Part shown: piece after piece, positions 1-64,000 of the stretch
Layout: the number at the start of each line of letters is the position of its first letter
Numbering within the stretch: position 1 is the first letter of the stretch
Assembly: GCF_020905345.1 (NCBI RefSeq)
Contig: NZ_JAJJMO010000001.1
Span: 2,728,001-2,792,000, forward strand
Direction: 5' to 3'
Length of the DNA: 64,000 nucleotides
Source of the DNA: Flavobacterium pisciphilum
GTDB taxonomy: Bacteria > Bacteroidota > Bacteroidia > Flavobacteriales > Flavobacteriaceae
The notes under the pieces: generated by a model
Databases searched by the model: none
Told to the model about the DNA's origin: nothing
The model's input: the letters and a program-made list of their open reading frames with translations, nothing else
Program-made: the position numbers and the translations under genes

Positions 1-1
1 T

Positions 2-1480
2 GACATCGAAATTTTAGTTACCGAATTGACTATCCTTAACGCAGCTTTGACTCCTCCTTTTACAATAGAGGATGAAACTGACGGTGGAGAAGATATCCGA
101 ATGAAATATCGTTACCTTGATATTCGTCGTAATCCAGTAAAAAATAGCTTGCTATTCCGTCACAAAGTGGCAATGGAAGTTCGTAAGTACTTATCTGATT
201 TGGATTTCTGCGAAGTAGAGACTCCTTATTTAATTAAATCGACTCCAGAGGGAGCAAGAGATTTCGTTGTACCAAGCCGTATGAACGAAGGTCAGTTTTA
301 TGCTTTACCACAATCACCACAAACTTTCAAACAATTATTGATGGTTGGTGGAATGGATAAGTACTTCCAAATTGTAAAATGTTTCCGTGACGAAGATTTG
401 CGTGCTGACCGTCAGCCAGAGTTTACACAAATCGATTGCGAAATGGCATTTGTTGAACAAGAAGACATCTTGAATGTTTTTGAAGGATTGACTAGACATT
501 TACTAAAAGAAATAAAAGGCATCGACGTAGATAAATTCCCAAGAATTACCTACGATTATGCTATGAAGACATACGGAAATGATAAGCCAGACATCCGTTT
601 TGGAATGGAGTTTGGTGAATTAAACGAATTTGCACAACACAAAGAATTCCCAGTATTCAATGCTGCTGAATTGGTTGTGGGAATTGCTGTTCCTGGCGCA
701 GGAAACTATACTCGTAAAGAAATTGACGGGTTAATTGACTGGGTTAAACGTCCACAAGTAGGTGCATCTGGAATGGTGTATGCTAAATGTAATGACGATG
801 GAACATTCAAATCATCTGTAGATAAGTTTTATGACCAAGAAGATTTAACGAATTGGGCAAAAGCTACAGGAGCAAAACCGGGCGACATGATTTTTGTACT
901 TTCTGGTCCAGCTAATAAAACACGTGGTCAATTAAGTGCTTTACGTATGGAATTGGCAACTCGTTTAGGATTACGTAAACCAGAAGAGTTTGCTCCACTA
1001 TGGGTAGTTGACTTCCCATTATTGGAATTAGACGAAGAAACGGGTCGTTACCATGCGATGCACCACCCATTTACATCACCTAAACCAGAAGATATGCAGT
1101 TATTAGAAACCGAGCCTGGAAAAGTTCGTGCTAATGCATACGATATGGTTCTTAACGGTAATGAAATTGGAGGAGGTTCTATTCGTATTCACGATAAAGC
1201 AACGCAACAATTAATGTTTAAATACCTTGGTTTTACTGAAGAGGAAGCTAAAGCACAATTTGGATTTTTGATGGATGCATTCCAATTTGGAGCTCCACCA
1301 CACGGAGGATTGGCATTTGGGCTAGACCGATTGGTAGCTATACTAGGTGGACAAGAGACGATTAGAGATTTTATAGCATTCCCTAAAAACAATTCAGGTC
1401 GTGATGTTATGATTGATGCTCCTGCTGCAATAGACGCTTTACAATTAAAAGAATTACATATCAAAATTGAGGCAATATAA
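2..1480 (+). CDS. aspS: Aspartyl-tRNA synthetase, 5' end outside window
   Basis: Class II aspartyl-tRNA synthetase, which charges tRNA-Asp in the cytoplasm. The reading frame is open from base 2 and the first visible residues ([13 protein letters not shown]) belong to the protein, so the TTG at 26 is not the start. About 100 N-terminal residues, the OB-fold anticodon-binding domain, lie upstream of the window. Visible signatures are class II motif 2 ([16 protein letters not shown]) and motif 3 ([15 protein letters not shown]), with the bacterial GAD insertion between them. The family is usually about 580 residues and 492 are present here. The gene stops at TAA 1478-1480, and a cold-shock gene with its own promoter follows. 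Confidence 0.97.
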
Positions 1481-1530
1481 CAAGTGAAAACACTGTAAAT
1501 CAATATTTTTTATAAAAAATTAACAGTTTG

Positions 1531-1563
1531 TTGTCTTTTGTATTATTTTATATCTTACATTTG
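1531..1563 (+). promoter_or_regulatory. Candidate Bacteroidota promoter of the cold-shock gene
   Basis: The -7 box TACATTTG (1556-1563) matches TAnnTTTG. TTG at 1531-1533 lies 22 bases upstream; a second TTG at 1538 is spaced 15. The start codon is 29 bases downstream, so the leader would be short. Confidence 0.5.
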
Positions 1564-1592
1564 CCTCATTATAAATTATTATTACTATTACA

Positions 1593-1787
1593 ATGCGTAC
1601 AGGTACAGTTAAATTTTTCAATGAGTCTAAAGGTTACGGGTTCATTACAGACGAAGAAACAGGAAAAGACATTTTCGTTCATGCATCAGGAATCAACGCG
1701 GAAGAATTACGCGAAGGTGATAGAGTAAGCTACGAAGAAGAAGAAGGAAGAAAAGGGAAAGTTGCTGCTAAAGTTGCAGTAATCTAA
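1593..1787 (+). CDS. Cold-shock domain protein (CspA family)
   Basis: This 64-residue single-domain cold-shock protein binds single-stranded nucleic acid and acts as an RNA chaperone. RNP1 is visible as KGYGFIT and RNP2 as DIFVHAS, and the start GTVKFFN is typical. Length is normal for the family. The start is the ATG at 1593, which begins the conserved domain; the longer overlapping frame from 1528 is a shadow. It has its own promoter-like box and a strong terminator, so it looks monocistronic. Confidence 0.96.
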   Translation: MRTGTVKFFNESKGYGFITDEETGKDIFVHASGINAEELREGDRVSYEEEEGRKGKVAAKVAVI

Positions 1788-1830
1788 GCATAAAAATATA
1801 GCAATTTATTTTTTTTGCCACCGAATGCTT

Positions 1831-1869
1831 AAAAGCGTTTCGATTAATTTCGAAACGCTTTTTTTTTAA
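1831..1869 (+). terminator. Rho-independent terminator after the cold-shock gene
   Basis: The inverted arms AAGCGTTTCG (1833-1842) and CGAAACGCTT (1851-1860) are followed directly by a run of T. Confidence 0.9.
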
Positions 1870-1970
1870 GCTATTTCTTAAAAAAATTCGTAAAATTAGT
1901 ATTGTTATTTATAATCAATAAAAATTACCCTATATCTACATTTCAAAACCTACTTAAATCATTTTTTAAC

Positions 1971-2001
1971 TTGTGATTTACATACTTGAGGGCTATCTTT
2001 G
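1971..2001 (+). promoter_or_regulatory. Promoter of the nuo operon
   Basis: TTG at 1971-1973, a 20-base spacer and TATCTTTG at 1994-2001 form a textbook Bacteroidota housekeeping promoter, 32 bases before the nuoA start. Confidence 0.75.
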
Positions 2002-2033
2002 TGACTTATTTTTAAGCAAAAAAACCTTAAATT

Positions 2034-2399
2034 ATGCATACAGATCAATATAATTATATTCCAATTTTAATGCAGCTTGTTTTAGCTGTTGGTTTCGTAG
2101 TAGGAACTATTATCATTTCTGGAAAATTAGGTCCTAAAAGGAACTCTGCTACCAAAGACAAAAACTTTGAATGTGGTGTCGAATCTATTGGTAACGCTCG
2201 TATACCATTTTCTGTAAAATATTTCTTGGTTGCTATTTTGTTTGTATTGTTTGATGTTGAGGTAATTTTTCTTTACCCATGGGCAGCAAACTTTAAAGAA
2301 CTAGGCATGGAGGGCATGCTAAAAATGTTAGTATTCATGTCACTACTTCTAGTAGGCTTTTTCTACATTATCAAAAAGAAAGCCCTAGAGTGGGAATAA
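2034..2399 (+). CDS. nuoA: NADH-quinone oxidoreductase subunit A
   Basis: Small membrane subunit of complex I (121 residues, normal length) near the quinone-binding junction of the peripheral and membrane arms. It has three membrane segments. The conserved loop between TM1 and TM2 is visible as NFECGVESIGNARIPFSVKY, and FDVEVIFLYPWA marks TM2. It is the first gene of the fourteen-gene nuo operon and lies just after the promoter at 1971-2001. A 149-base spacer with an inverted repeat separates it from nuoB. Confidence 0.96.
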   Translation: MHTDQYNYIPILMQLVLAVGFVVGTIIISGKLGPKRNSATKDKNFECGVESIGNARIPFSVKYFLVAILFVLFDVEVIFLYPWAANFKELGMEGMLKMLVFMSLLLVGFFYIIKKKALEWE

Positions 2400-2425
2400 A
2401 CTGAGTTTTTGAATTTTAGATTAGT

Positions 2426-2524
2426 GATTTTAGAATTACAATTTAAGATTTGAATTCCTCGAATTAACACAATTGATTTAAAAAAATTGATTTCAATTTT
2501 TACGGTTTCAAAAAATCTAAAATC
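2426..2524 (+). repeat. Inverted repeat in the nuoA-nuoB spacer
   Basis: GATTTTAGA at 2426-2434 pairs with TCTAAAATC at 2516-2524. The spacer is built from short repeated words (TTTTAGATT, AATTGATTT twice, ATCAGAAATC), unlike the tight junctions elsewhere in the operon. No gene is visible in it. Confidence 0.55.
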
Positions 2525-2548
2525 AGAAATCAGAAATTTATAATAAAA

Positions 2549-3097
2549 ATGAGCAATTCAAATATAAATATGGTTGCCCCGCCAGAAGGAGTCACAGGAG
2601 AAGGTTTTTTTGCTACAAAACTTAACGATGTTGTAGGTTTAGCAAGAGCCAATTCATTATGGCCTTTACCATTTGCAACTTCATGTTGTGGTATCGAATT
2701 CATGGCCACAATGGCTTCGCATTATGATATAGCACGATTTGGATCTGAACGTATAAGTTTCTCTCCTCGTCAAGCTGATATGCTATTAGTAATGGGAACT
2801 ATTTCTAAAAAAATGGGTCCTATTTTACGTCAAGTTTACGAACAAATGGCAGAACCTCGTTGGGTAATTGCTGTTGGTGCTTGCGCATCGTCTGGAGGTA
2901 TCTTTGATACGTATTCAGTTCTTCAAGGAATTGACAAAATAATACCTGTAGATGTTTATGTTCCAGGATGTCCACCAAGACCAGAACAAATCCTTGACGG
3001 TGTGTTAAAATTACAAGAATTAGTAAAGAGCGAGTCTGTAAGAAGACGTAGCTCTCCTGAATACCAAGAATTATTGGCTTCATATAACATTCAATAA
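2549..3097 (+). CDS. nuoB: NADH-quinone oxidoreductase subunit B
   Basis: Peripheral-arm subunit (182 residues) that carries cluster N2, the last Fe-S cluster before quinone. The unusual adjacent cysteine pair is visible in TSCCGIEF, followed by GACASSGG and [10 protein letters not shown], which supply the other ligands. Length and start ([14 protein letters not shown]) are typical of Flavobacterium. nuoC begins 5 bases after the stop, so the two are likely translationally linked. Confidence 0.97.
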
Positions 3098-3102
3098 ACA
3101 AA

Positions 3103-3624
3103 ATGGCTTTAGAGACAATAGAAATTCAAGATAAATTAATTGAAACATTTGGAGAAGATGTATTCAATTTCAATCAAGAGAGAGACATTTTTTCATTAGA
3201 AGTTGCTGCTGATAAAATAACAGCTGTAATTCTTTTTTTGAAAAACGATCCAACCTTACGTTTTCACTTTTTAACTGATTTATGTGGTGTACACTATCCA
3301 GATAACGAAGTTGACCGCCAATTTGCAATAGTTTATCATTTGCACAACTGGTACGAAAACAAAAGAATCAAAATAAAAGCTTTTATCAATGGTGAAAAAC
3401 CAGAAATAAAAACAATATCAAATATCTTCTTATGTTCAAACTGGATGGAAAGAGAAACTTATGACTTTTACGGTGTAAACTTCATTGGACATCCACAATT
3501 GAAACGTATTTTAAATATGGATGAGATGATATCATTTCCGATGCGTAAAGAATTCCCTATGGAAGACAGCGGAAGAACAGATAAAGACGATAGATTCTTC
3601 GGAAGAACAATCACAAATTGCTAA
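3103..3624 (+). CDS. nuoC: NADH-quinone oxidoreductase subunit C
   Basis: The 30-kDa peripheral subunit (173 residues). The family signature is the C-terminal ERETYDFYGVNFIGHPQLKR region followed by FPMRKEFP. It is a separate gene, not fused to nuoD as in enterobacteria. It lies between nuoB (5-base gap) and nuoD (32-base gap). Confidence 0.95.
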   Translation: MALETIEIQDKLIETFGEDVFNFNQERDIFSLEVAADKITAVILFLKNDPTLRFHFLTDLCGVHYPDNEVDRQFAIVYHLHNWYENKRIKIKAFINGEKPEIKTISNIFLCSNWMERETYDFYGVNFIGHPQLKRILNMDEMISFPMRKEFPMEDSGRTDKDDRFFGRTITNC

Positions 3625-3656
3625 GACAAAATCATATAATTTTTCACATTAAATAA

Positions 3657-4895
3657 ATGTCAGAACTATTATTATCACCAGAGCATCGCTATGCTAAAAT
3701 AATCGAACAGAAACTAAACGACGAAGGTAGTGAGCTTTCTGTTCTGAATTTAGGACCAACACACCCAGCTACACACGGTATTTTTCAGAATGTACTGTTA
3801 ATGGATGGTGAAAAAATTCTCGATGCTGAACCAACTATTGGTTACATCCACAGAGCATTCGAGAAAATTGCTGAGAACCGTCCGTTTTACCAAATCACTC
3901 CACTTACAGATCGAATGAACTATTGCTCCTCTCCTATTAACAATATGGGATGGTGGATGACTTTAGAAAAACTTTTGGATATTGAAGTACCTAAACGTGT
4001 TCAATACTTAAGAGTAATCGTAATGGAATTGGCTAGAATTACCGATCACATTATCTGTAATTCAATCCTTGGAGTAGATACAGGTGCCTTTACTGGTTTC
4101 CTTTATGTTTTTCAATTTAGAGAAAAAATATACGAAATCTACGAAGAAATTTGTGGAGCTCGTTTAACTACAAATATGGGAAGAATTGGTGGTTTTGAAA
4201 GAGATTGGTCTGAGACTGCTTTCAAAAAACTAGATATATTCTTAGAAGAATTTCCTGCTGCTTGGCAAGAATTTGAAAACCTATTCGTAAGAAACAGAAT
4301 TTTCATTGACAGAACCGTTAATGTTGGACCTATATCTGCTGAACAAGCTATGGCTTACGGTTTCACAGGACCAAACTTACGTGCTAGTGGTGTTGATTAT
4401 GATGTGCGTGTAGCACAACCATACTCTTCATACGAAGATTTTGATTTTATTGTTCCTGTTGGAAAATCTGGAGATACATACGATCGTTTCTGCGTTCGTA
4501 ATGCCGAAGTTTGGGAAAGTTTAAGCATCATCCGTCAAGCATTAGCAAAAATGCCAGAAGGGAATGTTTACCATGCTGAAGTTCCAGATTACTACCTTCC
4601 TCCAAAAGAAGATGTATACACCAACATGGAATCGTTAATATATCACTTTAAGATTGTTATGGGAGAAGTTCCTGTTCCAGTTGCCGAAATATACCATCCT
4701 GTTGAAGGTGGAAATGGTGAATTAGGATTTTACCTAGTAACCGACGGAAGTAGAACTCCATACAGATTGCATTTTAGAAGACCTTGTTTTATATATTACC
4801 AAGCTTATCCTGAAATGATTAAAGGAGCGATGCTATCGGATGCCATTGTAATATTATCAAGTTTAAATGTTATCGCTGGAGAGTTAGACGCTTAA
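3657..4895 (+). CDS. nuoD: NADH-quinone oxidoreductase subunit D
   Basis: The 49-kDa subunit (412 residues) that forms the quinone-binding pocket with NuoB. Conserved segments are LGPTHPATHG near the N terminus (quinone-site histidines), EPTIGYIHRAFEK, and the C-terminal DAIVILSSLNVIAGELDA. It is a stand-alone NuoD of normal length, co-directional with its neighbours. Confidence 0.97.
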   Translation: MSELLLSPEHRYAKIIEQKLNDEGSELSVLNLGPTHPATHGIFQNVLLMDGEKILDAEPTIGYIHRAFEKIAENRPFYQITPLTDRMNYCSSPINNMGWWMTLEKLLDIEVPKRVQYLRVIVMELARITDHIICNSILGVDTGAFTGFLYVFQFREKIYEIYEEICGARLTTNMGRIGGFERDWSETAFKKLDIFLEEFPAAWQEFENLFVRNRIFIDRTVNVGPISAEQAMAYGFTGPNLRASGVDYDVRVAQPYSSYEDFDFIVPVGKSGDTYDRFCVRNAEVWESLSIIRQALAKMPEGNVYHAEVPDYYLPPKEDVYTNMESLIYHFKIVMGEVPVPVAEIYHPVEGGNGELGFYLVTDGSRTPYRLHFRRPCFIYYQAYPEMIKGAMLSDAIVILSSLNVIAGELDA

Positions 4896-4900
4896 AAGAT

Positions 4901-4937
4901 TTCAGATTGTAGAATAACGATTTTTGATTTCAGATTT
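4901..4937 (+). repeat. Repeat-like spacer between nuoD and nuoE
   Basis: The spacer holds TTCAGATT twice. A 21-base stretch (4916-4936, AACGATTTTTG then ATTTCAGATT) recurs exactly in the nuoM-nuoN spacer at 13938-13958. Confidence 0.6.
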
Positions 4938-4945
4938 AAAATAAA

Positions 4946-5476
4946 ATGGAAAGAACACATTACAAACAAGAAATAAATATGACCGAAGCATTGATGAACC
5001 GCATCAATGAACTAATCAGTCATTATCCTGAAGACAAAAGAAAATCGGCTTTATTGCCCGTTTTGCACGAAGTACAAGATGCCCATGAAAATTGGTTGAG
5101 TATTGAGCTACAGGACAAGGTTGCCGAAATTTTACATATAAAACCAATTGAGGTTTATGAGGTAGTAACTTTTTACACCATGTACAACCAAAAGCCAATG
5201 GGTAAATACATGTTTGAATTTTGCCAAACTTCTTGTTGTTGTTTAAGTGGTGCCGAAAATTTAATGGATTATACATCTGAGAAATTAGGTATCAAAATGG
5301 GTGAAACAACTCCTGACGGTATGTTCAGCATAGCTGGAGTAGAATGCTTAGGTGCTTGTGGATATGCTCCAATGATGCAGTTAGGTGATTTCTACAAAGA
5401 GAAACTTACCGAAGAAAAAATCGATCAGTTAATCGCTGATTGTAGAGATGATAAAATAATATTACACGATAAATAA
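4946..5476 (+). CDS. nuoE: NADH-quinone oxidoreductase subunit E
   Basis: The 24-kDa thioredoxin-like subunit (176 residues) that binds [2Fe-2S] cluster N1a. Cysteine ligands are visible in CQTSCCCLSG and GVECLGACGYAPM. The ATG at 4946 gives a typical Flavobacterium N terminus; an internal ATG at 4979 (MTEALMNRI) is an alternative. nuoF starts one base after the stop codon, which fits co-translation of the NuoE-NuoF pair. Confidence 0.95.
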   Translation: MERTHYKQEINMTEALMNRINELISHYPEDKRKSALLPVLHEVQDAHENWLSIELQDKVAEILHIKPIEVYEVVTFYTMYNQKPMGKYMFEFCQTSCCCLSGAENLMDYTSEKLGIKMGETTPDGMFSIAGVECLGACGYAPMMQLGDFYKEKLTEEKIDQLIADCRDDKIILHDK

Positions 5477-5477
5477 T

Positions 5478-6848
5478 ATGTCACAAAAAATATTATTAGA
5501 TAAAATCAATATTCCTGGTATTAAAACCTACGAAGTATACCGCAAAAACGGTGGTTATGCTTCTGTGGAAAAAGCAATAAAAACGCTTACACCAGACGAA
5601 GTTGTTGAAGAGGTAAAGAAATCAGGCCTTCGTGGTCGTGGTGGAGCAGGTTTCCCAGCGGGAATGAAATGGAGTTTTATTGATAAAAAATCAGGAAAAC
5701 CAAGACATTTAGTTTGCAATGCTGACGAATCTGAGCCAGGTACTTTTAAAGATCGTTATTTGATGGAATTTATTCCTCACTTATTGATTGAAGGAATGAT
5801 TACTTCAAGTTTTGCCTTGGGCGCTAACCTATCATATATCTATATTCGTGGAGAATATATGTGGGTTTTCAAAATATTAGAAAGAGCCATTGCCGAAGCA
5901 AAAGCTGCTGGGTTTTTGGGAAAAAATATACTTGGATCAGGATATGATCTAGAACTACACGTTCACTGTGGAGCTGGTGCTTATATTTGTGGAGAAGAAA
6001 CTGCACTTATAGAATCATTGGAAGGGAAAAGAGGAAACCCGCGTATCAAACCGCCATTCCCTGCTGTTTCTGGACTTTGGGCCAACCCTACTGTGGTAAA
6101 CAATGTTGAAACTATTGCTACTGTGCCATGGATTATCAACAACTCTGGTGACGATTATGCTAAAATTGGTATTGGTCGTTCTACTGGAACTAAATTAATC
6201 TCGGCTTCTGGACACGTTAAAAACCCTGGAGTTTACGAAATTGAATTGGGTCTAAGTGTTGATGAATTTATGAATTCTGATGAATACTTAGGCGGAATGT
6301 CTTCTAGCAGACCTTTAAAAGCGTTTGTTCCTGGAGGTTCTTCTGTGCCAATTTTACCAGCCGAATTAATTTTTAAAACTGCAAATGGTGAAGATCGTTT
6401 AATGACTTACGAATCTTTAAGTGATGGTGGTTTTGCTACTGGATCTATGCTAGGTTCTGGAGGATTTATCGTTTACAACGACACTGCATGTATCGTAAGA
6501 AACACATGGAATTTTGCTCGTTTCTACCACCACGAATCTTGTGGACAATGTACTCCTTGTCGTGAAGGTACAGGTTGGTTAGAAAAAATATTATGGAGAA
6601 TCGAAAACGGTCAAGGCCGTGAGGAAGATATCGAATTGTTATGGAGCATTCAAAGTAAAATCGAAGGAAACACGATTTGCCCACTTGGAGATGCAGCATC
6701 TTGGCCAGTAGCAGCAGCTATTCGTCATTTTAGAGATGAGTTTGAATACCACGTTCGTTTTCCAGAAAAAATAAAAAATAGAGAGCATTTTGTTGCTGAG
6801 CCTTTTTCACAAGTGAAACATTTAGTAGGCGGTAAAGTAATTATTTAA
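5478..6848 (+). CDS. nuoF: NADH-quinone oxidoreductase subunit F
   Basis: The 51-kDa NADH-binding flavoprotein (456 residues). The FMN/NADH site is visible as GRGGAGFPAGMKW and CNADESEPGTFKDR, then GAYICGEETALIESLEGKRG. The N3 [4Fe-4S] motif is ESCGQCTPCREG plus the downstream cysteine in NTICPLGDAA. All NADH-site signatures are present, so this complex I should use NADH even though its NuoG is short. Confidence 0.97.
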   Translation: MSQKILLDKINIPGIKTYEVYRKNGGYASVEKAIKTLTPDEVVEEVKKSGLRGRGGAGFPAGMKWSFIDKKSGKPRHLVCNADESEPGTFKDRYLMEFIPHLLIEGMITSSFALGANLSYIYIRGEYMWVFKILERAIAEAKAAGFLGKNILGSGYDLELHVHCGAGAYICGEETALIESLEGKRGNPRIKPPFPAVSGLWANPTVVNNVETIATVPWIINNSGDDYAKIGIGRSTGTKLISASGHVKNPGVYEIELGLSVDEFMNSDEYLGGMSSSRPLKAFVPGGSSVPILPAELIFKTANGEDRLMTYESLSDGGFATGSMLGSGGFIVYNDTACIVRNTWNFARFYHHESCGQCTPCREGTGWLEKILWRIENGQGREEDIELLWSIQSKIEGNTICPLGDAASWPVAAAIRHFRDEFEYHVRFPEKIKNREHFVAEPFSQVKHLVGGKVII

Positions 6849-6851
6849 AAT

Positions 6852-6916
6852 AGTTTCAAGTTTCAAGTTTTTTTAGTCTCAAGTTGCACAACTTGAAACT
6901 TTAGGCCTGAAACTAA
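6852..6916 (+). repeat. Long hairpin in the nuoF-nuoG spacer
   Basis: The 5' arm at 6852-6870 (TAGTTTCA then AGTTTCAAGTT) pairs with AACTTGAAACT at 6891-6901 and TGAAACTA at 6909-6916, with a 7-base bulge. That is 19 paired bases inside an operon. An alternative small hairpin, CAAGTT-GCAC-AACTTG, uses 6881-6896. Confidence 0.75.
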
Positions 6917-6932
6917 AAAAACAAACAAAGAG

Positions 6933-7964
6933 ATGAAAGTAACCATAGACGGTCAAAGTATAGACGTAGAGCCAGGAACAACAATCCTACAGGCTGCACG
7001 TATGATTGGTGGAGATTTAGTTCCGCCAGCCATGTGCTATTACTCAAAATTAAAAGGTAGCGGAGGAAAATGCCGTTGTTGTTTAGTTGAAGTATCGAAA
7101 GGTAGTGAAGCTGATCCAAGACCAATGCCAAAATTGATGGCATCTTGTGTAACAGGATGTATGGATGGTATGGAAGTAAATAGCAAATCTTCTGATAGAG
7201 TAACTGAAGCACGTAAATCAGTAACAGAATTTTTATTGATTAACCACCCTTTGGATTGCCCTATTTGTGATCAAGCTGGAGAATGTGATCTTCAAAACTT
7301 AAGTTTTGAGCACGGAAACCCAAAATCACGTTTTATAGAAGAGAAAAGAACATTTGAACCAGAAGATATCGGTCCGCACATTCAATTGCACATGAACCGT
7401 TGTATCTTATGTCAACGTTGTGTACAAGTTGCAGATCAATTGACAGACAATAGAGTTCATGGTGTATTAGATCGTGGTGATCATGCTAATATCTCAACTG
7501 GTATCTCTAAAGCAATCGACAATGAGTTTTCTGGAAATATGATTGATGTATGTCCAGTTGGAGCTTTGACAGATAAAACATTCCGATTTAAATCGAGAGT
7601 TTGGTTTAACAAGCCTTTCAATGCTCATAGAGAGTGTACTACTCCTGGATGTTGTGGAAAAACAACTGTTTGGATGTTTGGAGGCGAAATACAACGTGTT
7701 ACTGGCCGTAAGGACATCTATCATGAAGTTGAAGAGTTTATTTGTAACAGTTGTCGTTTTGACCACAAAAACGTTGCAGATTGGACTATTGAAGGACCAA
7801 GAGAATTTGAAAAAGATTCGGTTATCAATCAAAACAACTACACTCGTAAATTAGAAAAAGTAGAAATAGCTACTGAAGAAATTATTCTTTTGGGTAGAGA
7901 TCAAGACCGTAAAAAAATTAGTATGGCGCAAATTCCATTAACCAATAACGACAAAATCTCTTAG
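6933..7964 (+). CDS. nuoG: NADH-quinone oxidoreductase subunit G, short form
   Basis: Fe-S subunit of the peripheral arm, 343 residues against roughly 700-900 in classical NuoG. It has the N-terminal 2Fe-2S ferredoxin domain (MCYYSK, then KCRCCLVEV), the NuoG-specific Fe-S region (CPICDQAGECDLQ; NRCILCQRCVQV; CPVGALTDK), and a final cysteine-rich segment (ECTTPGCCGK, then FICNSCRF) resembling the start of the molybdopterin-type domain. The rest of that domain is absent. The frame ends cleanly and nuoH begins 2 bases later, so this is a compact form and not a frameshift. Confidence 0.93.
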   Translation: MKVTIDGQSIDVEPGTTILQAARMIGGDLVPPAMCYYSKLKGSGGKCRCCLVEVSKGSEADPRPMPKLMASCVTGCMDGMEVNSKSSDRVTEARKSVTEFLLINHPLDCPICDQAGECDLQNLSFEHGNPKSRFIEEKRTFEPEDIGPHIQLHMNRCILCQRCVQVADQLTDNRVHGVLDRGDHANISTGISKAIDNEFSGNMIDVCPVGALTDKTFRFKSRVWFNKPFNAHRECTTPGCCGKTTVWMFGGEIQRVTGRKDIYHEVEEFICNSCRFDHKNVADWTIEGPREFEKDSVINQNNYTRKLEKVEIATEEIILLGRDQDRKKISMAQIPLTNNDKIS

Positions 7965-7966
7965 AA

Positions 7967-9019
7967 ATGGACAATACATTTATTATAGAAAAAAGTGTTA
8001 TAATTCTTGTGGTTTTTGCCGTAACGATGCTTATGGCGATGTATTCTACATGGGCTGAGCGTAAAGTTGCAGCTTACTTACAAGACCGTGTTGGACCTAA
8101 CCGTGCTGGTTGGGGTGGATTATTACAACCGCTTGCAGATGGTATGAAATTATTCTCTAAAGAAGAGTTTTTTCCAAATACTCCAAATAAATTCTTATTT
8201 GTTGTAGGTCCTGCAATTGCCATGAGTACCGCTTTAATGACAAGTGCTGTTATTCCATGGGGAGATAAATTACACTTATTTGGCAGAGATATTTTGCTTC
8301 AAGCTACTGATATAAACATTGGATTATTGTATTTCTTCGGCGTAGTTTCTGTTGGAGTATATGGTATCATGATTGGTGGATGGGCGTCTAATAGTAAATT
8401 CTCATTGATGGGAGCAGTTCGTGCTGCTTCGCAAATGGTTTCGTATGAAATCGCAATGGGATTATCAATGATTGCATTATTAATGATGACTGGAAGCTTA
8501 AGCTTAAGAGAAATCTCTTTGCAACAAGCTGGAATGAACTGGAACGTATTTTACCAACCTTTATCTTTCTTAATATTCCTTATTTGTGCTTTTGCTGAAA
8601 CAAATAGAACTCCTTTTGACTTAGCGGAGTGTGAAACTGAATTAGTTGGTGGATACCACACGGAGTATTCTTCGATGAAAATGGGATTCTATTTATTTGC
8701 TGAATATGCAAATATGTTTATCTCGGCTACTATAATCGCTGTATTATTCTTTGGAGGATACAACTATCCGGGAATGCAATGGATGGTAGACAACGTAGGA
8801 GTTAATCCAGCAAACGTTTTAGGAATGGTTGTTTTATTTGCTAAAATATGCTTTTTCATCTTCTTCTATATGTGGGTTCGTTGGACTATTCCAAGATTTA
8901 GATATGACCAATTGATGCACTTAGGATGGAAGATATTAATTCCGCTTTCTATCATCAATATCATGCTTACAGGTGTTGTAATGTTAAGAGGTGAAATTGC
9001 AGCTTATTTAGGGTTTTAA
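7967..9019 (+). CDS. nuoH: NADH-quinone oxidoreductase subunit H
   Basis: Membrane subunit (350 residues, about eight membrane segments) that joins the quinone tunnel to the proton-pumping arm. Diagnostic segments are AERKVAAYLQDRVGPNRAG near the N terminus and AETNRTPFDLAECETELV with its conserved acidic loop. It starts 2 bases after nuoG. A 162-base spacer with a structured element separates it from nuoI. Confidence 0.97.
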   Translation: MDNTFIIEKSVIILVVFAVTMLMAMYSTWAERKVAAYLQDRVGPNRAGWGGLLQPLADGMKLFSKEEFFPNTPNKFLFVVGPAIAMSTALMTSAVIPWGDKLHLFGRDILLQATDINIGLLYFFGVVSVGVYGIMIGGWASNSKFSLMGAVRAASQMVSYEIAMGLSMIALLMMTGSLSLREISLQQAGMNWNVFYQPLSFLIFLICAFAETNRTPFDLAECETELVGGYHTEYSSMKMGFYLFAEYANMFISATIIAVLFFGGYNYPGMQWMVDNVGVNPANVLGMVVLFAKICFFIFFYMWVRWTIPRFRYDQLMHLGWKILIPLSIINIMLTGVVMLRGEIAAYLGF

Positions 9020-9032
9020 TAAACGAAAACGC

Positions 9033-9108
9033 CTAGCCCTGATAGAAGTGAAAATCCTTTAATGTTTTTCTTTAAAACAGTAAAGATTGTAACGGATAGC
9101 AGGATTAG
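9033..9108 (+). repeat. Structured element in the nuoH-nuoI spacer
   Basis: Outer arms CTAGCCCTG (9033-9041) and CAGGATTAG (9100-9108) pair with a 2x2 internal loop. Inner arms AATCCTTTA (9053-9061) and TAAAGATT (9081-9088) pair with a one-base bulge. The words AGCCCTGATAGAAG and CGGATAGCAGGA resemble an intergenic motif I recall as recurrent in Flavobacterium genomes. There is only one copy in this window. Confidence 0.6.
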
Positions 9109-9181
9109 CTTCTGATAAAAAATAAAAGAAATAAATTTTTGAATTTGGTTTTGGAATCAAAATCGTAAATGATAAATTAAA

Positions 9182-9727
9182 ATGTCAATAGAAACTATAT
9201 CATTATCGGGTAGAAAAAAGGTAGTCTCAAATAAAGAGATGACTTTTCTTGAGCGATTGTATCTTGTAGCGATTGCTAAAGGGTTGTACATTACAATCAA
9301 ACACATGTTCAAGCGTAAACCGACTATTCATTACCCAGAACAAGTTCGTGAGCGAAGTGATGTTTACCGTGGACAGCATATGCTGAAACGCGATGAGCAA
9401 GGTCGTGAAAACTGTACTGCTTGTGGATTATGTGCTTTGTCTTGTCCTGCTGAGGCTATCACTATGAAAGCTGAAGAGCGCAAACCAGATGAAAAACATT
9501 TGTACAGAGAAGAAAAATACGCTTCGATATATGAGATCAATATGTTGCGTTGTATTTTTTGTGGATTGTGTGAAGAGGCTTGTCCAAAAGATGCAATTTA
9601 CCTGACGACTTCAAAAGTATTGGTTCCTTCTAGTTATGATAGAGAAGATTTTATTTTTGGAAAAGACAAATTAGTGATGCCATTAGATATGGCTATGAAA
9701 AACGCTCAACTTAAAAACGCTAATTAA
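9182..9727 (+). CDS. nuoI: NADH-quinone oxidoreductase subunit I
   Basis: Ferredoxin-like subunit (181 residues) with two [4Fe-4S] clusters, N6a and N6b, that relay electrons towards N2. Both motifs are complete: CTACGLCALSCPAEA and CIFCGLCEEACPKDA. The stop codon overlaps the nuoJ start (TAATGA at 9725-9730), a sign of coupled translation. Confidence 0.97.
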   Translation: MSIETISLSGRKKVVSNKEMTFLERLYLVAIAKGLYITIKHMFKRKPTIHYPEQVRERSDVYRGQHMLKRDEQGRENCTACGLCALSCPAEAITMKAEERKPDEKHLYREEKYASIYEINMLRCIFCGLCEEACPKDAIYLTTSKVLVPSSYDREDFIFGKDKLVMPLDMAMKNAQLKNAN

Positions 9728-10272
9728 TGATACATATACCTGACTTTGCTAATGCAAATGCAATACAAATTACATTTTGTATTTTAGCTTTTATAACAGT
9801 GATTACTGCTTTCTTAACTGTTTTTAGTCGTACACCTATTCATAGTGCTATTTATTTAGTGATTTGCTTTTTCTCGATTGCAGGTCATTACTTATTATTA
9901 AATGCTCAGTTTCTTGCAATAGTTCACATCATAGTCTATTCGGGAGCCATAATGATTTTGTTCCTGTTTACGATAATGTTAATGAACCTGAACGAAAAAA
10001 ACGAAGTACACAAACCTCGAATCACGCGTTTGGGAGCAATTGTTTCTTTTTGTTTGATTTGTGTTGTATTAATTGCAATATTTATTAACTCAAAACCAAT
10101 TGTTGGAGAATACGATTCGACTGGTGAAGATTTCCAATCGATAAAAGTATTGGGTAAAATACTATTGAACGAATATATGGTTCCATTTGAATTTGCTTCT
10201 ATTTTACTTTTGGTTGCCATGATTGGAACTGTCTTATTGTCTAAAAAAGAAAAATCGAAAAATAATGAATAA
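9727..10272 (+). CDS. nuoJ: NADH-quinone oxidoreductase subunit J
   Basis: Membrane subunit (181 residues) with five predicted membrane segments. The conserved TM3 region is visible around [20 protein letters not shown] and [20 protein letters not shown]. It overlaps the end of nuoI by one base, and its own end overlaps the start of nuoK by 8 bases. Confidence 0.95.
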
Positions 10273-10585
10273 TATTTTAAATCAAATAGGTATCGAAAAC
10301 TACATATTTTTAAGTGTAGTCCTTTTTTGTGTAGGTATATTTGGTGTTTTATACAGACGTAATGCGATTATCGTTTTTATGTCTATTGAAATCATGCTTA
10401 ATGCAGTAAACTTATTATTTGTTGCTTTCTCTACGTATCACCAAGATGCACAAGGACAAGTATTCGTGTTTTTCTCAATGGCAGTTGCTGCAGCTGAAGT
10501 AGCAGTTGGATTGGCAATTTTAGTATCGATATTTAGAAACATACACTCAATTAGTATCGATAATTTAAAAAATTTAAAAGGATAA
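10265..10585 (+). CDS. nuoK: NADH-quinone oxidoreductase subunit K
   Basis: Small antiporter-like membrane subunit (106 residues). The start is the ATG at 10265 ([13 protein letters not shown]), which gives the normal length; the ATG at 10223 would add 14 residues from inside nuoJ. Conserved membrane acidic residues lie in [12 protein letters not shown] and [13 protein letters not shown]. nuoL begins directly after the stop codon. Confidence 0.94.
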
Positions 10586-12472
10586 ATGGCAATGGATACC
10601 AATTTAGCTTTAGTTTTAGTATTAGCTCCTTTTTTAGGATTTTTAATCAATGTTTTCTTTGGAAAAAGTTTAGGAAAGACAGTTTCTGGGGCTATAGGAA
10701 CTCTTTCTGTAGTTGTTTCATTTGCTGTAACTATTTATTTTTTCCTTCAAATAAATCAAACTCAACAACCTATCAGCATTTCTTTATTTGAATGGATTCA
10801 GATAAGTAATTTTAAAGTTGACTTAGGTTTCTTATTAGATCAACTATCATTACTTTGGTTACTATTTGTAACTGGGATTGGTTCTTTGATTCACCTATAC
10901 TCTATCAGCTATATGCATGATGATGAGAAAATGCACCAGTTTTTTGCTTACTTAAACCTGTTTGTATTTTTCATGATTACACTAGTTGTTGGAAGTAACT
11001 TATTAGTATTGTTTATTGGTTGGGAAGGTGTAGGACTTTGTTCTTACTTACTAATCGGTTTCTGGTATAAAAACCAAGACTATAATGACGCTGCTAAAAA
11101 AGCGTTCATCATGAACAGAATTGGAGATTTAGGATTACTAGTTGGTATTTTTATCATCGGTTCTATGTTCTCAACTTTGGATTATGCAACTTTAAAAACG
11201 GCTATAGCTGGTGCAACTGATTTAAATATCTACATGCTTTCTGCAGCTGCATTCTGTTTGTTTATTGGTGCTTGTGGTAAATCTGCACAGATTCCATTAT
11301 ACACTTGGTTGCCTGATGCGATGGCTGGACCAACTCCAGTTTCGGCGTTAATTCACGCTGCTACGATGGTTACTGCTGGTATCTTTATGATTACTAGATT
11401 AAACTTTATATTTGATTTAACTCCAGATGTTCAAAGCATAATTGCTATTATTGGAGCAATAACTTCTCTAGTTGCTGCTACAATTGGTCTGGTTCAAAAT
11501 GATATTAAAAAAGTATTGGCTTACTCTACTGTTTCGCAATTAGGATTAATGTTTTTAGCATTAGGATTGGGTGCTTATGAAGTAGCTGTATTTCACGTAA
11601 TAACTCACGCTTTCTTTAAAGCTTGTTTATTCTTGGGTTCAGGTTCTGTAATTCACGCTTTGCACGGTGAACAAGACATGCGTAAAATGGGTGGATTGCG
11701 TAAAGCAATGCCTGTTACTTTTATAACTATGCTTGTTTCTTCATTAGCAATATCAGGAGTTCCATTGTTTTCTGGATTCTTCTCTAAAGATGAAATATTA
11801 TTGACTGCATTTGAGCATAACATTCCACTTTATGTTGTAGCGTCTATTGCATCGATCATGACTGCTTTTTATATGTTTAGATTAATGTTCTTAACTTTCT
11901 TCAAAGATTTTAGAGGAACTGAACACCAAAAAAGCCACTTACACGAAAGCCCTGCTTTAATTACTTTTCCATTAATTGTTTTAGCAATCTTAGCTACTTT
12001 TGGCGGATTGATTAGCTTACCTGGAAATAGCTGGTTAAACTCATATTTAGCTCCACTTTTTACAAAAGTAGCTGGCGAAGCACATCATTTAGGAACTACT
12101 GAATACACTTTAATGGGTGTTGCAGTTCTTGGTGGATTGGTAGGTATTTTTATTGCTTACTTAAAATACATCAAACAAAACAATGTTCCTGGTGAAGATG
12201 CCTCTATAACTGGTGTTACAAAAGTATTATACAACAAATATTATGTTGACGAAGCTTACAACTATCTATTTGTAAACTCTATAAATGGATTGTCTAAATT
12301 CTTTAGAGATTATGTAGAAACTAGTTTGTCTGCTCTTGTATTCGGATTAGGAAAAGTAACCAATGAGATAAGTTATCAAGGTAGAAGATTACAAAATGGA
12401 AGTATCGGATTGTACTTGTTTGCTTTTGTTTTAGGTCTATGTGCCATTGTTTCTTATATATTTTTAGCTTAA
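10586..12472 (+). CDS. nuoL: NADH-quinone oxidoreductase subunit L
   Basis: Largest antiporter-like proton-pumping subunit (628 residues), with the long lateral helix at its C terminus. Conserved segments are FIGWEGVGLCSYLLIGFW, LPDAMAGPTPVSALIHAATM and STVSQLGLMFLALGLG. The start ATG follows the nuoK stop with no gap. No missing segment is evident. Confidence 0.97.
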   Translation: MAMDTNLALVLVLAPFLGFLINVFFGKSLGKTVSGAIGTLSVVVSFAVTIYFFLQINQTQQPISISLFEWIQISNFKVDLGFLLDQLSLLWLLFVTGIGSLIHLYSISYMHDDEKMHQFFAYLNLFVFFMITLVVGSNLLVLFIGWEGVGLCSYLLIGFWYKNQDYNDAAKKAFIMNRIGDLGLLVGIFIIGSMFSTLDYATLKTAIAGATDLNIYMLSAAAFCLFIGACGKSAQIPLYTWLPDAMAGPTPVSALIHAATMVTAGIFMITRLNFIFDLTPDVQSIIAIIGAITSLVAATIGLVQNDIKKVLAYSTVSQLGLMFLALGLGAYEVAVFHVITHAFFKACLFLGSGSVIHALHGEQDMRKMGGLRKAMPVTFITMLVSSLAISGVPLFSGFFSKDEILLTAFEHNIPLYVVASIASIMTAFYMFRLMFLTFFKDFRGTEHQKSHLHESPALITFPLIVLAILATFGGLISLPGNSWLNSYLAPLFTKVAGEAHHLGTTEYTLMGVAVLGGLVGIFIAYLKYIKQNNVPGEDASITGVTKVLYNKYYVDEAYNYLFVNSINGLSKFFRDYVETSLSALVFGLGKVTNEISYQGRRLQNGSIGLYLFAFVLGLCAIVSYIFLA

Positions 12473-12485
12473 TAATTTAATAACT

Positions 12486-13925
12486 ATGAACGTTTCTCTT
12501 ATATTAATTATACTTTTAATTGGTGCATTTGTCACTTATTTTGTTGGTGATAAACTTGCTTCAAAAGTAGCCTTGTTCTTTAGTTTGGCTGCTTTGGGTT
12601 GTTCGATTGTATTATTAAATCATTATAATCTTGGCGAAAGCATTAGCTTTATGAGCCAATGGATTAATCAGCCAAAAATTTCATTTGTATTAAATGCCGA
12701 TGGATTGGCCATTGCAATGTTATTACTAACAACTGCTCTAACGCCAATAATCATATTCTCTTCTTTTGGTAATTCATACCCAAATGCAAAAGGATTCTAT
12801 GCCTTAATTTTATTCATGGCATTTGCAATGGTAGGTACTTTCCTTGCTGCAGATGGTTTATTATACTATATCTTCTGGGAATTATCTTTAATCCCAATTT
12901 ACTTTATTGCCTTAATTTGGGGTAATGGTGATACTGAAGAACGCAGAAAAGCTGTAGTTAAATTCTTTATCTACACACTAGCTGGTTCATTATTCATGCT
13001 TGTAGCATTTGTTTACTTGTACACAAAAGCAGGTAGCTTCTTATTGACTGATTTGTATGAAGTAGATTTATCTGCTACTGAACAACTTTGGATATTCTTG
13101 GCTTTCTTCTTAGCGTATGCTATTAAAATTCCACTTATTCCTTTCCATACTTGGCAAGCAAGTGTATACCAAAAAGCACCTACTGTAGGAACTATGCTTT
13201 TATCTGGTATCATGCTTAAAATGGGACTTTACAGTATCATTCGTTGGCAATTGCCTATTGCTCCACTACCTGCAAAAGAATACATGTCTGTATTTATTGG
13301 ATTAGGTATTGCTGGTGTAATTTATGGTTCAATTGTAGCATTGAGACAAAAAGACTTAAAAAAATTACTTGCTTATTCTTCATTAGCTCACGTTGGGTTA
13401 ATTGCTGCTGGTGCTTATACACTAACTGCTGACGGTTTAAGCGGATCTGTTTTACAAATGATTGCTCACGGTTTTGTAGTAGTTGGTTTATTCTTAGCTG
13501 CTGAAATCATTTTTAGAAGATACGAAACTAGAGCTATTGCTGAATTGGGTGGAATTCGTTATCAATCACCAAAATTCACTTCAATGTTCTTGATCTTGGT
13601 ATTGGCATCGGTTTCATTACCTTCTACATTTAACTTTATTGGTGAGTTTACAGTATTGTATAGCCTTTCTCAAATAAACATTTGGTTTGCCGTTTTAGGT
13701 GGAACAACTATTATTTTAGGTGCTTACTATATGCTTAAAATGTTCCAAAATGTAATGTTAGGTGAAACAAATACTAAACCATTTGCTGACGTAACTATCA
13801 ATGAAGGAATTTCTCTTGTAGCTATTATAGCTGTTTTATTGTTCTTTGGATTGTATCCAAAACCGATTACAGATTTAATTTCTCCAAGTTTAGAAGTCAT
13901 TTTAAAAATTATAAATAGAAATTAA
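12486..13925 (+). CDS. nuoM: NADH-quinone oxidoreductase subunit M
   Basis: Second antiporter-like pumping subunit (479 residues). The family core is visible as FWELSLIPIYFIALIWGNGD, IPLIPFHTWQASVYQKAPTV and LAYSSLAHVGLIAAG. It lies 13 bases after nuoL. The 140-base spacer before nuoN carries a repeat shared with the nuoD-nuoE spacer. Confidence 0.97.
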   Translation: MNVSLILIILLIGAFVTYFVGDKLASKVALFFSLAALGCSIVLLNHYNLGESISFMSQWINQPKISFVLNADGLAIAMLLLTTALTPIIIFSSFGNSYPNAKGFYALILFMAFAMVGTFLAADGLLYYIFWELSLIPIYFIALIWGNGDTEERRKAVVKFFIYTLAGSLFMLVAFVYLYTKAGSFLLTDLYEVDLSATEQLWIFLAFFLAYAIKIPLIPFHTWQASVYQKAPTVGTMLLSGIMLKMGLYSIIRWQLPIAPLPAKEYMSVFIGLGIAGVIYGSIVALRQKDLKKLLAYSSLAHVGLIAAGAYTLTADGLSGSVLQMIAHGFVVVGLFLAAEIIFRRYETRAIAELGGIRYQSPKFTSMFLILVLASVSLPSTFNFIGEFTVLYSLSQINIWFAVLGGTTIILGAYYMLKMFQNVMLGETNTKPFADVTINEGISLVAIIAVLLFFGLYPKPITDLISPSLEVILKIINRN

Positions 13926-13929
13926 AACA

Positions 13930-13958
13930 TTAGAATTAACGATTTTTGATTTCAGATT
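13930..13958 (+). repeat. Repeat in the nuoM-nuoN spacer
   Basis: Positions 13938-13958 are identical to 4916-4936 in the nuoD-nuoE spacer (21 bases). The flanking TAGAATTAAC and TAGAATAAC differ by one base. The rest of the 140-base spacer shows no gene. Confidence 0.6.
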
Positions 13959-14065
13959 CTATCTGTTTCTTAAAAGTTAAGCTGCTAAAGAATAAATAAC
14001 ATATTTTTAAATAAAATAAATTAGGGCATCATTAGTTTTAGATTTCCTATATCAAAAAAACAAAA

Positions 14066-15436
14066 ATGAATACATTAATAGCTATTATAGGATTGGGTAT
14101 TTTTTGCCTACTGTTTGAAATTCTTAATTTAAGAAAAGCCATTATTCCAGTAACTATACTTGGTTTATTAGGCGTTTTGGCAATAAACTATTCAGAATTT
14201 GGTTTAACCGAGAGTTACTACAATAACATGATTGCAGTGAGTAAATACTCTACAGCATTTTCGTCATTGTTTATTGTTTTAACCATTTTCTTAGTGGCTT
14301 TGAGCTTTAACTTCTACGAAGATCACCAAACGAAGATATCTGATTATGTATCTATAAAAATATTCTTATTGGCTGGAGCTGTAGCTATGGTATCTTTTGG
14401 AAACTTAGCTATGTTCTTTTTAGGTATCGAAGTATTGTCTATTGCGCTTTATGTTTTGGCTGCAAGTGACAGAATGAAAATAAAAAGTAATGAGGCTGGA
14501 ATGAAATACTTCCTAATGGGTTCTTTTGCTTCTGGAATTATCTTATTCGGAATCTGTTTGATTTACGGAGCTATGGGTAGTTTTGACGTAGTTGAAATTA
14601 GTGATTTATCTCAATCTGCTGAATTGCCTATTTGGTTCCCAATTGGTATTGTTTTACTAACTGTTGGTATGTTGTTTAAAGTTGCTGCTGTTCCATTCCA
14701 TTTTTGGGCACCAGACGTTTACGAAGGTTCTCCTGCTTTAACAACTGCTTTAATGAGTACTTTGGCTAAGGTTGTTGCTATTGCTACTTTATACAAATTA
14801 CTAACGATTCTAAATGCTGAACTTTCTGAAAGCTATGTAATCGTTATTGTAATCGTTTCTATGTTATCTATGACTGTTGGTAACATCATGGCATTGCGTC
14901 AGGTAAATGTAAAACGTATGCTTGCTTATTCAGGTATTTCTCATGCAGGTTTCATGTTAATGACACTATTAACTTTAGCAACTTCTGCAGGAACTCTTTT
15001 ATATTACACTAGTGCTTATGCATTAGCTGGTATCGCAGCATTTAGCGTTATATTATATGTTTGTAAAAACAAAGACAACGAAGACATCACTAATTTTCAT
15101 GGTTTAGGAAAAACTAATCCTTTATTGGCAGCAATCCTTACGGCTTCGCTTTTATCTATGGCTGGTATTCCAATTTTTGCAGGATTCTTTGCTAAGTTAT
15201 TCTTGTTTAATCAGGTACTTCAAGCTGGATACCTTGCATTAGTAATTGTTGCTGTAATAAACTCTATCATAAGTGTTGGTTACTATTTCAAATTAATATT
15301 AGCTATGTACACTAAAGAGCCTAATGAAGTTCGTACTGGAACACCAATCCTTATTTATACTGTTGCAATAGTTTCGATAGTATTAAACATTGTTTTAGGT
15401 TTATTCCCATCATTAGTATTAGATCTTTTGAACTAA
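14066..15436 (+). CDS. nuoN: NADH-quinone oxidoreductase subunit N
   Basis: Third antiporter-like pumping subunit (456 residues) and last gene of the operon. Signatures are FLGIEVLSIALYVLAA, AAVPFHFWAPDVYEGSP and LAYSGISHAGFMLMTLL. A strong hairpin terminator follows. All fourteen nuo genes are present in the canonical A-to-N order. Confidence 0.97.
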   Translation: MNTLIAIIGLGIFCLLFEILNLRKAIIPVTILGLLGVLAINYSEFGLTESYYNNMIAVSKYSTAFSSLFIVLTIFLVALSFNFYEDHQTKISDYVSIKIFLLAGAVAMVSFGNLAMFFLGIEVLSIALYVLAASDRMKIKSNEAGMKYFLMGSFASGIILFGICLIYGAMGSFDVVEISDLSQSAELPIWFPIGIVLLTVGMLFKVAAVPFHFWAPDVYEGSPALTTALMSTLAKVVAIATLYKLLTILNAELSESYVIVIVIVSMLSMTVGNIMALRQVNVKRMLAYSGISHAGFMLMTLLTLATSAGTLLYYTSAYALAGIAAFSVILYVCKNKDNEDITNFHGLGKTNPLLAAILTASLLSMAGIPIFAGFFAKLFLFNQVLQAGYLALVIVAVINSIISVGYYFKLILAMYTKEPNEVRTGTPILIYTVAIVSIVLNIVLGLFPSLVLDLLN

Positions 15437-15456
15437 ATAATAGTTACACATAATAC

Positions 15457-15490
15457 AAGCCATCAAGTTTTAATTTGATGGCTTTTTTGT
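15457..15490 (+). terminator. Terminator of the nuo operon
   Basis: AAGCCATCAA (15457-15466) pairs with TTGATGGCTT (15475-15484) and is followed by a T run. Confidence 0.9.
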
Positions 15491-15741
15491 TTTAATGCGG
15501 TTGCTATTAATTCTACCAACTGTATCAGTAACTATCAGATATCATAATGAATACAAAATAGCACTCTCATTTTGAACCCCCATTAAGATAAAAACATCGC
15601 TCATTGAATTAAACTTTATTGCCTTCTATTTGTCAAGGTAAGTTAAAAGCTACACCACTCAATTGTTAAAATATACATAGGGATTAGAGCAAATATCAAA
15701 ATATAGGCTATATTTGGTACGTTTTAAAATCTAAATTTATT
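15491..15741 (+). other. Intergenic region before the BI-1 gene
   Basis: I see no gene in this AT-rich stretch. Its only recognisable element is the promoter-like box at 15709-15716. Confidence 0.5.
15709..15716 (+). promoter_or_regulatory. -7 box before the BI-1 gene
   Basis: TATATTTG matches TAnnTTTG, 25 bases before the start codon. No convincing TTG at the -33 position. Confidence 0.45.
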
Positions 15742-16518
15742 ATGGCTTTCAACTCAAACAACCCGTTTTTTAGTAATAAACGTTTTACTCCAACATCTGT
15801 TGCTGCAAAAAGTGACAATGCGCATCAGGCAAGAACCATTGATTACGGTCAAGAAATGACATTGTCTGGTACAATCAATAAAACACTTATTTTATTCTTA
15901 TTGCTTACTGCTACTGCAATGGTAACTTGGTGGATGTCTTTTAACGGAATCAACCCTATGCTTCCTACAATTGGTGGAGCTATCGTTGGATTAATTTTAG
16001 TTGTTATTTCAGCATTCAAACCACAACTTTCTCCTTACTTAGCTCCAGGTTATGCTTTGTTTGAAGGTTTGTTTATTGGTGGAGTATCTGCAATTTTTGA
16101 AGCTATGTATCCAGGAATCGTAATACAAGCTGTTGGTGCAACATTTGTAACATTTATGGTTTGTCTAGGTTTATACAAATACAAGATTGTAAAAGTAACT
16201 GAACAATTCAAATCTGTTGTTGTGGCTGCTACTTTGGCAATTGCAACTTACTACCTAATCTCTTGGTTAGTTTCAATGTTTACAAGCTTTACTCCTGTTC
16301 ATCATGGTAGTTCTATGATGAGTATTGGTATTAGTGTTTTTGTAATCATTATTGCTGCTTTAAACCTATTTTTAGATTTTGACAGAATTGAGCAAGGTGT
16401 TCAAGAAAAAATGCCAAAATTCATGGAATGGTACGGCGCAATGGGATTAATGATTACCCTTGTTTGGTTGTATATCGAATTCATAAGATTGCTATCGAAA
16501 ATGAATAGTAGAAACTAA
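15742..16518 (+). CDS. Bax inhibitor-1/YccA family membrane protein
   Basis: Integral membrane protein (258 residues) with about seven membrane segments after a polar N terminus of roughly 45 residues. It resembles the BI-1/YccA family, whose bacterial members include pH-gated calcium leak channels and proteins linked to FtsH. A conserved acidic segment near the end is ALNLFLDFDRIEQGV, followed by EWYGAMGLMITLVWLYIEFIRLL. It is monocistronic, with its own -7 box and a shared bidirectional terminator. The specific substrate or role cannot be read from the sequence. Confidence 0.88.
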   Translation: MAFNSNNPFFSNKRFTPTSVAAKSDNAHQARTIDYGQEMTLSGTINKTLILFLLLTATAMVTWWMSFNGINPMLPTIGGAIVGLILVVISAFKPQLSPYLAPGYALFEGLFIGGVSAIFEAMYPGIVIQAVGATFVTFMVCLGLYKYKIVKVTEQFKSVVVAATLAIATYYLISWLVSMFTSFTPVHHGSSMMSIGISVFVIIIAALNLFLDFDRIEQGVQEKMPKFMEWYGAMGLMITLVWLYIEFIRLLSKMNSRN

Positions 16519-16540
16519 TCGTTTTAATTAATAATATAAA

Positions 16541-16572
16541 AAAAGCCTTTTTGAAAAATCAAAAAGGCTTTT
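16541..16572. terminator. Bidirectional terminator between BI-1 and PAS genes
   Basis: AAAAGCCTTTTTGA (16541-16554) pairs with its complement at 16559-16572. A run on the left and T run on the right let it serve both convergent genes. Confidence 0.88.
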
Positions 16573-16575
16573 TTA

Positions 16576-17091
16576 TTAGGCTGCTTTTTCAAAAGCAATA
16601 AAATGGGTCAGCTTTCCTTTTATATTAAAAACTGGGAATGCGTGTATGGTACAAAAGTAAGTCTCACCGTTTTTCTTATAATTCAGAATGGTCTTTTCAA
16701 AAATTTCCTGTGATTTTATAGCTGTCCTAATTTCTTCTTTAACAACAGAAGATGTTTCTGGACCTTGAAACATTTTAGGTGATTTACCCAGAACTTCAAC
16801 TTCGGTATAACCTGTCATATTAAAAATACGGTTGGAAGCAAAAACAATCTTCAGTTTTAAATCAGTAATTACCACAACCTCCTCTTTCAATCGCTCTAAA
16901 ACATCAAATTCAGAATCATCCCAATGAAATCGATTTGCAATATGATCTACTTTTTGCCAATCAGAATAATTACTCTTCAAATCATTCAAAGGTACATGAT
17001 GAAAATCCCATGAAATTACTGGAACAACATTGCAATTCATCTCTTGATGATATTTTGCCATTGCTGCATCATAAGCATCTAAATCATACAT
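16576..17091 (-). CDS. PAS-domain protein lacking an output domain
   Basis: Small soluble protein of 171 residues with one PAS domain at about residues 63-168 and no kinase, HTH or cyclase domain. The PAS core resembles a LOV domain (NMTGYTEVEVLGKSPKMFQG), but the LOV photoreactive cysteine position (NCRFLQ) is SPKMFQ here, so flavin-cysteinyl photochemistry is not expected. The N-terminal 60 residues are not recognised. A good promoter lies upstream (17108-17137). It may be a sensory partner or regulator; the function is unknown. Confidence 0.8.
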   Translation of the reverse strand: MYDLDAYDAAMAKYHQEMNCNVVPVISWDFHHVPLNDLKSNYSDWQKVDHIANRFHWDDSEFDVLERLKEEVVVITDLKLKIVFASNRIFNMTGYTEVEVLGKSPKMFQGPETSSVVKEEIRTAIKSQEIFEKTILNYKKNGETYFCTIHAFPVFNIKGKLTHFIAFEKAA

Positions 17092-17107
17092 AAATTAAAT
17101 TTTTACT

Positions 17108-17137
17108 CAAAGATAAATTGAAAAACATCACCAACAA
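17108..17137 (-). promoter_or_regulatory. Promoter of the PAS-domain gene
   Basis: On the minus strand, TTG (17135-17137), a 19-base spacer and TATCTTTG (17108-17115) match the Bacteroidota consensus. Confidence 0.65.
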
Positions 17138-17173
17138 TAGCCTTGTTGCGCATTTAACGCATGTTTAAGCGAT

Positions 17174-18256
17174 TTAAAATTCAAACTTGAGCTGTACAAC
17201 TATAGCCTTTTTTACTTCAGTATTAAGATTGCTTAATGAAATCCCTAATAAACGAACAGAATCTTTCATTCGTTCCTGATACAAGAGTTCTTTGACCGTT
17301 TCCATAATCAAATTTTTATCAGCAATAAAATAGGGTAACGTTTTGCTTCTAGTTTGCTGTGTAAAATCGCTATATTTAATTTTGAGAGTAACTGTTTTAC
17401 CCGAAATCTTATACTTTTGCAAACGCCTCTCTAAAGAAGTAGCAATTCGTTCGAGTTGTTCAATCATAAAAATCTCCGAAGATAGATTAACATCAAAAGT
17501 ATGCTCTGCTGCAACCGACTTTGTGATTCTATTTGATTTCACCTCACTATTATGAATTCCACGCACAACATGATAATAAAATGTACCTGATTTTCCGAAA
17601 TGCTTTTCTAGAAACTCTAAGCTCTTACTCTTTAAATCTGTTCCTGTAAAAATACCTAGCTGGTACATTTTTTCGGTAGTTACCTTCCCTACTCCATAAA
17701 ACTTCCTAATGGGTAATTCTTCAAGAAAAGCAATTATCTCATCGGGGTTAACCGTTTTTTGTCCGTTGGGTTTGTTGTAGTCACTGGCAATTTTAGCCAC
17801 AAACTTATTAACCGAAATTCCTGCTGAAGCGGTTAAACCAACTTCATTAAAAATTCGCATTCTAATTTCTTCAGCTAATAAACTCGCACTTGGATTGCCT
17901 TTTTTATTAACTGTTACATCAAGATAAGCTTCATCAAGCGAAAGTGGCTCAACCAAGTCAGTATATTCATGAAAAATTTTATGAATTTTATTTGAAATCT
18001 CTTTGTAGCGATCAAAACGTGGACGCACAAAAATAAGATGCGGACAATTACGCTTAGCCTGCATGCCACTTATTGCACTACGAACACCAAATTTACGAGC
18101 CTCATAACTTGCTGCTGCAACAACACCACGATTCTCAGAACCGCCTACAGCTATAGGTTTACCGCGCAAATCTGGATTGTCCATTTGCTCTACCGAAGCA
18201 TAAAATGCATCCATATCAATATGGATAATTTTGCGATATGTAGGCACGTCAGACAT
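17174..18256 (-). CDS. dinB: DNA polymerase IV (Y family)
   Basis: Translesion polymerase of 360 residues, normal for DinB. The palm catalytic motifs are HIDMDAFYASVEQ near the N terminus and SLDEAYLDVT about 90 residues later, supplying the metal-binding acids. A helix-hairpin-helix thumb (IRKFYGVGKVTTEKM) and a little-finger domain follow. No clear beta-clamp motif was picked out at the C terminus. It is transcribed divergently from the phosphoesterase gene. No LexA-like operator was identified. Confidence 0.95.
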   Translation of the reverse strand: MSDVPTYRKIIHIDMDAFYASVEQMDNPDLRGKPIAVGGSENRGVVAAASYEARKFGVRSAISGMQAKRNCPHLIFVRPRFDRYKEISNKIHKIFHEYTDLVEPLSLDEAYLDVTVNKKGNPSASLLAEEIRMRIFNEVGLTASAGISVNKFVAKIASDYNKPNGQKTVNPDEIIAFLEELPIRKFYGVGKVTTEKMYQLGIFTGTDLKSKSLEFLEKHFGKSGTFYYHVVRGIHNSEVKSNRITKSVAAEHTFDVNLSSEIFMIEQLERIATSLERRLQKYKISGKTVTLKIKYSDFTQQTRSKTLPYFIADKNLIMETVKELLYQERMKDSVRLLGISLSNLNTEVKKAIVVQLKFEF

Positions 18257-18415
18257 AGTACAAATTTAGATAGGAAACCCACAAAAGAGAATAAAAAGGT
18301 CATAAATATTTTTACTATTTACGTTAAATTTTACAAGCAAATCAGACTACTTTAGATTTTTACTATAATAACAAATATTAACAAGTGAATAGGCAAAAAC
18401 CAAATCATTTTCTCC

Positions 18416-18423
18416 TATTTTTG
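18416..18423 (+). promoter_or_regulatory. -7 box before the phosphoesterase gene
   Basis: TATTTTTG matches TAnnTTTG, 23 bases before the start codon. No clear -33 TTG. Confidence 0.4.
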
Positions 18424-18446
18424 TAAGTACATTACAAAACATTAAA

Positions 18447-19172
18447 ATGAGAACATTCGTTATTGGAGACATCCATGGTGGCTTAATCGCTTTGAAACAA
18501 GTACTCGAAAGAGCCGCTGTAACAAGCAAAGACACCTTAATTTTCTTGGGTGATTATGTTGATGGTTGGAGTCAATCCCCACAAGTGATTGATTTTTTAA
18601 TTGAATTAAAACAAAAACAAAACTGTATTTGCATCCGAGGTAATCATGATGATTTACTACAACAATGGATAAGAGACGGCAAAGACAATGAATTATGGCA
18701 TCATCACGGTGGTGAATCAACAGTTCTTGCTTACGAATCGATTACTGAAACTCACAAACAAATACACGTTTCTTTTCTTGAATCATTACAAGGTTATTAT
18801 CTAGACTCTGAAAACAGATTATTTATTCATGCAGGTTTTACTAATTTAAGAGGGGTGACTTATGAATATTCATTTGAATCTTTTTTTTGGGACAGAACCT
18901 TGTGGGAAACTGCTATGGCTTTAGATCCTAATATGGAAACGGACTCTCTACTCTATCCAAAAAGATTAAAATTATATAAAGAAATCTTTATTGGACATAC
19001 TCCAGTGACAAGAATTCACGAAACTATTCCAATACAAAAGGCCAATGTTTGGAACGTCGATACTGGAGCTGCATTTACAGGAAGATTAACTATAATGGAT
19101 ATTGATAGTAAAGAATTCTGGCAAAGTGAGCCATTAAACGAGTTGTATTTTGACGAAAAAGGTAGGAATTGA
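18447..19172 (+). CDS. Ser/Thr-type metallophosphoesterase
   Basis: Calcineurin-like phosphoesterase (241 residues) of the PPP type, resembling bacterial protein phosphatases and ApaH-like enzymes. The dinuclear metal motifs are GDIHGG (residue 7 on), GDYVDGW and GNHDD, with later histidines in IHAGF and GHTPV. No signal peptide is visible, so it is cytoplasmic. Protein phosphatase or diadenosine-tetraphosphatase activity are both possible. Confidence 0.88.
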   Translation: MRTFVIGDIHGGLIALKQVLERAAVTSKDTLIFLGDYVDGWSQSPQVIDFLIELKQKQNCICIRGNHDDLLQQWIRDGKDNELWHHHGGESTVLAYESITETHKQIHVSFLESLQGYYLDSENRLFIHAGFTNLRGVTYEYSFESFFWDRTLWETAMALDPNMETDSLLYPKRLKLYKEIFIGHTPVTRIHETIPIQKANVWNVDTGAAFTGRLTIMDIDSKEFWQSEPLNELYFDEKGRN

Positions 19173-19184
19173 TATATAAAGCCT

Positions 19185-19192
19185 TATTTTTG
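19185..19192 (+). promoter_or_regulatory. -7 box before the small secreted protein gene
   Basis: TATTTTTG matches the -7 consensus, 24 bases before the ATG at 19217. This supports that start over the upstream ATG at 19169. Confidence 0.45.
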
Positions 19193-19216
19193 CAAAAAAA
19201 TAAATCCCTATATTTT

Positions 19217-19741
19217 ATGAAAAAGATTATTACACTTGCGTTTTTATTAGTATTTGGTTTAACTCAAGCGCAACAAGCATTCAGTGGAAAAGGTGACACT
19301 AAGGTTAACATCGGTGCAAACATTCAAGATGGTGGTACTGGTATTCAAGCATCTATCGATTTTGGACTTGGAGAAAATTTCTCTGTTGGAGTTGTAAGTA
19401 GCTATTTATTAGGAATAAATGAATATAATGGTTTCTATGGTTCAACACAATATTATGGTGCTAAACCTGAATTTAAAGATCGTTTTGATGCAAAAGTTAG
19501 AATGAATGCAAACTTAGGAAGCGTAATAAATGTTGACAAGAAATTAGACGTTTACCCAGGATTAAGCCTTGGATTAAGAAATTTTGGTGGTCACGTAGGT
19601 GGTCGTTATTTCTTCACAGAAGGATTTGGAGTATTCACTGAACTTGGATTCCCAATTGCAAAATACGGTAACAACGATAAAATGTTTGACCATTTAAACA
19701 ATCAAGTTACTTTTAGCTTAGGAGCTTCATTCAATTTATAG
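19217..19741 (+). CDS. Small secreted outer-membrane-like protein
   Basis: This 174-residue protein begins with a clear signal peptide (MKKIITLAFLLVFGLTQAQ). The mature part is rich in alternating glycine and aromatic residues (GDTKVNIGANIQDG, GLGENFSVGVVSSYLLG, SLGASFNL) and ends in phenylalanine-leucine after a final strand, which suggests a small beta-barrel. The start at 19217 was chosen because the signal peptide begins there and a -7 box lies inside the longer frame. No function can be assigned. Confidence 0.75.
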   Translation: MKKIITLAFLLVFGLTQAQQAFSGKGDTKVNIGANIQDGGTGIQASIDFGLGENFSVGVVSSYLLGINEYNGFYGSTQYYGAKPEFKDRFDAKVRMNANLGSVINVDKKLDVYPGLSLGLRNFGGHVGGRYFFTEGFGVFTELGFPIAKYGNNDKMFDHLNNQVTFSLGASFNL

Positions 19742-19770
19742 AAATATAAAAAACACGTACAAGCTATACA

Positions 19771-19806
19771 AAAGGGCATTTGAAATATTCAAATGCCCTT
19801 TTTTTA
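19771..19806 (+). terminator. Terminator after the small secreted protein gene
   Basis: AAAGGGCATTT (from 19771) pairs with AAATGCCCTTT and is followed by a T run. Confidence 0.9.
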
Positions 19807-19831
19807 TAAAACCATTCCTTTAAAGACAAAA

Positions 19832-19865
19832 GAAAGGCTTCCATATTTAGGAAGCCTTTCTTTAT
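19832..19865 (-). terminator. Terminator of the LRR-GIDE-LemA operon
   Basis: GAAAGGCTTCC (19832-19842) and GGAAGCCTTTC (19850-19860) form a strong hairpin just beyond the minus-strand gene that ends at 19879. The flanks are A/T-rich on both sides. Confidence 0.75.
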
Positions 19866-19878
19866 AATAGCCAATTAG

Positions 19879-20283
19879 TTATCTTTTTCTATTCCTGAAT
19901 TCTTCTTTCTCTGCCAATGTTCCAAATTCTTTCACAAAGTTTTTGATAGTATTGAGATTGAACATAACAAAGAATAACATCCCAAGAAAAATTACTATCC
20001 AACTGTAAATAATCTTTACACCCGAAATATCTGAAGCTACAACAAGAAAAATTATCGTTGGCAATATCGACAGAATTAGAGTGAGTCCAAGACACAACAA
20101 CAATGGAGATATAAAATGACTAATTATTGCAATAAAGCCCATTTTTCTAGCACCAGCAGCAATAATTGATAATCCTAACATCGTAAAGATAATAGCTGCA
20201 AAACCATAAATCAAAATCTGATTGTCCAGATTATTAATATCTGTTTCGTAACCAAAAAAAGTATTAAAATTGAATCCCATCAT
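19879..20283 (-). CDS. Small membrane protein downstream of LemA
   Basis: Predicted 134-residue protein with about three membrane segments (ILIYGFAAIIFTMLGLSII; FISPLLLCLGLTLILSILPTI; IIYSWIVIFLGMLFFVMF) and a charged tail. The start is taken as the first ATG of MMGFNFN at 20283. It overlaps the lemA 3' end by 20 bases in another frame, so the two are probably coupled. The family is not recognised. It is the last gene of a four-gene operon. Confidence 0.65.
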   Translation of the reverse strand: MMGFNFNTFFGYETDINNLDNQILIYGFAAIIFTMLGLSIIAAGARKMGFIAIISHFISPLLLCLGLTLILSILPTIIFLVVASDISGVKIIYSWIVIFLGMLFFVMFNLNTIKNFVKEFGTLAEKEEFRNRKR

Positions 20284-20827
20284 ATGCTTTTTCTTCTGGT
20301 GAAACTTCAAATAAGGTTTGCGTTTGATAGCCCAGTATCTTTGCTAAAATAAAGTTTGGAAACTCTTGAATACCGATATTATACAGATTCACACTGTCAT
20401 TAAAGAACTCTCTCCTATCGGCAATTTTGTCTTCCATCTGTGAAACTCGTTTTTGTAATTCAACAAAATTTGCATTCGACGAAAGCGTTGGGTAATTTTC
20501 TGAAACCGCAAATAACGTTTTCAACGATTTAGAAAACTCATTTGCGTTTTCAATCTTTTCATCGACTGTTTTAGAATTTAAAAAATCAGTACGTAACTTG
20601 GTCAAATTTGTTAGCATAGCTGTTTCATGCTCCATGAATTTAGAAGCAACTTTAACCAATTCTGGCACTTCTTCAGCCCTTTGCATCAAAATAACATCTA
20701 TATTCCTGAAAGCTTTTTCAAAATTATTCTTCAGCATAACAAGCTTATTATAAATACCAATAAAATAATTAAAGAATACAATTAGTAAAAGCAATCCTAC
20801 GATTAAAGCAATGTTTTGTGCGGTCAT
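20264..20827 (-). CDS. LemA family protein
   Basis: LemA protein of 187 residues: one N-terminal membrane helix (IALIVGLLLLIVFFNYFIGIYN) and a long helical domain. Family signatures are YNKLVMLKNNFEKAFRNIDVILMQRAEEVPELV and the C-terminal NLYNIGIQEFPNFILAKILGY region. The molecular role of LemA is not firmly established. Here it follows a GIDE-domain protein by 7 bases, a recurrent partnership, and overlaps the next gene. Confidence 0.93.
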   Translation of the reverse strand: MTAQNIALIVGLLLLIVFFNYFIGIYNKLVMLKNNFEKAFRNIDVILMQRAEEVPELVKVASKFMEHETAMLTNLTKLRTDFLNSKTVDEKIENANEFSKSLKTLFAVSENYPTLSSNANFVELQKRVSQMEDKIADRREFFNDSVNLYNIGIQEFPNFILAKILGYQTQTLFEVSPEEKAYDGIQF

Positions 20828-20834
20828 ATTTTGT

Positions 20835-21878
20835 TTAGTTTAAAATGATATAGATAAGTATAAGCGTAATAAAAAATAATGTCGTTAAAAATGAAACCAA
20901 CAATGGTCTATATTTATTTCTGAATGAGATGCTTTGTGGTATAGCAACCCCAAAAATTCCATTAGAATTTCCTTTTTTGATTATAACATTCCCTTCATCA
21001 GATTCGGCATTACCAATGAGTAACATATAATCGTTATGTTTTAAATAGGTTTCAGAATGTCTTCTTTTACCTCCCTCTTGTTTATCAATCCGATCAAAAT
21101 AAAACTCCATACCTTCTCCATCTACCGTTACAGCACCGGTTTCATCTTTGATCTTGAACGTTCCTGTTTTCAATTCTGTAAAAACAGTATGATAAGACCT
21201 TTTGCCATCATCATCTGCTTGCCCTTCTTCTTCAATAGTATAATAATAACCAATACATGGCTTACTAAAATAAGGCGAAATGATAGGCTCTATTTCTTCT
21301 AAATCTCCTTCTACTTCAACCATTCCCATAGCAATCGCACTCATTTTGGAAGTTGGCAATACCCCTTGAAGTTTAAGAAACTTGCTTTTATTACTAGGAA
21401 AGAAGATGATTTTTATAAAAATAATGCTTGGAATAATAACAATCAGAAGCTCTAATCGCTCCATTTTTGCTAACCAAAAAAATGCTCCAACGACTCCTGC
21501 TGCAATAAGTAACCCAAGTAATTTTTTACTCAAAGGTGTTTTTTGAATGTTGTGTAATCTATTGAACTTCTCTCTTTGTGCATTTTCAATTTTACTATTT
21601 TGAATGCCAGAATAGAACATGCCTATTATTCCGAAAATGAAAACGGAAGCAAATAAAAAGAAAAAAACAACAAGGGTATATTTTGAATCAATCAAAAAAC
21701 TCAACCCAATTAGCGATGGGCATAAAACAAAAAATAACCATGTTGGGAACTTTAAATTATATAAACCCGAAAAAATTACTGTTTGAAACAAAGCAATACC
21801 AAGACTGAAAAGCATCAGAAAGATTACCACTCCACCATCCAGTTTATTTTGGTCTAAAAAAGCTAAAAATTCATCCAT
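20835..21878 (-). CDS. GIDE-domain membrane protein
   Basis: Membrane protein of 347 residues. Several membrane segments (about residues 17-170) are followed by a GIDE/BAM-like domain (MSAIAMGMVEVEGDLEEIEP, then SPYFSKPCIGYYYTIEEE) and a last C-terminal membrane helix. GIDE domains occur in eukaryotic MUL1-type organelle E3 ligases. No RING domain is visible here, so ubiquitin ligase activity is not implied. It sits between the LRR membrane protein (39-base gap) and lemA (7-base gap). Confidence 0.75.
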   Translation of the reverse strand: MDEFLAFLDQNKLDGGVVIFLMLFSLGIALFQTVIFSGLYNLKFPTWLFFVLCPSLIGLSFLIDSKYTLVVFFFLFASVFIFGIIGMFYSGIQNSKIENAQREKFNRLHNIQKTPLSKKLLGLLIAAGVVGAFFWLAKMERLELLIVIIPSIIFIKIIFFPSNKSKFLKLQGVLPTSKMSAIAMGMVEVEGDLEEIEPIISPYFSKPCIGYYYTIEEEGQADDDGKRSYHTVFTELKTGTFKIKDETGAVTVDGEGMEFYFDRIDKQEGGKRRHSETYLKHNDYMLLIGNAESDEGNVIIKKGNSNGIFGVAIPQSISFRNKYRPLLVSFLTTLFFITLILIYIILN

Positions 21879-21917
21879 TATTAAAACTTAAAAAAGGTTA
21901 TTCTACCCTAAACTTCA

Positions 21918-22730
21918 TTAAAACACAATTTCTACATCTTTAGAAAGTAACTTTCGGATTCTATTTCTCTCTAAATCAGATATTGGATTATTGCTTACAT
22001 CCAAACCTATCAAAAGCTTTAACTTATTGATATCATTAGGGATTTCGCTAATGTTATTATTACTTAAAATCAAGAATTTCAAATTAGTAAATTGGAAAAT
22101 TGCTACTGGAAATTCATCCATTTTAGTCTTAGACAAATTTAGCTCTACAACCGACTCTGGTTTTAATTTTGCCTCTTCTAAATTGTAAAAAGTTGTTTTT
22201 TCTTTTTTCTTCCCCTCTTTACTTTGAATAAAAAGCCCGAAAGCAGCCAAAATAAGCGATGCAATGAAAAATATACATACAAGAACTGTCCAGATAGGCG
22301 CATCATCTTTTTCATGAGTAAAAAGATTCAAATACACATAGTATATCATCCCTAAGAGCAGTGTCAAGAACAGACATAAAATTATTAGATACAAAATATT
22401 TCTAAAAATTAGAAAAACAACTTCTTTAACCCTTTTTCTGTTTTTACTAAATATAACATAAGCTAGAAAACCAATAATTAAAATCCAAAAAACTGCCAAC
22501 CCAATTTTAGTCGCAGGTATTCCATTTTGAATAATTTCTAGAGAAATAAAAACCGGAAACATTAAAACAAACCAAATGATAAGAGCCGTTAATCCAATAG
22601 GAAGACACCCTAATTTTTCTTTTTTTCCTGATGACTTAAGCCATAGATAAGCAATTAAAAAAGACAACGCTATTACTCCTAAAAAAACATATCCTGCAGG
22701 AGTAAGTCCGGCTAAAAAAATCAAACTCAT
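21918..22730 (-). CDS. Membrane protein with C-terminal leucine-rich repeats
   Basis: Predicted 270-residue protein. Five hydrophobic segments fill about residues 5-165, and a short LRR domain covers about 193-262 (VVELNLSKTKMDEFP, NLKFLILSNNNISEIP, LLIGLDVSNNPISDLE). The order of membrane bundle then LRR suggests a membrane-anchored recognition surface. It is the first gene of the operon with GIDE, LemA and a small membrane protein. I do not recognise a named family for the membrane part. Confidence 0.7.
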   Translation of the reverse strand: MSLIFLAGLTPAGYVFLGVIALSFLIAYLWLKSSGKKEKLGCLPIGLTALIIWFVLMFPVFISLEIIQNGIPATKIGLAVFWILIIGFLAYVIFSKNRKRVKEVVFLIFRNILYLIILCLFLTLLLGMIYYVYLNLFTHEKDDAPIWTVLVCIFFIASLILAAFGLFIQSKEGKKKEKTTFYNLEEAKLKPESVVELNLSKTKMDEFPVAIFQFTNLKFLILSNNNISEIPNDINKLKLLIGLDVSNNPISDLERNRIRKLLSKDVEIVF

Positions 22731-22802
22731 TTTAATAATTTTTCAATATCTTATCTTTAAGATGCTAATATAAATAAAACACTACAAATTGAGCATTAAA
22801 AA

Positions 22803-22839
22803 AAACCGCTTCTTCCAAACAAAATGGAAAAAGCGGTTT
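22803..22839 (-). terminator. Terminator of the aldehyde dehydrogenase gene
   Basis: AAACCGCTTCTTCCA (22803-22817) pairs with TGGAAAAAGCGGTTT (22825-22839) with one mismatch. On the minus strand it is followed by a T run. Confidence 0.85.
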
Positions 22840-22860
22840 CTGTATAAAGAAATCGTATTC

Positions 22861-24414
22861 TTATAAATCAAATTTTATTCCTTGTGCCAATGGCAAACTT
22901 GTAGTATAATTGATTGTGTTGGTTTGACGACGCATGTAAATTTTCCAAGCATCAGAACCTGATTCACGACCACCACCAGTTTCTTTTTCACCACCAAAAG
23001 CACCACCAATTTCAGCACCAGAAGTTCCTATGTTTACGTTTGCAATACCGCAATCAGAACCTACAACTGATAAGAAATGCTCTGCTTCACGCAAATTATT
23101 GGTCATGATTGCTGAAGACAATCCTTGTGCAACACCGTTTTGAATGTCAACTGCATTTTCAACAGTTCCACTATATTTTATTAAATACAAAACAGGAGCA
23201 AACGTTTCGTGTTGTACAATTTCAAATGAATTCTGAGCTTCAGCTATAGCTGGTTTTACATAACAACCACTTTCATACCCTTCTCCAGAAAGTACTCCAC
23301 CTTCTACAAGAATTTTTCCTCCTTCAGCAACAACTTTTGTTAAAGCATTTGCATACATTGCTACTGCATCTGTATCGATAAGCGGACCAACATGGTTATT
23401 CTCATCCAAAGGATTTCCGATACGTAACTGTTTGTAAGCTGAAACAATCGCATCTTTTACTTTATCATAAATACTTTCATGAATAATCAAACGACGTGTT
23501 GATGTACAACGTTGTCCTGCAGTCCCTACAGCACCAAAAACAGCACCAATAACTGTCATTTTTATATCTGCATCTGGAGTAACAATAATTGCATTGTTTC
23601 CACCTAATTCTAATAATGATTTACCTAAACGTCCTGCAACAGCTTGTGCAACAATTTTACCCATACGAGTAGAACCTGTAGCTGAGATTAAAGGAATACG
23701 TTTATCATTTGTCATTAACTCCCCAACTTTGTAATCTCCATTTATTAAACAAGAAATTCCTTCTGGAAGGTTGTTCTCTTTAATTACTTGTGCAATTATA
23801 TTTTGGCAAGCTATTCCACAAAGTGGTGTTTTTTCAGATGGCTTCCACACGCAAACATCTCCACAAATCCAAGCTAAAGCTGTATTCCATGACCAAACCG
23901 CTACTGGAAAGTTAAATGCCGAAATAATTCCGACAACTCCCATTGGGTGATATTGCTCATACATACGGTGTCCTGGACGCTCTGAATGCATTGTTAAACC
24001 ATGAAGCTGACGTGATAATCCTACTGCGAAATCGCAAATATCAATCATCTCTTGAACTTCTCCATATCCTTCTTGTAATGATTTCCCCATTTCGTAAGAA
24101 ACCAATTTACCTAAAGCTTCTTTATTTTGACGCAATTTTTCTCCAAACTGACGCACAATTTCACCACGTTGTGGTGCTGGCATAAGTCTAAATACTTTAA
24201 AAGCTTCTGTTGCTGTCTGCATTACTTTTTCATAATCGGCAGCTGTTGATGTTTTTACTGATGCAATTAATTTTCCGTCTACTGGCGAAAAACTATCTAA
24301 GGTATCTCCTGAAGAAAAATGATTTATTCCAGTTGATGTCCCTTCGTTTATGGCTTTTATACCCAATTGCGCCAATGCGTCTTTCATTCCGAATTGCTCT
24401 GCTATTGTTATCAT
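22861..24414 (-). CDS. ALDH7-type aldehyde dehydrogenase (aminoadipate semialdehyde dehydrogenase-like)
   Basis: NAD-dependent aldehyde dehydrogenase of 517 residues, most like the ALDH7/AmaB group that oxidises 2-aminoadipate 6-semialdehyde (in equilibrium with piperideine-6-carboxylate). Active-site elements are N168 in AFNFPV, general base E269 in LLELGGNN and nucleophile C303 in TAGQRCTST. It is monocistronic, with a terminator. In lysine or hydroxylysine catabolism it would make 2-aminoadipate, which could link it to the kinase-phospholyase fusion at 41785-44088. The subgroup call rests on overall resemblance; other semialdehydes remain possible. Confidence 0.8.
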   Translation of the reverse strand: MITIAEQFGMKDALAQLGIKAINEGTSTGINHFSSGDTLDSFSPVDGKLIASVKTSTAADYEKVMQTATEAFKVFRLMPAPQRGEIVRQFGEKLRQNKEALGKLVSYEMGKSLQEGYGEVQEMIDICDFAVGLSRQLHGLTMHSERPGHRMYEQYHPMGVVGIISAFNFPVAVWSWNTALAWICGDVCVWKPSEKTPLCGIACQNIIAQVIKENNLPEGISCLINGDYKVGELMTNDKRIPLISATGSTRMGKIVAQAVAGRLGKSLLELGGNNAIIVTPDADIKMTVIGAVFGAVGTAGQRCTSTRRLIIHESIYDKVKDAIVSAYKQLRIGNPLDENNHVGPLIDTDAVAMYANALTKVVAEGGKILVEGGVLSGEGYESGCYVKPAIAEAQNSFEIVQHETFAPVLYLIKYSGTVENAVDIQNGVAQGLSSAIMTNNLREAEHFLSVVGSDCGIANVNIGTSGAEIGGAFGGEKETGGGRESGSDAWKIYMRRQTNTINYTTSLPLAQGIKFDL

Positions 24415-24499
24415 TGTAACTTTTTTGTTAAAAATTGTTATATTTATTTATGTAAATATATCTGAATTAATTTATCTATTAAAATTTAATTGTTTCTAA

Positions 24500-25393
24500 C
24501 TACATAATGTTTTTCTTTTTAAACCATATATAAATAAAAACACACATGGCAAACATAAAAATAATTGCGTACAAATAACCAAATTTCCACTCCAATTCTG
24601 GCATAAATTTAAAATTCATTCCATAAACCCCAACTAAAAAGGTCAGAGGCAAGAAAAAAGCAGAAAAAACTGTTAATAATTTAACCACATCGTTATTTTT
24701 CTGAGCAGTTACTGACAAAAATGTATTCATTAAATTTATTGCATCCTCCATAGCCTCCTCATACGCTAGTATAAGCTTAACCAAATTATCTTTTACATCT
24801 TCAAGAGCTGAAGCATTTTCTTCTGGAACCTTAATTTTATTGATAACATTCTGCGTAAGTATCAATAATTTTTTGGTAATTCTGGTTTCTGCCTTTTGGA
24901 AATACAAATCCTCTAAAGAGATTTTGTTTTGTTGTTTTAAAAAGATTGTTTTCTCTACCTCATCGATTTGGTCTGTTTGCCATTGTGAAGGCGCACTGTA
25001 GGTCAATACAATATCTTTAAAAATATGTATTAGTAGTTCATAAACCGAATCGCATTTTGAATCCGATTTAAAAATATCCTCTAAGAAGGGAAAAGGGGTT
25101 CTATGTATGGTGATTAGCTGCTTTTCGTTATAAAAAAAAGCCACTTTATTTGAAAGCTCTTCTACAGTAGAATTATTATCATATTCATTGGCTGTATAGG
25201 CTCTTAGAATAATGAAATTAAAATTTTTGATTTTTTCAATTTTAGGTAAATGCCCATGTTCAACCGAATCCTTGACAGGAAAAACCTCTAAATCAAACTT
25301 TTTAGCAATATCCTCTAGTTGCCCTTCTGAAGGCCCTTTTATATCAAGCCAATTAAACGATTCGAATGATTTTTCAGAGATATTTTTAGCCAT
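24500..25393 (-). CDS. CorA-like divalent metal ion transporter
   Basis: CorA-family channel (297 residues): a cytoplasmic alpha/beta domain, a long stalk helix and two C-terminal membrane helices, with the selectivity motif GMN in LVGVYGMNFKF. Members carry Mg2+, Co2+ or related ions. The ATG at 25393 (MAKNISEKSF) is preferred because the 30 extra residues of the longer frame are not conserved-looking. A second CorA-like gene lies next upstream. Confidence 0.9.
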   Translation of the reverse strand: MAKNISEKSFESFNWLDIKGPSEGQLEDIAKKFDLEVFPVKDSVEHGHLPKIEKIKNFNFIILRAYTANEYDNNSTVEELSNKVAFFYNEKQLITIHRTPFPFLEDIFKSDSKCDSVYELLIHIFKDIVLTYSAPSQWQTDQIDEVEKTIFLKQQNKISLEDLYFQKAETRITKKLLILTQNVINKIKVPEENASALEDVKDNLVKLILAYEEAMEDAINLMNTFLSVTAQKNNDVVKLLTVFSAFFLPLTFLVGVYGMNFKFMPELEWKFGYLYAIIFMFAMCVFIYIWFKKKNIM

Positions 25394-25522
25394 TATACTA
25401 TTTCGTTTTAAATTTAAGGTTGATTCAAAACCTATAAAGTTACGATTAAGGATTTGAAACAAGCAAAATGATTTATGTTTCACGCAACTATTGCAGATTA
25501 AAAACAGATTATTTGAGAAAAA

Positions 25523-25570
25523 AATCTACATATATCAGCTTAAATCTTGTGAAATCTGCGCGAAATAAAA
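25523..25570. repeat. Repeat-like intergenic segment between the corA genes
   Basis: The near-direct words TTAAATCTTGTG and GAAATCTGCGCGAAAT resemble low-complexity spacer sequence I recall from other Flavobacterium genomes. No gene is visible in 25394-25612. Confidence 0.3.
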
Positions 25571-25612
25571 TTTGTAATTCTTATTATTGAATTTATCTAT
25601 AAGTCAAACTTA

Positions 25613-26539
25613 TTAAAACATATTCTTTTTCTTAAATAAGAAAACACCACAAATAGATATTAATAATGAGATCAATAGTATAACAACAAAACCGTAACTG
25701 TTTTCTTGAAGATTGTTAGGAACGTTCATCCCATATAAACTTGCTACCAATGTAGGAATCATTAAAATAATCGAAATCGAGGTTAATCTCTTCATGATAA
25801 CATTTAAGTTATTCGAGATCACCGATGCATAGGCATCCATCATTCCGGTTAAGATATTACTATAAATATTAGTAGTTTCTTCGGCTTGTCTCAACTCAAT
25901 TTCTACATCTTCTAGCAAAACAGGATCGAAATCTTCTTTATGATTTTTCAGGTTTTTGATTCTATGAAACAACATATCGTTGCCTTTTAATGAAGTAATA
26001 AAGAACACCAAACATTTTTCTATTTGAAGCAATGCTTGCAATTCTTCATTTTTAATTGACTTTTCGAGGTTATCTTCTGCCAATCGAATACGCTGATTGA
26101 TTTGCTTTAGGTATTTTAAGAACCAAATACTAGAAGACAAAAGCAATCTTAAAACCAAATCGAAATGGTTCTTTACATCTGATTTTTTGCGTTGAGTATA
26201 TAAAACAAAATCAGATAAAATTTCGGCTTGATGAAAACTTAAGGATACAAAAACATCATCTTTAAACATTAAACCCAGTGGTGCTGTATTGAAAGGTAAT
26301 TTTGCATCATTACTTTTAAAAGGAATTCGCAATATGATAAGAAACCAACCATTCTCGATTTCGATACGAGGTCGTTCGTCAATATCTTCAATATCGTTAT
26401 AAAAAGCTTCTGGAATTTGTAACTCTTGGAGTAAAAATTTAGTTTCTTCCTGTGTTGGACAAACTACATTAATCCATTTGTTGTTTTCACGGTTTTCAGT
26501 TGGAAATAATCCGTTGTTGTTTTTGTAAAAGGTAATCAT
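25613..26539 (-). CDS. Second CorA-like divalent metal ion transporter
   Basis: CorA-family protein of 308 residues with the GMN motif in VASLYGMNVPNN and two C-terminal membrane helices. The start at 26539 (MITFYKNNN) begins the conserved domain; the longer frame adds 15 unlikely residues. It is clearly diverged from the neighbouring CorA at 24500-25393, so this is an old duplication or separate subfamily and not a recent tandem copy. Confidence 0.9.
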   Translation of the reverse strand: MITFYKNNNGLFPTENRENNKWINVVCPTQEETKFLLQELQIPEAFYNDIEDIDERPRIEIENGWFLIILRIPFKSNDAKLPFNTAPLGLMFKDDVFVSLSFHQAEILSDFVLYTQRKKSDVKNHFDLVLRLLLSSSIWFLKYLKQINQRIRLAEDNLEKSIKNEELQALLQIEKCLVFFITSLKGNDMLFHRIKNLKNHKEDFDPVLLEDVEIELRQAEETTNIYSNILTGMMDAYASVISNNLNVIMKRLTSISIILMIPTLVASLYGMNVPNNLQENSYGFVVILLISLLISICGVFLFKKKNMF

Positions 26540-26684
26540 AATGCAAAACGTTATTTTAGGAATAGCGCATGCATAATGCAACAACTACTCCTGTTTATCT
26601 TTCTTCTTCCTCGAATAATAATCGTCCATGTGGATAATTTATTTTTTTTTGCAAAAGTATATCTTTTATGTAGAAAACTCAGAA

Positions 26685-27224
26685 TTATTTTTTAGCCGTA
26701 AATCTCGGGTCTGATTCCATCACAGTACCACAATTAGTACAGGTTCTCAAATCCTTAGAATTGTAGAAATGCTCAAAGTGTGGCAAGAAATCTTTTTCGA
26801 TGTTATGAAGTTCAAAAAACACTTCGTACAATTTATGATTGCAAGTATCACAATGCCAAAGCAATCCATCTTTATGTCCTTTTCCAACTCGTTTTCTTTC
26901 GATTACCAAGCCTATAGAACCTTCTGAGCGTACTGGACAATGTGGTATACGAGCAGGATGAAGATACATATCTCCTGCATGCAAATCCATTTCTTTGCGC
27001 TCTCCGTCTTCTTGAATAATAACTTTTATACTCCCCTCAAGTTGGTAAAACAACTCTTCGGTTTCATTATAGTGATAATCCTTTCGGGCATTTGGTCCCG
27101 CAACAACCATTACAATATAATCTTCAGATTCGATATATAAGTTTTTATTACCTACTGGTGGTTTAAGTAGGTGACGATTTTCATCAATCCATTTAGTAAG
27201 ATTGAATGGTTTTGCTATAGCCAT
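26685..27224 (-). CDS. nbaC: 3-hydroxyanthranilate 3,4-dioxygenase
   Basis: Cupin dioxygenase of 179 residues that opens the ring of 3-hydroxyanthranilate in the kynurenine route to quinolinate/NAD or in tryptophan breakdown. Iron ligands H51, E57 and H95 and substrate arginines R47 and R99 fall at the numbering known from the Ralstonia enzyme. The rubredoxin-like second metal site is C125, C128, C162 and C165. No other kynurenine-pathway gene lies next to it. Confidence 0.95.
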   Translation of the reverse strand: MAIAKPFNLTKWIDENRHLLKPPVGNKNLYIESEDYIVMVVAGPNARKDYHYNETEELFYQLEGSIKVIIQEDGERKEMDLHAGDMYLHPARIPHCPVRSEGSIGLVIERKRVGKGHKDGLLWHCDTCNHKLYEVFFELHNIEKDFLPHFEHFYNSKDLRTCTNCGTVMESDPRFTAKK

Positions 27225-27307
27225 AATTTAGTAGTGCTGAGTTTTGAGGTGCTAAGTTAATAAAAAAATTCAGTGCCAGTATATAGTCTAAAATTGAAAA
27301 CTGCGAC

Positions 27308-28372
27308 TCAGTTAAGTTCTTTAATAAGATAAATATAAACTGGAAAGTGATCGCTGAAACCAACTTCTGTTGTCCCATGTCGCAGCGGATATCCTTTGTA
27401 TTTACCTGAAGTTTGGACTAAAAACAATTTATTAAAAATTCCAGCTTTCCAAAATTGAAAGGAATTAAAATCTGATTTAATCAAAGATTGAGTAACCATG
27501 ATTTGATCAAAAACATCCCATGAATCTCGATATGCAATAGTCCCCATTCCTTTCTTTGCCATATCCTCAAATGGATTATAAATTCCATACTCCATGACAT
27601 CTTTTTTGTTAGCCTTGGCTCCAAGCCCAACTTTTATACTTTTGTTATAAGGCCCATCGTTAAAATCCCCCATTGTAATAACTTTAGCTTCAGGATTAAT
27701 TCGCTGCAAGGAATCAATTATTCTACGATTCAAAGCTCCAGCCAACTCCCGATATGGACTCGATTTTTGTTCTCCGCCTGAGCGAGATGGCCAATGATTT
27801 ACAATGATACTTATTTCCTCTCCATCTAAAAATCCCGATACTAATAATTGGTCTCGAGTGAATACACGCTCCTTTCTATTCATAACTGTATCAGTTCTCT
27901 TTTTTATTGGCTTTTTATAAATAACAAGCGGGATATTTGAATACGTAATTGGTTTGAAATATTTTTTCTGATACAGTAATGCAACATCTATACCTCGTTG
28001 GTCTGGTGAATCAAAATGAATGATTCCAAAATCTTGGTCTATTAATTTAGGCTGTTTTATTAAATCTTCAAGCACACTCCTATTTTCTATTTCGGCGCAT
28101 CCTATAAGTGTTGGTACATTAGGATTTTCAGGGGTTCCAATTTCAAACAAAACTCTGGCTAGGTTCTCCAATTTTTTCAAATATTTCTGGGATGTCCAAT
28201 GCCGTGATCCATTCGGTGTCCATTCGTCATCACGAATATTTGGGCTATTTATAGTATCAAAAAGATTTTCAACATTATAAAAAGCTACAGTATGAATAGC
28301 ATACTTTTTTGTTTGTGCCTCAGATTGTATTCCCCATAAATTTAAAAAAACCAAAAAGGCAGCTACTCTCAT
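27308..28372 (-). CDS. Secreted endonuclease/exonuclease/phosphatase-fold hydrolase
   Basis: EEP-superfamily protein (354 residues) with an N-terminal signal peptide ending near SEAQ. Family signatures are FYNVENLFDT, GCAEIENRSVLEDL (metal-binding Glu), IVNHWPSRSGGE, TMGDFNDGPYN and the C-terminal SDHFPVYIYL. It is probably periplasmic or surface exposed. Nuclease or lipid/inositol phosphatase activity cannot be told apart from sequence alone. Confidence 0.85.
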   Translation of the reverse strand: MRVAAFLVFLNLWGIQSEAQTKKYAIHTVAFYNVENLFDTINSPNIRDDEWTPNGSRHWTSQKYLKKLENLARVLFEIGTPENPNVPTLIGCAEIENRSVLEDLIKQPKLIDQDFGIIHFDSPDQRGIDVALLYQKKYFKPITYSNIPLVIYKKPIKKRTDTVMNRKERVFTRDQLLVSGFLDGEEISIIVNHWPSRSGGEQKSSPYRELAGALNRRIIDSLQRINPEAKVITMGDFNDGPYNKSIKVGLGAKANKKDVMEYGIYNPFEDMAKKGMGTIAYRDSWDVFDQIMVTQSLIKSDFNSFQFWKAGIFNKLFLVQTSGKYKGYPLRHGTTEVGFSDHFPVYIYLIKELN

Positions 28373-28471
28373 TATTACTTTTATTTAAAAACAATTATTT
28401 TTAAGAAAAATCTTTCAAATATAAAACTAATTCATTTAAATAAGAAGTTCCAAAATACTTTACATAATCGT

Positions 28472-28479
28472 TATCTTTG
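28472..28479 (+). promoter_or_regulatory. -7 box before the XAC2610-like gene
   Basis: TATCTTTG, a perfect -7 match, 61 bases before the start codon. No clear -33 TTG. Confidence 0.45.
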
Positions 28480-28540
28480 TTTTTATATAATCCTATTCAG
28501 ATTCTAAACATAGGATTCACATTGAAAACATTGACGTAAA

Positions 28541-29560
28541 ATGAAACTTTTAACTACAACTTTACTCCTCTTTCTATTCAATTTTGCTTTTGCTCAGACC
28601 ACCTTTAAAGTAGATGATTTCTCAAAAGCACATTATGGGAAAATATTCATAGCCGACACTTCTCACGTATTCTCAGAAGGTTGGGTTGCCATTTATGATA
28701 CCAAAACTAAAAAACAAATCATAAAAGTTGAATCCAAACAATTAGAGTTGAGTTTACATAATGGGAAAGTTTTGGCAAACATTAAACAATTGCCTTATGA
28801 TGAACAAAGTTTAATCATATATGAAGATTACAATTTTGACGGAATCAAGGATTTTGCCATCTCTGATGGACGGAACAGCTGCTACAATGGCCCCTCTTTT
28901 AATATATATCTAGCTACTAAAACAGGTTTTAAATTCAGTCCTGACTTTACAGCACTTGCTCAAGAATATTGCGGTATGTTCGAAGTGAATTATAAAACAA
29001 AGAAAATAAGCGTAATGACAAAAAACGGATGTTGCTGGCATCAATTTTCAGAATTTATAGTCGAAAACAACAAACCAAAAGTAATCAAGATAGTCGAAGA
29101 TAATCAAATGGACTTTCCATATAGCAATTACTCTGAACAAAATTGGAACGGTAAGAAAATGGTATTAAAAACAAAAAGAATGATTAGTCTCGATGAAGAA
29201 AATGGCATCAGAACTGTGCTATCTTTTAAAGTCGATAAAAATCAAAAACAAGTTGTGCTTTTTAATCAAAATGACCGAGGACTTAATTACGTTTTAATTG
29301 ACAAAAATGATGAAGTTGAGTTTTCATACCCTTTAAATATTGAATATCAAAACCCAAATTTTAATTTTGACAAAAAAAACAACACTCTTACATTTAAAAA
29401 TGAAGACGTTGTTTACATCATATATGACAACCCAGATTCTATTGGAATTACAATAACAACTGGAGGGAAAACATACAATTGGACTGGAAACATTGCCAGC
29501 AAAAAAGGAAAATTAACCGATATAACTACAACACCACTAGAGAATGTTGTTGTAAACTAA
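28541..29560 (+). CDS. Secreted XAC2610-like protein
   Basis: This 339-residue protein has a clear signal peptide (MKLLTTTLLLFLFNFAFAQ). The segment IIYEDYNFDGIKDFAISDG resembles the acidic calcium-binding-like loop of XAC2610/FG-GAP-type proteins. It is followed by a cysteine pair region (CYNGPSFN, then EYCGMF and NGCCWHQF). The C-terminal half is not recognised. It lies 9 bases before the LD-carboxypeptidase gene, so the two are likely co-transcribed and may both act in the periplasm. Confidence 0.6.
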   Translation: MKLLTTTLLLFLFNFAFAQTTFKVDDFSKAHYGKIFIADTSHVFSEGWVAIYDTKTKKQIIKVESKQLELSLHNGKVLANIKQLPYDEQSLIIYEDYNFDGIKDFAISDGRNSCYNGPSFNIYLATKTGFKFSPDFTALAQEYCGMFEVNYKTKKISVMTKNGCCWHQFSEFIVENNKPKVIKIVEDNQMDFPYSNYSEQNWNGKKMVLKTKRMISLDEENGIRTVLSFKVDKNQKQVVLFNQNDRGLNYVLIDKNDEVEFSYPLNIEYQNPNFNFDKKNNTLTFKNEDVVYIIYDNPDSIGITITTGGKTYNWTGNIASKKGKLTDITTTPLENVVVN

Positions 29561-29569
29561 AAATAGAAA

Positions 29570-30574
29570 ATGAATATGAACCAATTCCGATACCTAAAGA
29601 AACATTTTGCTTTTTGTAAATTCACATTTCTTATTTTTGCTTTACAATCATTCACCTGTCAATCTCAACAAAACATGATAACACCTCCTTATTTACAAAA
29701 AGGCGATACTGTAGCCCTAGTAGCAACAGCAAGAAAAAATATTGATGACAATTTAAAACCTACAATCGACTTACTTAAAAGTTGGGGAATAGAAACTGTA
29801 ATAGGAAGCACAATAGGATTAGATACTAATCAACTAGCAGGAACCGACGAACAACGCGCTATCGATTTTCAACATCAAATGGATAATCCAAACATTAAAG
29901 CGATTTGGTGTGTCCGTGGTGGTTACGGTACGGTTCGAATGATTGACTTACTTGACTTTACAAAATTCAAACAACATCCAAAATGGGTTATCGGTTTTAG
30001 CGACGTAACTGTGCTACACAATCATCTTAATACGATGGGATACAAATCAATTCATGGTATAATGCCCGTAAGTGTTCCACGTGCTACACCTGATGCAGTT
30101 GCTACTATGAAAATGGCTTTATTTGGCAATCCTATATCTTATTCCATTTCGCCAGACCCAATGAACCGATTTGGTAAAGCTACAGGCGAACTAGTTGGTG
30201 GTAATTTATCCATACTATATAGTTTATTAGGATCTAAATCGGCTATTGATTGCCGTGACAAAATACTTTTCATAGAGGATTTAGATGAATATCTATATCA
30301 TATTGACCGTATGATGATGAACTTAAAACGCAATGGTTGTATCGAAAACCTAAAAGGAATTGTAATTGGTGCTATGACCAAGATGAAAGACAATGATATA
30401 CCATGGGGGAAAAATGCCTTAGAAATCATTGATGATGTTACCAAGAAATACAATATCCCAGTAATTTTTAATTTCCCAGCAGGGCATATCCAAGACAATA
30501 GAGCTTTAGTAATGGGAAGTACAATTTCAATAGAAGTGAACCAATCTGGAAGTACAGTTGTTTTTGAAAAATAA
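29570..30574 (+). CDS. LD-carboxypeptidase (peptidase S66 family)
   Basis: Serine LD-carboxypeptidase (334 residues) that trims the terminal D-residue from muropeptide tetrapeptides in peptidoglycan recycling. The catalytic Ser lies in GFSDVTVLHNHL, with the Glu in ILFIEDLDEYLYH and the His in FPAGH. A hydrophobic leader with a cysteine (LIFALQSFTCQSQ) suggests export, perhaps as a lipoprotein, though the lipobox is imperfect. Nucleotide-distant recycling genes are not seen nearby. Confidence 0.9.
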   Translation: MNMNQFRYLKKHFAFCKFTFLIFALQSFTCQSQQNMITPPYLQKGDTVALVATARKNIDDNLKPTIDLLKSWGIETVIGSTIGLDTNQLAGTDEQRAIDFQHQMDNPNIKAIWCVRGGYGTVRMIDLLDFTKFKQHPKWVIGFSDVTVLHNHLNTMGYKSIHGIMPVSVPRATPDAVATMKMALFGNPISYSISPDPMNRFGKATGELVGGNLSILYSLLGSKSAIDCRDKILFIEDLDEYLYHIDRMMMNLKRNGCIENLKGIVIGAMTKMKDNDIPWGKNALEIIDDVTKKYNIPVIFNFPAGHIQDNRALVMGSTISIEVNQSGSTVVFEK

Positions 30575-30643
30575 TTTAGCACTATCAAACAGGTTGCTCC
30601 TTTAGCAACAAGAATTATATACAATACTGATATTACAACAATT

Positions 30644-30676
30644 AGACCTAACAGCTTTTAAAAACCTGTTAGGTCT
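30644..30676. repeat. Perfect palindrome, dispersed-repeat-like
   Basis: AGACCTAACAG (30644-30654) and CTGTTAGGTCT (30666-30676) are perfect 11-base arms around an A/T loop. It may also terminate the LD-carboxypeptidase transcript, though the T tract after it is interrupted. I recall similar AACCTGTTAGGTCT palindromes in many Flavobacteriaceae spacers. Confidence 0.6.
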
Positions 30677-30716
30677 TCGTTTTAAAACAACTCTGGTTTC
30701 CCAGAATCTCCCCCAA

Positions 30717-30763
30717 CATCGTGACTGCAACATCGTGACTGCAACTGAGCACTGTGACTGCAA
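30717..30763 (+). repeat. Short tandem repeat before yraN
   Basis: A 14-base unit CATCGTGACTGCAA occurs twice in tandem (30717-30730, 30731-30744). The word GTGACTGCAA recurs a third time at 30754-30763. Confidence 0.7.
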
Positions 30764-30806
30764 ACTGCACCTGAATTGACTGAATACTAATTTCATAATA
30801 CTCAAA

Positions 30807-31166
30807 ATGGCTGACCACAACGAACTAGGGAAAAAAGGAGAAGAACTTGCTGTAGAATACCTTCAACAAAACGGCTACAAAATTCTTGAAACCAATTGGA
30901 CTTATCAAAAAGCTGAAATTGATATTATTGCCACCAAAGAGGATATCATAGCAATTGTAGAAGTAAAGACAAGATCAAATCTTGACTTTGGCTTACCACA
31001 AGATTTTGTAAATCAAAAAAAGATTCAATTGCTGATAAAAGCAGTAAATGCCTATATAAACTATAGGGAAATAGATTTTGAAGTGCGTTTTGATATCGTC
31101 GCCATCCATAAAAAAAAGGAATCATTTGTAATAGAACATCTTATAGATGCTTTTTATCACTTTTAA
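30807..31166 (+). CDS. YraN/UPF0102 family nuclease-like protein
   Basis: Small protein (119 residues) of the YraN family, with a restriction-endonuclease-like PD-(D/E)XK core. The putative catalytic segment is AEIDIIATKEDIIAIVEVKT, with E, D and E-V-K in order. Length and the N-terminal NELGKKGEELAVEYL are typical. The biological substrate is unknown. Confidence 0.9.
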   Translation: MADHNELGKKGEELAVEYLQQNGYKILETNWTYQKAEIDIIATKEDIIAIVEVKTRSNLDFGLPQDFVNQKKIQLLIKAVNAYINYREIDFEVRFDIVAIHKKKESFVIEHLIDAFYHF

Positions 31167-31210
31167 CATAATTTTCTAATGTTATAATTTTAACAAATTG
31201 TTTTTTAATT

Positions 31211-31218
31211 TATATTTG
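31211..31218 (+). promoter_or_regulatory. -7 box before the ACT-like gene
   Basis: TATATTTG matches TAnnTTTG, 65 bases before the start codon at 31284. Confidence 0.4.
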
Positions 31219-31283
31219 TAAAAAAATATAACACACAATTAACTAAACCAACCACACTAAATTAGTACAAAAACCAGAAAATT

Positions 31284-31940
31284 ATGAAAACTGTTTCCTC
31301 CATCGTAGAAAATTACATCAAAACGAAGCCTTTTTTATTAAATGCATTATCACTCGGCATTATTAATTTAACCTCATTATCTAGAAACATAATGACTGAA
31401 TTAGAAAGCGAGTTTGGCAAAGAAGTAAAACAAGGAGCTGTAGTAATGTCGTTAAAACGACTAACGGAAGAATTAGACTTTAAGTTAAACCACAAAATCA
31501 ATAAAGTAATCAAGAATATTGGCGAAATTACTGTTCGTTCAGAACTTACTGATTACACTTTTGCGGCATCTGAAACAGTCTTAAACAAACAAGCTGATTT
31601 AATTTCTGATATCAATACATTATCAGATATATTCTACACTTCATCACGTGGAGTAAATGAAACTAATATTGTTGTTAGTAGTAGTATAAATCAACTAGTT
31701 GAGAAACACTTTGCTCGTGAAAAATTAATTCAGAAATTAAGCAATTTGGCTTCAATTACTGTAAAATTACCAAAAGAAAATATCGTAGTTCCAGGTATAT
31801 ATTACTTTATCTTTCAGCGTTTAGCTTGGGAAGGAATCATAATAAATGAAGTTATCTCTACTTCAAATGAATTTACCATTTTAGTAAGTGAAGATCAAGT
31901 AGATATCGCATTTAAAGTAATCAAAGACTTAAAAAACTAA
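31284..31940 (+). CDS. Stand-alone ACT-like (aspartokinase-type) regulatory protein
   Basis: Predicted 218-residue soluble protein. The last 70 residues (LASITVKLPKENIVVPGIYY, then WEGIIINEVISTSNEFTILV) look like an aspartokinase ACT domain. A preceding segment at about residues 80-110 (EITVRSELTDYTFAASE) could be a partial second one. No kinase domain is present. The N-terminal 75 residues are helical and polar. It has its own -7 box and a strong terminator. A ligand-sensing role is inference. Confidence 0.55.
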   Translation: MKTVSSIVENYIKTKPFLLNALSLGIINLTSLSRNIMTELESEFGKEVKQGAVVMSLKRLTEELDFKLNHKINKVIKNIGEITVRSELTDYTFAASETVLNKQADLISDINTLSDIFYTSSRGVNETNIVVSSSINQLVEKHFAREKLIQKLSNLASITVKLPKENIVVPGIYYFIFQRLAWEGIIINEVISTSNEFTILVSEDQVDIAFKVIKDLKN

Positions 31941-31962
31941 ATTCCATAAATAAATTATATCC

Positions 31963-31998
31963 AATCCCTTTTTCAATTTAAAAATTGAGAAAGGGATT
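31963..31998 (+). terminator. Terminator after the ACT-like gene
   Basis: AATCCCTTTTTCAATTT pairs with AAATTGAGAAAGGGATT (one mismatch), followed by T run. Confidence 0.85.
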
Positions 31999-32045
31999 TT
32001 TTTATACTTCTACCAACATTTATATCATCATAAATCAATAAGAAC

Positions 32046-32108
32046 CAACCCTTCTTTGATTATTTCAATCAAAAAAGAGGCAAAATTATACTGGTAGGGT
32101 TGTTTTTT
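32046..32108 (+). repeat. Nested inverted repeat ending in T run
   Basis: Outer arms CAACCCT (32046-32052) and AGGGTTG (32096-32102) enclose inner arms TTTGATT (32055-32061) and AATCAAA (32067-32073). Six T follow. It could end a short transcript or be a remnant of something else. Confidence 0.4.
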
Positions 32109-32503
32109 AAAGAATTCAAATAGAATACATTCTTCTTAAGTAACTAATTTTAGTGTTAAAACAGCATAAATTTTCTCACTTACATCAATCCTTTTTATAC
32201 TTTAAAATTTATTCTGGATACATCTCAATTTTAAAAAAACTAACCGTTTAAGAATAAAAACACAGAATAAGAGATTACTTGAAAATATTTCATTTCTCTC
32301 ATTTTTACTTAATATTACAAAGACAAAGCCTACATAATATAAAGTTTTACTTGTTTTCATCAAGTAGCAACCTCTCTTTTACGAGTTAATAATTCAATAA
32401 AACAGTATTAATTATTAACCTTAAATCTCCTTCAATTTATCTGTTTTACTTTCTGATAAAATACTTTATCAAAAGAATTCTTAGCTCAAAGCTAAAAAAC
32501 AAA

Positions 32504-32548
32504 CTGGTAGGTACTGGTGTATTTTACATATGCAATCCTTTAAATTTG
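32504..32548 (+). promoter_or_regulatory. Candidate susC promoter with operator-like direct repeat
   Basis: A -7 box TAAATTTG (32541-32548) lacks a TTG at -33. At about that position lie the direct repeats CTGGTA (32504) and CTGGTG (32514), 10 bases apart, about one helical turn. CTGGTAGG also occurs at 32091-32098. This arrangement suggests an activator-dependent promoter. Confidence 0.4.
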
Positions 32549-32708
32549 GATTCCATTATTCTTATAAAATTATATTCAAAAAAATCAATATCACTATTTT
32601 AAAAGGAAAACAAATACATAATGATAAAAATTTAATACCCTAAACAAATAATACCTCCAAAAAAAATAAAAAGCTTAACCAAAACCAGAAACCAAAAACT
32701 AACTCAAA

Positions 32709-35700
32709 ATGAAACAATTAAAAAACTTACTTAGGAAGCCTTTTCTAATGCCGATCATTCTCCTTTTTTGGCTACCTAGTACGCTGCTTGCGCAGGAGAC
32801 TCAGGCAAAAAAAACTATCTCTGGAAAAGTTACAGATGATAAGAACAACACTTTACCAGGTGTTAGTATATCTATACAAGGCACTAAATACAATGCTGCA
32901 ACAGATTTTGACGGATCTTACACGCTAACGTATACTCCAAGTGGTACAAATCAAACTATTATTTTTTCATACGTAGGTTTTATAGAAAAAAAAGAAGCAC
33001 TTGATAATCGCCATGAGATAAATGTATCAATGCAAGAAGAAACTAATAAACTTAATGAGGTAATCGTTATTGGATATGGTTCTCAAAAGAAAAGTAATGT
33101 TACTGGAGCAATCTCATCTATAAAGAAGGAAAGCCTTGAAACACGAGCTACAACAAATCCTGCTGAGGCACTACAAGGCTTAGTTGCTGGAGTAAATGTG
33201 CAAAAAAGTGGTGGTATTGCTGGAGCTGATGTAAAAGTAAAAATACGTGGAGTAAATACCTTTGGAGCAACTGAACCTCTTTACATTATTGATGGATTTC
33301 AAGGTTCAATATCAACAGTAAACCCAACAAATATAGAATCTATGGAGGTTCTTAAAGATGGTGCAGCTGCTGCAATTTACGGATCTGTTGCTGCCAATGG
33401 AGTAATTATTGTAACAACAAAAAGCGGTCAAAAAGAAGGAGTAAAAGTAGATTTCAGCTCATTTTTGGCTTATAAAAACACGGCAAAAACACTAGATTTA
33501 TTAGATGCTGATGGTTATCGTACTGTACATAAAAGAATGTATGATGAATATAACAAATATGCTACTTCTCCTAAAACACTTCCTGCTTATATCACTGATC
33601 CATCAACAACTAATACCGACTGGCAAGATGAGGTGTTCCGTTCTGGACTTACTCAAAATTATGGTTTAGGTGTACAAGGAAGACAAGGCGATTTTAAATT
33701 TGCTTTATATGGTAACTATGTGAAAGAAAAAGGAATTGTTATCGACAATACTTTTGGTCAACAAACTGCTAGCGCAAGAGTTAGTTTCAAAAAATCAATT
33801 TTTGATGTAGATGGAAAAATGGCATTCATAGGAACGCAAAATGCATTACCTAATTTTCAATTAAGAGAAGTATATGCAATATCACCTTTAGTACCTGTTT
33901 ATGATGCAAATGAACCTTATGGTTATGGCTTAACAAACAAAAATGGTTTGCCTACTAATACAAACCCTGTTGCTGAAGAACATTTCAAAAAAAGAACGGA
34001 CAAAGGACAGGATTTAACAGCAAATATTGCGATAACTGCTAACATTAGCTCTTGGTTAAAATACAAAATAGCCTATTCTTATCGTGTAAAAAACAATCAA
34101 GACGCTGCTCATTTCCCTCCTTACATTGCAAACCCAAAAGAAGTTCACCTTTATCCATTGCAAACCGAAGTGAGAACACATTGGGATGAACAAATACTAG
34201 ACAACATTATAACAATTGATAAAACTTTTGGGAAACATACTTTTGGTTTAATGCTTGGTAATACTATAAATGGTGTATCATCAAACTGGAATCAAGTTAG
34301 CGTAGAAGGAAAAACAACTGATTATTCTGTAGAGAATGGACAATTGGTTTCAATAGATCGTCCATCTGGGTTTTTAGATCCTAGTTTCGAAACTATAGGC
34401 GCTGGTAAAGGAGGAACATACTCAGCAGATGGTTCAAAATATCAATACAATCGCGTTTCTTTCTTTAGCCGATTGAACTATTCTTTCAATGACCGTTACT
34501 TACTTCAAATGACCATTAGAAAAGATGGCTCATCTAAATTTGGAGAAGACAGCCGTTGGGGAACTTTCCCTTCTATCGCATTAGGATGGAAAATAGAGCA
34601 AGAAGACTTCTTCCCGAAAGACTTTATCATATCAACTTTAAAATTACGTGCTAGCTGGGGACAACTAGGTAACGAAGCTGCCTTAGGATACTATTCTGCA
34701 AACACATTAATTAGAACAGGAAACTCTTTAGATTCTGGTTACGTACAAGGAAACGGTAGTAATCCATGGCCTGGAAGTATTGCAACTACATTAGAAAACA
34801 GAAACCTACAATGGGAAACAACTGATTCTAAAAATATTGGTATTGATTTTACTCTTAAAAATGGAAAAATTAGTGGTTCTATGAACTACTACCATAATGT
34901 AACAGACAATTTATTGATTACAAAAAAACTAGCTCCATCTGCTGGAATTGATGATCCGATTTTAAACGTAGGTAAAATTAGCAATAGTGGATTTGAACTT
35001 GAAGTTAATTACCGCGATCAGGTTAATGAATTTAAATACAATGTAGGTTTCAACATGTCTACCCTTAAAAACAAAGTAATTTCACTTGCAAACGAAGGAC
35101 AGACAATTTATGGAGAAGGCTTAAAATATGGAGACGAACACTTCCCAACTCAAGCTCGCGTAGGAAATCCGATTAGTGGTTTCTATTTATACAAAACTGA
35201 TGGTATTTTTCAATCTGCGCAGGAAGTAGCCAATCACAGCAAAAATGGTGTTTTATTACAACCAAATGCACAACCTGGAGATATTCGATTTAAAGATTTA
35301 AACGGAGATGGTGTTATAGATGAAAATGATAAAGCATACTCTGGAACTGGATTACCAAAATTTGAGGCTAATATTAGTTTAGGAGCAAGTTATAAAGGTT
35401 TCGATTTCTCTGCATTAATAGGAAGTGGCTGGGGTAACAAATTATACAACGGAAACAGATATTTCTATGAATCTATGAACGCTGGAACCAATATGTTGGC
35501 TTCAACGCTAAATTCATGGACACCAGAAAACCCTACTAACACTCCTCGTGCCGTTTTACAAGATCCAAATGGAAATAGCCGCGAATCAGATCGTTTTCTT
35601 GAAAGTGGCGATTTTATAAGAATGCGTCAGTTACAAATTGGGTATACAATCCCTAATAAAATGCTAGGTGGAGCGAAAATAGACAAACTGAGAATTTATG

Positions 35701-35846
35701 TGAGTGCAGAGAACTTATTCACTATCACAAACTACTCAGGTATAGATCCAGAATTCTCACGTACTTCTGTTCTGAATACAGGAATTGACCGTTTCGTGTA
35801 TCCATTTACAAGAACGTTTGTAACAGGTGTTCAATACATATTTTAA
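32709..35846 (+). CDS. SusC/RagA-type TonB-linked outer membrane transporter
   Basis: Outer-membrane importer of 1045 residues. The signal peptide ends near A28. A carboxypeptidase-regulatory-like domain covers about 34-110 (GVSISIQGTKYNAATDFDGS). The plug starts at V-x-GYG (about 118-124) and contains MEVLKDGAAAAIYG, followed by a 22-strand-type barrel ending in VTGVQYIF. No extra STN domain is present, so ECF/anti-sigma control is not indicated. It pairs with the SusD homologue 23 bases downstream and should import an oligosaccharide or glycoconjugate for the enzymes encoded next. Confidence 0.96.
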   Translation: MKQLKNLLRKPFLMPIILLFWLPSTLLAQETQAKKTISGKVTDDKNNTLPGVSISIQGTKYNAATDFDGSYTLTYTPSGTNQTIIFSYVGFIEKKEALDNRHEINVSMQEETNKLNEVIVIGYGSQKKSNVTGAISSIKKESLETRATTNPAEALQGLVAGVNVQKSGGIAGADVKVKIRGVNTFGATEPLYIIDGFQGSISTVNPTNIESMEVLKDGAAAAIYGSVAANGVIIVTTKSGQKEGVKVDFSSFLAYKNTAKTLDLLDADGYRTVHKRMYDEYNKYATSPKTLPAYITDPSTTNTDWQDEVFRSGLTQNYGLGVQGRQGDFKFALYGNYVKEKGIVIDNTFGQQTASARVSFKKSIFDVDGKMAFIGTQNALPNFQLREVYAISPLVPVYDANEPYGYGLTNKNGLPTNTNPVAEEHFKKRTDKGQDLTANIAITANISSWLKYKIAYSYRVKNNQDAAHFPPYIANPKEVHLYPLQTEVRTHWDEQILDNIITIDKTFGKHTFGLMLGNTINGVSSNWNQVSVEGKTTDYSVENGQLVSIDRPSGFLDPSFETIGAGKGGTYSADGSKYQYNRVSFFSRLNYSFNDRYLLQMTIRKDGSSKFGEDSRWGTFPSIALGWKIEQEDFFPKDFIISTLKLRASWGQLGNEAALGYYSANTLIRTGNSLDSGYVQGNGSNPWPGSIATTLENRNLQWETTDSKNIGIDFTLKNGKISGSMNYYHNVTDNLLITKKLAPSAGIDDPILNVGKISNSGFELEVNYRDQVNEFKYNVGFNMSTLKNKVISLANEGQTIYGEGLKYGDEHFPTQARVGNPISGFYLYKTDGIFQSAQEVANHSKNGVLLQPNAQPGDIRFKDLNGDGVIDENDKAYSGTGLPKFEANISLGASYKGFDFSALIGSGWGNKLYNGNRYFYESMNAGTNMLASTLNSWTPENPTNTPRAVLQDPNGNSRESDRFLESGDFIRMRQLQIGYTIPNKMLGGAKIDKLRIYVSAENLFTITNYSGIDPEFSRTSVLNTGIDRFVYPFTRTFVTGVQYIF

Positions 35847-35869
35847 TTCTATTTCTAAAAGACACAATC

Positions 35870-37369
35870 ATGAAGAAGATATTTTTTATATTATCCGTTA
35901 TAGGCCTATGCACTACCACAAGTTGTAGTGACTATCTAGACCAACAATCTCCCGATGAACTTACTTCAAATAATTTCTGGAGAAACAAAGCCGATGCCGA
36001 ATCTGGTTTGGCAGCAACTTATTCTCAACTCGAAGGAGCAGTTGATCAGTGGGCTTTTGCTGAAGTAAAATGGCCAGTAGAAGCGTATCGCGAAGATATT
36101 TGTGAGCTTGGAAGCGACGCCTTAAATTACCAAAGCTGGGTAGAACTTTCAACATTTACCTATACCAATGGAAATAGTCAATTTACTAGCTATTGGAGAC
36201 TCAACTACAGAGGTATTAGTAATGCAAATCAAGTTATTGATAAGTTGCCACAAATTCCAGCTGCAACTATTACTGATGCTGACCGCAGACAAATTGAAGC
36301 CGAAGCTCGTTTTTTACGCGCCTATTATCACATGAAATTGCTTCTTAACTGGGAACAAATTTATATCAGAAACAAATATATAACCAAAGAAAGTGACCTA
36401 AACATTCCGTTGTCAACACGTGTAGAAACATGGAATTTCATTACAAGTGAACTTAAAGCTGTAGCCGAAATATTACCTCCTAAACAACCACAAGATAAAA
36501 CAGGTCGTGCAACTAGTGGAGCAGCTAATAGCTACTTAGGATTTGCTTATTTGACAAGAGCATACGAAGAAACAGCTCAAAAACAAATATTCTTAAATGA
36601 ATCGCTTGCTGCATTAAACAAAGTGCAAGGATATGATTTAGTAAAAGATTATGTTTCGATGTTTGATGGTACTATCAGAAATTCGAAAGAATCAATTTTT
36701 GAACTACAATTTTCAGAAACAACTGCTAATGGTGCTTTCTATCGTAATGCACTTCATTTTTGGATGGCAGCAGGTGAACTAGGCGGATGGGATGAAATTC
36801 TTCCGAGTACTATGCTTGTAGATGAATTTAAAAAAGAAGGAAAAATAGCTACTACAGGAAATTATGATACCCGTATGTATAGCATACTTTTCTTTAAAGA
36901 CCCATATTTTAATGACGCAGCTAATCCAAGAGTATTAGGAACTACTTATGATGACAAATTTGGCGGTACTGACAAGCCAGTATTCCGCAAATTCATACCA
37001 AACACTCAAGAAAAAATGGATCAAGAATATACTGCAATCAATGTACCGCTTATGCGATACTCGAATGTACTATTAATGCAAGCTGAAGCTCTAAATGAAT
37101 TAGGTCGTACTCCAGAAGCTATTCCATATATTAACAAAGTTCGTGATAGAGCAGATATGCCTGCAATGACTGGTACAACTGGTAATGAGGTAAAAGCTCA
37201 AATCGAACACGAAAGAATACTGGAATTCCCTCTTGAAAACTACCGTTTTTATGATTTACGTCGTTGGGGCAAAACAAAATCGGCTCTTGATGCTGTCGGT
37301 CGTACCGGTTTTGATGCTGCAAAAAACAATTTTTACCCAATTCCATTAACAGAATTACAAGCAAATTAA
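35870..37369 (+). CDS. SusD/RagB-type surface glycan-binding lipoprotein
   Basis: Predicted 499-residue lipoprotein. The signal peptide ends in TTTSC with lipidated C19, followed by the SusD N-terminal region (YLDQQSPDELTSNNFW) and the C-terminal SusD domain (EALNELGRTPEAIPYINKVR and a FYPIPLTELQAN end). SusD proteins cap the SusC barrel and bind the ligand. It is encoded just after its SusC partner. A hairpin terminator or attenuator follows before the enzyme genes. Confidence 0.95.
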   Translation: MKKIFFILSVIGLCTTTSCSDYLDQQSPDELTSNNFWRNKADAESGLAATYSQLEGAVDQWAFAEVKWPVEAYREDICELGSDALNYQSWVELSTFTYTNGNSQFTSYWRLNYRGISNANQVIDKLPQIPAATITDADRRQIEAEARFLRAYYHMKLLLNWEQIYIRNKYITKESDLNIPLSTRVETWNFITSELKAVAEILPPKQPQDKTGRATSGAANSYLGFAYLTRAYEETAQKQIFLNESLAALNKVQGYDLVKDYVSMFDGTIRNSKESIFELQFSETTANGAFYRNALHFWMAAGELGGWDEILPSTMLVDEFKKEGKIATTGNYDTRMYSILFFKDPYFNDAANPRVLGTTYDDKFGGTDKPVFRKFIPNTQEKMDQEYTAINVPLMRYSNVLLMQAEALNELGRTPEAIPYINKVRDRADMPAMTGTTGNEVKAQIEHERILEFPLENYRFYDLRRWGKTKSALDAVGRTGFDAAKNNFYPIPLTELQAN

Positions 37370-37394
37370 TCTACTAAACATTTGCAATTTCTAA

Positions 37395-37432
37395 AAGAAT
37401 AGCCCTATATTTCTTGGGCTATTCTTTTTATC
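37395..37432 (+). terminator. Terminator/attenuator between susD and the GH63 gene
   Basis: AAGAATAGCCC (37395-37405) and GGGCTATTCTT (37416-37426) form a perfect 11-bp stem followed by T run. It could keep SusCD levels above enzyme levels. Confidence 0.85.
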
Positions 37433-37517
37433 TAATGATTTCGTATTTCTCTATTAATCCCTACTGAAATAAAGAAATACATATCAAAATAAAAACATTC
37501 AATAAAGACGAAACAAC

Positions 37518-39524
37518 ATGGGCAAAAGGCAAACACTTTTTATTCTTACATTCTTTTTTATATCACAATCCAATTGGGCTCAAAAAACTTTTCCGATTTT
37601 AGAATCTTCTAAAAACAGTTTAAATTATAAAGGAAATCCAACAGAGGCTACAGATAGAAACTCATTGGCTTTCTCCGATAAAGGAGCATGGTTCGCATTC
37701 GGATTTCTAGAACCAACTCAAGTTAAAGCAGGCTTTTCTGGTCCTTTTTTAATGACTGAAGAAAACGGAGTTTGGCTAAGTCCTTCATTAGTTTCATTGC
37801 AACTTAATGACGAAAACAAACACGAAGCCATCAACTGGAAAAATGCCTTAGTGAGCCAAAACAGCTACAATAGCCATTTAGAACAACAATTTCAAAACGA
37901 AAAATTAGACATAAAGCAGCAACTTGTTTTTTTATCAGGTCATTCGGCATTGCAAAAAACAAGTATTACCAATAAAACTGGAAAGACCATAACACTTTAC
38001 CCCTCTTATGATTCCAATCTTTTTATAGATAACATACAGTTATCTAAAGAAAACAAAATATTAAAAATTGCTTCTAGAAAAAGTACTGCCATTGGATACA
38101 TTCAATTCCTTAACGCAACACCCGAAATCGAAATTACCAAACAAGGATATAAAGCTCAAACAGACAAATTAGTATTAAAGCCAAACGAAACCAAAGAGCT
38201 TGTTGTTTCTCAAACCTTTATTTTCCCTCAATATTCATGGAAAAACGAAAATGAAACCATAGCAAAAACAACATTCAATACACTTCTTAAAAACACCCAA
38301 AAAGAAAAAGAAAACCAATTGGCACAATTAATTGCCAAAAAGAAAACAGTTTACAAAGACGCCATCTACTCTGATTTGGTCGCTAAACTAGTGCTTACAC
38401 TGCAAAACAATACCCGAATTGCAGCTGAAGGATTAAAACACGGAGGGCTTTTTCCGAGTTACAACTACAAATGGTTTCACGGATTTTGGGCATGGGACAG
38501 CTGGAAACATGCAGTTGCGGTTGCAAATTATGATTCAGAATTGGCCAAAAACCAAATGCGCGCCCTATTTGATTATCAAGAACCAAACGGATTTATTCCA
38601 GATTGTATATACAGAAACAACCTAATCGAAGAAAACAATTACCGAAATACCAAATCTCCACTTGCTGCATGGGCAATCTGGAAAATTTATGAAAAGACAA
38701 AAGATGCCAACTTCATAAAGGAATTTTATCCTAAACTAAAGCTATACCACAACTGGTGGTACAAAGAGCGTGACCATGATCAAGATGGTTTATGCGAATT
38801 TGGATCAACAGATGGTACCTTAGTCGCTGCCAAATGGGAAAGCGGAATGGACAATGCAGTGCGTTTTGACGATAGCAAAATTCTGAAAAATGGAGATAAA
38901 GCCTATTCATTAGACCAAGAAAGCGTTGATTTAAATTCGTTTTTATATGCCGAAAAGAACTTTTTAAATAAGATGGCAGAGGTATTGAAACTAACTGAAG
39001 AAGCTAAAAAATGGCAAGAAGAAAGTGTAACACTAAAAGCTAAAATTCAAACCCAATTCTGGGATGCAACCACAGGTTGGTATTACGATACATCAATCGA
39101 TGGAAAAACGTTAATAAAAGCAATGGGATGCGAAGGCTATTTACCGATTTGGGCAGAGGTGGCTACTACCGAGCAAACCAAATTAATAAAAGAAAACATG
39201 CTTAACCCAGCTACACTTAACACTTTTGTTCCTTTACCAACATTAGCAGCAAATCACCCAAAATTCAAACCAAATAACGGTTATTGGAGAGGGCCAATCT
39301 GGCTTGATCAAAGTTATTTTGGTATAAATGGATTGGAGAAATATGGCTATACAAACGAAGCAAATCAATTGGCTCACAAACTAATTCATAATGCCGAAGG
39401 AGTTATAGATAAAGGCACATCTATTCGAGAAAATTACCAACCACTTACAGGAAAAGGGCTAGAAGCTTTTAATTTTAGTTGGTCAGCCTCACATTATTTA
39501 ATGCTTCTTTTAGAAGACAAATAG
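37518..39524 (+). CDS. GH63 family exo-alpha-glucosidase, YgjK-like
   Basis: Predicted 668-residue (alpha/alpha)6-barrel glycosidase with a signal peptide (cleavage near NWAQ), so periplasmic. It closely resembles E. coli YgjK along the barrel: WAWDSWK (D327), RNTKSPLAAWA, AKWESGMDNA (D445, likely general acid), LDQESVD, NTFVPLPT, YWRGPIWLDQ and IRENYQPLTG (E638, likely base), FNFSWSASHY. GH63 enzymes release glucose from alpha-linked ends. I recall that YgjK glycosynthase work pointed to Glc-alpha-1,2-Gal as its likely natural motif. It is followed 45 bases later by a GH42 gene. Confidence 0.88.
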   Translation: MGKRQTLFILTFFFISQSNWAQKTFPILESSKNSLNYKGNPTEATDRNSLAFSDKGAWFAFGFLEPTQVKAGFSGPFLMTEENGVWLSPSLVSLQLNDENKHEAINWKNALVSQNSYNSHLEQQFQNEKLDIKQQLVFLSGHSALQKTSITNKTGKTITLYPSYDSNLFIDNIQLSKENKILKIASRKSTAIGYIQFLNATPEIEITKQGYKAQTDKLVLKPNETKELVVSQTFIFPQYSWKNENETIAKTTFNTLLKNTQKEKENQLAQLIAKKKTVYKDAIYSDLVAKLVLTLQNNTRIAAEGLKHGGLFPSYNYKWFHGFWAWDSWKHAVAVANYDSELAKNQMRALFDYQEPNGFIPDCIYRNNLIEENNYRNTKSPLAAWAIWKIYEKTKDANFIKEFYPKLKLYHNWWYKERDHDQDGLCEFGSTDGTLVAAKWESGMDNAVRFDDSKILKNGDKAYSLDQESVDLNSFLYAEKNFLNKMAEVLKLTEEAKKWQEESVTLKAKIQTQFWDATTGWYYDTSIDGKTLIKAMGCEGYLPIWAEVATTEQTKLIKENMLNPATLNTFVPLPTLAANHPKFKPNNGYWRGPIWLDQSYFGINGLEKYGYTNEANQLAHKLIHNAEGVIDKGTSIRENYQPLTGKGLEAFNFSWSASHYLMLLLEDK

Positions 39525-39569
39525 TTAAACTAATTACCTAAATTCGATTAACCATCAATAAAACCAAGT

Positions 39570-41705
39570 ATGTTCAAGCAAAATATATCTTTAGTTAAAA
39601 TTTTATTTACCCTATTATTTATTGCAAATTGTAATTCAAATCCTGTTTTCTCTCAAAGTAAAAAGACTACTCCTTCAGAGAAAAAAGACCCACAACGTTT
39701 CTTTTCAAAACCCGATTTAATGCAAATTGGTGTTTATTACTATCCTGAACAATGGCCGAGAGAACAATGGGAACGTGATTTAAAAAACATAAAAAAACTA
39801 GGGTTTGAGTTTACTCATTTTGCTGAATTTGCTTGGACTTATATGGAACCTGAAGAAGGAAAATATGATTTTAAATGGCTAGATGATGCTCTAGCTATCG
39901 CGGAAAAAGAAGGTTTAAAAGTAATTCTTTGTACTCCAACTCCAACTCCCCCAGCATGGATGGGAGATAAATATCCTGAAATTTATTTAGTAGATGCAAA
40001 CGGACGCCGCAGAGAGCATGGTAATAGAGCAAATGTGTCTATAACAAATGAAAAATACCGCGAATTTACAGATCAGATAATAGCCGAATTAGGAAAAAGA
40101 TACGGTAAGAATAAAAACATTATGGGTTGGCAAATCGATAACGAACCTTTGGGTAGTGCCGATTTTAGTCCTTCTGCTCGTAAAGCATTTCAAATTTGGC
40201 TTAAAGCCAAATACGGAACAATCGAAAAACTAAATACAGAATGGGTAGGAAACTTTTGGAGTACTCGTTATAACAACTTCGAACAAATAGTTATCCCTAA
40301 TGCAGAAATTTATTTTGAGGATAAATTAAGCCCACACGCGATCTTAGATTTTAAAAGATTTACCTCAGATGCACAAGGTGAATATTTAAACAGACAAGCC
40401 AAAATACTTCGAAAATACGTTGATTCAAAACAATGGATAACAACCAACTTTACTAATGTAATTTACGATGCCGATCCAAGAAGTGCTAACAAAATGGATT
40501 TTATTACCTACACGATGTATCCTGTGAGTGGAAGAAATCCATTAGGAGGAGATAGTTTTAGAATAGGACATCCAAACAAAATTTCGGAAGCCAACGATTA
40601 TTACAGATCTATAAGCGGTGTTACTGGTGTTATGGAATTACAACCAGGACAAGTAAATTGGGCTAGCATAAATCCACAATTACTTCCCGGAACAGTTCAT
40701 ATGTGGATATCACAAGCTTTTGGTGGCGGTTGCTCATTTACTTGCACCTATAGATACAGACACCCACTAGGAAGTAGCGAAATGTACCACGATGGAATCG
40801 TAGGAACTGATGGCGTAACTCTTACTACTGGCGGAAAAGAATTTGTACAATCTATCCAAGATATGAAATTACTTCGTGCAGCATACAATCCAAAAGCAGT
40901 AATCCCACAGGACATTGCCAAAAGAAAAACAGGCTTTTTATGGAGTCACGAAAATCTTTGGGATTTAGAAAACCAAAAACAAACTGAATTCTGGAGTACA
41001 TGGAAACACAGATCTATCTATACAACTGCTATAAAATCAACTGGAGCACCAATGGATTTTATTACCGAAGAAGATGATTTCTCTGCTTATCCGTTTATTG
41101 TTGCACCCGCTTACCAACTTATAGATCAAAAATTAGTTGACAAATGGACTAAATATGTAGAAAACGGAGGAAACTTAATTCTTTCTTGCCGTACCGGTCA
41201 AAAGGATAGAAACGGGCATTTTTTCGAAGCCAATTGGAGCGCACCAATTGTACCGCTAATTGGAGCCGATGTTGAGTTTTTTGACATGCTTGTTGCCGAT
41301 GTCAACGGAACAATAAGTTCTGGTAACACTACTTATAAATGGAACACATGGGCAGATGTACTGAACCCAAAACAAGGAACTGAAGTTCTAGCAACATATA
41401 CAGACCAGTTTTACAAAGGTAAAGCGGCAGCCATTACAAGAAAACTAGGCAAAGGAACCGTTACTTATATTGGAGCAGAAAGCAAAGATGGAAATCTGGA
41501 AAGACAAGTTGTACGAACTATTTACGAACGTGCAAAAGTTGCTATCGAAGATTTACCAAAGGGTGTATTTGTAGAATGGAGAGATGGTTTTTATGTAGGT
41601 GTAAACTATACAAACGAACCTATAAACTTACCAATACCACAAGGAAGTAAAATCCTTGTTGGACAAAATCCTTTGCAACCAGCCCAAGCTATTATTTGGA
41701 AATAG
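39570..41705 (+). CDS. GH42 family beta-galactosidase
   Basis: TIM-barrel beta-galactosidase of 711 residues with an exported N terminus; C21 in FIANCNSN could be lipidated, though the lipobox is atypical. Diagnostic features are IGVYYYPEQWPREQWERDL, acid/base E192 in GWQIDNEPLG and nucleophile E356 in GVMELQPGQVNW, then the trimerisation and C-terminal domains. GH42 enzymes cleave terminal beta-galactosides. Next to an alpha-glucosidase and a hydroxylysine-type kinase, a galactosyl-hydroxylysine substrate is plausible but unproven. Confidence 0.93.
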   Translation: MFKQNISLVKILFTLLFIANCNSNPVFSQSKKTTPSEKKDPQRFFSKPDLMQIGVYYYPEQWPREQWERDLKNIKKLGFEFTHFAEFAWTYMEPEEGKYDFKWLDDALAIAEKEGLKVILCTPTPTPPAWMGDKYPEIYLVDANGRRREHGNRANVSITNEKYREFTDQIIAELGKRYGKNKNIMGWQIDNEPLGSADFSPSARKAFQIWLKAKYGTIEKLNTEWVGNFWSTRYNNFEQIVIPNAEIYFEDKLSPHAILDFKRFTSDAQGEYLNRQAKILRKYVDSKQWITTNFTNVIYDADPRSANKMDFITYTMYPVSGRNPLGGDSFRIGHPNKISEANDYYRSISGVTGVMELQPGQVNWASINPQLLPGTVHMWISQAFGGGCSFTCTYRYRHPLGSSEMYHDGIVGTDGVTLTTGGKEFVQSIQDMKLLRAAYNPKAVIPQDIAKRKTGFLWSHENLWDLENQKQTEFWSTWKHRSIYTTAIKSTGAPMDFITEEDDFSAYPFIVAPAYQLIDQKLVDKWTKYVENGGNLILSCRTGQKDRNGHFFEANWSAPIVPLIGADVEFFDMLVADVNGTISSGNTTYKWNTWADVLNPKQGTEVLATYTDQFYKGKAAAITRKLGKGTVTYIGAESKDGNLERQVVRTIYERAKVAIEDLPKGVFVEWRDGFYVGVNYTNEPINLPIPQGSKILVGQNPLQPAQAIIWK

Positions 41706-41784
41706 AAGAAATATGCTTTTAATTTATAACCTCATTTAGCTCCAAAAATCTTAACCGATAAAAATAATTTAATACCAAATACCA

Positions 41785-44088
41785 ATGATTTTTTCAGAAG
41801 CAGACATTCAGCAATTAGCGATAGAACATTATGGGTTATCCGCTACCGTAAAAGCACTAGACGGCTATGATGAATTGAATTTCATACTAACCGATGAAAA
41901 AAATCAGAAGTATATCTTAAAGCTTTCTGATGAAAATCAGCCCCATCCCTTCTTGGAAGCACAGGTAAAAATCATTCAGCACTTAAGAAAAAGTCCATTA
42001 GCCGATAATTTTCAGCAATTTTCTATAAATAAAAAAGGGGAAGCATTAACTCAAATTGCTAAAGACAATAAAACATATTATATACGGATTCTAAGTTTTC
42101 TCGAAGGTTCTTTCTGGTATGAACAACCAAAAAAATCAAATACTGCTCTTTACAATTTAGGAGCATTTATGGGGAATATGGACAAAGCATTACAGGATTT
42201 TTCACATCCAGCAATGCATCGCCATTATACTTGGGACATTAGCAGAGCTAGTGACGCCAATGAGAAACTGAAGTATATTACAAATCACGAACGCAGACGA
42301 ATTGCAGGTTATTTTCTTTTGCAGTTTGATACCGAAGTGCTTCCGCAAATACACCAGCTTCGACACGCATACATTCATAATGATGCCAACGACTGTAATG
42401 TAATGGCACGAGAAGAAAAAACAACTGGATTAATTGATTTTGGCGATATGGTTTATTCTGCCTTAATCAATAACCTTGCGATAGCTTGTACGTATGCAAT
42501 CCTAGAATATGATGATCCATTAACAGCTGCATCATTTATTGTAAAAGGATATCACGAAGCCTATCCTCTTAAAACAGAGGAACTTGATTTGTTATATTAC
42601 TTAATTGCAGGAAGACTTTGCATAAGCGTAACACAATCAGCATACAATGCATCTTTAAACAGCGATAACATACATCATTTTATTACCGAAAAACCGGCTT
42701 GGGAGTTATTATACAAACTCATCAAGATTAATCCCATAAAAGCACAAGATACTTTTAGAAAAGTATGCGGATTTGATGGTGTAATAAACGATTCGGATTA
42801 TTCGGATTTATTAGAACTTCGTCAAAAAAACGTAGGTCGAAATCTAAGTATTGGCTACAACGACAAATTAAAAATTGTAAAAGGAGCATTACAATATTTA
42901 TATGACGACAAAGGAAGAACTTTTGTCGATTGTGTAAACAATCCCTCTCATGTTGGGCATTGCCATCCTGTAGTGGTAAAGAAAATGCAAAAACAAATTG
43001 CGACTTTAAACACCAATACAAGGTACCTTAACAATACAATATTAGAATACGCCGAAAAACTTACTGCTACATTACCTCCCTCATTAAGCGTGTGCTATTT
43101 TGTAAACTCAGGTAGTGAGGCCAACGATTTAGCCATCCGAATGAGTCGCCATTACACCAAACAAAAAGATATTGTAGTACTAGACCATGCGTATCACGGA
43201 ACCTCAACCGTAGCAATGGAAATGAGTCCTTATAAATTTGATAGTAAAGGAGGTTTTGGTAAAATGCCTTGGATTCATAAAGCAATTAACCCCGACTTAT
43301 ATCGTGGCCCATATAAATATGGTGATGCTAATGCAGGCGAAAAATATGCCGCTGATGTACAACGAATTATTGAAGATTTAAAAAAAGAAAACAAATCGCC
43401 AGCAGTATTTATCTGTGAAACCCTATTGGGTGTTGGAGGTCAAATTCCGCTACCTGATAATTATTTAAAAACTGTTTATGATTACGTAAGAGCCTCAGGA
43501 GGTGTATGCATTGCCGATGAGGTACAAGTAGGTTTTGGAAGAGTTGGGGATAAGTTCTGGGGATTCGAACTGCAAGATGTGGTTCCAGATATTGTTGTAC
43601 TCGGAAAACCTATTGGTAACGGACACCCGCTTGCAGCAGTAATTGTAACAAATGAAATAGCCGATGCTTTTAATAACGGCATGGAATACTTCAATACTTT
43701 TGGAGGGAATCCGGTATCTATGTCAGCTGGATTAGCCGTTCTAGAAGTAATTCAAGATGAAGAAATGCAACAGCACGCTTTGGAAGTAGGCAATCACCTA
43801 ATGGATTTACTAAAAGGATTAATGAATAAGTTTCCAATTATCAGCGATGTTCGTGGTCATGGATTATTTATTGGTGCCGAAATGGTAAAAGACAGGACCA
43901 CTATGGAACCAGCAATTCCAGAAATTGATATTGTAGTCGAAAAGATGAAAGAGAAAGGGTATTTACTAAGCACAGATGGGCCTTTACACAATGTTTTAAA
44001 GATAAAACCACCAATGCCATTCAATAAGCAAAATGCGGATGAAATGGCTCGATACCTTGAAGAAATTTTAAATGAGATTGGTCTTTAG
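41785..44088 (+). CDS. APH-type kinase fused to AGXT2L-type PLP phospholyase
   Basis: Two-domain cytoplasmic enzyme (767 residues). Residues about 1-330 form an aminoglycoside-phosphotransferase-like kinase with H198, D200 and N205 in HNDANDCN and DFG at 218-220. Residues about 345-767 form a class III aminotransferase-fold enzyme with SGSEAND (442-448), D578 in [10 protein letters not shown] and PLP lysine K608 in [10 protein letters not shown]. In animals, hydroxylysine kinase and the AGXT2L2 phospholyase act in sequence, giving 2-aminoadipate semialdehyde; AGXT2L1 acts on phosphoethanolamine. The fusion implies a shared intermediate. No signal peptide. Last gene of the locus. Confidence 0.87.
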
Positions 44089-44150
44089 AATAAATTAATT
44101 GTCAATTAGTTAATTACTCCACTGGGAATTTTTTATCTCAATAAATTAAA

Positions 44151-44183
44151 AAGGCGTATGAAATTTTCATACGCCTTTTTTTT
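44151..44183 (+). terminator. Terminator of the glycan locus
   Basis: AAGGCGTATG (44151-44160) and CATACGCCTT (44168-44177) form the stem, followed by a T run. Confidence 0.9.
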
Positions 44184-44235
44184 ATTCTCTCTGATATAAC
44201 TATTATCAAGATTCGATATCCATTTCACCTTAAAA

Positions 44236-45582
44236 TTATCCTTTAAGCACCTTACTTTTCTCTTCATCAAATTCTTCTTGCGAAAGAATTCCTGCATCAA
44301 GCAGTTCTTTTAAATCCAATAACGCTTTCTTTTTAGCAGCCATCGGATCTTGTTCTGTACCATTTGTTGGTTGACTTTGTTGCTGCTGAGGTGCAACAGT
44401 TGTTCCTGCGGGACTTGCCTTTAAAATGAATTCCGTTATTTCATTAAAGCCTTTAATATTACTGTAATCAATAGCTTTTTGTTCTTTTACATTCACAATG
44501 CTTAAATCTGCATTTTGGTCTAAAAGATATTTTACAACATCTTTCTTTCCACTTGCCGCAGCATAATGCATAGGTGTATTACCACTTTCATCTTGAATAT
44601 TAATGTTTGCATCTCTTTCGATCAGCAATTTCACCATACTTAAATTACCTTTTTTAGCAGCTACATGCAACAAACTTTCACCACCATAACTATAAGAAGC
44701 ATTAAGTGTAAATGTTGCTTCAATTGAAATGTTGTTAGCGGCTTCTATCCAATCTAAATAACTGTTCATAGAAGTAGTATCTTCGCTAAGTGGCTTACTA
44801 AAATTGACATCTACTCCATTATCTAAGAATAGTTCAACCATTTCTTTCTGATTCTTAGCACAAACATACCAAACAGGCAGAAGTCCATTATTTGAAGTTG
44901 TTAATACATCAGCACCTTTATCAATCAGCAGTTTCACAATTGCCCTGTTTGCTTCATAACAAGCAATTAGTAAAGCACTTTCTCCAGCATGATTAGCATG
45001 GTTGATATCAACACTATTATCTAAAAGCAAAGTCACTATAGGCAAGGCTTTAGAACGAACAGCAAGGATAAGTGTGTTATCACCTATTTTATTGGTCGTA
45101 TTAATTTCTGCACCATTGTTCAATAACAATTCAACAATTTCTTTGTTTCTCAAACTAGCTGCGATTAATAGTGCTGTTTCAGCATTATTATCAGGCATAT
45201 CAACATCAAAACCTTGTTCAAGTAATTGTTTAACAATTTCAGTTTGTCCGGTTTGCGCAGCAAGGTGCAATAAACTTTTGCCTTGTTTATCTTTGATAGT
45301 TACATCAGCCCCTTTATCAAGAAGATAAGTTGCTGTTTGCTTTTGTTTCTGAAGACAGGCAAAAAACAAGGATGTTTCGCCATTATGATCTTCGTAATTA
45401 ATAGCTGCACCTTCATCAATAAGGATTTTTACTATATCAAGATAACCGCGATGTGCAGCATAATGTAATGCTGTTCGTCCTCTTTCATCAGTATATTTTA
45501 CATCTACTTCTTTATTGGCTAGCAATAACTCTGCAATTTTCCTATTACCATTTTCACAGGCAATTATAAATGACATTGACAT
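44236..45582 (-). CDS. Ankyrin-repeat protein with C-terminal SHOCT domain
   Basis: Predicted 448-residue protein made of about ten ankyrin repeats (GRTALHYAAHRGYLDIVKIL, GETSLFFACLQKQKQTATYL and so on). A Gln-rich linker follows, then a short SHOCT-type domain at the end (ALLDLKELLDAGILSQEEFD). SHOCT segments are short oligomerisation-like helices often found at protein termini. No signal peptide. It lies 35 bases after a second ankyrin gene in a likely operon. The partner protein is unknown. Confidence 0.9.
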   Translation of the reverse strand: MSMSFIIACENGNRKIAELLLANKEVDVKYTDERGRTALHYAAHRGYLDIVKILIDEGAAINYEDHNGETSLFFACLQKQKQTATYLLDKGADVTIKDKQGKSLLHLAAQTGQTEIVKQLLEQGFDVDMPDNNAETALLIAASLRNKEIVELLLNNGAEINTTNKIGDNTLILAVRSKALPIVTLLLDNSVDINHANHAGESALLIACYEANRAIVKLLIDKGADVLTTSNNGLLPVWYVCAKNQKEMVELFLDNGVDVNFSKPLSEDTTSMNSYLDWIEAANNISIEATFTLNASYSYGGESLLHVAAKKGNLSMVKLLIERDANINIQDESGNTPMHYAAASGKKDVVKYLLDQNADLSIVNVKEQKAIDYSNIKGFNEITEFILKASPAGTTVAPQQQQSQPTNGTEQDPMAAKKKALLDLKELLDAGILSQEEFDEEKSKVLKG

Positions 45583-45617
45583 TTTTATAGTTTTTTAAAT
45601 TATAGTTTTTTTGATTT

Positions 45618-46802
45618 TTATACTTTTTGCTGCATCAATAGTTCAACCGTTTTTATTTTAAGGTTGTCTGTTTGTGCTAGCGCTGAAGGAGTTTCATCTT
45701 TATCATTTACAACACTTGCATCAGCACCTGCACCCAATAATAATTTCACTTTCTGGTAGATACCCTTCGCCGCTTCTGCATCATAATTTACATTAAATGC
45801 GCATACTTTATGCAATACTGTGTTACCTGTATCGTCTTTTCTGTCAATATCTATATTCCCATTTTCTAATACAGCTTTCAGTACTGCTGCAGGTTTTTCT
45901 GCAAGCCAATCTACACCAGATTTTGGAGCGCTATAATAAAGACCTGTTTGATAAATATCGGCACCATCATTTAGCATTTCTAATAAAAATGCAATTTGAT
46001 TTTCTGATGCTCCAACCCCTTTTATAAAAGCTGGAAGAATACGTTCACCATCATTATTTTCTAAATCAAAATCTGGAGAAGCATATTGTTTTAATATTTT
46101 GTATAATTCAAAATCCTGCTGCCAATTAACCGCTAAATAAAATGCTGTATTCCCTTTATTATCCTGTTCATTAGCATCAGCTCCGTTTTGTAATAGAAAT
46201 TCCAAGCATTCTTTTTTTCTATCTTTTACTGCCGCCATCAATGGCGTTTCGCCAACGATGTCTTTTTCATTTACATCTAAACCTTCTGCAATCAACAATT
46301 CTAAATAAGCCAATGCCTGTTGAGTGTTCTGCATTCTTTTATTCACCACTTCATAAATAAAGTTCCGCTCTGCATTATTTTTGTAGCGAACATCACAACC
46401 TTCTTCAATCAAACATTTAATAATGGCAGGGTCTGCACCTTGCTCTAAACAATATCCTAGCAGGGTTTGATCTTTTACCTCATCGTTTTTATTATCAATT
46501 TTCTGCATGAACTCTTTCAGGAAAGAAATTGATTCATCATCCCCTTTCAATTCTGTAGCAATAGTTTTAAAGAATGATTTATCAAAGCTGTCATATTCAT
46601 AAACATCAGTTTCTATTATGCCGTTTTTAACTAAAGAATCAACTAAATCAAATGCCTTTGATCGTAGAATACTACTGAATATTTGCCCTTTATTATTTTC
46701 AAAATAGTGCCCCGAAAGTTTCTCTCCCTCATTTAATAATAATCTTGCTTCATCGATTTTCCCATAAAGGATTGCTTCAGCTAATTTGTTTTGTTCTGAC
46801 AT
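45618..46802 (-). CDS. Ankyrin-repeat protein
   Basis: Predicted 394-residue cytoplasmic protein with diverged ankyrin repeats, clearest at GETPLMAAVKDRKKECLEFL, GNTAFYLAVNWQQDFELYKI and GNTVLHKVCAFN near the end. It is the upstream member of a pair with the SHOCT-tailed ankyrin protein. The repeats of the two proteins differ enough that recent duplication is unlikely. No other recognisable domain. Confidence 0.88.
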   Translation of the reverse strand: MSEQNKLAEAILYGKIDEARLLLNEGEKLSGHYFENNKGQIFSSILRSKAFDLVDSLVKNGIIETDVYEYDSFDKSFFKTIATELKGDDESISFLKEFMQKIDNKNDEVKDQTLLGYCLEQGADPAIIKCLIEEGCDVRYKNNAERNFIYEVVNKRMQNTQQALAYLELLIAEGLDVNEKDIVGETPLMAAVKDRKKECLEFLLQNGADANEQDNKGNTAFYLAVNWQQDFELYKILKQYASPDFDLENNDGERILPAFIKGVGASENQIAFLLEMLNDGADIYQTGLYYSAPKSGVDWLAEKPAAVLKAVLENGNIDIDRKDDTGNTVLHKVCAFNVNYDAEAAKGIYQKVKLLLGAGADASVVNDKDETPSALAQTDNLKIKTVELLMQQKV

Positions 46803-47041
46803 AATTTAAATGTTTTGTTCTATAATAAAGTTTTAAATCCCAAATTAAAAAATAAAAAAAATTCTTACGTAAAAATAGAGATTGATTTGATTTACGTGAC
46901 TCTATTTGTTGTTAAAATTCTTATAAAACTCTCCAAAAACATCATTATAGACACCGCTATAGATACCAACAAGTATTTGAAGCTAAAAATAATTAGAAAT
47001 CAATACTGTTTTAGGATTTGCATTTAAATCAATAAAAACAG

Positions 47042-47079
47042 AAAACCCATTTATCTCTAAAGACAAATGGGTTTTTATT
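47042..47079. terminator. Terminator of the lipoprotein-mfd operon
   Basis: AAAACCCATTT (47042-47052) and AAATGGGTTTT (47065-47075) form a stem close to the mfd 3' end, with A/T tracts on both sides. Confidence 0.75.
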
Positions 47080-47095
47080 CTATTTAAAAACAATT

Positions 47096-50000
47096 TTACT
47101 CCTCAAACAACTCCATCAGCTCTAATGCCTTTTTAATTGATTTTACGTTGTCAAAAGTCAACAACAGACGCAAACCATTAACGGTTTGTTTTTCTTTCAT
47201 TTTACAAAGTGTACTGTGTTTTTGTATAAACAGTAAAACCTTTCTAAATTTAGAAGATTGGTAATAATCCGATTGTTGATCGGATACAAAATACCCTATC
47301 ATTTTACCTTGCTTCATTATCAGCCTTTCGATTCCAACATTAGTAGCAATCCATTTTATACGGATACTATTGAGTAACGAAACGGCTTGTCTAGGCAATG
47401 GCCCGAAACGGTCGATTAATTTTCTTTCGAATTCTTTTAATCCAGCTTCGTCTTTTATAGCACCAAGTTCATTATACAAAACCAATCGTTCTGAAACGTT
47501 GTTGATGTACTCGTCTGGAAATAACAATTCAAAATCGGTATCAATTTGCAGATCTTTTACATATTCCTTAGTATCGATATTATTTTCTTCAGGATATAAA
47601 TCCTTGAATTCATTTTCTTTTAATTCTTCAATAGCTTCATTCATGATTTTTTGATAGGTATCAAAACCAATCTCATTGATAAAACCACTTTGCTCTCCTC
47701 CTAATAAATCTCCAGCTCCACGAATTTCGAGATCTTTCATAGCGATATTGAAACCACTTCCTAACTCGCTAAATTGTTCCAAAGCCTGAATTCGTTTACG
47801 AGCATCCTCTGTCATTGATGAATAGGGCGGACAAATAAAATAACAGAATGCTTTCTTATTGCTTCGTCCTACTCGTCCACGCATTTGATGCAAATCGGAC
47901 AATCCAAAATTGTTAGCGTTATTGATAAAGATAGTATTGGCATTTGGTACATCCAAACCACTTTCGATAATTGTTGTAGCAACCAAAACATCGAAATCAC
48001 CGTTCATAAACGCCAGCATCAATTCTTCAAGTTTAGCCCCTTCCATTTGTCCATGTCCAATTCCTACTCTAGCATTTGGAACCAAACGCTGAATCATTCC
48101 AGCAACTTCTTTTATATTTTCAATTCGGTTGTTAATAAAGAAAACCTGTCCGTTACGCTGAATCTCATACGAAATCGCATCACGAATCAATTCTTCACTA
48201 AATCCAACTACATTAGTTTCTATAGGATAACGATTAGGTGGAGGTGTTGTAATTACAGATAAATCTCGTGCAGCCATTAAAGAGAACTGTAAGGTTCTAG
48301 GAATTGGTGTTGCAGTCAATGTCAACGTATCAACATTGGCAGCAATAGTTTTAAGTTTATCTTTTACGTTAACCCCAAACTTTTGCTCCTCATCAACAAT
48401 TAGCAATCCTAAATCTTTAAAAACTACATTTTTATTTACCAATTGGTGTGTCCCAATTACAATATCAAGTTTACCTTCTGCTAAATCTTTTAGCGTTTGT
48501 GCCTTTTGTTTTGCCGTTCTAAAACGGTTTAAATACCCAACAGAAACAGGCATTTCTTTTAACCGTTCCGAAAAAGTACGATAATGTTGGTAGGCAAGAA
48601 TTGTTGTTGGTACCAAAACAGCGACTTGCTTGCTATTATCTACTGCTTTAAAAGCAGCACGAATTGCAACCTCTGTTTTCCCAAATCCAACATCACCACA
48701 AACCAAACGATCCATTGGTCGGTCGCTTTCCATATCGGCTTTTACTTCCTGTGTAGACTTAGTCTGATCTGGTGTGTCTTCGTATATAAACGAACTTTCT
48801 AATTCGTTTTGTAAATAACTGTCTGGAGCAAACTGAAATCCTTTTTCCAATCTTCTTTTTGCATACAACTGAATAAGATTGAATGCAATATGTTTGACAC
48901 GTGCTTTGGTTTTTTGTTTTAAAATCTTCCAAGCATTAGAGCCTAACTTATAAATCTTAGGAGGTGTTCCGTCTTTACCGTTGTATTTTGAAATCTTGTG
49001 AAGCGAGTGAATACTCACATACACTATATCATTATCAGCATAAACCAATTTGATGGCTTCTTGCGTTTTCCCTTCTACCTGAATTTTTTGTAAACCACCA
49101 AACCTTCCAATTCCGTGATCAATATGCGTTACATAATCCCCAACCGATAAAGTGGTAAGTTCCTTAAGCGTGATATTCTGCTTTTTAGAATAACCGTTTT
49201 TAATATTAAATTTATGATAACGCTCAAAAATCTGGTGATCCGTATAACACGTAATCTGATTCTCATCATCGATAAAACCTTGATATAATGGTAAAACTAC
49301 GGTATGGTATTGCTTACGAATATTCTCAGAATTGGCTTCGTCTAATGTTTCAAAAATATCATGAAATCGTTTTGCCTGCGCATCATTTGAACAAAACAAG
49401 TAATTCTTATATCCATTAAAATGATTATCACTTAGATTATTCAGCAATAAATCAAACTGTTTATTGAATGATGGTTGTGGCTGAATATGGAAATCGTATT
49501 GTTTTATTGTTTTAAAAATTGGCTTACTGGCTAATTCAACAATCGAAAAATCCAATGCCTTTTTTATAAATGAGCTCTGATTTAAGAACAACTGATCTGG
49601 CGTAGCATGTTTTATATCTTTTGATAATTTCTCATACGCTTCTTCTGCTCTAGCAAATTGCTTATCCAACTGACTTAAAAAACCATCAGTATTCTGGATA
49701 AAAAGTACTGTTTTTTCAGAAATATAATCTAGAAAGCTCTCTCTATTTTCCTGAAAAATTTTATTCTCGACATTTGGGATTATCGTGATTTTTTTATGTG
49801 TCTCAACAGATAATTGTGTTCCAACATCAAAACTTCGAATACTGTCAACTTCATTTCCGAAAAACTCAATTCGATACGGGTTATCATTCGAAAAAGAAAA
49901 GACATCGACGATTCCACCACGAACAGAAAACTCTCCTGGTTCTGTGATAAAATCAACTCTTTTGAATTCGTATTCAAACAAAACTTCATTGATAAAATCA

Positions 50001-50461
50001 ATTGAGATTTTATCGCCCACAGCCACTTTCAAAGTGTTTTTATCTAATTCTTTTCTAGTAACTACTTTTTCAAATAATGCTTCGGGATAAGAAACAATTA
50101 TAGCAGGTTTTTTTCGTGAATTAATTCGGTTTAATACTTCCGCACGAAGCAAAACATTTGCATTATCTGTTTCTTCAATCTGATATGGCCTACGGTATGA
50201 TCCTGGATAAAACAATACATCTTGCTCACCAACCATTTGTTCTAAATCATTCAAATAATAGGCTGCTTCTTCCTTATTATCCAAAATAATAAGAAAAGGC
50301 AACTCCGATTTCTTAAACAAAGAACGAATTACAAATGAAACCGACGAGCCTAACAAACCGTTAAGATGCAGTTTTACTTCATTATTTTCTAATAACTGAT
50401 TAGCAATTTGCTGTGTTTTAGGCAAATTATCATACGTAGTATATAAAGCACTTTTACTCAA
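47096..50461 (-). CDS. mfd: Transcription-repair coupling factor
   Basis: Mfd (1121 residues, normal length) removes stalled RNA polymerase and recruits UvrA. Domains in order are the N-terminal UvrB-like region, the RNA-polymerase-interacting domain (LSVGDYVTHIDHGIGRFGGL), the SF2 translocase with Walker A GDVGFGKTEVA and DEEQ in LLIVDEEQKFG, motif VI area QMRGRVGRSNKKA, and the C-terminal autoinhibitory domain. Its start overlaps the end of the upstream lipoprotein gene by 8 bases. Confidence 0.98.
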   Translation of the reverse strand: MSKSALYTTYDNLPKTQQIANQLLENNEVKLHLNGLLGSSVSFVIRSLFKKSELPFLIILDNKEEAAYYLNDLEQMVGEQDVLFYPGSYRRPYQIEETDNANVLLRAEVLNRINSRKKPAIIVSYPEALFEKVVTRKELDKNTLKVAVGDKISIDFINEVLFEYEFKRVDFITEPGEFSVRGGIVDVFSFSNDNPYRIEFFGNEVDSIRSFDVGTQLSVETHKKITIIPNVENKIFQENRESFLDYISEKTVLFIQNTDGFLSQLDKQFARAEEAYEKLSKDIKHATPDQLFLNQSSFIKKALDFSIVELASKPIFKTIKQYDFHIQPQPSFNKQFDLLLNNLSDNHFNGYKNYLFCSNDAQAKRFHDIFETLDEANSENIRKQYHTVVLPLYQGFIDDENQITCYTDHQIFERYHKFNIKNGYSKKQNITLKELTTLSVGDYVTHIDHGIGRFGGLQKIQVEGKTQEAIKLVYADNDIVYVSIHSLHKISKYNGKDGTPPKIYKLGSNAWKILKQKTKARVKHIAFNLIQLYAKRRLEKGFQFAPDSYLQNELESSFIYEDTPDQTKSTQEVKADMESDRPMDRLVCGDVGFGKTEVAIRAAFKAVDNSKQVAVLVPTTILAYQHYRTFSERLKEMPVSVGYLNRFRTAKQKAQTLKDLAEGKLDIVIGTHQLVNKNVVFKDLGLLIVDEEQKFGVNVKDKLKTIAANVDTLTLTATPIPRTLQFSLMAARDLSVITTPPPNRYPIETNVVGFSEELIRDAISYEIQRNGQVFFINNRIENIKEVAGMIQRLVPNARVGIGHGQMEGAKLEELMLAFMNGDFDVLVATTIIESGLDVPNANTIFINNANNFGLSDLHQMRGRVGRSNKKAFCYFICPPYSSMTEDARKRIQALEQFSELGSGFNIAMKDLEIRGAGDLLGGEQSGFINEIGFDTYQKIMNEAIEELKENEFKDLYPEENNIDTKEYVKDLQIDTDFELLFPDEYINNVSERLVLYNELGAIKDEAGLKEFERKLIDRFGPLPRQAVSLLNSIRIKWIATNVGIERLIMKQGKMIGYFVSDQQSDYYQSSKFRKVLLFIQKHSTLCKMKEKQTVNGLRLLLTFDNVKSIKKALELMELFEE

Positions 50462-51059
50462 CTCTTGGAATATTTGGGTCTATAGGGGTATTAGGAATTG
50501 CTCTTGCAGTATCCTTTATCATTTTCATTAATTCTGATTCTCCTTCTTCCAATGGAATTTTATTCTTCTCAACTATTTTATCCATTTGTCTTTCTAGAGA
50601 AACCAGTTCCTTATTGATATCACCAATCAATAAAAGAACCTTTTCATCAGGAATTTTATCTAAATGAATATATAAATCCATCATTTTTATCTTAGTAATC
50701 AAGATAGAAATTCTGCTTTTTATTTGTGGCTGATTAAATTGCTCTGGAATATTATTATTTAATGCCACCGCTTTTTGGGCAATAGCACTTGATTTTTTCT
50801 GGAAAGCACCGATTGTTTTTTTAGGTTTTCCTTTTAGCTCCTCAAGAAATTGGCGCCATTCGTTCCAGCTCTTTATACTTTCTTCAGAAACGGTATTGAT
50901 TGGAGTATCATAAAAAACCCAGCCTTTATTAATATTATTAAAAATCAATTCTTTCTTTTTAGCTTCCTTTTTATTTTCGGCAAGTCGCTTTTCATCTTGA
51001 TTTTGACAAGAATTTAAAAGAAAAACAAAAAGGAGAAAAAGAGATATTCTATATTTCAT
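50454..51059 (-). CDS. Lipoprotein, function unknown
   Basis: Predicted 201-residue lipoprotein. The signal MKYRISLFLLFVFLLNSC ends at the lipidated cysteine. The ATG at 51059 was chosen because the signal starts there; the longer frame adds MFEP. The mature part is helical and charged, with coiled-coil-like stretches (PDEKVLLLIGDINKELVSLE). It overlaps mfd by 8 bases, so it is transcribed with mfd, though a functional link is not evident. Confidence 0.75.
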   Translation of the reverse strand: MKYRISLFLLFVFLLNSCQNQDEKRLAENKKEAKKKELIFNNINKGWVFYDTPINTVSEESIKSWNEWRQFLEELKGKPKKTIGAFQKKSSAIAQKAVALNNNIPEQFNQPQIKSRISILITKIKMMDLYIHLDKIPDEKVLLLIGDINKELVSLERQMDKIVEKNKIPLEEGESELMKMIKDTARAIPNTPIDPNIPRVE

Positions 51060-51078
51060 CGGTTCAAACATTAGGCTA

Positions 51079-51086
51079 CAAAGTTA
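51079..51086 (-). promoter_or_regulatory. -7 box before the lipoprotein-mfd operon
   Basis: On the minus strand this reads TAACTTTG, matching TAnnTTTG, 20 bases before the lipoprotein start. Confidence 0.4.
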
Positions 51087-51259
51087 CAAAGTAAATTTAC
51101 AATTATGAATTCCCCTTTAAGAAGAAGTTATGAATTTATTGTTCTGTTTTTAATCAACTTACTAAAACAGACATTAATGAACTATCATAAGAAACAAACA
51201 CTGTTTTTGAGAACTTCTTAAATAATCAATAGCCAATTAAAATATAATTGCGAAATCGT

Positions 51260-51267
51260 TACCTTTG
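51260..51267 (+). promoter_or_regulatory. -7 box before the threonine dehydrogenase gene
   Basis: TACCTTTG matches TAnnTTTG, 20 bases before the start codon. Confidence 0.45.
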
Positions 51268-51287
51268 CTAGACTAAACAAACTTAAC

Positions 51288-52226
51288 ATGAATCCTAAAA
51301 TATTAATCATTGGTGCTTGCGGCCAAATTGGAACGGAGCTTACCCAGAAACTACGTAAATTATACGGAACTGAAAATGTAATAGCATCTGACATTCGTAA
51401 ATTAAACACAGACGTTGTTAACTCTGGTCCTTTTGAAGTAGTGAATGCGTTAGATTTCAATCAAATTGAGCACCTTGTAGAAGTTCATAAAATAACCGAC
51501 ATCTATTTAATGGCGGCATTATTATCTGCTACTGCCGAAAAGAACCCTGCATTTGCTTGGGATTTGAACATGAACTCTTTATTCCACGTTTTAAACTTAG
51601 CTAAAGCACAAAAAATAAAAAAAGTTTTCTGGCCATCAAGTATTGCTGTTTTTGGACCAACAACTCCAAAAGAAAACACTCCACAATACACTATCATGGA
51701 ACCTTCAACTGTTTACGGAATTAGTAAACAAGCTGGAGAAAGATGGTGCGAATACTATCATAATATTTATGGTGTTGATGTTCGTAGCGTACGCTACCCT
51801 GGTTTAATTAGCTGGTCAACTCCTCCAGGTGGTGGAACAACTGATTATGCTGTTGACATTTTCTATAAAGCTATTGCTGATAAAAAATACGAATGTTTCT
51901 TATCATCTGAAACTAAAATGCCAATGATGTATATGGATGATGCTATTGAAGCAACTATAAATATCATGAAAGCTCCTGCTGAAAAGATCAAAATTCATTC
52001 TTCATACAACTTGGCAGCAATGAGTTTTACTCCAACTGAAATTGCAAACGAAATTAAAAAACATATTCCTGAATTTGAAATCACTTACAATCCAGACTTC
52101 CGTCAGAAAATTGCTGATAGCTGGCCTGCAAGTATTGACGATAGTTCGGCAAGAGAAGATTGGGATTGGAAACATACTTTTGACCTTGAATCAATGACAA
52201 AAGATATGCTAGAGCATTTAGGATAA
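51288..52226 (+). CDS. L-threonine 3-dehydrogenase, SDR/epimerase type
   Basis: NAD-dependent extended-SDR enzyme (312 residues) that oxidises L-threonine to 2-amino-3-ketobutyrate. It has the Rossmann motif GACGQIG near the N terminus, the catalytic YxxxK in TVYGISKQAGE and the SSIAVFG serine segment. The WSTPPGGGTTDYAVDIFYKA region is typical of the GalE-like threonine dehydrogenases described from Flavobacterium and Cytophaga. It is not related to the zinc-type Tdh. Monocistronic, with a strong terminator. Confidence 0.93.
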   Translation: MNPKILIIGACGQIGTELTQKLRKLYGTENVIASDIRKLNTDVVNSGPFEVVNALDFNQIEHLVEVHKITDIYLMAALLSATAEKNPAFAWDLNMNSLFHVLNLAKAQKIKKVFWPSSIAVFGPTTPKENTPQYTIMEPSTVYGISKQAGERWCEYYHNIYGVDVRSVRYPGLISWSTPPGGGTTDYAVDIFYKAIADKKYECFLSSETKMPMMYMDDAIEATINIMKAPAEKIKIHSSYNLAAMSFTPTEIANEIKKHIPEFEITYNPDFRQKIADSWPASIDDSSAREDWDWKHTFDLESMTKDMLEHLG

Positions 52227-52248
52227 CCCTGAATACACAATAAATTCA

Positions 52249-52288
52249 AAGCGTATTATTTCTGAAGAAATAATACGCTTTTTTTTTG
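52249..52288 (+). terminator. Terminator of the threonine dehydrogenase gene
   Basis: AAGCGTATTATTTC (52249-52262) and GAAATAATACGCTT (52267-52280) form a 14-bp stem, then a T run. Confidence 0.92.
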
Positions 52289-52404
52289 TAAAAATTTTCA
52301 CTCTTAAGTCGATGATTATATAATTTTATTGCTTTTGATTGCGTTAGAATAATTTAAAGTTTATCTAAAAATACCAATCAAATCACAACGAAAACATTAA
52401 TCAA

Positions 52405-53613
52405 ATGACAAATTCTTACCAACCTCTTGCGCAAAACAAAAGAACTGCAATTGTAGACATCCTTCGGGGATGGGCAATTTTTGGTGTTGCCATTGGCAAT
52501 TACTCCGGGTATCAATTTATTGGAATACCAAACGAAACCAAGAATAGTACTCTATCTGAGGTACTATCTAATTTTGATCAATATTTTTTAGCAGGAAAAT
52601 CTTGGACCTTGTTAACCATTTTATTTGGCTATGGTTTTGCAATTTTAATTAATAATGTTGTCTCGAAAGGTAAAAACCCTGTTGCTTTTTTTAGTTGGCG
52701 AATGCTATTGCTTTTTGGCTTGGCTTTTATTAATTCGTCTTTTTGGTTTGGCGACATATTAAAAGATTATGCTTTTTTAGGACTTATATTATTATTGTTC
52801 TCAAAGTGTTCAGCAAAAACATTAGGTTATATTTCTGCTATCCTTATTCTTGCTATTCCTTTTATAATGTCTTACATCAAAGGCCTTAATATAGAAAAAG
52901 TGTCAATTATCACAAATCCTGAATATTTAAAATTATATCATTCTGGTAACTGGCTTGACTTTTTTAGATTTAATCTATTGGCCTCTTTTTACCAGCAAAT
53001 TATTGTTCCTGGTTACGCCATTACATCACATATTGTAATGCTGGCTTGCATGCTTTTTGGGGTTATGCTTCAGAAAATAGATTTTTTTAATCGTTTAAAC
53101 GAAATGAAAAATCTTTTAAAATATGTGCTTATATGTAGTTTCTTCATTGCCGTTCTACTAGGCATCATTTTTTACTTTGCTATTGAAAATAAAGCTGAAT
53201 TTCTTAAATTCTTCCATCCTTATTTTTGGCTTATTTTAAGCACAATGATTTTTATCGCAACTGGAATTTGCCAACTGTATATCAACGGAAAACTAAAAAC
53301 AATTTTTATCTATTTTAGCGCCGGTGGCAAAATGACATTGACCAATTACATCACTCAAAATATATTAGGAGCTTTCATTTTTTCTGGAATTGGTTTAGGA
53401 ATTGCAGACGCTATGCCATATTGGTTTTACTTCTCGCTAGCTGTTTCTATTTTTATTGTTCAATTGTTCATTAGTAAATGGTGGCTTTCTAAATACACTT
53501 ATGGACCAGTAGAATGGCTTTGGAGAGTAACAAGCTACAGACAACTATTTCCTTTTAAAAAACCAACTCAAAACAATCCTATCATCGAAATCAACACAAA
53601 AATAGCCGAATAA
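52405..53613 (+). CDS. DUF418 family membrane protein
   Basis: Membrane protein (402 residues) of the YeiB/DUF418 type, with about ten membrane segments. It has the typical start RTAIVDILRGWAIFGVAIGN and the C-terminal GKMTLTNYITQN, then WWLSKYTYGPVEWLWR. Members are often suggested to be transporters or acyl-transfer-like membrane proteins, but no activity can be assigned. Confidence 0.88.
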   Translation: MTNSYQPLAQNKRTAIVDILRGWAIFGVAIGNYSGYQFIGIPNETKNSTLSEVLSNFDQYFLAGKSWTLLTILFGYGFAILINNVVSKGKNPVAFFSWRMLLLFGLAFINSSFWFGDILKDYAFLGLILLLFSKCSAKTLGYISAILILAIPFIMSYIKGLNIEKVSIITNPEYLKLYHSGNWLDFFRFNLLASFYQQIIVPGYAITSHIVMLACMLFGVMLQKIDFFNRLNEMKNLLKYVLICSFFIAVLLGIIFYFAIENKAEFLKFFHPYFWLILSTMIFIATGICQLYINGKLKTIFIYFSAGGKMTLTNYITQNILGAFIFSGIGLGIADAMPYWFYFSLAVSIFIVQLFISKWWLSKYTYGPVEWLWRVTSYRQLFPFKKPTQNNPIIEINTKIAE

Positions 53614-53649
53614 TCATTTCGTCAGAATCAAGATATATTACACAAAAAA

Positions 53650-53686
53650 AAGCCCTTAAAAACAACATGTCTTTAAGGGCTTTTCA
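53650..53686. terminator. Bidirectional terminator between DUF418 and M1 peptidase genes
   Basis: AAGCCCTTAAA and TTTAAGGGCTT pair around an 11-base loop, with A run and T run flanks serving both convergent genes. Confidence 0.88.
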
Positions 53687-53704
53687 TTTAATAACTAAAG
53701 AGAA

Positions 53705-55582
53705 TTACTTCACTTCATAAACATTATTTGCTGCTTTTACATCAGCCATTAATCCGCTTGGATCAATAATTATTTTCTTAATAGAACTTTTGCTTTTAGC
53801 AATTGTAAAATTATACGTTGGCATTGCCCAAGCCCAATCATTTAAAACTGTTCTTTTCACATCTGGATTAGGGTTTTCTTTTATAAAGTTCATCATTCGT
53901 AACGGAATGTAGAAACTTTCTTTAGTCCCATCAGTATATTCTACAGTTAAATCAATAGGCATTGGCATTCTACCAATTCTTTCTAATGTTACAACCGTTT
54001 TGTCTCCGCTATCACTTACCTCTTTAATACCATAATCAATAGTATTTGTTGTTTGTGTCCAATCAATTAAATACCAATCCAATTCAGCTCCAGAAACACG
54101 TTCAGCAGTTCTTTTGATATCATTTGGTGATGGGTGTTTGAATTTAAAATCGTTATAATATCTTTTTAATGTAGCATCTAAATTATCCTGACCAATTACA
54201 TAAACCAGCTGCGAAAGAAAAATACTTCCTTTTACATAAGATGAAATACTATAAGGTCTGTTCTCATCATAACGATCCCCATGTGTTGTTTGAGGCTGTT
54301 CTTTACCAGATGCAACTAAGTTGTAATAAGCTGCATAATTCCCTTTAAATGGGTTTTCAACCTTTTTATCACCTGCTAATTCGTTCAAAGCCATGTCTTC
54401 AATATAAGTAGTAAAACCTTCGTCCATCCATGGGTGTTTTGACTCATTTGAAGCTAAAACATGTTGAAACCAAGCATGTCCTAACTCATGTGTTGCAGTA
54501 CCTAACATTCCTTGTAAAGTTCCACTTCCTAACATCAAAGTACACATTGCATACTCCATTCCACCATCTCCACCTTGAATAAATGAATATTGTTTGTATG
54601 GATATGGTCCCACTTTATGGTTATAAAAATCCATCACTTTTACCATTAACGGCTGTAGATTTTTCCAGTTTTCAATTATTTTTGGATTGTTTTTGTAAAA
54701 GAAATGCAAATCAACATCGTTTGGTCCTTTTACTACATCATGAATATATTCATTATCTGCAGCCCAAGTAAAATCATGTACCATTGGTGCTACAAAATGC
54801 CATGTAAGTGTTTTTGTTTTCTTAGGGTAAACTACAGTAACACCAGCATCTTGGTATCCATGACCAATTTCATTTTTGTTCTGTAAATAACCAGAACCTC
54901 CTATTGTATAATCCTTATCGATTGTAATTTTCACATCAAAATTCCCCCAAACACCATGAAATTCTCTTGCGATGTATGGATCTGCATGCCAACCTTCGAA
55001 ATCAAATTCTGCCAATTTAGGGTACCATTGAGACATTGACAAAGCAACACCTTCTGTACTGTTTCTTCCTGCACGACGAATTTGTACAGGAACCTGTCCA
55101 TCAAATTCTAATGTAAAAGTAGTTTTTGAATTTGGTAAAATTGGCTTAGCCAAAGTAACTTCCATAATTGTCCCCGAAGTTCTCGTTACTGCTGTTACTC
55201 CATCTTGCTTGAAATTTGTGATATTAAGAAAACCTATTTCATTAGGTTTTAAAGTTTTCATACGGCTTTCTTTAACATCCTTACCGTCAACTTTTACCTT
55301 ATTTATCATTCTTCCATCAGGATCCTTAATAGTTTGGACTCTAGCATCCATCTCGCTTCCTGGTTGAAATGCATTAAAAAACAAATGATAAAACACTTTT
55401 CGCAAAGTATCTGGTGAGTTATTGGTATAAACCAATTCTTGCTTTCCTTTGTACAAATAGTTTTTTACATCCATCGATACATCCATTTTATAATCAACAT
55501 GTTGTTGCCAATATGGTGCATTTTGAGCAACCAGAGAACCAAAACTAAGGCTCAAAAAAGAAAGTAATATAATTTTACGCAT
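53705..55582 (-). CDS. M1 family metallopeptidase, secreted
   Basis: Zinc aminopeptidase-like enzyme (625 residues) with a signal peptide ending near VAQ20. The gluzincin site is H365-E366-L-G-H369 with the third ligand E388 in PWMDEGF, and GGMEY (340-344) stands for the GxMEN exopeptidase motif. It is likely periplasmic, trimming peptides from the N terminus. It lies downstream of an S8 protease gene on the same strand, separated by a hairpin. Confidence 0.93.
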   Translation of the reverse strand: MRKIILLSFLSLSFGSLVAQNAPYWQQHVDYKMDVSMDVKNYLYKGKQELVYTNNSPDTLRKVFYHLFFNAFQPGSEMDARVQTIKDPDGRMINKVKVDGKDVKESRMKTLKPNEIGFLNITNFKQDGVTAVTRTSGTIMEVTLAKPILPNSKTTFTLEFDGQVPVQIRRAGRNSTEGVALSMSQWYPKLAEFDFEGWHADPYIAREFHGVWGNFDVKITIDKDYTIGGSGYLQNKNEIGHGYQDAGVTVVYPKKTKTLTWHFVAPMVHDFTWAADNEYIHDVVKGPNDVDLHFFYKNNPKIIENWKNLQPLMVKVMDFYNHKVGPYPYKQYSFIQGGDGGMEYAMCTLMLGSGTLQGMLGTATHELGHAWFQHVLASNESKHPWMDEGFTTYIEDMALNELAGDKKVENPFKGNYAAYYNLVASGKEQPQTTHGDRYDENRPYSISSYVKGSIFLSQLVYVIGQDNLDATLKRYYNDFKFKHPSPNDIKRTAERVSGAELDWYLIDWTQTTNTIDYGIKEVSDSGDKTVVTLERIGRMPMPIDLTVEYTDGTKESFYIPLRMMNFIKENPNPDVKRTVLNDWAWAMPTYNFTIAKSKSSIKKIIIDPSGLMADVKAANNVYEVK

Positions 55583-55591
55583 GGGCTATAT

Positions 55592-55622
55592 AATAAAAAA
55601 TGGAAGGGTTGCCACCCTTCCA
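55592..55622 (-). terminator. Terminator after the S8 protease gene
   Basis: TGGAAGGGT (55601-55609) and ACCCTTCCA (55614-55622) form the stem. On the minus strand it is followed by a T run (55595-55600). Confidence 0.8.
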
Positions 55623-55644
55623 TCGGATTAATATTCTATACAAT

Positions 55645-57279
55645 TTATTTTTTTGACATTTTTTCTGCCATCAATAATGCATTATAAGCATTCACCATTC
55701 TACCTGTTTTTGATGATTCGGTAGATGAAACCGCAACTGGTTTTTCCTCTGGGTTTGGATTTTCACCCAAAATCAACATCTCCGGAAGTAGAACTCCTGA
55801 ATTCATTAAAATATGTTTTACCTGTGGAGCAGTTAACTTAGGATAATAAGAACGGATTAAAGCTGCAACTCCAGCCGCATTTGGTGCAGCCATTGAAGTT
55901 CCTTGTAAATACTTGTACTTATTATTTGGAATTGTTGCATAGATTTCTTCTCCTGGAGCAAAAACATCAACGTTTATTTTTCCAAAATTAGAGAAACCTG
56001 CCACTACCTTTTCTCCATATACTTTATTTATTGCACCAATTGTAATTAAATTATCTGCAAATTCTTTGATGTTATCCTCTGAGTCATTTGGGTAATTAAT
56101 ATTTTTCTCAATATCAATATTGTAACCATCATTTCCAGCTGCATGCACAATTAGAACATCTTTTTTAGCTGCATATTTTATAGCATCGTAAACCCATTGT
56201 TTATGAGGAGAAAAACTTTTTCCAAAACTTCCGTTGATTACTTTTGCTCCATTATCTACAGCATAACGTATTGCCAATGCAATATCTTTATCATACTCAT
56301 CTCCATCTGGAACAGCTCTCACTGCCATAATTTCAACATTATTAGCAACACCATCTCCACCTAAATTATTGTGACGCAATTGAGCAACTATACCTGCTAC
56401 GTGAGTTCCGTGTAATGCTTTATCTTTAACTGGTCCAATAACATTATTATTCCCGTAACGAGTATCTTTAATATCTTCTGGATTATCTCCTACAATTTTT
56501 CGACCATCAAATTCTTTATTCAAATTAAAATTTAACTGATCATACACTTGTTCTCTATACTCTTCAAAATCAGCTTCAGGATTAAAAGTAGCTCCTGCAT
56601 TAGTGAAAATTTGAGTCATGATCATTTTACTTCTAGTTACTTTTGGGTCTGTAGAAGTAATAGTGCTTAAATCTTCAATCTTGTAGTTATCTTTATTTAA
56701 TGCTTTTTTTACAGTCGAATGAACATCAAGTAAAAAATCTACCTGTTGTTTATCTTCTAATGCCTTTTCGTATTTTTCATTATACTGCGCCAATGCATTT
56801 TTATATTCAGCAGATCCGTCATCGCCTTTCTTTACAATACGAGTAAGTTCTAAATTCTCGCTTACAGCATCACCAAGAAAGTTCCAACCGTGAACGTCAT
56901 CTATAAAACCATTTTTATCGTCATCGATTCCGTTACCAGGAATCTCTTTTGTATTCGTCCAGATTTTTCCTTGTAAATCTTCGTGTTCGATATCAACACC
57001 AGAATCAACAATTCCTACGATTACCTTTACTCCTTTTTTATCTTTTAGTAATTCGGCATACGCCTTGTCAACACTCATTCCCGGAATAGTATCTTTTACT
57101 AAATCCAAATGACTCCATCTCTTTAAATCATTTTCGCTAACTGGAGCATTTTTTTTAATAATTGCAGGAGCAATTTCAACAACTGGAGGTGTTGCAATTG
57201 ATGCTTGTTTTGTAGCACCACAACCTGCTAAAACCATTAACGCAAAAGCAGACATGTAAATAGGCTTGATACTATTCAT
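55645..57279 (-). CDS. S8 family subtilisin-like lipoprotein protease
   Basis: Lipoprotein (544 residues, lipobox LAGC with C20) carrying a subtilisin fold. The catalytic triad is D92 in GIVDSGVDIEHE, H290 in LHGTHVAGIVAQ and S462 in GTSMAAPNAAG, with oxyanion N383 in AAGND. The stretch between D92 and H290 is about 150 residues longer than in classical subtilisins and is charged and helical (about 140-285). The start at 57279 gives a complete lipoprotein signal; an internal Met at residue 9 is an alternative. Confidence 0.93.
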   Translation of the reverse strand: MNSIKPIYMSAFALMVLAGCGATKQASIATPPVVEIAPAIIKKNAPVSENDLKRWSHLDLVKDTIPGMSVDKAYAELLKDKKGVKVIVGIVDSGVDIEHEDLQGKIWTNTKEIPGNGIDDDKNGFIDDVHGWNFLGDAVSENLELTRIVKKGDDGSAEYKNALAQYNEKYEKALEDKQQVDFLLDVHSTVKKALNKDNYKIEDLSTITSTDPKVTRSKMIMTQIFTNAGATFNPEADFEEYREQVYDQLNFNLNKEFDGRKIVGDNPEDIKDTRYGNNNVIGPVKDKALHGTHVAGIVAQLRHNNLGGDGVANNVEIMAVRAVPDGDEYDKDIALAIRYAVDNGAKVINGSFGKSFSPHKQWVYDAIKYAAKKDVLIVHAAGNDGYNIDIEKNINYPNDSEDNIKEFADNLITIGAINKVYGEKVVAGFSNFGKINVDVFAPGEEIYATIPNNKYKYLQGTSMAAPNAAGVAALIRSYYPKLTAPQVKHILMNSGVLLPEMLILGENPNPEEKPVAVSSTESSKTGRMVNAYNALLMAEKMSKK

Positions 57280-57527
57280 TTATATAAATTTAATAAAAGT
57301 TAAAATATGGGTCTAATTTATGATTTTTTGTTACAAAAAAAAGACAGATTAACACACTGTTAGGAATCTTACTCAATCTTTTTTCATCAAACTAGAAACG
57401 GTTCAAATATAATCATTCTATTAGAAATGGAAATAATCATTTTAATTACTACCTGACAAATAAAAGTTTAACAAGAAATCATTTCTAATTTGTATTATTG
57501 CATCAGCTAATTTCAAAAACCCTATTT

Positions 57528-60500
57528 ATGAAAACAAAACTACTTTTATTGCTATTACTAGCAAATTTTTCTATTCATGCCCAGACACCAAATGTCCCAA
57601 ATTACGTCCCTACAAATGGGTTGATTGCCTATTATCCGTTCAACGGAAATGCAAATGATCAAAGTGGTAATGCTGCAAATGGAATTACAACTAACACTAC
57701 ACTAACATCTGATAGATTTGGAGCTCCTAATACTGCCTATTCTTTTAATGGCACGACTAGTACTATTGAAGCTCTAATATCTAATATTCCTCAAAACAAT
57801 TCCCCTAGAACAATTTCGGGATGGTTCAAAACAAACGATGCCTTTGCAGCTCCAAACAAACATGAAATTTGTATTTTTAACTATGGTATTTTAGCAAAAA
57901 CACAAAGACTTTCTCTTTCTGTTTACTCAAAGGGATACCTCAATATAGTAAATGGTCCTGTTTTTTCTGATAACTCATTCTATATAAACAACTTTGATTA
58001 TTCAAACAATGACTGGTATTTCTACACCCTTACCTATGATGGAAGTAAAGCTTCAATATTTATTAATGGTGAATTTGTATCCGAAAATATCATAAGCCTA
58101 AACACTACAGGAAACACTTTAAAAATAGGCCAAAGAATCTCTGGAGACACTACCGATGAAAGCTTCAAAGGAACAATAGACGATATTGGAATTTGGAACC
58201 GTGTCTTAACTCAAACAGAAATCATCGCTTTGTACGAGTCTGGAAATACAACCAATTCTTACACATTAATCCCCGATGCAAACTTTGAAAAAAAGTTAAT
58301 TGCCTTAGGCCTTGATTATGGTCCTATTAATGGAAAAGTCTTTACAGCAAGTATATCATCTATAACTTCCTTAGACGTATCTGCCAGCCAAATATCAGAT
58401 TTAACCGGAATTGAAGATTTTACAGCTTTACAAGTCCTTAATTGCAGAGCCAATTCCTTATCAAATTTAAACATAAGTAAAAACACTGCTTTGACATATT
58501 TAAACTGTAGCAGCAATCAGCTAAAAAATTTGAATATTTCTAATAACACTGCTTTAGCAACTTTAAGTACTGACAATAATCAACTAACGAGTTTAGATGC
58601 TTCTAACAGTACCGCTTTAAAAACTTTATTATGTGCTTCCAATAATGTATTAGCAAATCTAAATGTTTCTAAAAACACCGCTTTAACATATTTAAAATGT
58701 GATACCAATAAGTTAACATCTTTAGATGTTTCTAATAATACTGCATTGACATATTTAAATTGCAATGCCAATCGATTAACTAGTTTATATACTGAAAAGA
58801 ACGTCTCTCTAAATATTTTATCTGTAGCTGTCAATCAATTAACTAATTTAAATCTTTCTAAGAATGTTGCCTTAACAGAATTATATTGCAGTGTTAACCA
58901 ATTAACTAATTTAGATCTTTCTAAAAATATTGCCTTAACAAATTTTTCTTGTAGCGAAAATCCACTATTGACAAGTCTGAATTTAAAAAACGGAAAAAAT
59001 ACTCTTTTAAAAAGTTCTAATTTACAATTCATTTATAATCCAAATTTAACCTGTATTCAAGTAGACGATGTTGCTTACTCTAATGCAAATTGGTCAACAA
59101 AAAAAGACACAACTGCAAATTATAATACAAACTGTCCTTCTACTTATACAATAATTCCTGATATAAATTTTGAAAAAAAATTAATATCATTAGGAATTGA
59201 TTCTGGTGCTCCAGATGGAAAAATTACAATTTCAGATGTTAGCTCAATTACCGATTTAGATCTCTCTAATAGCAACATTAAAGATTTAACCGGAATAAGC
59301 AGTTTTATTTCACTTAAAAGCCTAAAGTCATCAAACAATCAATTAGTAGATTTGGATTTATCCAAGAACATTCTTTTAGATGCCTTAGACACTTCTATGA
59401 ACAACCTTTTAAAATTGAATATAAAAAATGGAAATAACACTAAATTTTACATCCCAAATTTAAATTTCACAGGCAACCCAAATTTAACATGTATTCAAGT
59501 AGACGATGTTACTTACTCTAATGCAAATTGGTCAACAAAAAAAGATGCAACTGCAAATTACAATACAAACTGTCCTTCTACTTATACAATAATTCCTGAT
59601 ATAAATTTTGAAAAAAAATTAATATCATTAGGAATTGATTCTGGTGCTCCAGATGGAAAAATACTAACTTCAAATGTTTCATCACTTACTTCATTAGATG
59701 TTTCATCAAGTTTAATTTCAGATTTAACAGGGATTCAAGATTTCACTTCATTGAATATATTGAATTGTGGAAACAACAAACTTTTGACCCTTGACATTTC
59801 CAATAACAAACTCCTGAAAGAATTAAATTGCAGATATAATAATTTAACCGCTTTAGAATTATCAGCAAATATAAATTTAACTTCATTAGATTGTATTTAT
59901 AATCAGATTACTAACCTTGACGTATCCCAAGCGAAGTATCTTGAATCATTATTGTGTAATTCTAATCAAATTACCCATTTAGATGTGACTAATAATTTAG
60001 TTTTGGACTGGTTTGGTTGTAATGGCAATAAACTAACAACTTTGAATGTTTCAAAAAACAAAAATCTGCGTTTTTTAGACTGCGGATTTAATCAACTATC
60101 ATCACTCGATATTAGTAGTAATAAAGATTTATTTTATTTAAATTGTTACAACAATAAACTCACTTCATTAGATGTTTCTATGCTTACTGAGTTAACGAAT
60201 TTAGCTTGTTCCTCAAATCAATTGAGCAACCTAGAGGTTTCTAAAAATATCAAACTAAAATCTTTATTGTGTGAAAACATTAATATTTCATCTCTTAATC
60301 TTTCTAAAAATACAGTTCTTAAAGAATTATATTGCGGAAATGGACAACTCACAACTTTAGATATTTCCAAGAATAAGGCCCTAACCCATTTATCCTGCCA
60401 GAATAACCTATTAACTTATTTAAATATTAAAAATGGAGAAAATTCACTACTTACCGATGTTGATTTTAAACAAAATCCAAATTTAACCTGTATTCAAGTA

Positions 60501-61739
60501 GATGATGTAGCATACTCGAATGCAAATTGGGCAAACAAAAAAGACGCAACTGCAAGTTACAATACTAATTGCACTTCTTATTTCGTCCAGATTCCAGATC
60601 AAAATTTTGAACAAAGATTAATTGATTTAGGGATTGATAAAGATGGAAAGAATGGAATGGTCTTGGATAGTAGCATTTCACAAATAACTTATTTAAATAT
60701 TAATTCTAGTTCTATAAAAGATTTAACTGGAATAAGCGGTTTTATTTCACTTAGAGGTCTAAAGTCATCAAACAATCAATTAGTAAATTTGGATTTATCT
60801 AAGAATACTCTTTTAGATTCCTTAGACATTTCTATGAACAACCTTGTAACATTGAATATAAAAAATGGAAATAACACTAAATTTCACATCCCAAATTTAA
60901 ATTTCACAGGCAACCCCAATTTAACCTGTATTCAAGTAGACGATGTTGCTTACTCTAATGCAAATTGGTCAACAAAAAAAGACACTATAGCAAGCTATAA
61001 CACATATTGTCCCTCTTATTTTGCCCAAATTCCAGATCAGAATTTTGAACAAAAACTAATTGATTTAGGAATTGACACAGATGGCTTAAACGGAAAAATT
61101 ACAATTTCAGATGTTAGCTCATTTACCGATTTAGATCTTTCTAATAGCAACATTAAAGATTTAACCGGAATTGAAAATTTTACCGCTTTAAAAAATTTAA
61201 ATTGCAGTAACAACCAACTACCCTCTTTAGATCTTTCTAAAAACACAAATCTTCAAATTTTAAGTATTATCAATAATCCACTAGTGTATTTAAACTTAAA
61301 AAACGGAAACAATAGAAACCTGATCATAGCATCTGGAACTGGCAAAAAAACAGTTAACACATCAGCAACCACCTTTTTAGGAATCACCACTTTAGGTTGT
61401 GTAAAAGTAGATGACGTTGCTTATTCTAATGCAAACTGGTCCAAAATTAAAGAGGCATCAACAACCTATTCTGAAACTTGCACTTTGGGACTTGAAGATT
61501 CAGTCTTAGACAAAATCACAATTTATCCAAACCCAACAAAAGGAGAATTACATATAAACAATACATTACTTGATAAAGCAACTGTTTATAATTCTTTAGG
61601 GCAATTAGTAAAAACTTTTACCCTTGATTCGGGTAATACCAACAATACAATAAACTTATCCGAACTACCAAAAGGTGTTTATTATGTGTATTTAATCCAT
61701 CAAGACACAGCTTCAGCTAAGAAAGTCATAATAGAATAA
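57528..61739 (+). CDS. Giant LamG plus leucine-rich-repeat protein with T9SS sorting domain
   Basis: Secreted protein of 1403 residues; the start is at 57528, where the signal peptide MKTKLLLLLLLANFSIHAQ begins. It has a LamG/concanavalin-like domain (about 20-245, LIAYYPFNGNANDQSGN), then five modules. Each module opens with a PDxNFExKLIxLGID motif, continues with about 21-residue leucine-rich repeats (LDVSNNTALTYLNC type) and closes with VDDVxYSNANW. The C-terminal type IX sorting domain (ITIYPNPTKGELHIN, then LPKGVYYVYL and KKVIIE) implies export to the cell surface or medium. Likely adhesion or binding; the ligand is unknown. Confidence 0.9.
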   Translation: MKTKLLLLLLLANFSIHAQTPNVPNYVPTNGLIAYYPFNGNANDQSGNAANGITTNTTLTSDRFGAPNTAYSFNGTTSTIEALISNIPQNNSPRTISGWFKTNDAFAAPNKHEICIFNYGILAKTQRLSLSVYSKGYLNIVNGPVFSDNSFYINNFDYSNNDWYFYTLTYDGSKASIFINGEFVSENIISLNTTGNTLKIGQRISGDTTDESFKGTIDDIGIWNRVLTQTEIIALYESGNTTNSYTLIPDANFEKKLIALGLDYGPINGKVFTASISSITSLDVSASQISDLTGIEDFTALQVLNCRANSLSNLNISKNTALTYLNCSSNQLKNLNISNNTALATLSTDNNQLTSLDASNSTALKTLLCASNNVLANLNVSKNTALTYLKCDTNKLTSLDVSNNTALTYLNCNANRLTSLYTEKNVSLNILSVAVNQLTNLNLSKNVALTELYCSVNQLTNLDLSKNIALTNFSCSENPLLTSLNLKNGKNTLLKSSNLQFIYNPNLTCIQVDDVAYSNANWSTKKDTTANYNTNCPSTYTIIPDINFEKKLISLGIDSGAPDGKITISDVSSITDLDLSNSNIKDLTGISSFISLKSLKSSNNQLVDLDLSKNILLDALDTSMNNLLKLNIKNGNNTKFYIPNLNFTGNPNLTCIQVDDVTYSNANWSTKKDATANYNTNCPSTYTIIPDINFEKKLISLGIDSGAPDGKILTSNVSSLTSLDVSSSLISDLTGIQDFTSLNILNCGNNKLLTLDISNNKLLKELNCRYNNLTALELSANINLTSLDCIYNQITNLDVSQAKYLESLLCNSNQITHLDVTNNLVLDWFGCNGNKLTTLNVSKNKNLRFLDCGFNQLSSLDISSNKDLFYLNCYNNKLTSLDVSMLTELTNLACSSNQLSNLEVSKNIKLKSLLCENINISSLNLSKNTVLKELYCGNGQLTTLDISKNKALTHLSCQNNLLTYLNIKNGENSLLTDVDFKQNPNLTCIQVDDVAYSNANWANKKDATASYNTNCTSYFVQIPDQNFEQRLIDLGIDKDGKNGMVLDSSISQITYLNINSSSIKDLTGISGFISLRGLKSSNNQLVNLDLSKNTLLDSLDISMNNLVTLNIKNGNNTKFHIPNLNFTGNPNLTCIQVDDVAYSNANWSTKKDTIASYNTYCPSYFAQIPDQNFEQKLIDLGIDTDGLNGKITISDVSSFTDLDLSNSNIKDLTGIENFTALKNLNCSNNQLPSLDLSKNTNLQILSIINNPLVYLNLKNGNNRNLIIASGTGKKTVNTSATTFLGITTLGCVKVDDVAYSNANWSKIKEASTTYSETCTLGLEDSVLDKITIYPNPTKGELHINNTLLDKATVYNSLGQLVKTFTLDSGNTNNTINLSELPKGVYYVYLIHQDTASAKKVIIE
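59052..59662 (+). repeat. Near-identical internal direct repeat in the LRR gene
   Basis: Bases 59052-59224 and 59490-59662 match over about 173 bases with only a few differences. Further copies of parts of this module occur near 60490, 60930 and 61400. Confidence 0.85.
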
Positions 61740-61756
61740 ATACAATCAATTAAACT

Positions 61757-61795
61757 AAAAAACCCGTTTTCAAATTTTGAAAACGGGTTTTTTTA
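61757..61795 (+). terminator. Terminator of the LRR gene
   Basis: AAACCCGTTTTCAAA pairs with TTTGAAAACGGGTTT with almost no loop, followed by T run. Confidence 0.9.
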
Positions 61796-61814
61796 TCCTT
61801 TAACATTTACAATT

Positions 61815-62672
61815 TTAAAAAATATCCTCACAAGTAAAAACATCTTTAAAACGAACCCCTTTTTCAGTATGTTCTACTGTTATAATTTGATTATGTGCAT
61901 CGTGCTCTAGAAACAAATAGTAGTTATTATCTGCTGCTGCATTCAGAAATTTTGCTTTTTCTGGCATTGTCAATAGTGGTCTTGTATCATACCCCATAAC
62001 ATATGGCAACGGAATATGTCCAGCAGTAGCCAATAAATCAGCACAAAAAACTATCGTTTTGTCTTGATATTGAATATGCGGAATCATTTGTTTCTCAGTA
62101 TGTCCATCGGCAAAGAAAATTCCAAAACCAAGTTCAGACGTTGAAAGAAAATCTGCCTCAGTTCTTTTTATGAAATTTAATTGTCCGCTTTCTTGCATTG
62201 GTAGAATATTTTCAGACAGAAAAGAAGCCTTTTCACGAGCATTGGGTTTAGTCGCCCATTCCCAATGATTTTCGTTACTCCAGTATTTAGCATTTTTAAA
62301 AGCAGGTTCATAACCTGTTTTATCAGAATTCCATTGTACACTTCCTCCACAATGGTCAAAATGCAAATGAGTCATAAAAACATCTGTAATATCATCTCGG
62401 TGAAAACCATATTTTGCCAATGATTTGTCTATCGAATGATTTCCCCAAAGCGAATAATATCCAAAAAACTTATCCGATTGTTTATCTCCCATTCCAGTAT
62501 CTATCAAAATAAGTCGGTTACCCTCTTCAATAAGCAAGCATCTTGCAGCTATATCTATCAAATTATTACCATCGGCAGGATTAGTTTTATTCCAAATTGT
62601 TTTAGGCACAACACCAAACATGGCGCCACCGTCTAATTTAAAATTTCCAGATTCTATTGGATAAAGCTTCAT
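61815..62672 (-). CDS. MBL-fold metallo-hydrolase
   Basis: Metallo-beta-lactamase-fold hydrolase (285 residues) with the metal motif H102-L-H104-F-D106-H107 in MTHLHFDHCGG and later ligands around DGHTEKQ and FCADLL. The architecture resembles lactonase-type members. No signal peptide, so cytoplasmic. The substrate cannot be named. It is divergent from the suf genes. Confidence 0.88.
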   Translation of the reverse strand: MKLYPIESGNFKLDGGAMFGVVPKTIWNKTNPADGNNLIDIAARCLLIEEGNRLILIDTGMGDKQSDKFFGYYSLWGNHSIDKSLAKYGFHRDDITDVFMTHLHFDHCGGSVQWNSDKTGYEPAFKNAKYWSNENHWEWATKPNAREKASFLSENILPMQESGQLNFIKRTEADFLSTSELGFGIFFADGHTEKQMIPHIQYQDKTIVFCADLLATAGHIPLPYVMGYDTRPLLTMPEKAKFLNAAADNNYYLFLEHDAHNQIITVEHTEKGVRFKDVFTCEDIF

Positions 62673-62849
62673 TTTATTTAATTGTTTAAAAATTCAAATG
62701 TTACAAAAATTAAGATTCAATAATCTTTTGTTTGATTAATCCTGCAATTTAATAAAATCCTTTTGCTTTCAAGGAAATGAAATAGACTTTATCTATTTTA
62801 ACATTTGTTATAATAATGTGAACCGTTATGGAAAAAGGTTTTTATATAG

Positions 62850-62857
62850 TATCTTTG
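62850..62857 (+). promoter_or_regulatory. -7 box of the suf operon
   Basis: TATCTTTG, a perfect -7 match, 30 bases before the HesB/IscA start. No clear TTG at -33. Confidence 0.5.
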
Positions 62858-62887
62858 CAAATAATTTAGACAATAATCTATATAACA

Positions 62888-63217
62888 ATGATAAAGGTTT
62901 CTGATTCTGCCAAAAAGAAAATTATCGACTTAATGCAAGACGATGGTTTTGATGCCGCACATGACTATGTAAGAGTAGGAGTGAAAAGCGGTGGGTGCTC
63001 CGGTTTATCATATGATTTAAAATTTGACAAAACCAAAGGGGACGACGATAAAATATTCATAGACAACGATATAACTATTGCTGTCGAAAAAAAATCATTT
63101 CTATATTTAGCTGGAACGATATTAGAGTTTTCAGGTGGATTAAATGGAAAAGGATTTGTATTTAATAATCCAAACGCAAGTAGAACTTGTGGTTGTGGCG
63201 AAAGTTTTTCACTTTAG
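62888..63217 (+). CDS. A-type iron-sulfur carrier (HesB/IscA/SufA family)
   Basis: A-type Fe-S carrier protein (109 residues, normal length). The three conserved cysteines are C37 in SGGCSGL and C101 and C103 in TCGCGESF. It delivers or holds clusters in the SUF pathway. It lies upstream of sufB on the same strand with an 87-base structured spacer. Confidence 0.95.
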   Translation: MIKVSDSAKKKIIDLMQDDGFDAAHDYVRVGVKSGGCSGLSYDLKFDKTKGDDDKIFIDNDITIAVEKKSFLYLAGTILEFSGGLNGKGFVFNNPNASRTCGCGESFSL

Positions 63218-63230
63218 CCAAACGTCGAAA

Positions 63231-63292
63231 GTCTTAAAGTCAAACGAAGCTATACATACTTCGAGCTTATAAGACATTCAAACTTTTAAGAC
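63231..63292 (+). repeat. Nested hairpin in the hesB-sufB spacer
   Basis: Outer arms GTCTTAAAGT (63231-63240) and ACTTTTAAGAC (63282-63292) pair with one bulged base. Inner arms CGAAG (63245-63249) and CTTCG (63259-63263) pair as well. Confidence 0.55.
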
Positions 63293-63304
63293 AATATTGA
63301 AACA

Positions 63305-64000
63305 ATGAGCAAATACACTGAAGACGATTTAAAAATCGAACTCGAAACTAAAGAATACGAATACGGATTTTATACAGATATAGAATCTGAGACGTTTCCT
63401 ATTGGGCTAAACGAAGATATTGTTCGTGCCATTTCTCTAAAAAAAGAAGAACCACAATGGATGACCGATTGGCGTATTGAGGCTTTTCGTGCTTGGCAAG
63501 AAATGATTGAACCAGAATGGGCAAATGTGCGTTATGAAAAACCAGATTTCCAAGCAATATCTTATTATTCTGCTCCAAAGCAAGTAGATCCAAATAAAAC
63601 ATTAGACGATGTGGATCCTGAACTTTTAGAAATGTACAAAAAGTTAGGAATCTCTGTCGATGAACAAAAAATGATGAACAATGTCGCTATGGATATTGTA
63701 GTTGACTCTGTTTCAGTAGCTACTACTTTCAAAAAGACATTAGGAGAAAAAGGCATCATTTTCTGTCCTATTTCAGAAGCTATAAAAGAGCATCCTGAGT
63801 TAGTTCGTAAATACTTAGGAACAGTTGTTCCTCAAAAAGATAATTTTTACGCAGCATTAAATTCAGCTGTTTTCTCAGATGGATCATTCTGCTATATTCC
63901 AAAAGGCGTTCGTTGCCCAATGGAACTTTCAACTTATTTCCGAATCAATCAAGCAGGAACTGGTCAGTTCGAAAGAACATTGGTTATTGCTGACGAAGGA
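63305..64000 (+). CDS. sufB: Fe-S cluster assembly protein SufB, 3' end outside window
   Basis: The first 232 residues of SufB, the scaffold subunit of the SufBCD Fe-S assembly complex. The reading frame runs from ATG 63305 (MSKYTEDDLKIELETKEYEYG) and stays open to the last base. Typical segments are EPQWMTDWRIEAFRAW, PDFQAISYYSAPK and GSFCYIPKGVRCPMELSTYF. The family is about 480 residues, so about half is present. sufC, sufD and sufS may follow beyond the window. Confidence 0.96.
   Translation, partial: MSKYTEDDLKIELETKEYEYGFYTDIESETFPIGLNEDIVRAISLKKEEPQWMTDWRIEAFRAWQEMIEPEWANVRYEKPDFQAISYYSAPKQVDPNKTLDDVDPELLEMYKKLGISVDEQKMMNNVAMDIVVDSVSVATTFKKTLGEKGIIFCPISEAIKEHPELVRKYLGTVVPQKDNFYAALNSAVFSDGSFCYIPKGVRCPMELSTYFRINQAGTGQFERTLVIADEG

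What the first reader, a model, noticed from the sequence alone, without database searches (positions are those of the whole stretch)
32709..44088. Candidate utilisation locus for collagen glucosylgalactosyl-hydroxylysine
Five co-directional genes lie between terminators at 31963 and 44151: a SusC/SusD importer, a YgjK-like GH63 alpha-glucosidase, a GH42 beta-galactosidase and a kinase-phospholyase fusion of the hydroxylysine type. Collagen carries Glc-alpha-1,2-Gal-beta-O-hydroxylysine. The gene set matches its stepwise breakdown: GH63 removes the alpha-1,2-glucose, GH42 removes the beta-galactose, the APH domain phosphorylates hydroxylysine, and the AGXT2L domain eliminates phosphate and ammonia to give 2-aminoadipate semialdehyde. 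Family assignments and order are read from the sequence; the animal hydroxylysine pathway and the preference of YgjK for Glc-alpha-1,2-Gal are recalled knowledge; the combined pathway is inference. A hydroxylysine permease and a collagenase are missing from the locus.
Basis: partly seen in the sequence, partly recalled or inferred. Interest (0 to 1): 0.93.

Follow-up and report, generated by a model that had tools for sequence, protein, structure and literature searches.

The report
Locus for eating collagen's sugar-tagged hydroxylysine
A Flavobacterium-like bacterium carries a five-gene cassette that looks built to import and dismantle the sugar-decorated hydroxylysine found in animal collagen, and relatives have assembled the same pathway with different enzymes, which makes this function likely and easy to test.

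Summary
Five co-directional genes (SusC, SusD, YgjK-like GH63, GH42, APH/class-III phospholyase fusion) lie at 32709-44088 between two terminator-like hairpins. The reading, glucosyl-galactosyl-hydroxylysine use, gains strong independent comparative support but no enzymology. In 199 same-genus genomes the GH63 (E 1e-60) occurs in 22, all within the 24 that hold the close fusion. Relatives place beside the core: an aminoadipate-semialdehyde (P6C) dehydrogenase, a 2-oxoadipate dioxygenase (HGLS) and a D-2-hydroxyglutarate-dehydrogenase homologue (the expected route after the phospholyase); in some, genes for both hydroxyprolines and Xaa-Pro-type peptidases (pointing to collagen), or galK/galT. 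In Chitinophaga and Pedobacter a LacZ-type GH2 stands in for GH42; once a GH31 stands in the GH63 place. In 12 of 40 neighbourhoods of longer fusions from other Flavobacteriaceae, GH63 and GH2 lie near the fusion. Sixteen neighbourhoods of distant (38-45%) fusions have none of 17 marker genes. The window's genome has a separate island for both hydroxyprolines but no HGLS match, so its route beyond aminoadipate is open. Animal Hyl kinase/phospholyase and YgjK are known; my paper searches found no bacterial glyco-hydroxylysine locus. New variant of a known kind (a PUL for a glycosylated amino acid).

The parts
31963..31998 (+). terminator-like hairpin closing the upstream gene
   Evidence: 16 pairs, T-rich tail
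32709..35846 (+). SusC-type TonB-dependent outer-membrane importer
   Evidence: TIGR04056
35870..37369 (+). SusD-type surface lipoprotein
   Evidence: PF07980, PF14322
37518..39524 (+). YgjK-like GH63 alpha-glucosidase with signal peptide (by eye); proposed to remove alpha-1,2-glucose; D445/E638 align with YgjK D501/E727
39570..41705 (+). GH42 beta-galactosidase with N-terminal signal or lipoprotein-like peptide (by eye); proposed to remove beta-galactose from hydroxylysine
41785..44088 (+). bifunctional APH-type kinase / class-III PLP phospholyase, no signal peptide seen; H198, D200, N205, D218 and K608 (GKPIGNGHP) invariant in 8 aligned homologues
44148..44180 (+). terminator-like hairpin after the fusion gene (also scored on -)
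   Evidence: 15 pairs, T-rich tail
22861..24414 (-). the one P6C (aminoadipate-semialdehyde) dehydrogenase match of this genome at E 1e-150; probable next enzyme, outside the operon; such a gene is in 184 of 199 same-genus genomes
   Evidence: NF050084 829 bits, cut-off 730

Best explanation
The locus is a SusC/SusD utilisation cassette for glucosyl-galactosyl-hydroxylysine (Glc-alpha-1,2-Gal-beta-O-Hyl), free or in short peptides, released from collagen. SusC/SusD import it; periplasmic GH63 removes glucose; GH42 removes galactose; hydroxylysine enters the cytosol by a permease not in this locus; the APH domain phosphorylates its 5-hydroxyl; the PLP domain eliminates phosphate and ammonia to give 2-aminoadipate semialdehyde (spontaneously P6C); P6C dehydrogenase gives 2-aminoadipate. 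In many relatives HGLS and a D-2-hydroxyglutarate dehydrogenase would then lead to 2-oxoglutarate. Shown: genes, order, conserved catalytic residues, conserved neighbourhoods. Inferred: substrates, compartments, order of steps, and the transaminase step, for which no gene was assigned. The animal pathway chemistry is recalled knowledge.
For: (1) GH63 in 22 of 199 same-genus genomes, all among the 24 with the close fusion (Fisher p 3e-27, phylogeny not corrected). (2) HGLS in 17 of 24 fusion genomes against 5 of 175 others, 13 of the 17 within about 13 kb of the fusion (places); a second P6C-dehydrogenase copy in 13 of 24 against 1 of 175. (3) In other lineages HGLS lies directly after the fusion instead of upstream of SusC, at 35-38% identity to the Flavobacterium one (L140, L164, L169, L173, L174, L188; L164 and L174 also P6C dehydrogenase). 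(4) Swapped enzymes of like function among the 80 loci: GH42 in 33, LacZ-type GH2 in 25 (22 one or two genes before the fusion, 2 joined to GH63, 1 after the fusion), GH63 in 50, GH31 in the GH63 place in L157. (5) Longer-fusion loci: GH63 in 13 of 40, GH2 in 15, both in 12, galK with galT in 4. (6) Collagen markers: T3LHypD-type with pyrroline-2-carboxylate reductase, 4-hydroxyproline epimerase and M24 peptidases in the same stretch in L117, L125, L222, L225; T3LHypD-type genes in 13 of 24 fusion genomes against 1 of 175 (2 if a 305-bit match in G393, left out of that count, is T3LHypD too), 4-hydroxyproline-epimerase-type in 19 of 24 against 12 of 175. (7) Own genome has both hydroxyproline gene sets. 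(8) 0 of 16 distant-fusion neighbourhoods carry any of 17 markers.
Against: No activity is measured. Sequence does not separate hydroxylysine from ethanolamine specificity: the nearest solved lyase is ethanolamine-phosphate phospho-lyase (6tor) and the kinase domain has no PDB sequence match at E 0.01. HGLS gives no match in the window's genome and is missing from 7 of 24 fusion genomes; the window's only D2HGDH homologue at E 1e-30 is 52% and elsewhere. No collagenase or Hyl permease in the locus; the M9 search was null even in controls, so says nothing. 22 of 80 fusion loci have neither glycosidase nearby (some contigs are short), 12 of them one clade, 11 of which have a 313-363-aa gene directly before the fusion (an alpha/beta hydrolase by Pfam in the one tested). 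27 of 40 longer-fusion loci lack GH63. HGLS, P6C-dehydrogenase and hydroxyproline genes are each beside only part of the 80 loci: HGLS in 9, P6C dehydrogenase in 22, T3LHypD-type and 4HypE in 2 (the stretches often end inside or before where such genes would lie).
Confidence: 0.86

Rival explanations
1. The fusion handles another amino alcohol (for example ethanolamine to acetaldehyde), and the glycosidases serve a glycoside of that alcohol.
For: Nearest solved lyase is ethanolamine-phosphate phospho-lyase; 22 of 80 loci lack both glycosidases; the 16 distant fusions have other neighbours.
Against: P6C dehydrogenase and HGLS beside the core in two sets of lineages, on opposite sides, fit aminoadipate semialdehyde, not acetaldehyde; hydroxyproline genes beside it in some.
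Confidence: 0.06
2. The glycosidases and importer are a general alpha-glucoside/beta-galactoside PUL that happens to sit beside an amino-acid catabolic gene.
For: GH42, GH2 and GH63 are broad families; several loci have no SusC/SusD in the stretch seen (L068, L070, L122, L131, L133).
Against: 22 of 22 GH63 genomes hold the close fusion and none of the other 175 has the GH63 at E 1e-60; short or overlapping gaps between GH2, GH63 and fusion in Chitinophaga and Pedobacter; replacement by a different family of the same activity class.
Confidence: 0.05
3. The fusion acts on hydroxylysine, but the carrier is not animal collagen (for example viral, protist or bacterial collagen-like proteins).
For: Many hosts are not named after animals (titles); collagen-like proteins outside animals exist (recalled).
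Against: Genes for trans-3- and trans-4-hydroxyproline and M24 peptidases in the same stretches fit animal collagen best; some species names point to fish (tructae, oncorhynchi, branchiicola; names, meaning recalled).
Confidence: 0.08

Closest known systems
Animal hydroxylysine kinase (HYKK/AGPHD1) and 5-phosphohydroxylysine phospholyase (PHYKPL/AGXT2L2); Veiga-da-Cunha 2012 (title seen in reference lists; content recalled; paper not held)
   Same: APH-type kinase plus class-III PLP phospholyase, giving aminoadipate semialdehyde.
   Different: Fused in one bacterial protein inside an importer-glycosidase operon. That bacterial bi- and trifunctional homologues were noted there is recalled.
E. 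coli YgjK (GH63)
   Same: Domains PF21152 and PF03200; aligned catalytic D/E; a YgjK structure with glucose and lactose has galactose at subsite +1 (PMC7263609 passages).
   Different: Below the NCBIfam YgjK equivalog cut-off; among 199 same-genus genomes found only where the fusion is.
Protein-glucosylgalactosylhydroxylysine glucosidase (PGGHG, GH65)
   Same: [quoted passage not shown] PMC11012932 passages).
   Different: GH65, animal; here GH63 (once GH31) is proposed for the same bond.
Colwellia collagen-utilisation cluster (PMC7883544, passages)
   Same: Clustered hydroxyproline catabolism and peptidases for collagen.
   Different: M9 collagenase; the word hydroxylysine does not occur in the paper (one search count 0) and the passages show no glycan step in that cluster; here glycosidases and hydroxylysine enzymes.
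Flavobacterium psychrophilum SusCD proposed for collagen oligopeptides (PMC9723704, passages)
   Same: SusC/SusD importer linked to collagen breakdown in the same genus.
   Different: Proposed for oligopeptides beside a collagenase and a peptidyl-dipeptidase; hydroxylysine not mentioned (0 occurrences); not compared here by sequence.
HglS / DUF1338 lysine catabolism (PMC7286885, start of abstract in listing)
   Same: 2-oxoadipate to D-2-hydroxyglutarate, gene beside the core in relatives.
   Different: Entry here is proposed from hydroxylysine; no HGLS match in the window's genome.

Membership tests
Polysaccharide (glycan) utilisation locus | adjacent susC-susD pair with co-directional glycoside hydrolases | tested here: met
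Polysaccharide (glycan) utilisation locus | substrate-induced, co-regulated expression | not testable with these tools
   no regulator gene among the five genes; no expression data
GH63 (YgjK-like) | Pfam domains over cut-off and catalytic Asp/Glu conserved | tested here: met
YgjK equivalog NF007525 | score over curated cut-off 625 | tested here: not met
   352.4 bits
GH42 beta-galactosidase | PF02449 and PF08532 over cut-off | tested here: met
   alignment to 6lvw
Hydroxylysine kinase-phospholyase | APH kinase domain plus AGXT2L-like PLP lyase domain | tested here: met
Hydroxylysine kinase-phospholyase | activity on 5-hydroxylysine and its phosphate | not testable with these tools
   context only
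PRK06148/PRK06149 NCBIfam models | score over curated cut-off (1128 / 973) | tested here: not met
   963.5 and 634.4 bits; Pfam lists no M23 domain in the window's fusion
Collagen-derived hydroxyproline catabolism in the same genome | 4HypE, D-amino-acid-dehydrogenase homologue, T3LHypD, pyrroline-2-carboxylate reductase present | tested here: met
   L252 by blastp, (Cys-Cys and Cys-Thr pairs; typing rule from PMC4364671 passages); PF05544 twice

The most novel reading that the evidence does not exclude
Bacteroidota hold a widespread but undescribed collagen-matrix island that couples stripping of the Glc-Gal glycan with catabolism of hydroxylysine and, in many members, both hydroxyprolines. 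Its beta-galactosidase (GH42 or GH2), its alpha-glucosidase (GH63, possibly GH31) and its downstream genes were recruited more than once around one kinase-phospholyase fusion, and at least part of the longer APH-M23-phospholyase family of other Flavobacteriaceae does the same job.
Probability: 0.7. Interest if true: 0.86.

Novelty: new variant of a known kind. Interest (0 to 1): 0.82.

Why it matters
Collagen is among the most abundant animal proteins, and glycosylated hydroxylysine is its signature residue, yet my searches found no bacterial route for it (an open-licence library only). If right, it proposes a substrate for a large fusion family, gives a genome marker for collagen-matrix eaters, and supplies enzymes for mapping collagen glycosylation.

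Tried and rejected
Rejected: P6C dehydrogenase presence as evidence by itself (184 of 199 genomes); only its second copy and position count. Rejected: reading the M9 collagenase search as absence (0 of 199, but nothing rang in 14 controls). The APH domain alone has no PDB sequence match at E 0.01. Structure prediction was not run: nearest-fold matches would not settle kinase or lyase specificity. The Fisher values ignore phylogeny and genome size and serve as description only. The fusion tree is a quick one with 23 of 84 inner branches open; it needs 7 changes for GH63+GH2 and 3 for GH63+GH42, so 'recruited more than once' is likely, the exact number is not known; L176, found later to have a GH2 after the fusion, is labelled there as having none. 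Papers named in the listings but not cited by passages were seen as listings only.

Rows and limits: the 199 genomes are a draw from a larger genus. The 23 non-own close-fusion genomes were all fetched. The longer-fusion set is 40 of about 72 matches with frames of roughly 950 aa or more (36 of 67, 4 of 5), counted by eye; frame length, not Pfam, defined it (M23 was shown by Pfam in one, L222). The controls are 16 of about 36 distant full-length fusions. L004 (58% fusion, 4-kb contig) was left out of neighbourhood counts. GH2 identity rests on Pfam for L139, L165, L169, L172, L214 and L222 and on blastp or motif for the rest.
Full report
Observation. Two hairpins with T-rich tails, 31963-31998 and 44148-44180, flank them. 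Catalytic residues of GH63 align with YgjK (D445/E638 with D501/E727) and are invariant in six family members. Kinase and PLP motif residues of the fusion are invariant in eight. Over the larger set (the 80 loci plus the window) simple motif patterns were matched in 50 of 51 GH63 (not fully in L133), 33 of 34 GH42 (not fully in L125), 21 of 22 GH2 (first motif not in L150) and 78 of 81 fusions (kinase motif not in L147, L180, L188). GH63 and GH42 start with signal-like peptides and the fusion does not (read by eye), so sugars would be removed outside the cytosol and hydroxylysine handled inside.

Same genus. Of 199 genomes drawn from the window's genus, 24 (own included) hold a fusion of 64-100% identity and six more hold only a distant match. 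GH63 is found in 22 of 199 at E 1e-60, every one among those 24. In the 23 other loci the order GH63-GH42-fusion on one strand is kept in 20; L073 has GH42 and GH63 beside the fusion on the other strand; L069 and L074 lack them. L056 sits at the same chromosomal site as the window (218-aa gene upstream, Mfd downstream) but has a SusC/SusD pair of only 33-34% identity; L068 and L070 show none. The enzymes are the core and the importer varies.

Steps after the phospholyase. The expected product is 2-aminoadipate semialdehyde, which cyclises to P6C (recalled). In relatives such as L062 the genes directly upstream of SusC encode a P6C dehydrogenase (NF050084, 829.7 bits, cut-off 730) and an HGLS-family 2-oxoadipate dioxygenase (PF07063, 110 bits, cut-off 25), and the gene directly downstream of the fusion a YdiJ-like D-2-hydroxyglutarate dehydrogenase, below its equivalog cut-off (563.8 against 1350). 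HGLS occurs in 22 of 199 genomes, 17 of them among the 24 fusion genomes, 13 within about 13 kb of the fusion (places). A second P6C dehydrogenase copy occurs in 14 genomes, 13 of them fusion genomes. HglS converts 2-oxoadipate to D-2-hydroxyglutarate (PMC7286885, start of abstract seen in the listing).

Other families. A scan of GTDB species genomes with an alignment of eight fusion proteins gave 524 confirmed candidates, of which the best 80 were kept. Near the fusion there are 33 GH42, 25 GH2 of LacZ type (two of them, L169 and L173, in one protein of about 1650 aa with GH63; one, L176, after the fusion at 42% identity and cut by the contig end), 50 GH63 and one GH31 (L157); 22 loci have neither kind. 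In Chitinophaga, Pedobacter and Niabella the order is SusC-SusD-GH2-GH63-fusion with small gaps or overlaps among the enzymes. In L164 and L174 HGLS and P6C dehydrogenase follow the fusion; HGLS alone follows in L140, L169, L173 and L188. So the same functions recur on the other side of the operon, carried by distant relatives (HGLS 35-38% identity). The fusion tree needs several changes of glycosidase set. L139, L145, L150, L172 and L188 have GH2 but no GH63, and L191 GH42 but no GH63.

Longer fusions. Other genera of the family carry roughly 1000-aa fusions, with APH, M23 and aminotransferase domains in the one scanned (L222). Of 40 fetched neighbourhoods, GH63 is in 13, GH2 in 15 and both in 12; galK in four, each with galT (L214, L237, L239, L250). 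Three of the GH2 hits (the 1113-, 1095- and 1106-aa ones of L214, L237 and L249) are only 37-40% alike to the query; of these only L249 depends on such a hit. Hydroxyproline genes are near the fusion in nine of the 40 (L218, L222, L223, L225, L231, L232, L235, L239, L249; 4HypE in 7, T3LHypD-type in 5). About half of the 40 show neither glycosidases nor hydroxyproline enzymes.

Collagen. L117 and L125 carry P2C reductase, T3LHypD-type, GH63, GH42, fusion and an M24 peptidase in a row, with the 4-hydroxyproline cluster close by. L222 combines 4-hydroxyproline epimerase (569.8 bits, cut-off 376), a D-amino-acid dehydrogenase homologue (below cut-off), an Xaa-Pro aminopeptidase homologue (below cut-off), GH2, fusion, GH63, T3LHypD-type and P2C reductase (386 bits, cut-off 322). 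T3LHypD scores are under their equivalog cut-off (about 370 against 540), but 10 of 12 copies examined (L058 and L117 probably being one gene) show the Cys-Thr pair that PMC4364671 gives for T3LHypD (passages); the second motif was not matched in L218 and L222. The window's genome has such an island far away (L252: 4HypE, dehydrogenase, two M24 peptidases, M43 protease, T3LHypD-type, P2C reductase, by blastp). Over the 199 genomes T3LHypD-type genes are in 13 of 24 fusion genomes against 1 of 175 others (a 305-bit match in G393 was left out; 2 of 175 with it), and 4HypE-type in 19 of 24 against 12 of 175. Trans-3-hydroxyproline and glycosylated hydroxylysine are both typical of collagen, type IV above all (recalled).

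Controls. Sixteen neighbourhoods of 38-45% fusions (L075-L090) have none of 17 marker genes. Within a clade of 12 (L151, L153-L156, L158-L161, L163, L166, L167) has no glycosidase; 11 have a 313-363-aa gene directly before the fusion, an alpha/beta hydrolase by Pfam in the one scanned (L158), and may serve another substrate.

Gaps. No activity is shown. HGLS was not found in the window's genome, P6C dehydrogenase is a single match outside the locus (window 22861-24414), and the D2HGDH homologue is 52%. The transaminase, the permease (one APC-type neighbour in L054) and the collagenase are not settled.

Literature. Searches for hydroxylysine kinase with bacteria, glucosylgalactosyl hydroxylysine with bacteria and glycoside hydrolases, phosphohydroxylysine with lyase and fusion, hydroxylysine catabolism with aminoadipate, PUL with collagen and hydroxylysine with hydroxyproline clusters or marine degradation listed no title or start of abstract that describes such a locus. 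The library is partial. The nearest are PGGHG (GH65), a Colwellia collagen cluster (PMC7883544, passages) and a SusCD system proposed for collagen oligopeptides in F. psychrophilum (PMC9723704, passages).

Noticed in passing
L169:5056-9996 and L173:4974-9998: GH2 LacZ and GH63 are joined in one long protein (1646 and 1674 aa) in Flavihumibacter, directly before the fusion gene (Pfam on L169 only).
   Followed up: partly
L157:7736-9994: A GH31 stands where GH63 would be, with GH92 after the fusion, in a Saprospiraceae genome bin.
   Followed up: partly
L151, L153-L156, L158-L161, L163, L166, L167: Clade without glycosidases; 11 of 12 have a 313-363-aa gene (alpha/beta hydrolase in the one scanned) directly before the fusion; substrate may differ.
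   Followed up: partly
L212-L251: The longer fusions (M23 domain between kinase and lyase in the one scanned) have an unknown use for that domain and are often followed by a roughly 143-aa DUF4440 protein.
   Followed up: partly
L056: Same chromosomal site and same enzymes as the window, but a SusC/SusD pair of only 33-34% identity.
   Followed up: no
window 44236-46802 (-): Two ankyrin-repeat proteins lie between the locus and mfd; the relatives L113-L115 have other genes there.
   Followed up: no
window 22861-27224 (-): The genome's P6C dehydrogenase lies near two CorA transporters and a 3-hydroxyanthranilate dioxygenase gene.
   Followed up: partly
window 53705-61739: M1 and S8 peptidase genes and a large LRR/laminin-G protein with a Por secretion tail lie downstream.
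   Followed up: no
L138: Flavobacterium psychrophilum DSM 3660 has the fusion (79%) without glycosidases in the 22-kb stretch seen.
   Followed up: no

What the first reader, a model, noticed from the sequence alone, without database searches (positions are those of the whole stretch)
32709..44088. Candidate utilisation locus for collagen glucosylgalactosyl-hydroxylysine
Five co-directional genes lie between terminators at 31963 and 44151: a SusC/SusD importer, a YgjK-like GH63 alpha-glucosidase, a GH42 beta-galactosidase and a kinase-phospholyase fusion of the hydroxylysine type. Collagen carries Glc-alpha-1,2-Gal-beta-O-hydroxylysine. The gene set matches its stepwise breakdown: GH63 removes the alpha-1,2-glucose, GH42 removes the beta-galactose, the APH domain phosphorylates hydroxylysine, and the AGXT2L domain eliminates phosphate and ammonia to give 2-aminoadipate semialdehyde. 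Family assignments and order are read from the sequence; the animal hydroxylysine pathway and the preference of YgjK for Glc-alpha-1,2-Gal are recalled knowledge; the combined pathway is inference. A hydroxylysine permease and a collagenase are missing from the locus.
Basis: partly seen in the sequence, partly recalled or inferred. Interest (0 to 1): 0.93.

Follow-up and report, generated by a model that had tools for sequence, protein, structure and literature searches.

The report
Collagen glyco-hydroxylysine degradation gene cluster
A Flavobacterium genome carries a compact set of genes that looks built to strip the two sugars off collagen's special amino acid, hydroxylysine, and then break that amino acid down, and other bacteria carry the same set in several rebuilt forms.

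Summary
In 91 same-genus genomes the fusion is in 13 and the GH63 in 12, all fusion carriers, and in each of the 12 GH63, GH42 and fusion are neighbours. Some relatives add, in the same cluster, the enzymes that hydroxylysine predicts and ethanolamine does not: piperideine-6-carboxylate dehydrogenase (above curated cut-off), HglS, and a D-2-hydroxyglutarate-dehydrogenase-like protein. In other families and phyla other glycosidase families fill the two sugar-cutting roles (GH63+GH2, GH31+GH2, one GH63-GH2 protein) near the fusion. Hydroxyproline genes co-occur. Against: nothing is assayed; this genome lacks HglS; five of 11 close-GH63 genomes in a phylum sample have no fusion found; 53 of 80 named fusion loci show no such glycosidase in the held flanks. 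My literature searches (open-licence library only) found no such locus.

The parts
31963..31998 (+). intrinsic-terminator-like hairpin after the upstream gene
32503..32518 (+). direct-repeat element ACTGGTAGGTACTGGT, 190 bp before SusC; putative regulator site
   Evidence: the only exact copy in the genome; but at up to 2 mismatches the genome has 7 matches against 9 for the reversed control; one match in the window against 0.05 expected, 4 of 100 shuffles had at least one; exact copies before the cluster in L031/L046, L064 and L034, in 5 of 164 loci in all counting the window's own L158; function inferred
32709..35846 (+). SusC/RagA TonB-dependent outer-membrane importer
35870..37369 (+). SusD/RagB surface-binding lipoprotein
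37518..39524 (+). YgjK-like GH63 alpha-glucosidase with an N-terminal export signal (by eye); D327, D445, E638; predicted to remove the alpha-1,2-glucose
39570..41705 (+). GH42 beta-galactosidase, possible lipoprotein (by eye); E192, E356; predicted to remove galactose from Gal-beta-hydroxylysine
41785..44088 (+). APH kinase (about 1-330) + class III aminotransferase-fold phospholyase (about 340-765) fusion, no signal peptide by eye; predicted hydroxylysine kinase / 5-phosphohydroxylysine phospholyase
44148..44180 (.). bidirectional terminator-like hairpin closing the cluster
22861..24414 (-). L-piperidine-6-carboxylate (aminoadipate-semialdehyde) dehydrogenase, 8 kb away and not in the operon; same family as the gene inside the cluster of relatives; predicted next step
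   Evidence: 829 bits against a 730 cut-off, NF050084; clustering with L037, L038, L039, L041

Best explanation
The cluster is a utilisation locus for collagen's glycosylated hydroxylysine. SusC/SusD bring Glc-alpha-1,2-Gal-beta-O-hydroxylysine (free or on a short peptide) through the outer membrane. GH63 removes the glucose and GH42 the galactose outside the cytoplasm. Free hydroxylysine enters by an amino-acid permease encoded elsewhere. The APH half of the fusion phosphorylates the 5-hydroxyl, and the aminotransferase-fold half eliminates phosphate and ammonia, giving 2-aminoadipate 6-semialdehyde / piperideine-6-carboxylate. A dehydrogenase (22861-24414 here; in the cluster in some relatives) oxidises it to 2-aminoadipate; in relatives with HglS, 2-oxoadipate then goes to D-2-hydroxyglutarate and on to 2-oxoglutarate. 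Shown: gene content, families, active-site residues, conserved linkage and co-occurrence. Inferred: every substrate, every localisation, and the order of the steps.
For: Families and residues. GH63 (E<=1e-60) in 12 of 150 relatives including own, all 12 fusion carriers; fusion in 13; Fisher over the 91 same-genus genomes 4e-14, optimistic because the genomes are related. GH63 and GH42 next to the fusion in 11 of 12 fetched loci. HglS (E<=1e-10) in 11 of 91 same-genus genomes, 10 of them fusion carriers (p 5e-10), and within about 12 kb of the fusion in 6 of those 10 (coordinates). P6C dehydrogenase above cut-off in the clusters of L037, L060 and L078. Other families in the same roles: GH2+GH63, GH2+GH31, one GH63-GH2 protein. 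Amino-acid permease in L032. Hydroxyproline-type genes beside GH63 in L035/L036; the dehydratase-like one (over 600 bits, a limit set after seeing the scores) in 7 of 13 fusion carriers and 0 of 78 others, p 2e-7; the whole proline-racemase family in 9 of 13 and 6 of 78, p 3e-6. Own genome has a hydroxyproline/prolyl-peptide locus with a secreted M43 protease.
Against: No enzyme tested. HglS not found in this genome, nor in carriers G004 and G045 (own rechecked by family, where 2 of 14 controls rang), while it occurs without the fusion in G019 and in three genomes of other genera. In the phylum sample 5 of 11 genomes with a close GH63 (over 360 bits) show no fusion or phospholyase at E<=1e-120, the best two candidates per genome being scored; one of them, G372, keeps SusC (53%), SusD (61%), GH2 and GH63, so the sugar part can serve without this hydroxylysine route, or for another aglycone. 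G045 has the fusion but no GH63. 53 of 80 named fusion loci show neither glycosidase type in the held flanks (some contigs are short). The nearest solved relative of the phospholyase half is the ethanolamine-phosphate enzyme. NCBIfam's YgjK equivalog cut-off is not met (352 of 625), and the D-2-hydroxyglutarate-DH model's is not either (570 of 1350).
Confidence: 0.83

Rival explanations
1. An ordinary oligosaccharide locus for an alpha-glucosyl-beta-galactoside of another origin (plant, algal or bacterial glycan), with a neighbouring kinase-phospholyase that serves free hydroxylysine and is not part of the same pathway.
For: SusCD-GH2-GH63 clusters exist in genomes where no fusion was found (G372/L156 and, less complete, G415/L154). 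The SusC/SusD pair is replaced in 1 and not seen in the 20-kb regions of 6 of 12 same-genus fusion loci.
Against: In the genus GH63 and fusion occur together (12 with both, 1 with fusion only, 0 with GH63 only, 78 with neither). They lie within 5 kb of each other in all 6 phylum-sample genomes that hold both (coordinates), and stay near each other when the glycosidase families or the gene order change.
Confidence: 0.09
2. The fusion is an ethanolamine kinase / phosphoethanolamine phospholyase, and the locus takes up an ethanolamine-bearing glycan.
For: Best solved relative of the aminotransferase half is human ethanolamine-phosphate phospho-lyase, E 1e-142.
Against: P6C dehydrogenase above cut-off, HglS and a D-2-hydroxyglutarate-DH-like protein in the clusters of relatives have no place in an ethanolamine pathway, which yields acetaldehyde (recalled); hydroxyproline-type genes co-occur.
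Confidence: 0.05
3. Chance clustering of a glycan locus and an unrelated amino-acid gene between two terminators in one lineage.
For: There is only one strong GH63 of this kind in the genome (the second match is 27% over part), so this genome alone could not exclude chance.
Against: Conservation in 11 of 12 congeners and in other families and phyla in different gene orders.
Confidence: 0.01

Closest known systems
Animal hydroxylysine pathway: hydroxylysine kinase (HYKK/AGPHD1) and 5-phosphohydroxy-L-lysine phospho-lyase (PHYKPL/AGXT2L2)
   Same: An APH-type kinase and a class III aminotransferase-fold phospholyase acting one after the other, here as one polypeptide. The 2012 title naming both activities was seen in reference lists; the paper is not held; gene symbols and family types are recalled.
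   Different: Bacterial, fused, and linked to glycosidases and an importer. No such enzyme was named among the best 60 of 189 solved matches shown, and the kinase half had no match, so closeness to the animal enzymes was not measured.
PGGHG, the vertebrate GH65 protein-glucosylgalactosylhydroxylysine glucosidase
   Different: GH65 in animals; GH63 here, GH31 in L054: other glycosidase families for the same predicted job.
FjGH65A, alpha-1,2-glucosidase of Flavobacterium johnsoniae
   Same: Same genus, alpha-1,2-glucosidase (passages of PMC8626586).
   Different: GH65, active on kojibiose, keyworded with dextran; the words GH63, YgjK and GH42 occur 0 times in the main text.
E. coli YgjK (GH63)
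   Same: Closest solved relative, active-site carboxylates kept. A passage says that its natural substrate is assumed to be another alpha-glucoside than nigerose (PMC9061262); its preference for Glc-alpha-1,2-Gal is recalled.
   Different: 668 residues against a 760-residue chain; below NCBIfam's YgjK equivalog cut-off; the E. coli neighbourhood was not looked at.
HglS route of lysine breakdown (Pseudomonas putida)
   Same: Relatives hold HglS (E 6.5e-34 to 6w1k, hydroxyglutarate synthase) and a D-2-hydroxyglutarate-DH-like protein; HglS converts 2-oxoadipate to D-2-hydroxyglutarate (passages of PMC7286885).
   Different: Entry from hydroxylysine, not lysine (inferred); HglS was not found in the window's own genome.
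Bacteroidota polysaccharide utilisation loci
   Same: SusC/SusD pair plus exo-glycosidases in one operon-like run.
   Different: The predicted target is a glycosylated amino acid, and the run also encodes the breakdown of the amino acid.

Membership tests
Polysaccharide utilisation locus | adjacent SusC/SusD pair | tested here: met
Polysaccharide utilisation locus | co-directional carbohydrate-active enzymes in the same run | tested here: met
   GH63 and GH42, gaps 45-148 bp
Polysaccharide utilisation locus | substrate-induced expression | not testable with these tools
   a conserved upstream element was seen, no expression data
YgjK-type GH63 | sequence relation and active-site carboxylates | tested here: met
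   E 2e-70; D327, D445, E638
YgjK-type GH63 | NCBIfam YgjK equivalog cut-off (625 bits) | tested here: not met
   352.4 bits: a relative, not filed as the same protein
YgjK-type GH63 | activity on Glc-alpha-1,2-Gal | not testable with these tools
   needs an assay
GH42 beta-galactosidase | Pfam catalytic and trimerisation domains, two catalytic Glu | tested here: met
   the role of the two Glu is recalled
Hydroxylysine kinase / phosphohydroxylysine phospholyase | APH kinase with HxDxxxxN and DFGD | tested here: met
   H198, D200, N205, D218-D221 invariant in 14 fusions; motif recalled
Hydroxylysine kinase / phosphohydroxylysine phospholyase | aminotransferase-fold phospholyase with PLP lysine | tested here: met
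   K608 invariant; the two best solved matches are phospholyases
Hydroxylysine kinase / phosphohydroxylysine phospholyase | acts on hydroxylysine, not ethanolamine | tested here: inconclusive
   genomic context favours hydroxylysine; sequence alone does not decide
HglS route downstream | P6C/aminoadipate-semialdehyde dehydrogenase | tested here: met
   in the window at 22861-24414, in the cluster in some relatives
HglS route downstream | HglS present in the same genome | tested here: not met
   not found in own genome; found in 10 of 13 fusion genomes
Collagen utilisation | genes for hydroxyproline and prolyl peptides in the same genome | tested here: met
   4-Hyp epimerase and Pyr2C reductase above cut-offs, M24 and S37 peptidase matches in own genome
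Collagen utilisation | collagenase | tested here: inconclusive
   Peptidase_M9 gave no match in own genome but no control rang either; a secreted M43 protease is in the Hyp locus, collagenolysis unknown

The most novel reading that the evidence does not exclude
A collagen-glycoside utilisation module that bacteria of at least three phyla have put together repeatedly from different parts: alpha-glucosidase (GH63 or GH31) plus beta-galactosidase (GH42 or GH2, once joined to GH63) plus a hydroxylysine kinase-phospholyase, feeding 2-aminoadipate semialdehyde into a lysine-type pathway. It would be a bacterial route for the Glc-Gal-Hyl unit, and it gives a sequence signature for finding collagen users.
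Probability: 0.77. Interest if true: 0.86.

Novelty: new variant of a known kind. Interest (0 to 1): 0.8.

Why it matters
Glc-Gal-hydroxylysine is the sugar mark of collagen, an abundant animal protein, yet my searches found no account of how bacteria degrade it. If right, the locus names the genes, says what a bacterial kinase-aminotransferase fusion does whose nearest NCBIfam model is named only 'hypothetical protein' (PRK06148), offers a substrate for some YgjK-like GH63 enzymes, and gives enzymes for collagen glycan analysis. It would also give a marker for bacteria that recycle animal remains.

Tried and rejected
Ethanolamine pathway: rejected as the main reading because some relatives carry P6C dehydrogenase and HglS in the cluster.

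Chance neighbourhood: rejected.

GH63 as a perfect marker: rejected. Five of 11 close-GH63 genomes in the phylum sample have no fusion found. Left out of 'close': 12 further GH63 matches of 107-139 bits.

HglS route in this organism: not supported, no HglS found. A 54% D-2-hydroxyglutarate-DH-like paralogue elsewhere in the genome proves nothing.

A Peptidase_M9 collagenase: no match, but no control rang, so no conclusion.

Fusions with an extra middle domain (18 of 80 named loci by clustering; the name peptidase M23 for it is recalled) lack the glycosidase pair by the count: 0 of 18 with both, 2 of 18 (Ensifer, L120 and L124) with a GH42 match at 29-30%. But L120 also has an MGH1-like protein that is a weak GH63 match (23%; Pfam), below one search's limit. 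And G343 has GH63, a 1012-aa fusion and GH2 in a row. So architecture is not a clean divider. The other 62 are 'the rest', one of them (L125) matched by the aminotransferase half only. G003's divergent 968-aa version (42%) was left out of the 13 carriers. L103's frames are broken into pieces and it was counted.

Literature, searches (open-licence PMC only; one search returned nothing; one search's 'susc' matched other words and was of no use): no bacterial Glc-Gal-Hyl locus found. The absence claim rests on these alone. Seen as passages only: PMC8626586, PMC12138971, PMC9061262, PMC7286885, PMC13406643; the rest as search listings.

Not done: structure prediction, signal-peptide software (signals were judged by eye), the large protein search, a look for unlinked collagen genes in relatives beyond.
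Full report
What is in the window. Five + strand genes run from 32709 to 44088 between terminator-like hairpins at 31963-31998 and 44148-44180. Profile searches name them SusC/RagA, SusD, a GH63-type glucosidase with a YgjK N-terminal domain, a GH42 beta-galactosidase, and a protein with an APH kinase domain followed by a class III aminotransferase domain. Solved relatives agree: YgjK for GH63, GH42 beta-galactosidases, and phospholyases as the two closest matches of the last half, ahead of true aminotransferases and racemases. Three carboxylates of the YgjK active site are kept (D327, D445, E638), as are two GH42 glutamates and the kinase and PLP-lysine residues of the fusion (their catalytic roles are recalled). 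By eye, GH63 starts with an export signal, GH42 and SusD look like lipoproteins, and the fusion has no signal; no signal-peptide program was run.

Is the neighbourhood real? The window lies in a genome of 5.46 Mb in 2 contigs. Its relative G004 is the same record as Flavobacterium sp. KMS (contig of 376543 bases), so the genus is taken to be Flavobacterium. In 150 relatives (own included, 91 of the same genus) a full-length fusion of 66% identity or more is in 13. GH63 at E<=1e-60 is in 12, each a fusion carrier. Fisher's test over the 91 gives 4e-14; relatedness makes that figure optimistic, but none of the 150 has this GH63 without the fusion. Twenty-kilobase regions around the 12 other fusions show GH63 and GH42 beside the fusion in 11; the exception is G045. 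In G017 the pair faces the fusion. SusC/SusD orthologues are there in 5 of 12, another SusC/SusD pair in 1, none seen in 6. So the core is GH63-GH42-fusion, and the importer is the loose part.

What some relatives add. Around the same core, L037, L039 and L041 carry HglS and a 517-aa aldehyde dehydrogenase upstream and a 982-aa flavin/iron-sulphur protein downstream (clusters, families of the L037 copies). The aldehyde dehydrogenase scores 832 bits against a 730 cut-off as L-piperidine-6-carboxylate dehydrogenase; the ring form of 2-aminoadipate 6-semialdehyde is its substrate (established chemistry), and that semialdehyde is the product expected from phosphohydroxylysine. HglS is a Pfam match and has solved relatives named hydroxyglutarate synthase; NCBIfam has no model that it meets. 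HglS turns 2-oxoadipate into D-2-hydroxyglutarate (PMC7286885 passages). The 982-aa protein is closest to D-2-hydroxyglutarate dehydrogenase but below that model's cut-off (570 of 1350). HglS is in 11 of 91 same-genus genomes, 10 of them fusion carriers (p 5e-10), and within about 12 kb of the fusion in 6; three genomes of other genera have it without the fusion. P6C dehydrogenase and HglS do not fit ethanolamine.

Collagen in particular. In L035 and L036 the genes beside GH63 are a proline-racemase-family enzyme nearest to trans-3-hydroxyproline dehydratase (371 bits, below the 540 cut-off) and a pyrroline-2-carboxylate reductase (378 bits, above 322), with S37 peptidases and, in L036, an M24 peptidase (the scores are for L035). 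That dehydratase-like gene (over 600 bits) is in 7 of 13 fusion carriers and in 0 of the other 78; the whole family, with the weaker epimerase-type matches, is in 9 of 13 and 6 of 78. The window's own genome has, about 2.4 Mb away, a locus with 4-hydroxyproline epimerase (592 bits, cut-off 376), a D-amino-acid-dehydrogenase-like and a DHDPS-family protein, an aldehyde dehydrogenase, M24 and S37 peptidase matches, a SusC/SusD-like pair and an M43 metalloprotease with a type IX secretion tail. Hydroxyproline is the other amino acid typical of collagen.

Beyond the genus. Of these, 19 have an alpha-glucosidase and a beta-galactosidase in the held flanks and 27 have at least one type. In Chitinophagaceae and Sphingobacteriaceae the order is SusC-SusD-GH2-GH63-fusion (L053, L060, L062, L065, L067-L070, L103), in L060 and L103 with HglS and P6C dehydrogenase next, in L068 with HglS. 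In a Saprospiraceae bin GH31 stands where GH63 would be (L054). In a Phycisphaera bin one 1650-aa protein carries both GH63 and GH2 (L089). In Colwellia-type bacteria GH2 abuts the fusion, with P6C dehydrogenase after it (L077-L079) or a GH63 some kilobases off (L075, L106). In G343 GH63 and GH2 flank a 1012-aa version of the fusion. GH2 and GH42 are remote kin (clan GH-A, recalled) but different families; GH31 and GH63 differ in fold (recalled). The two roles stay while the families change; that is the strongest argument that glucose-on-galactose and the phospholyase's substrate belong to one molecule.

What speaks against it. In a phylum sample of 395 genomes, 11 have a GH63 over 360 bits; 6 have the fusion within about 5 kb and 5 have no fusion or phospholyase found, with the best two candidates per genome scored (p 9e-4). 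G372 keeps SusC, SusD, GH2 and GH63 without it. Either these bacteria take only the sugars, or the sugar pair has another source there. A tree of 37 GH63 stretches puts these five in three places among the fusion-linked ones; its backbone is unresolved. HglS was not found in this genome. Many fusions stand without glycosidases (53 of 80; several contigs are short), which fits use of free hydroxylysine but leaves room for other substrates. No substrate is proven.

Regulation. A 16-base direct-repeat element lies at 32503-32518, the only exact copy in the genome; at two mismatches the pattern is no commoner than its reversed control (7 against 9). It is kept before the cluster in three further genomes (L031/L046, L064, L034), including L034, whose SusC/SusD pair is different; no copy is in the other loci searched. 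In the gammaproteobacterial loci a GntR-type regulator is nearby. The binding protein here is unknown.

Known or new. The kinase and phospholyase activities were identified in 2012 (title seen; paper not held; that the work was on human enzymes is recalled). The vertebrate glucosidase for the unit is GH65 (PMC8626586 passages). I found no bacterial locus for the unit in ten searches of an open-licence library (listed under Tried and rejected); subscription papers were not searched. I rate it a new variant of a known kind: a Sus-type locus whose target is a glycosylated amino acid and which also encodes the amino acid's breakdown.

Noticed in passing
window 22861-24414 (-): L-piperidine-6-carboxylate dehydrogenase, above curated cut-off, beside a CorA-family gene and an LRR protein, not in a recognisable lysine operon.
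   Followed up: partly
window 32503-32518 (+): Direct repeat ACTGGTAGGTACTGGT before SusC, kept in three further genomes; one more site with one mismatch at G000:C1:3074181-3074196, its neighbours not examined.
   Followed up: partly
window 9031-9110 (+): Flavo-1 RNA (RF01705), 75.6 bits against a 42 gathering score.
   Followed up: no
window 44236-46802 (-): Two ankyrin-repeat proteins in tandem directly after the cluster.
   Followed up: no
window 24500-26584 (-) and 26685-27224 (-): Two CorA-family transporters in tandem, and a 3-hydroxyanthranilate dioxygenase.
   Followed up: no
L151, L152 (G000:C1:340000-372000): Hydroxyproline and prolyl-peptide locus with its own SusC/SusD-like pair, a secreted M43 protease and a trans-3-hydroxyproline-dehydratase-like gene.
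   Followed up: partly
L089:5013-9965 (+): Single 1650-aa GH63-GH2 protein in a Phycisphaera bin, next to the kinase-phospholyase fusion and a sodium:solute symporter.
   Followed up: partly
L054:7772-9994 (+): GH31 in the place of GH63 in a Saprospiraceae version of the locus.
   Followed up: partly
L156 (G372:C2:56000-75999): SusC-SusD relatives with GH2 and GH63 but no kinase-phospholyase fusion found in the genome; the purpose of this shortened version is unexplained.
   Followed up: partly
L055, L066, L073, L075, L088, L097, L106: A saccharopine-dehydrogenase-like protein family near the fusion in these seven loci (cluster; Pfam for the L055 and an L106 copy): another link to lysine-type metabolism.
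   Followed up: no
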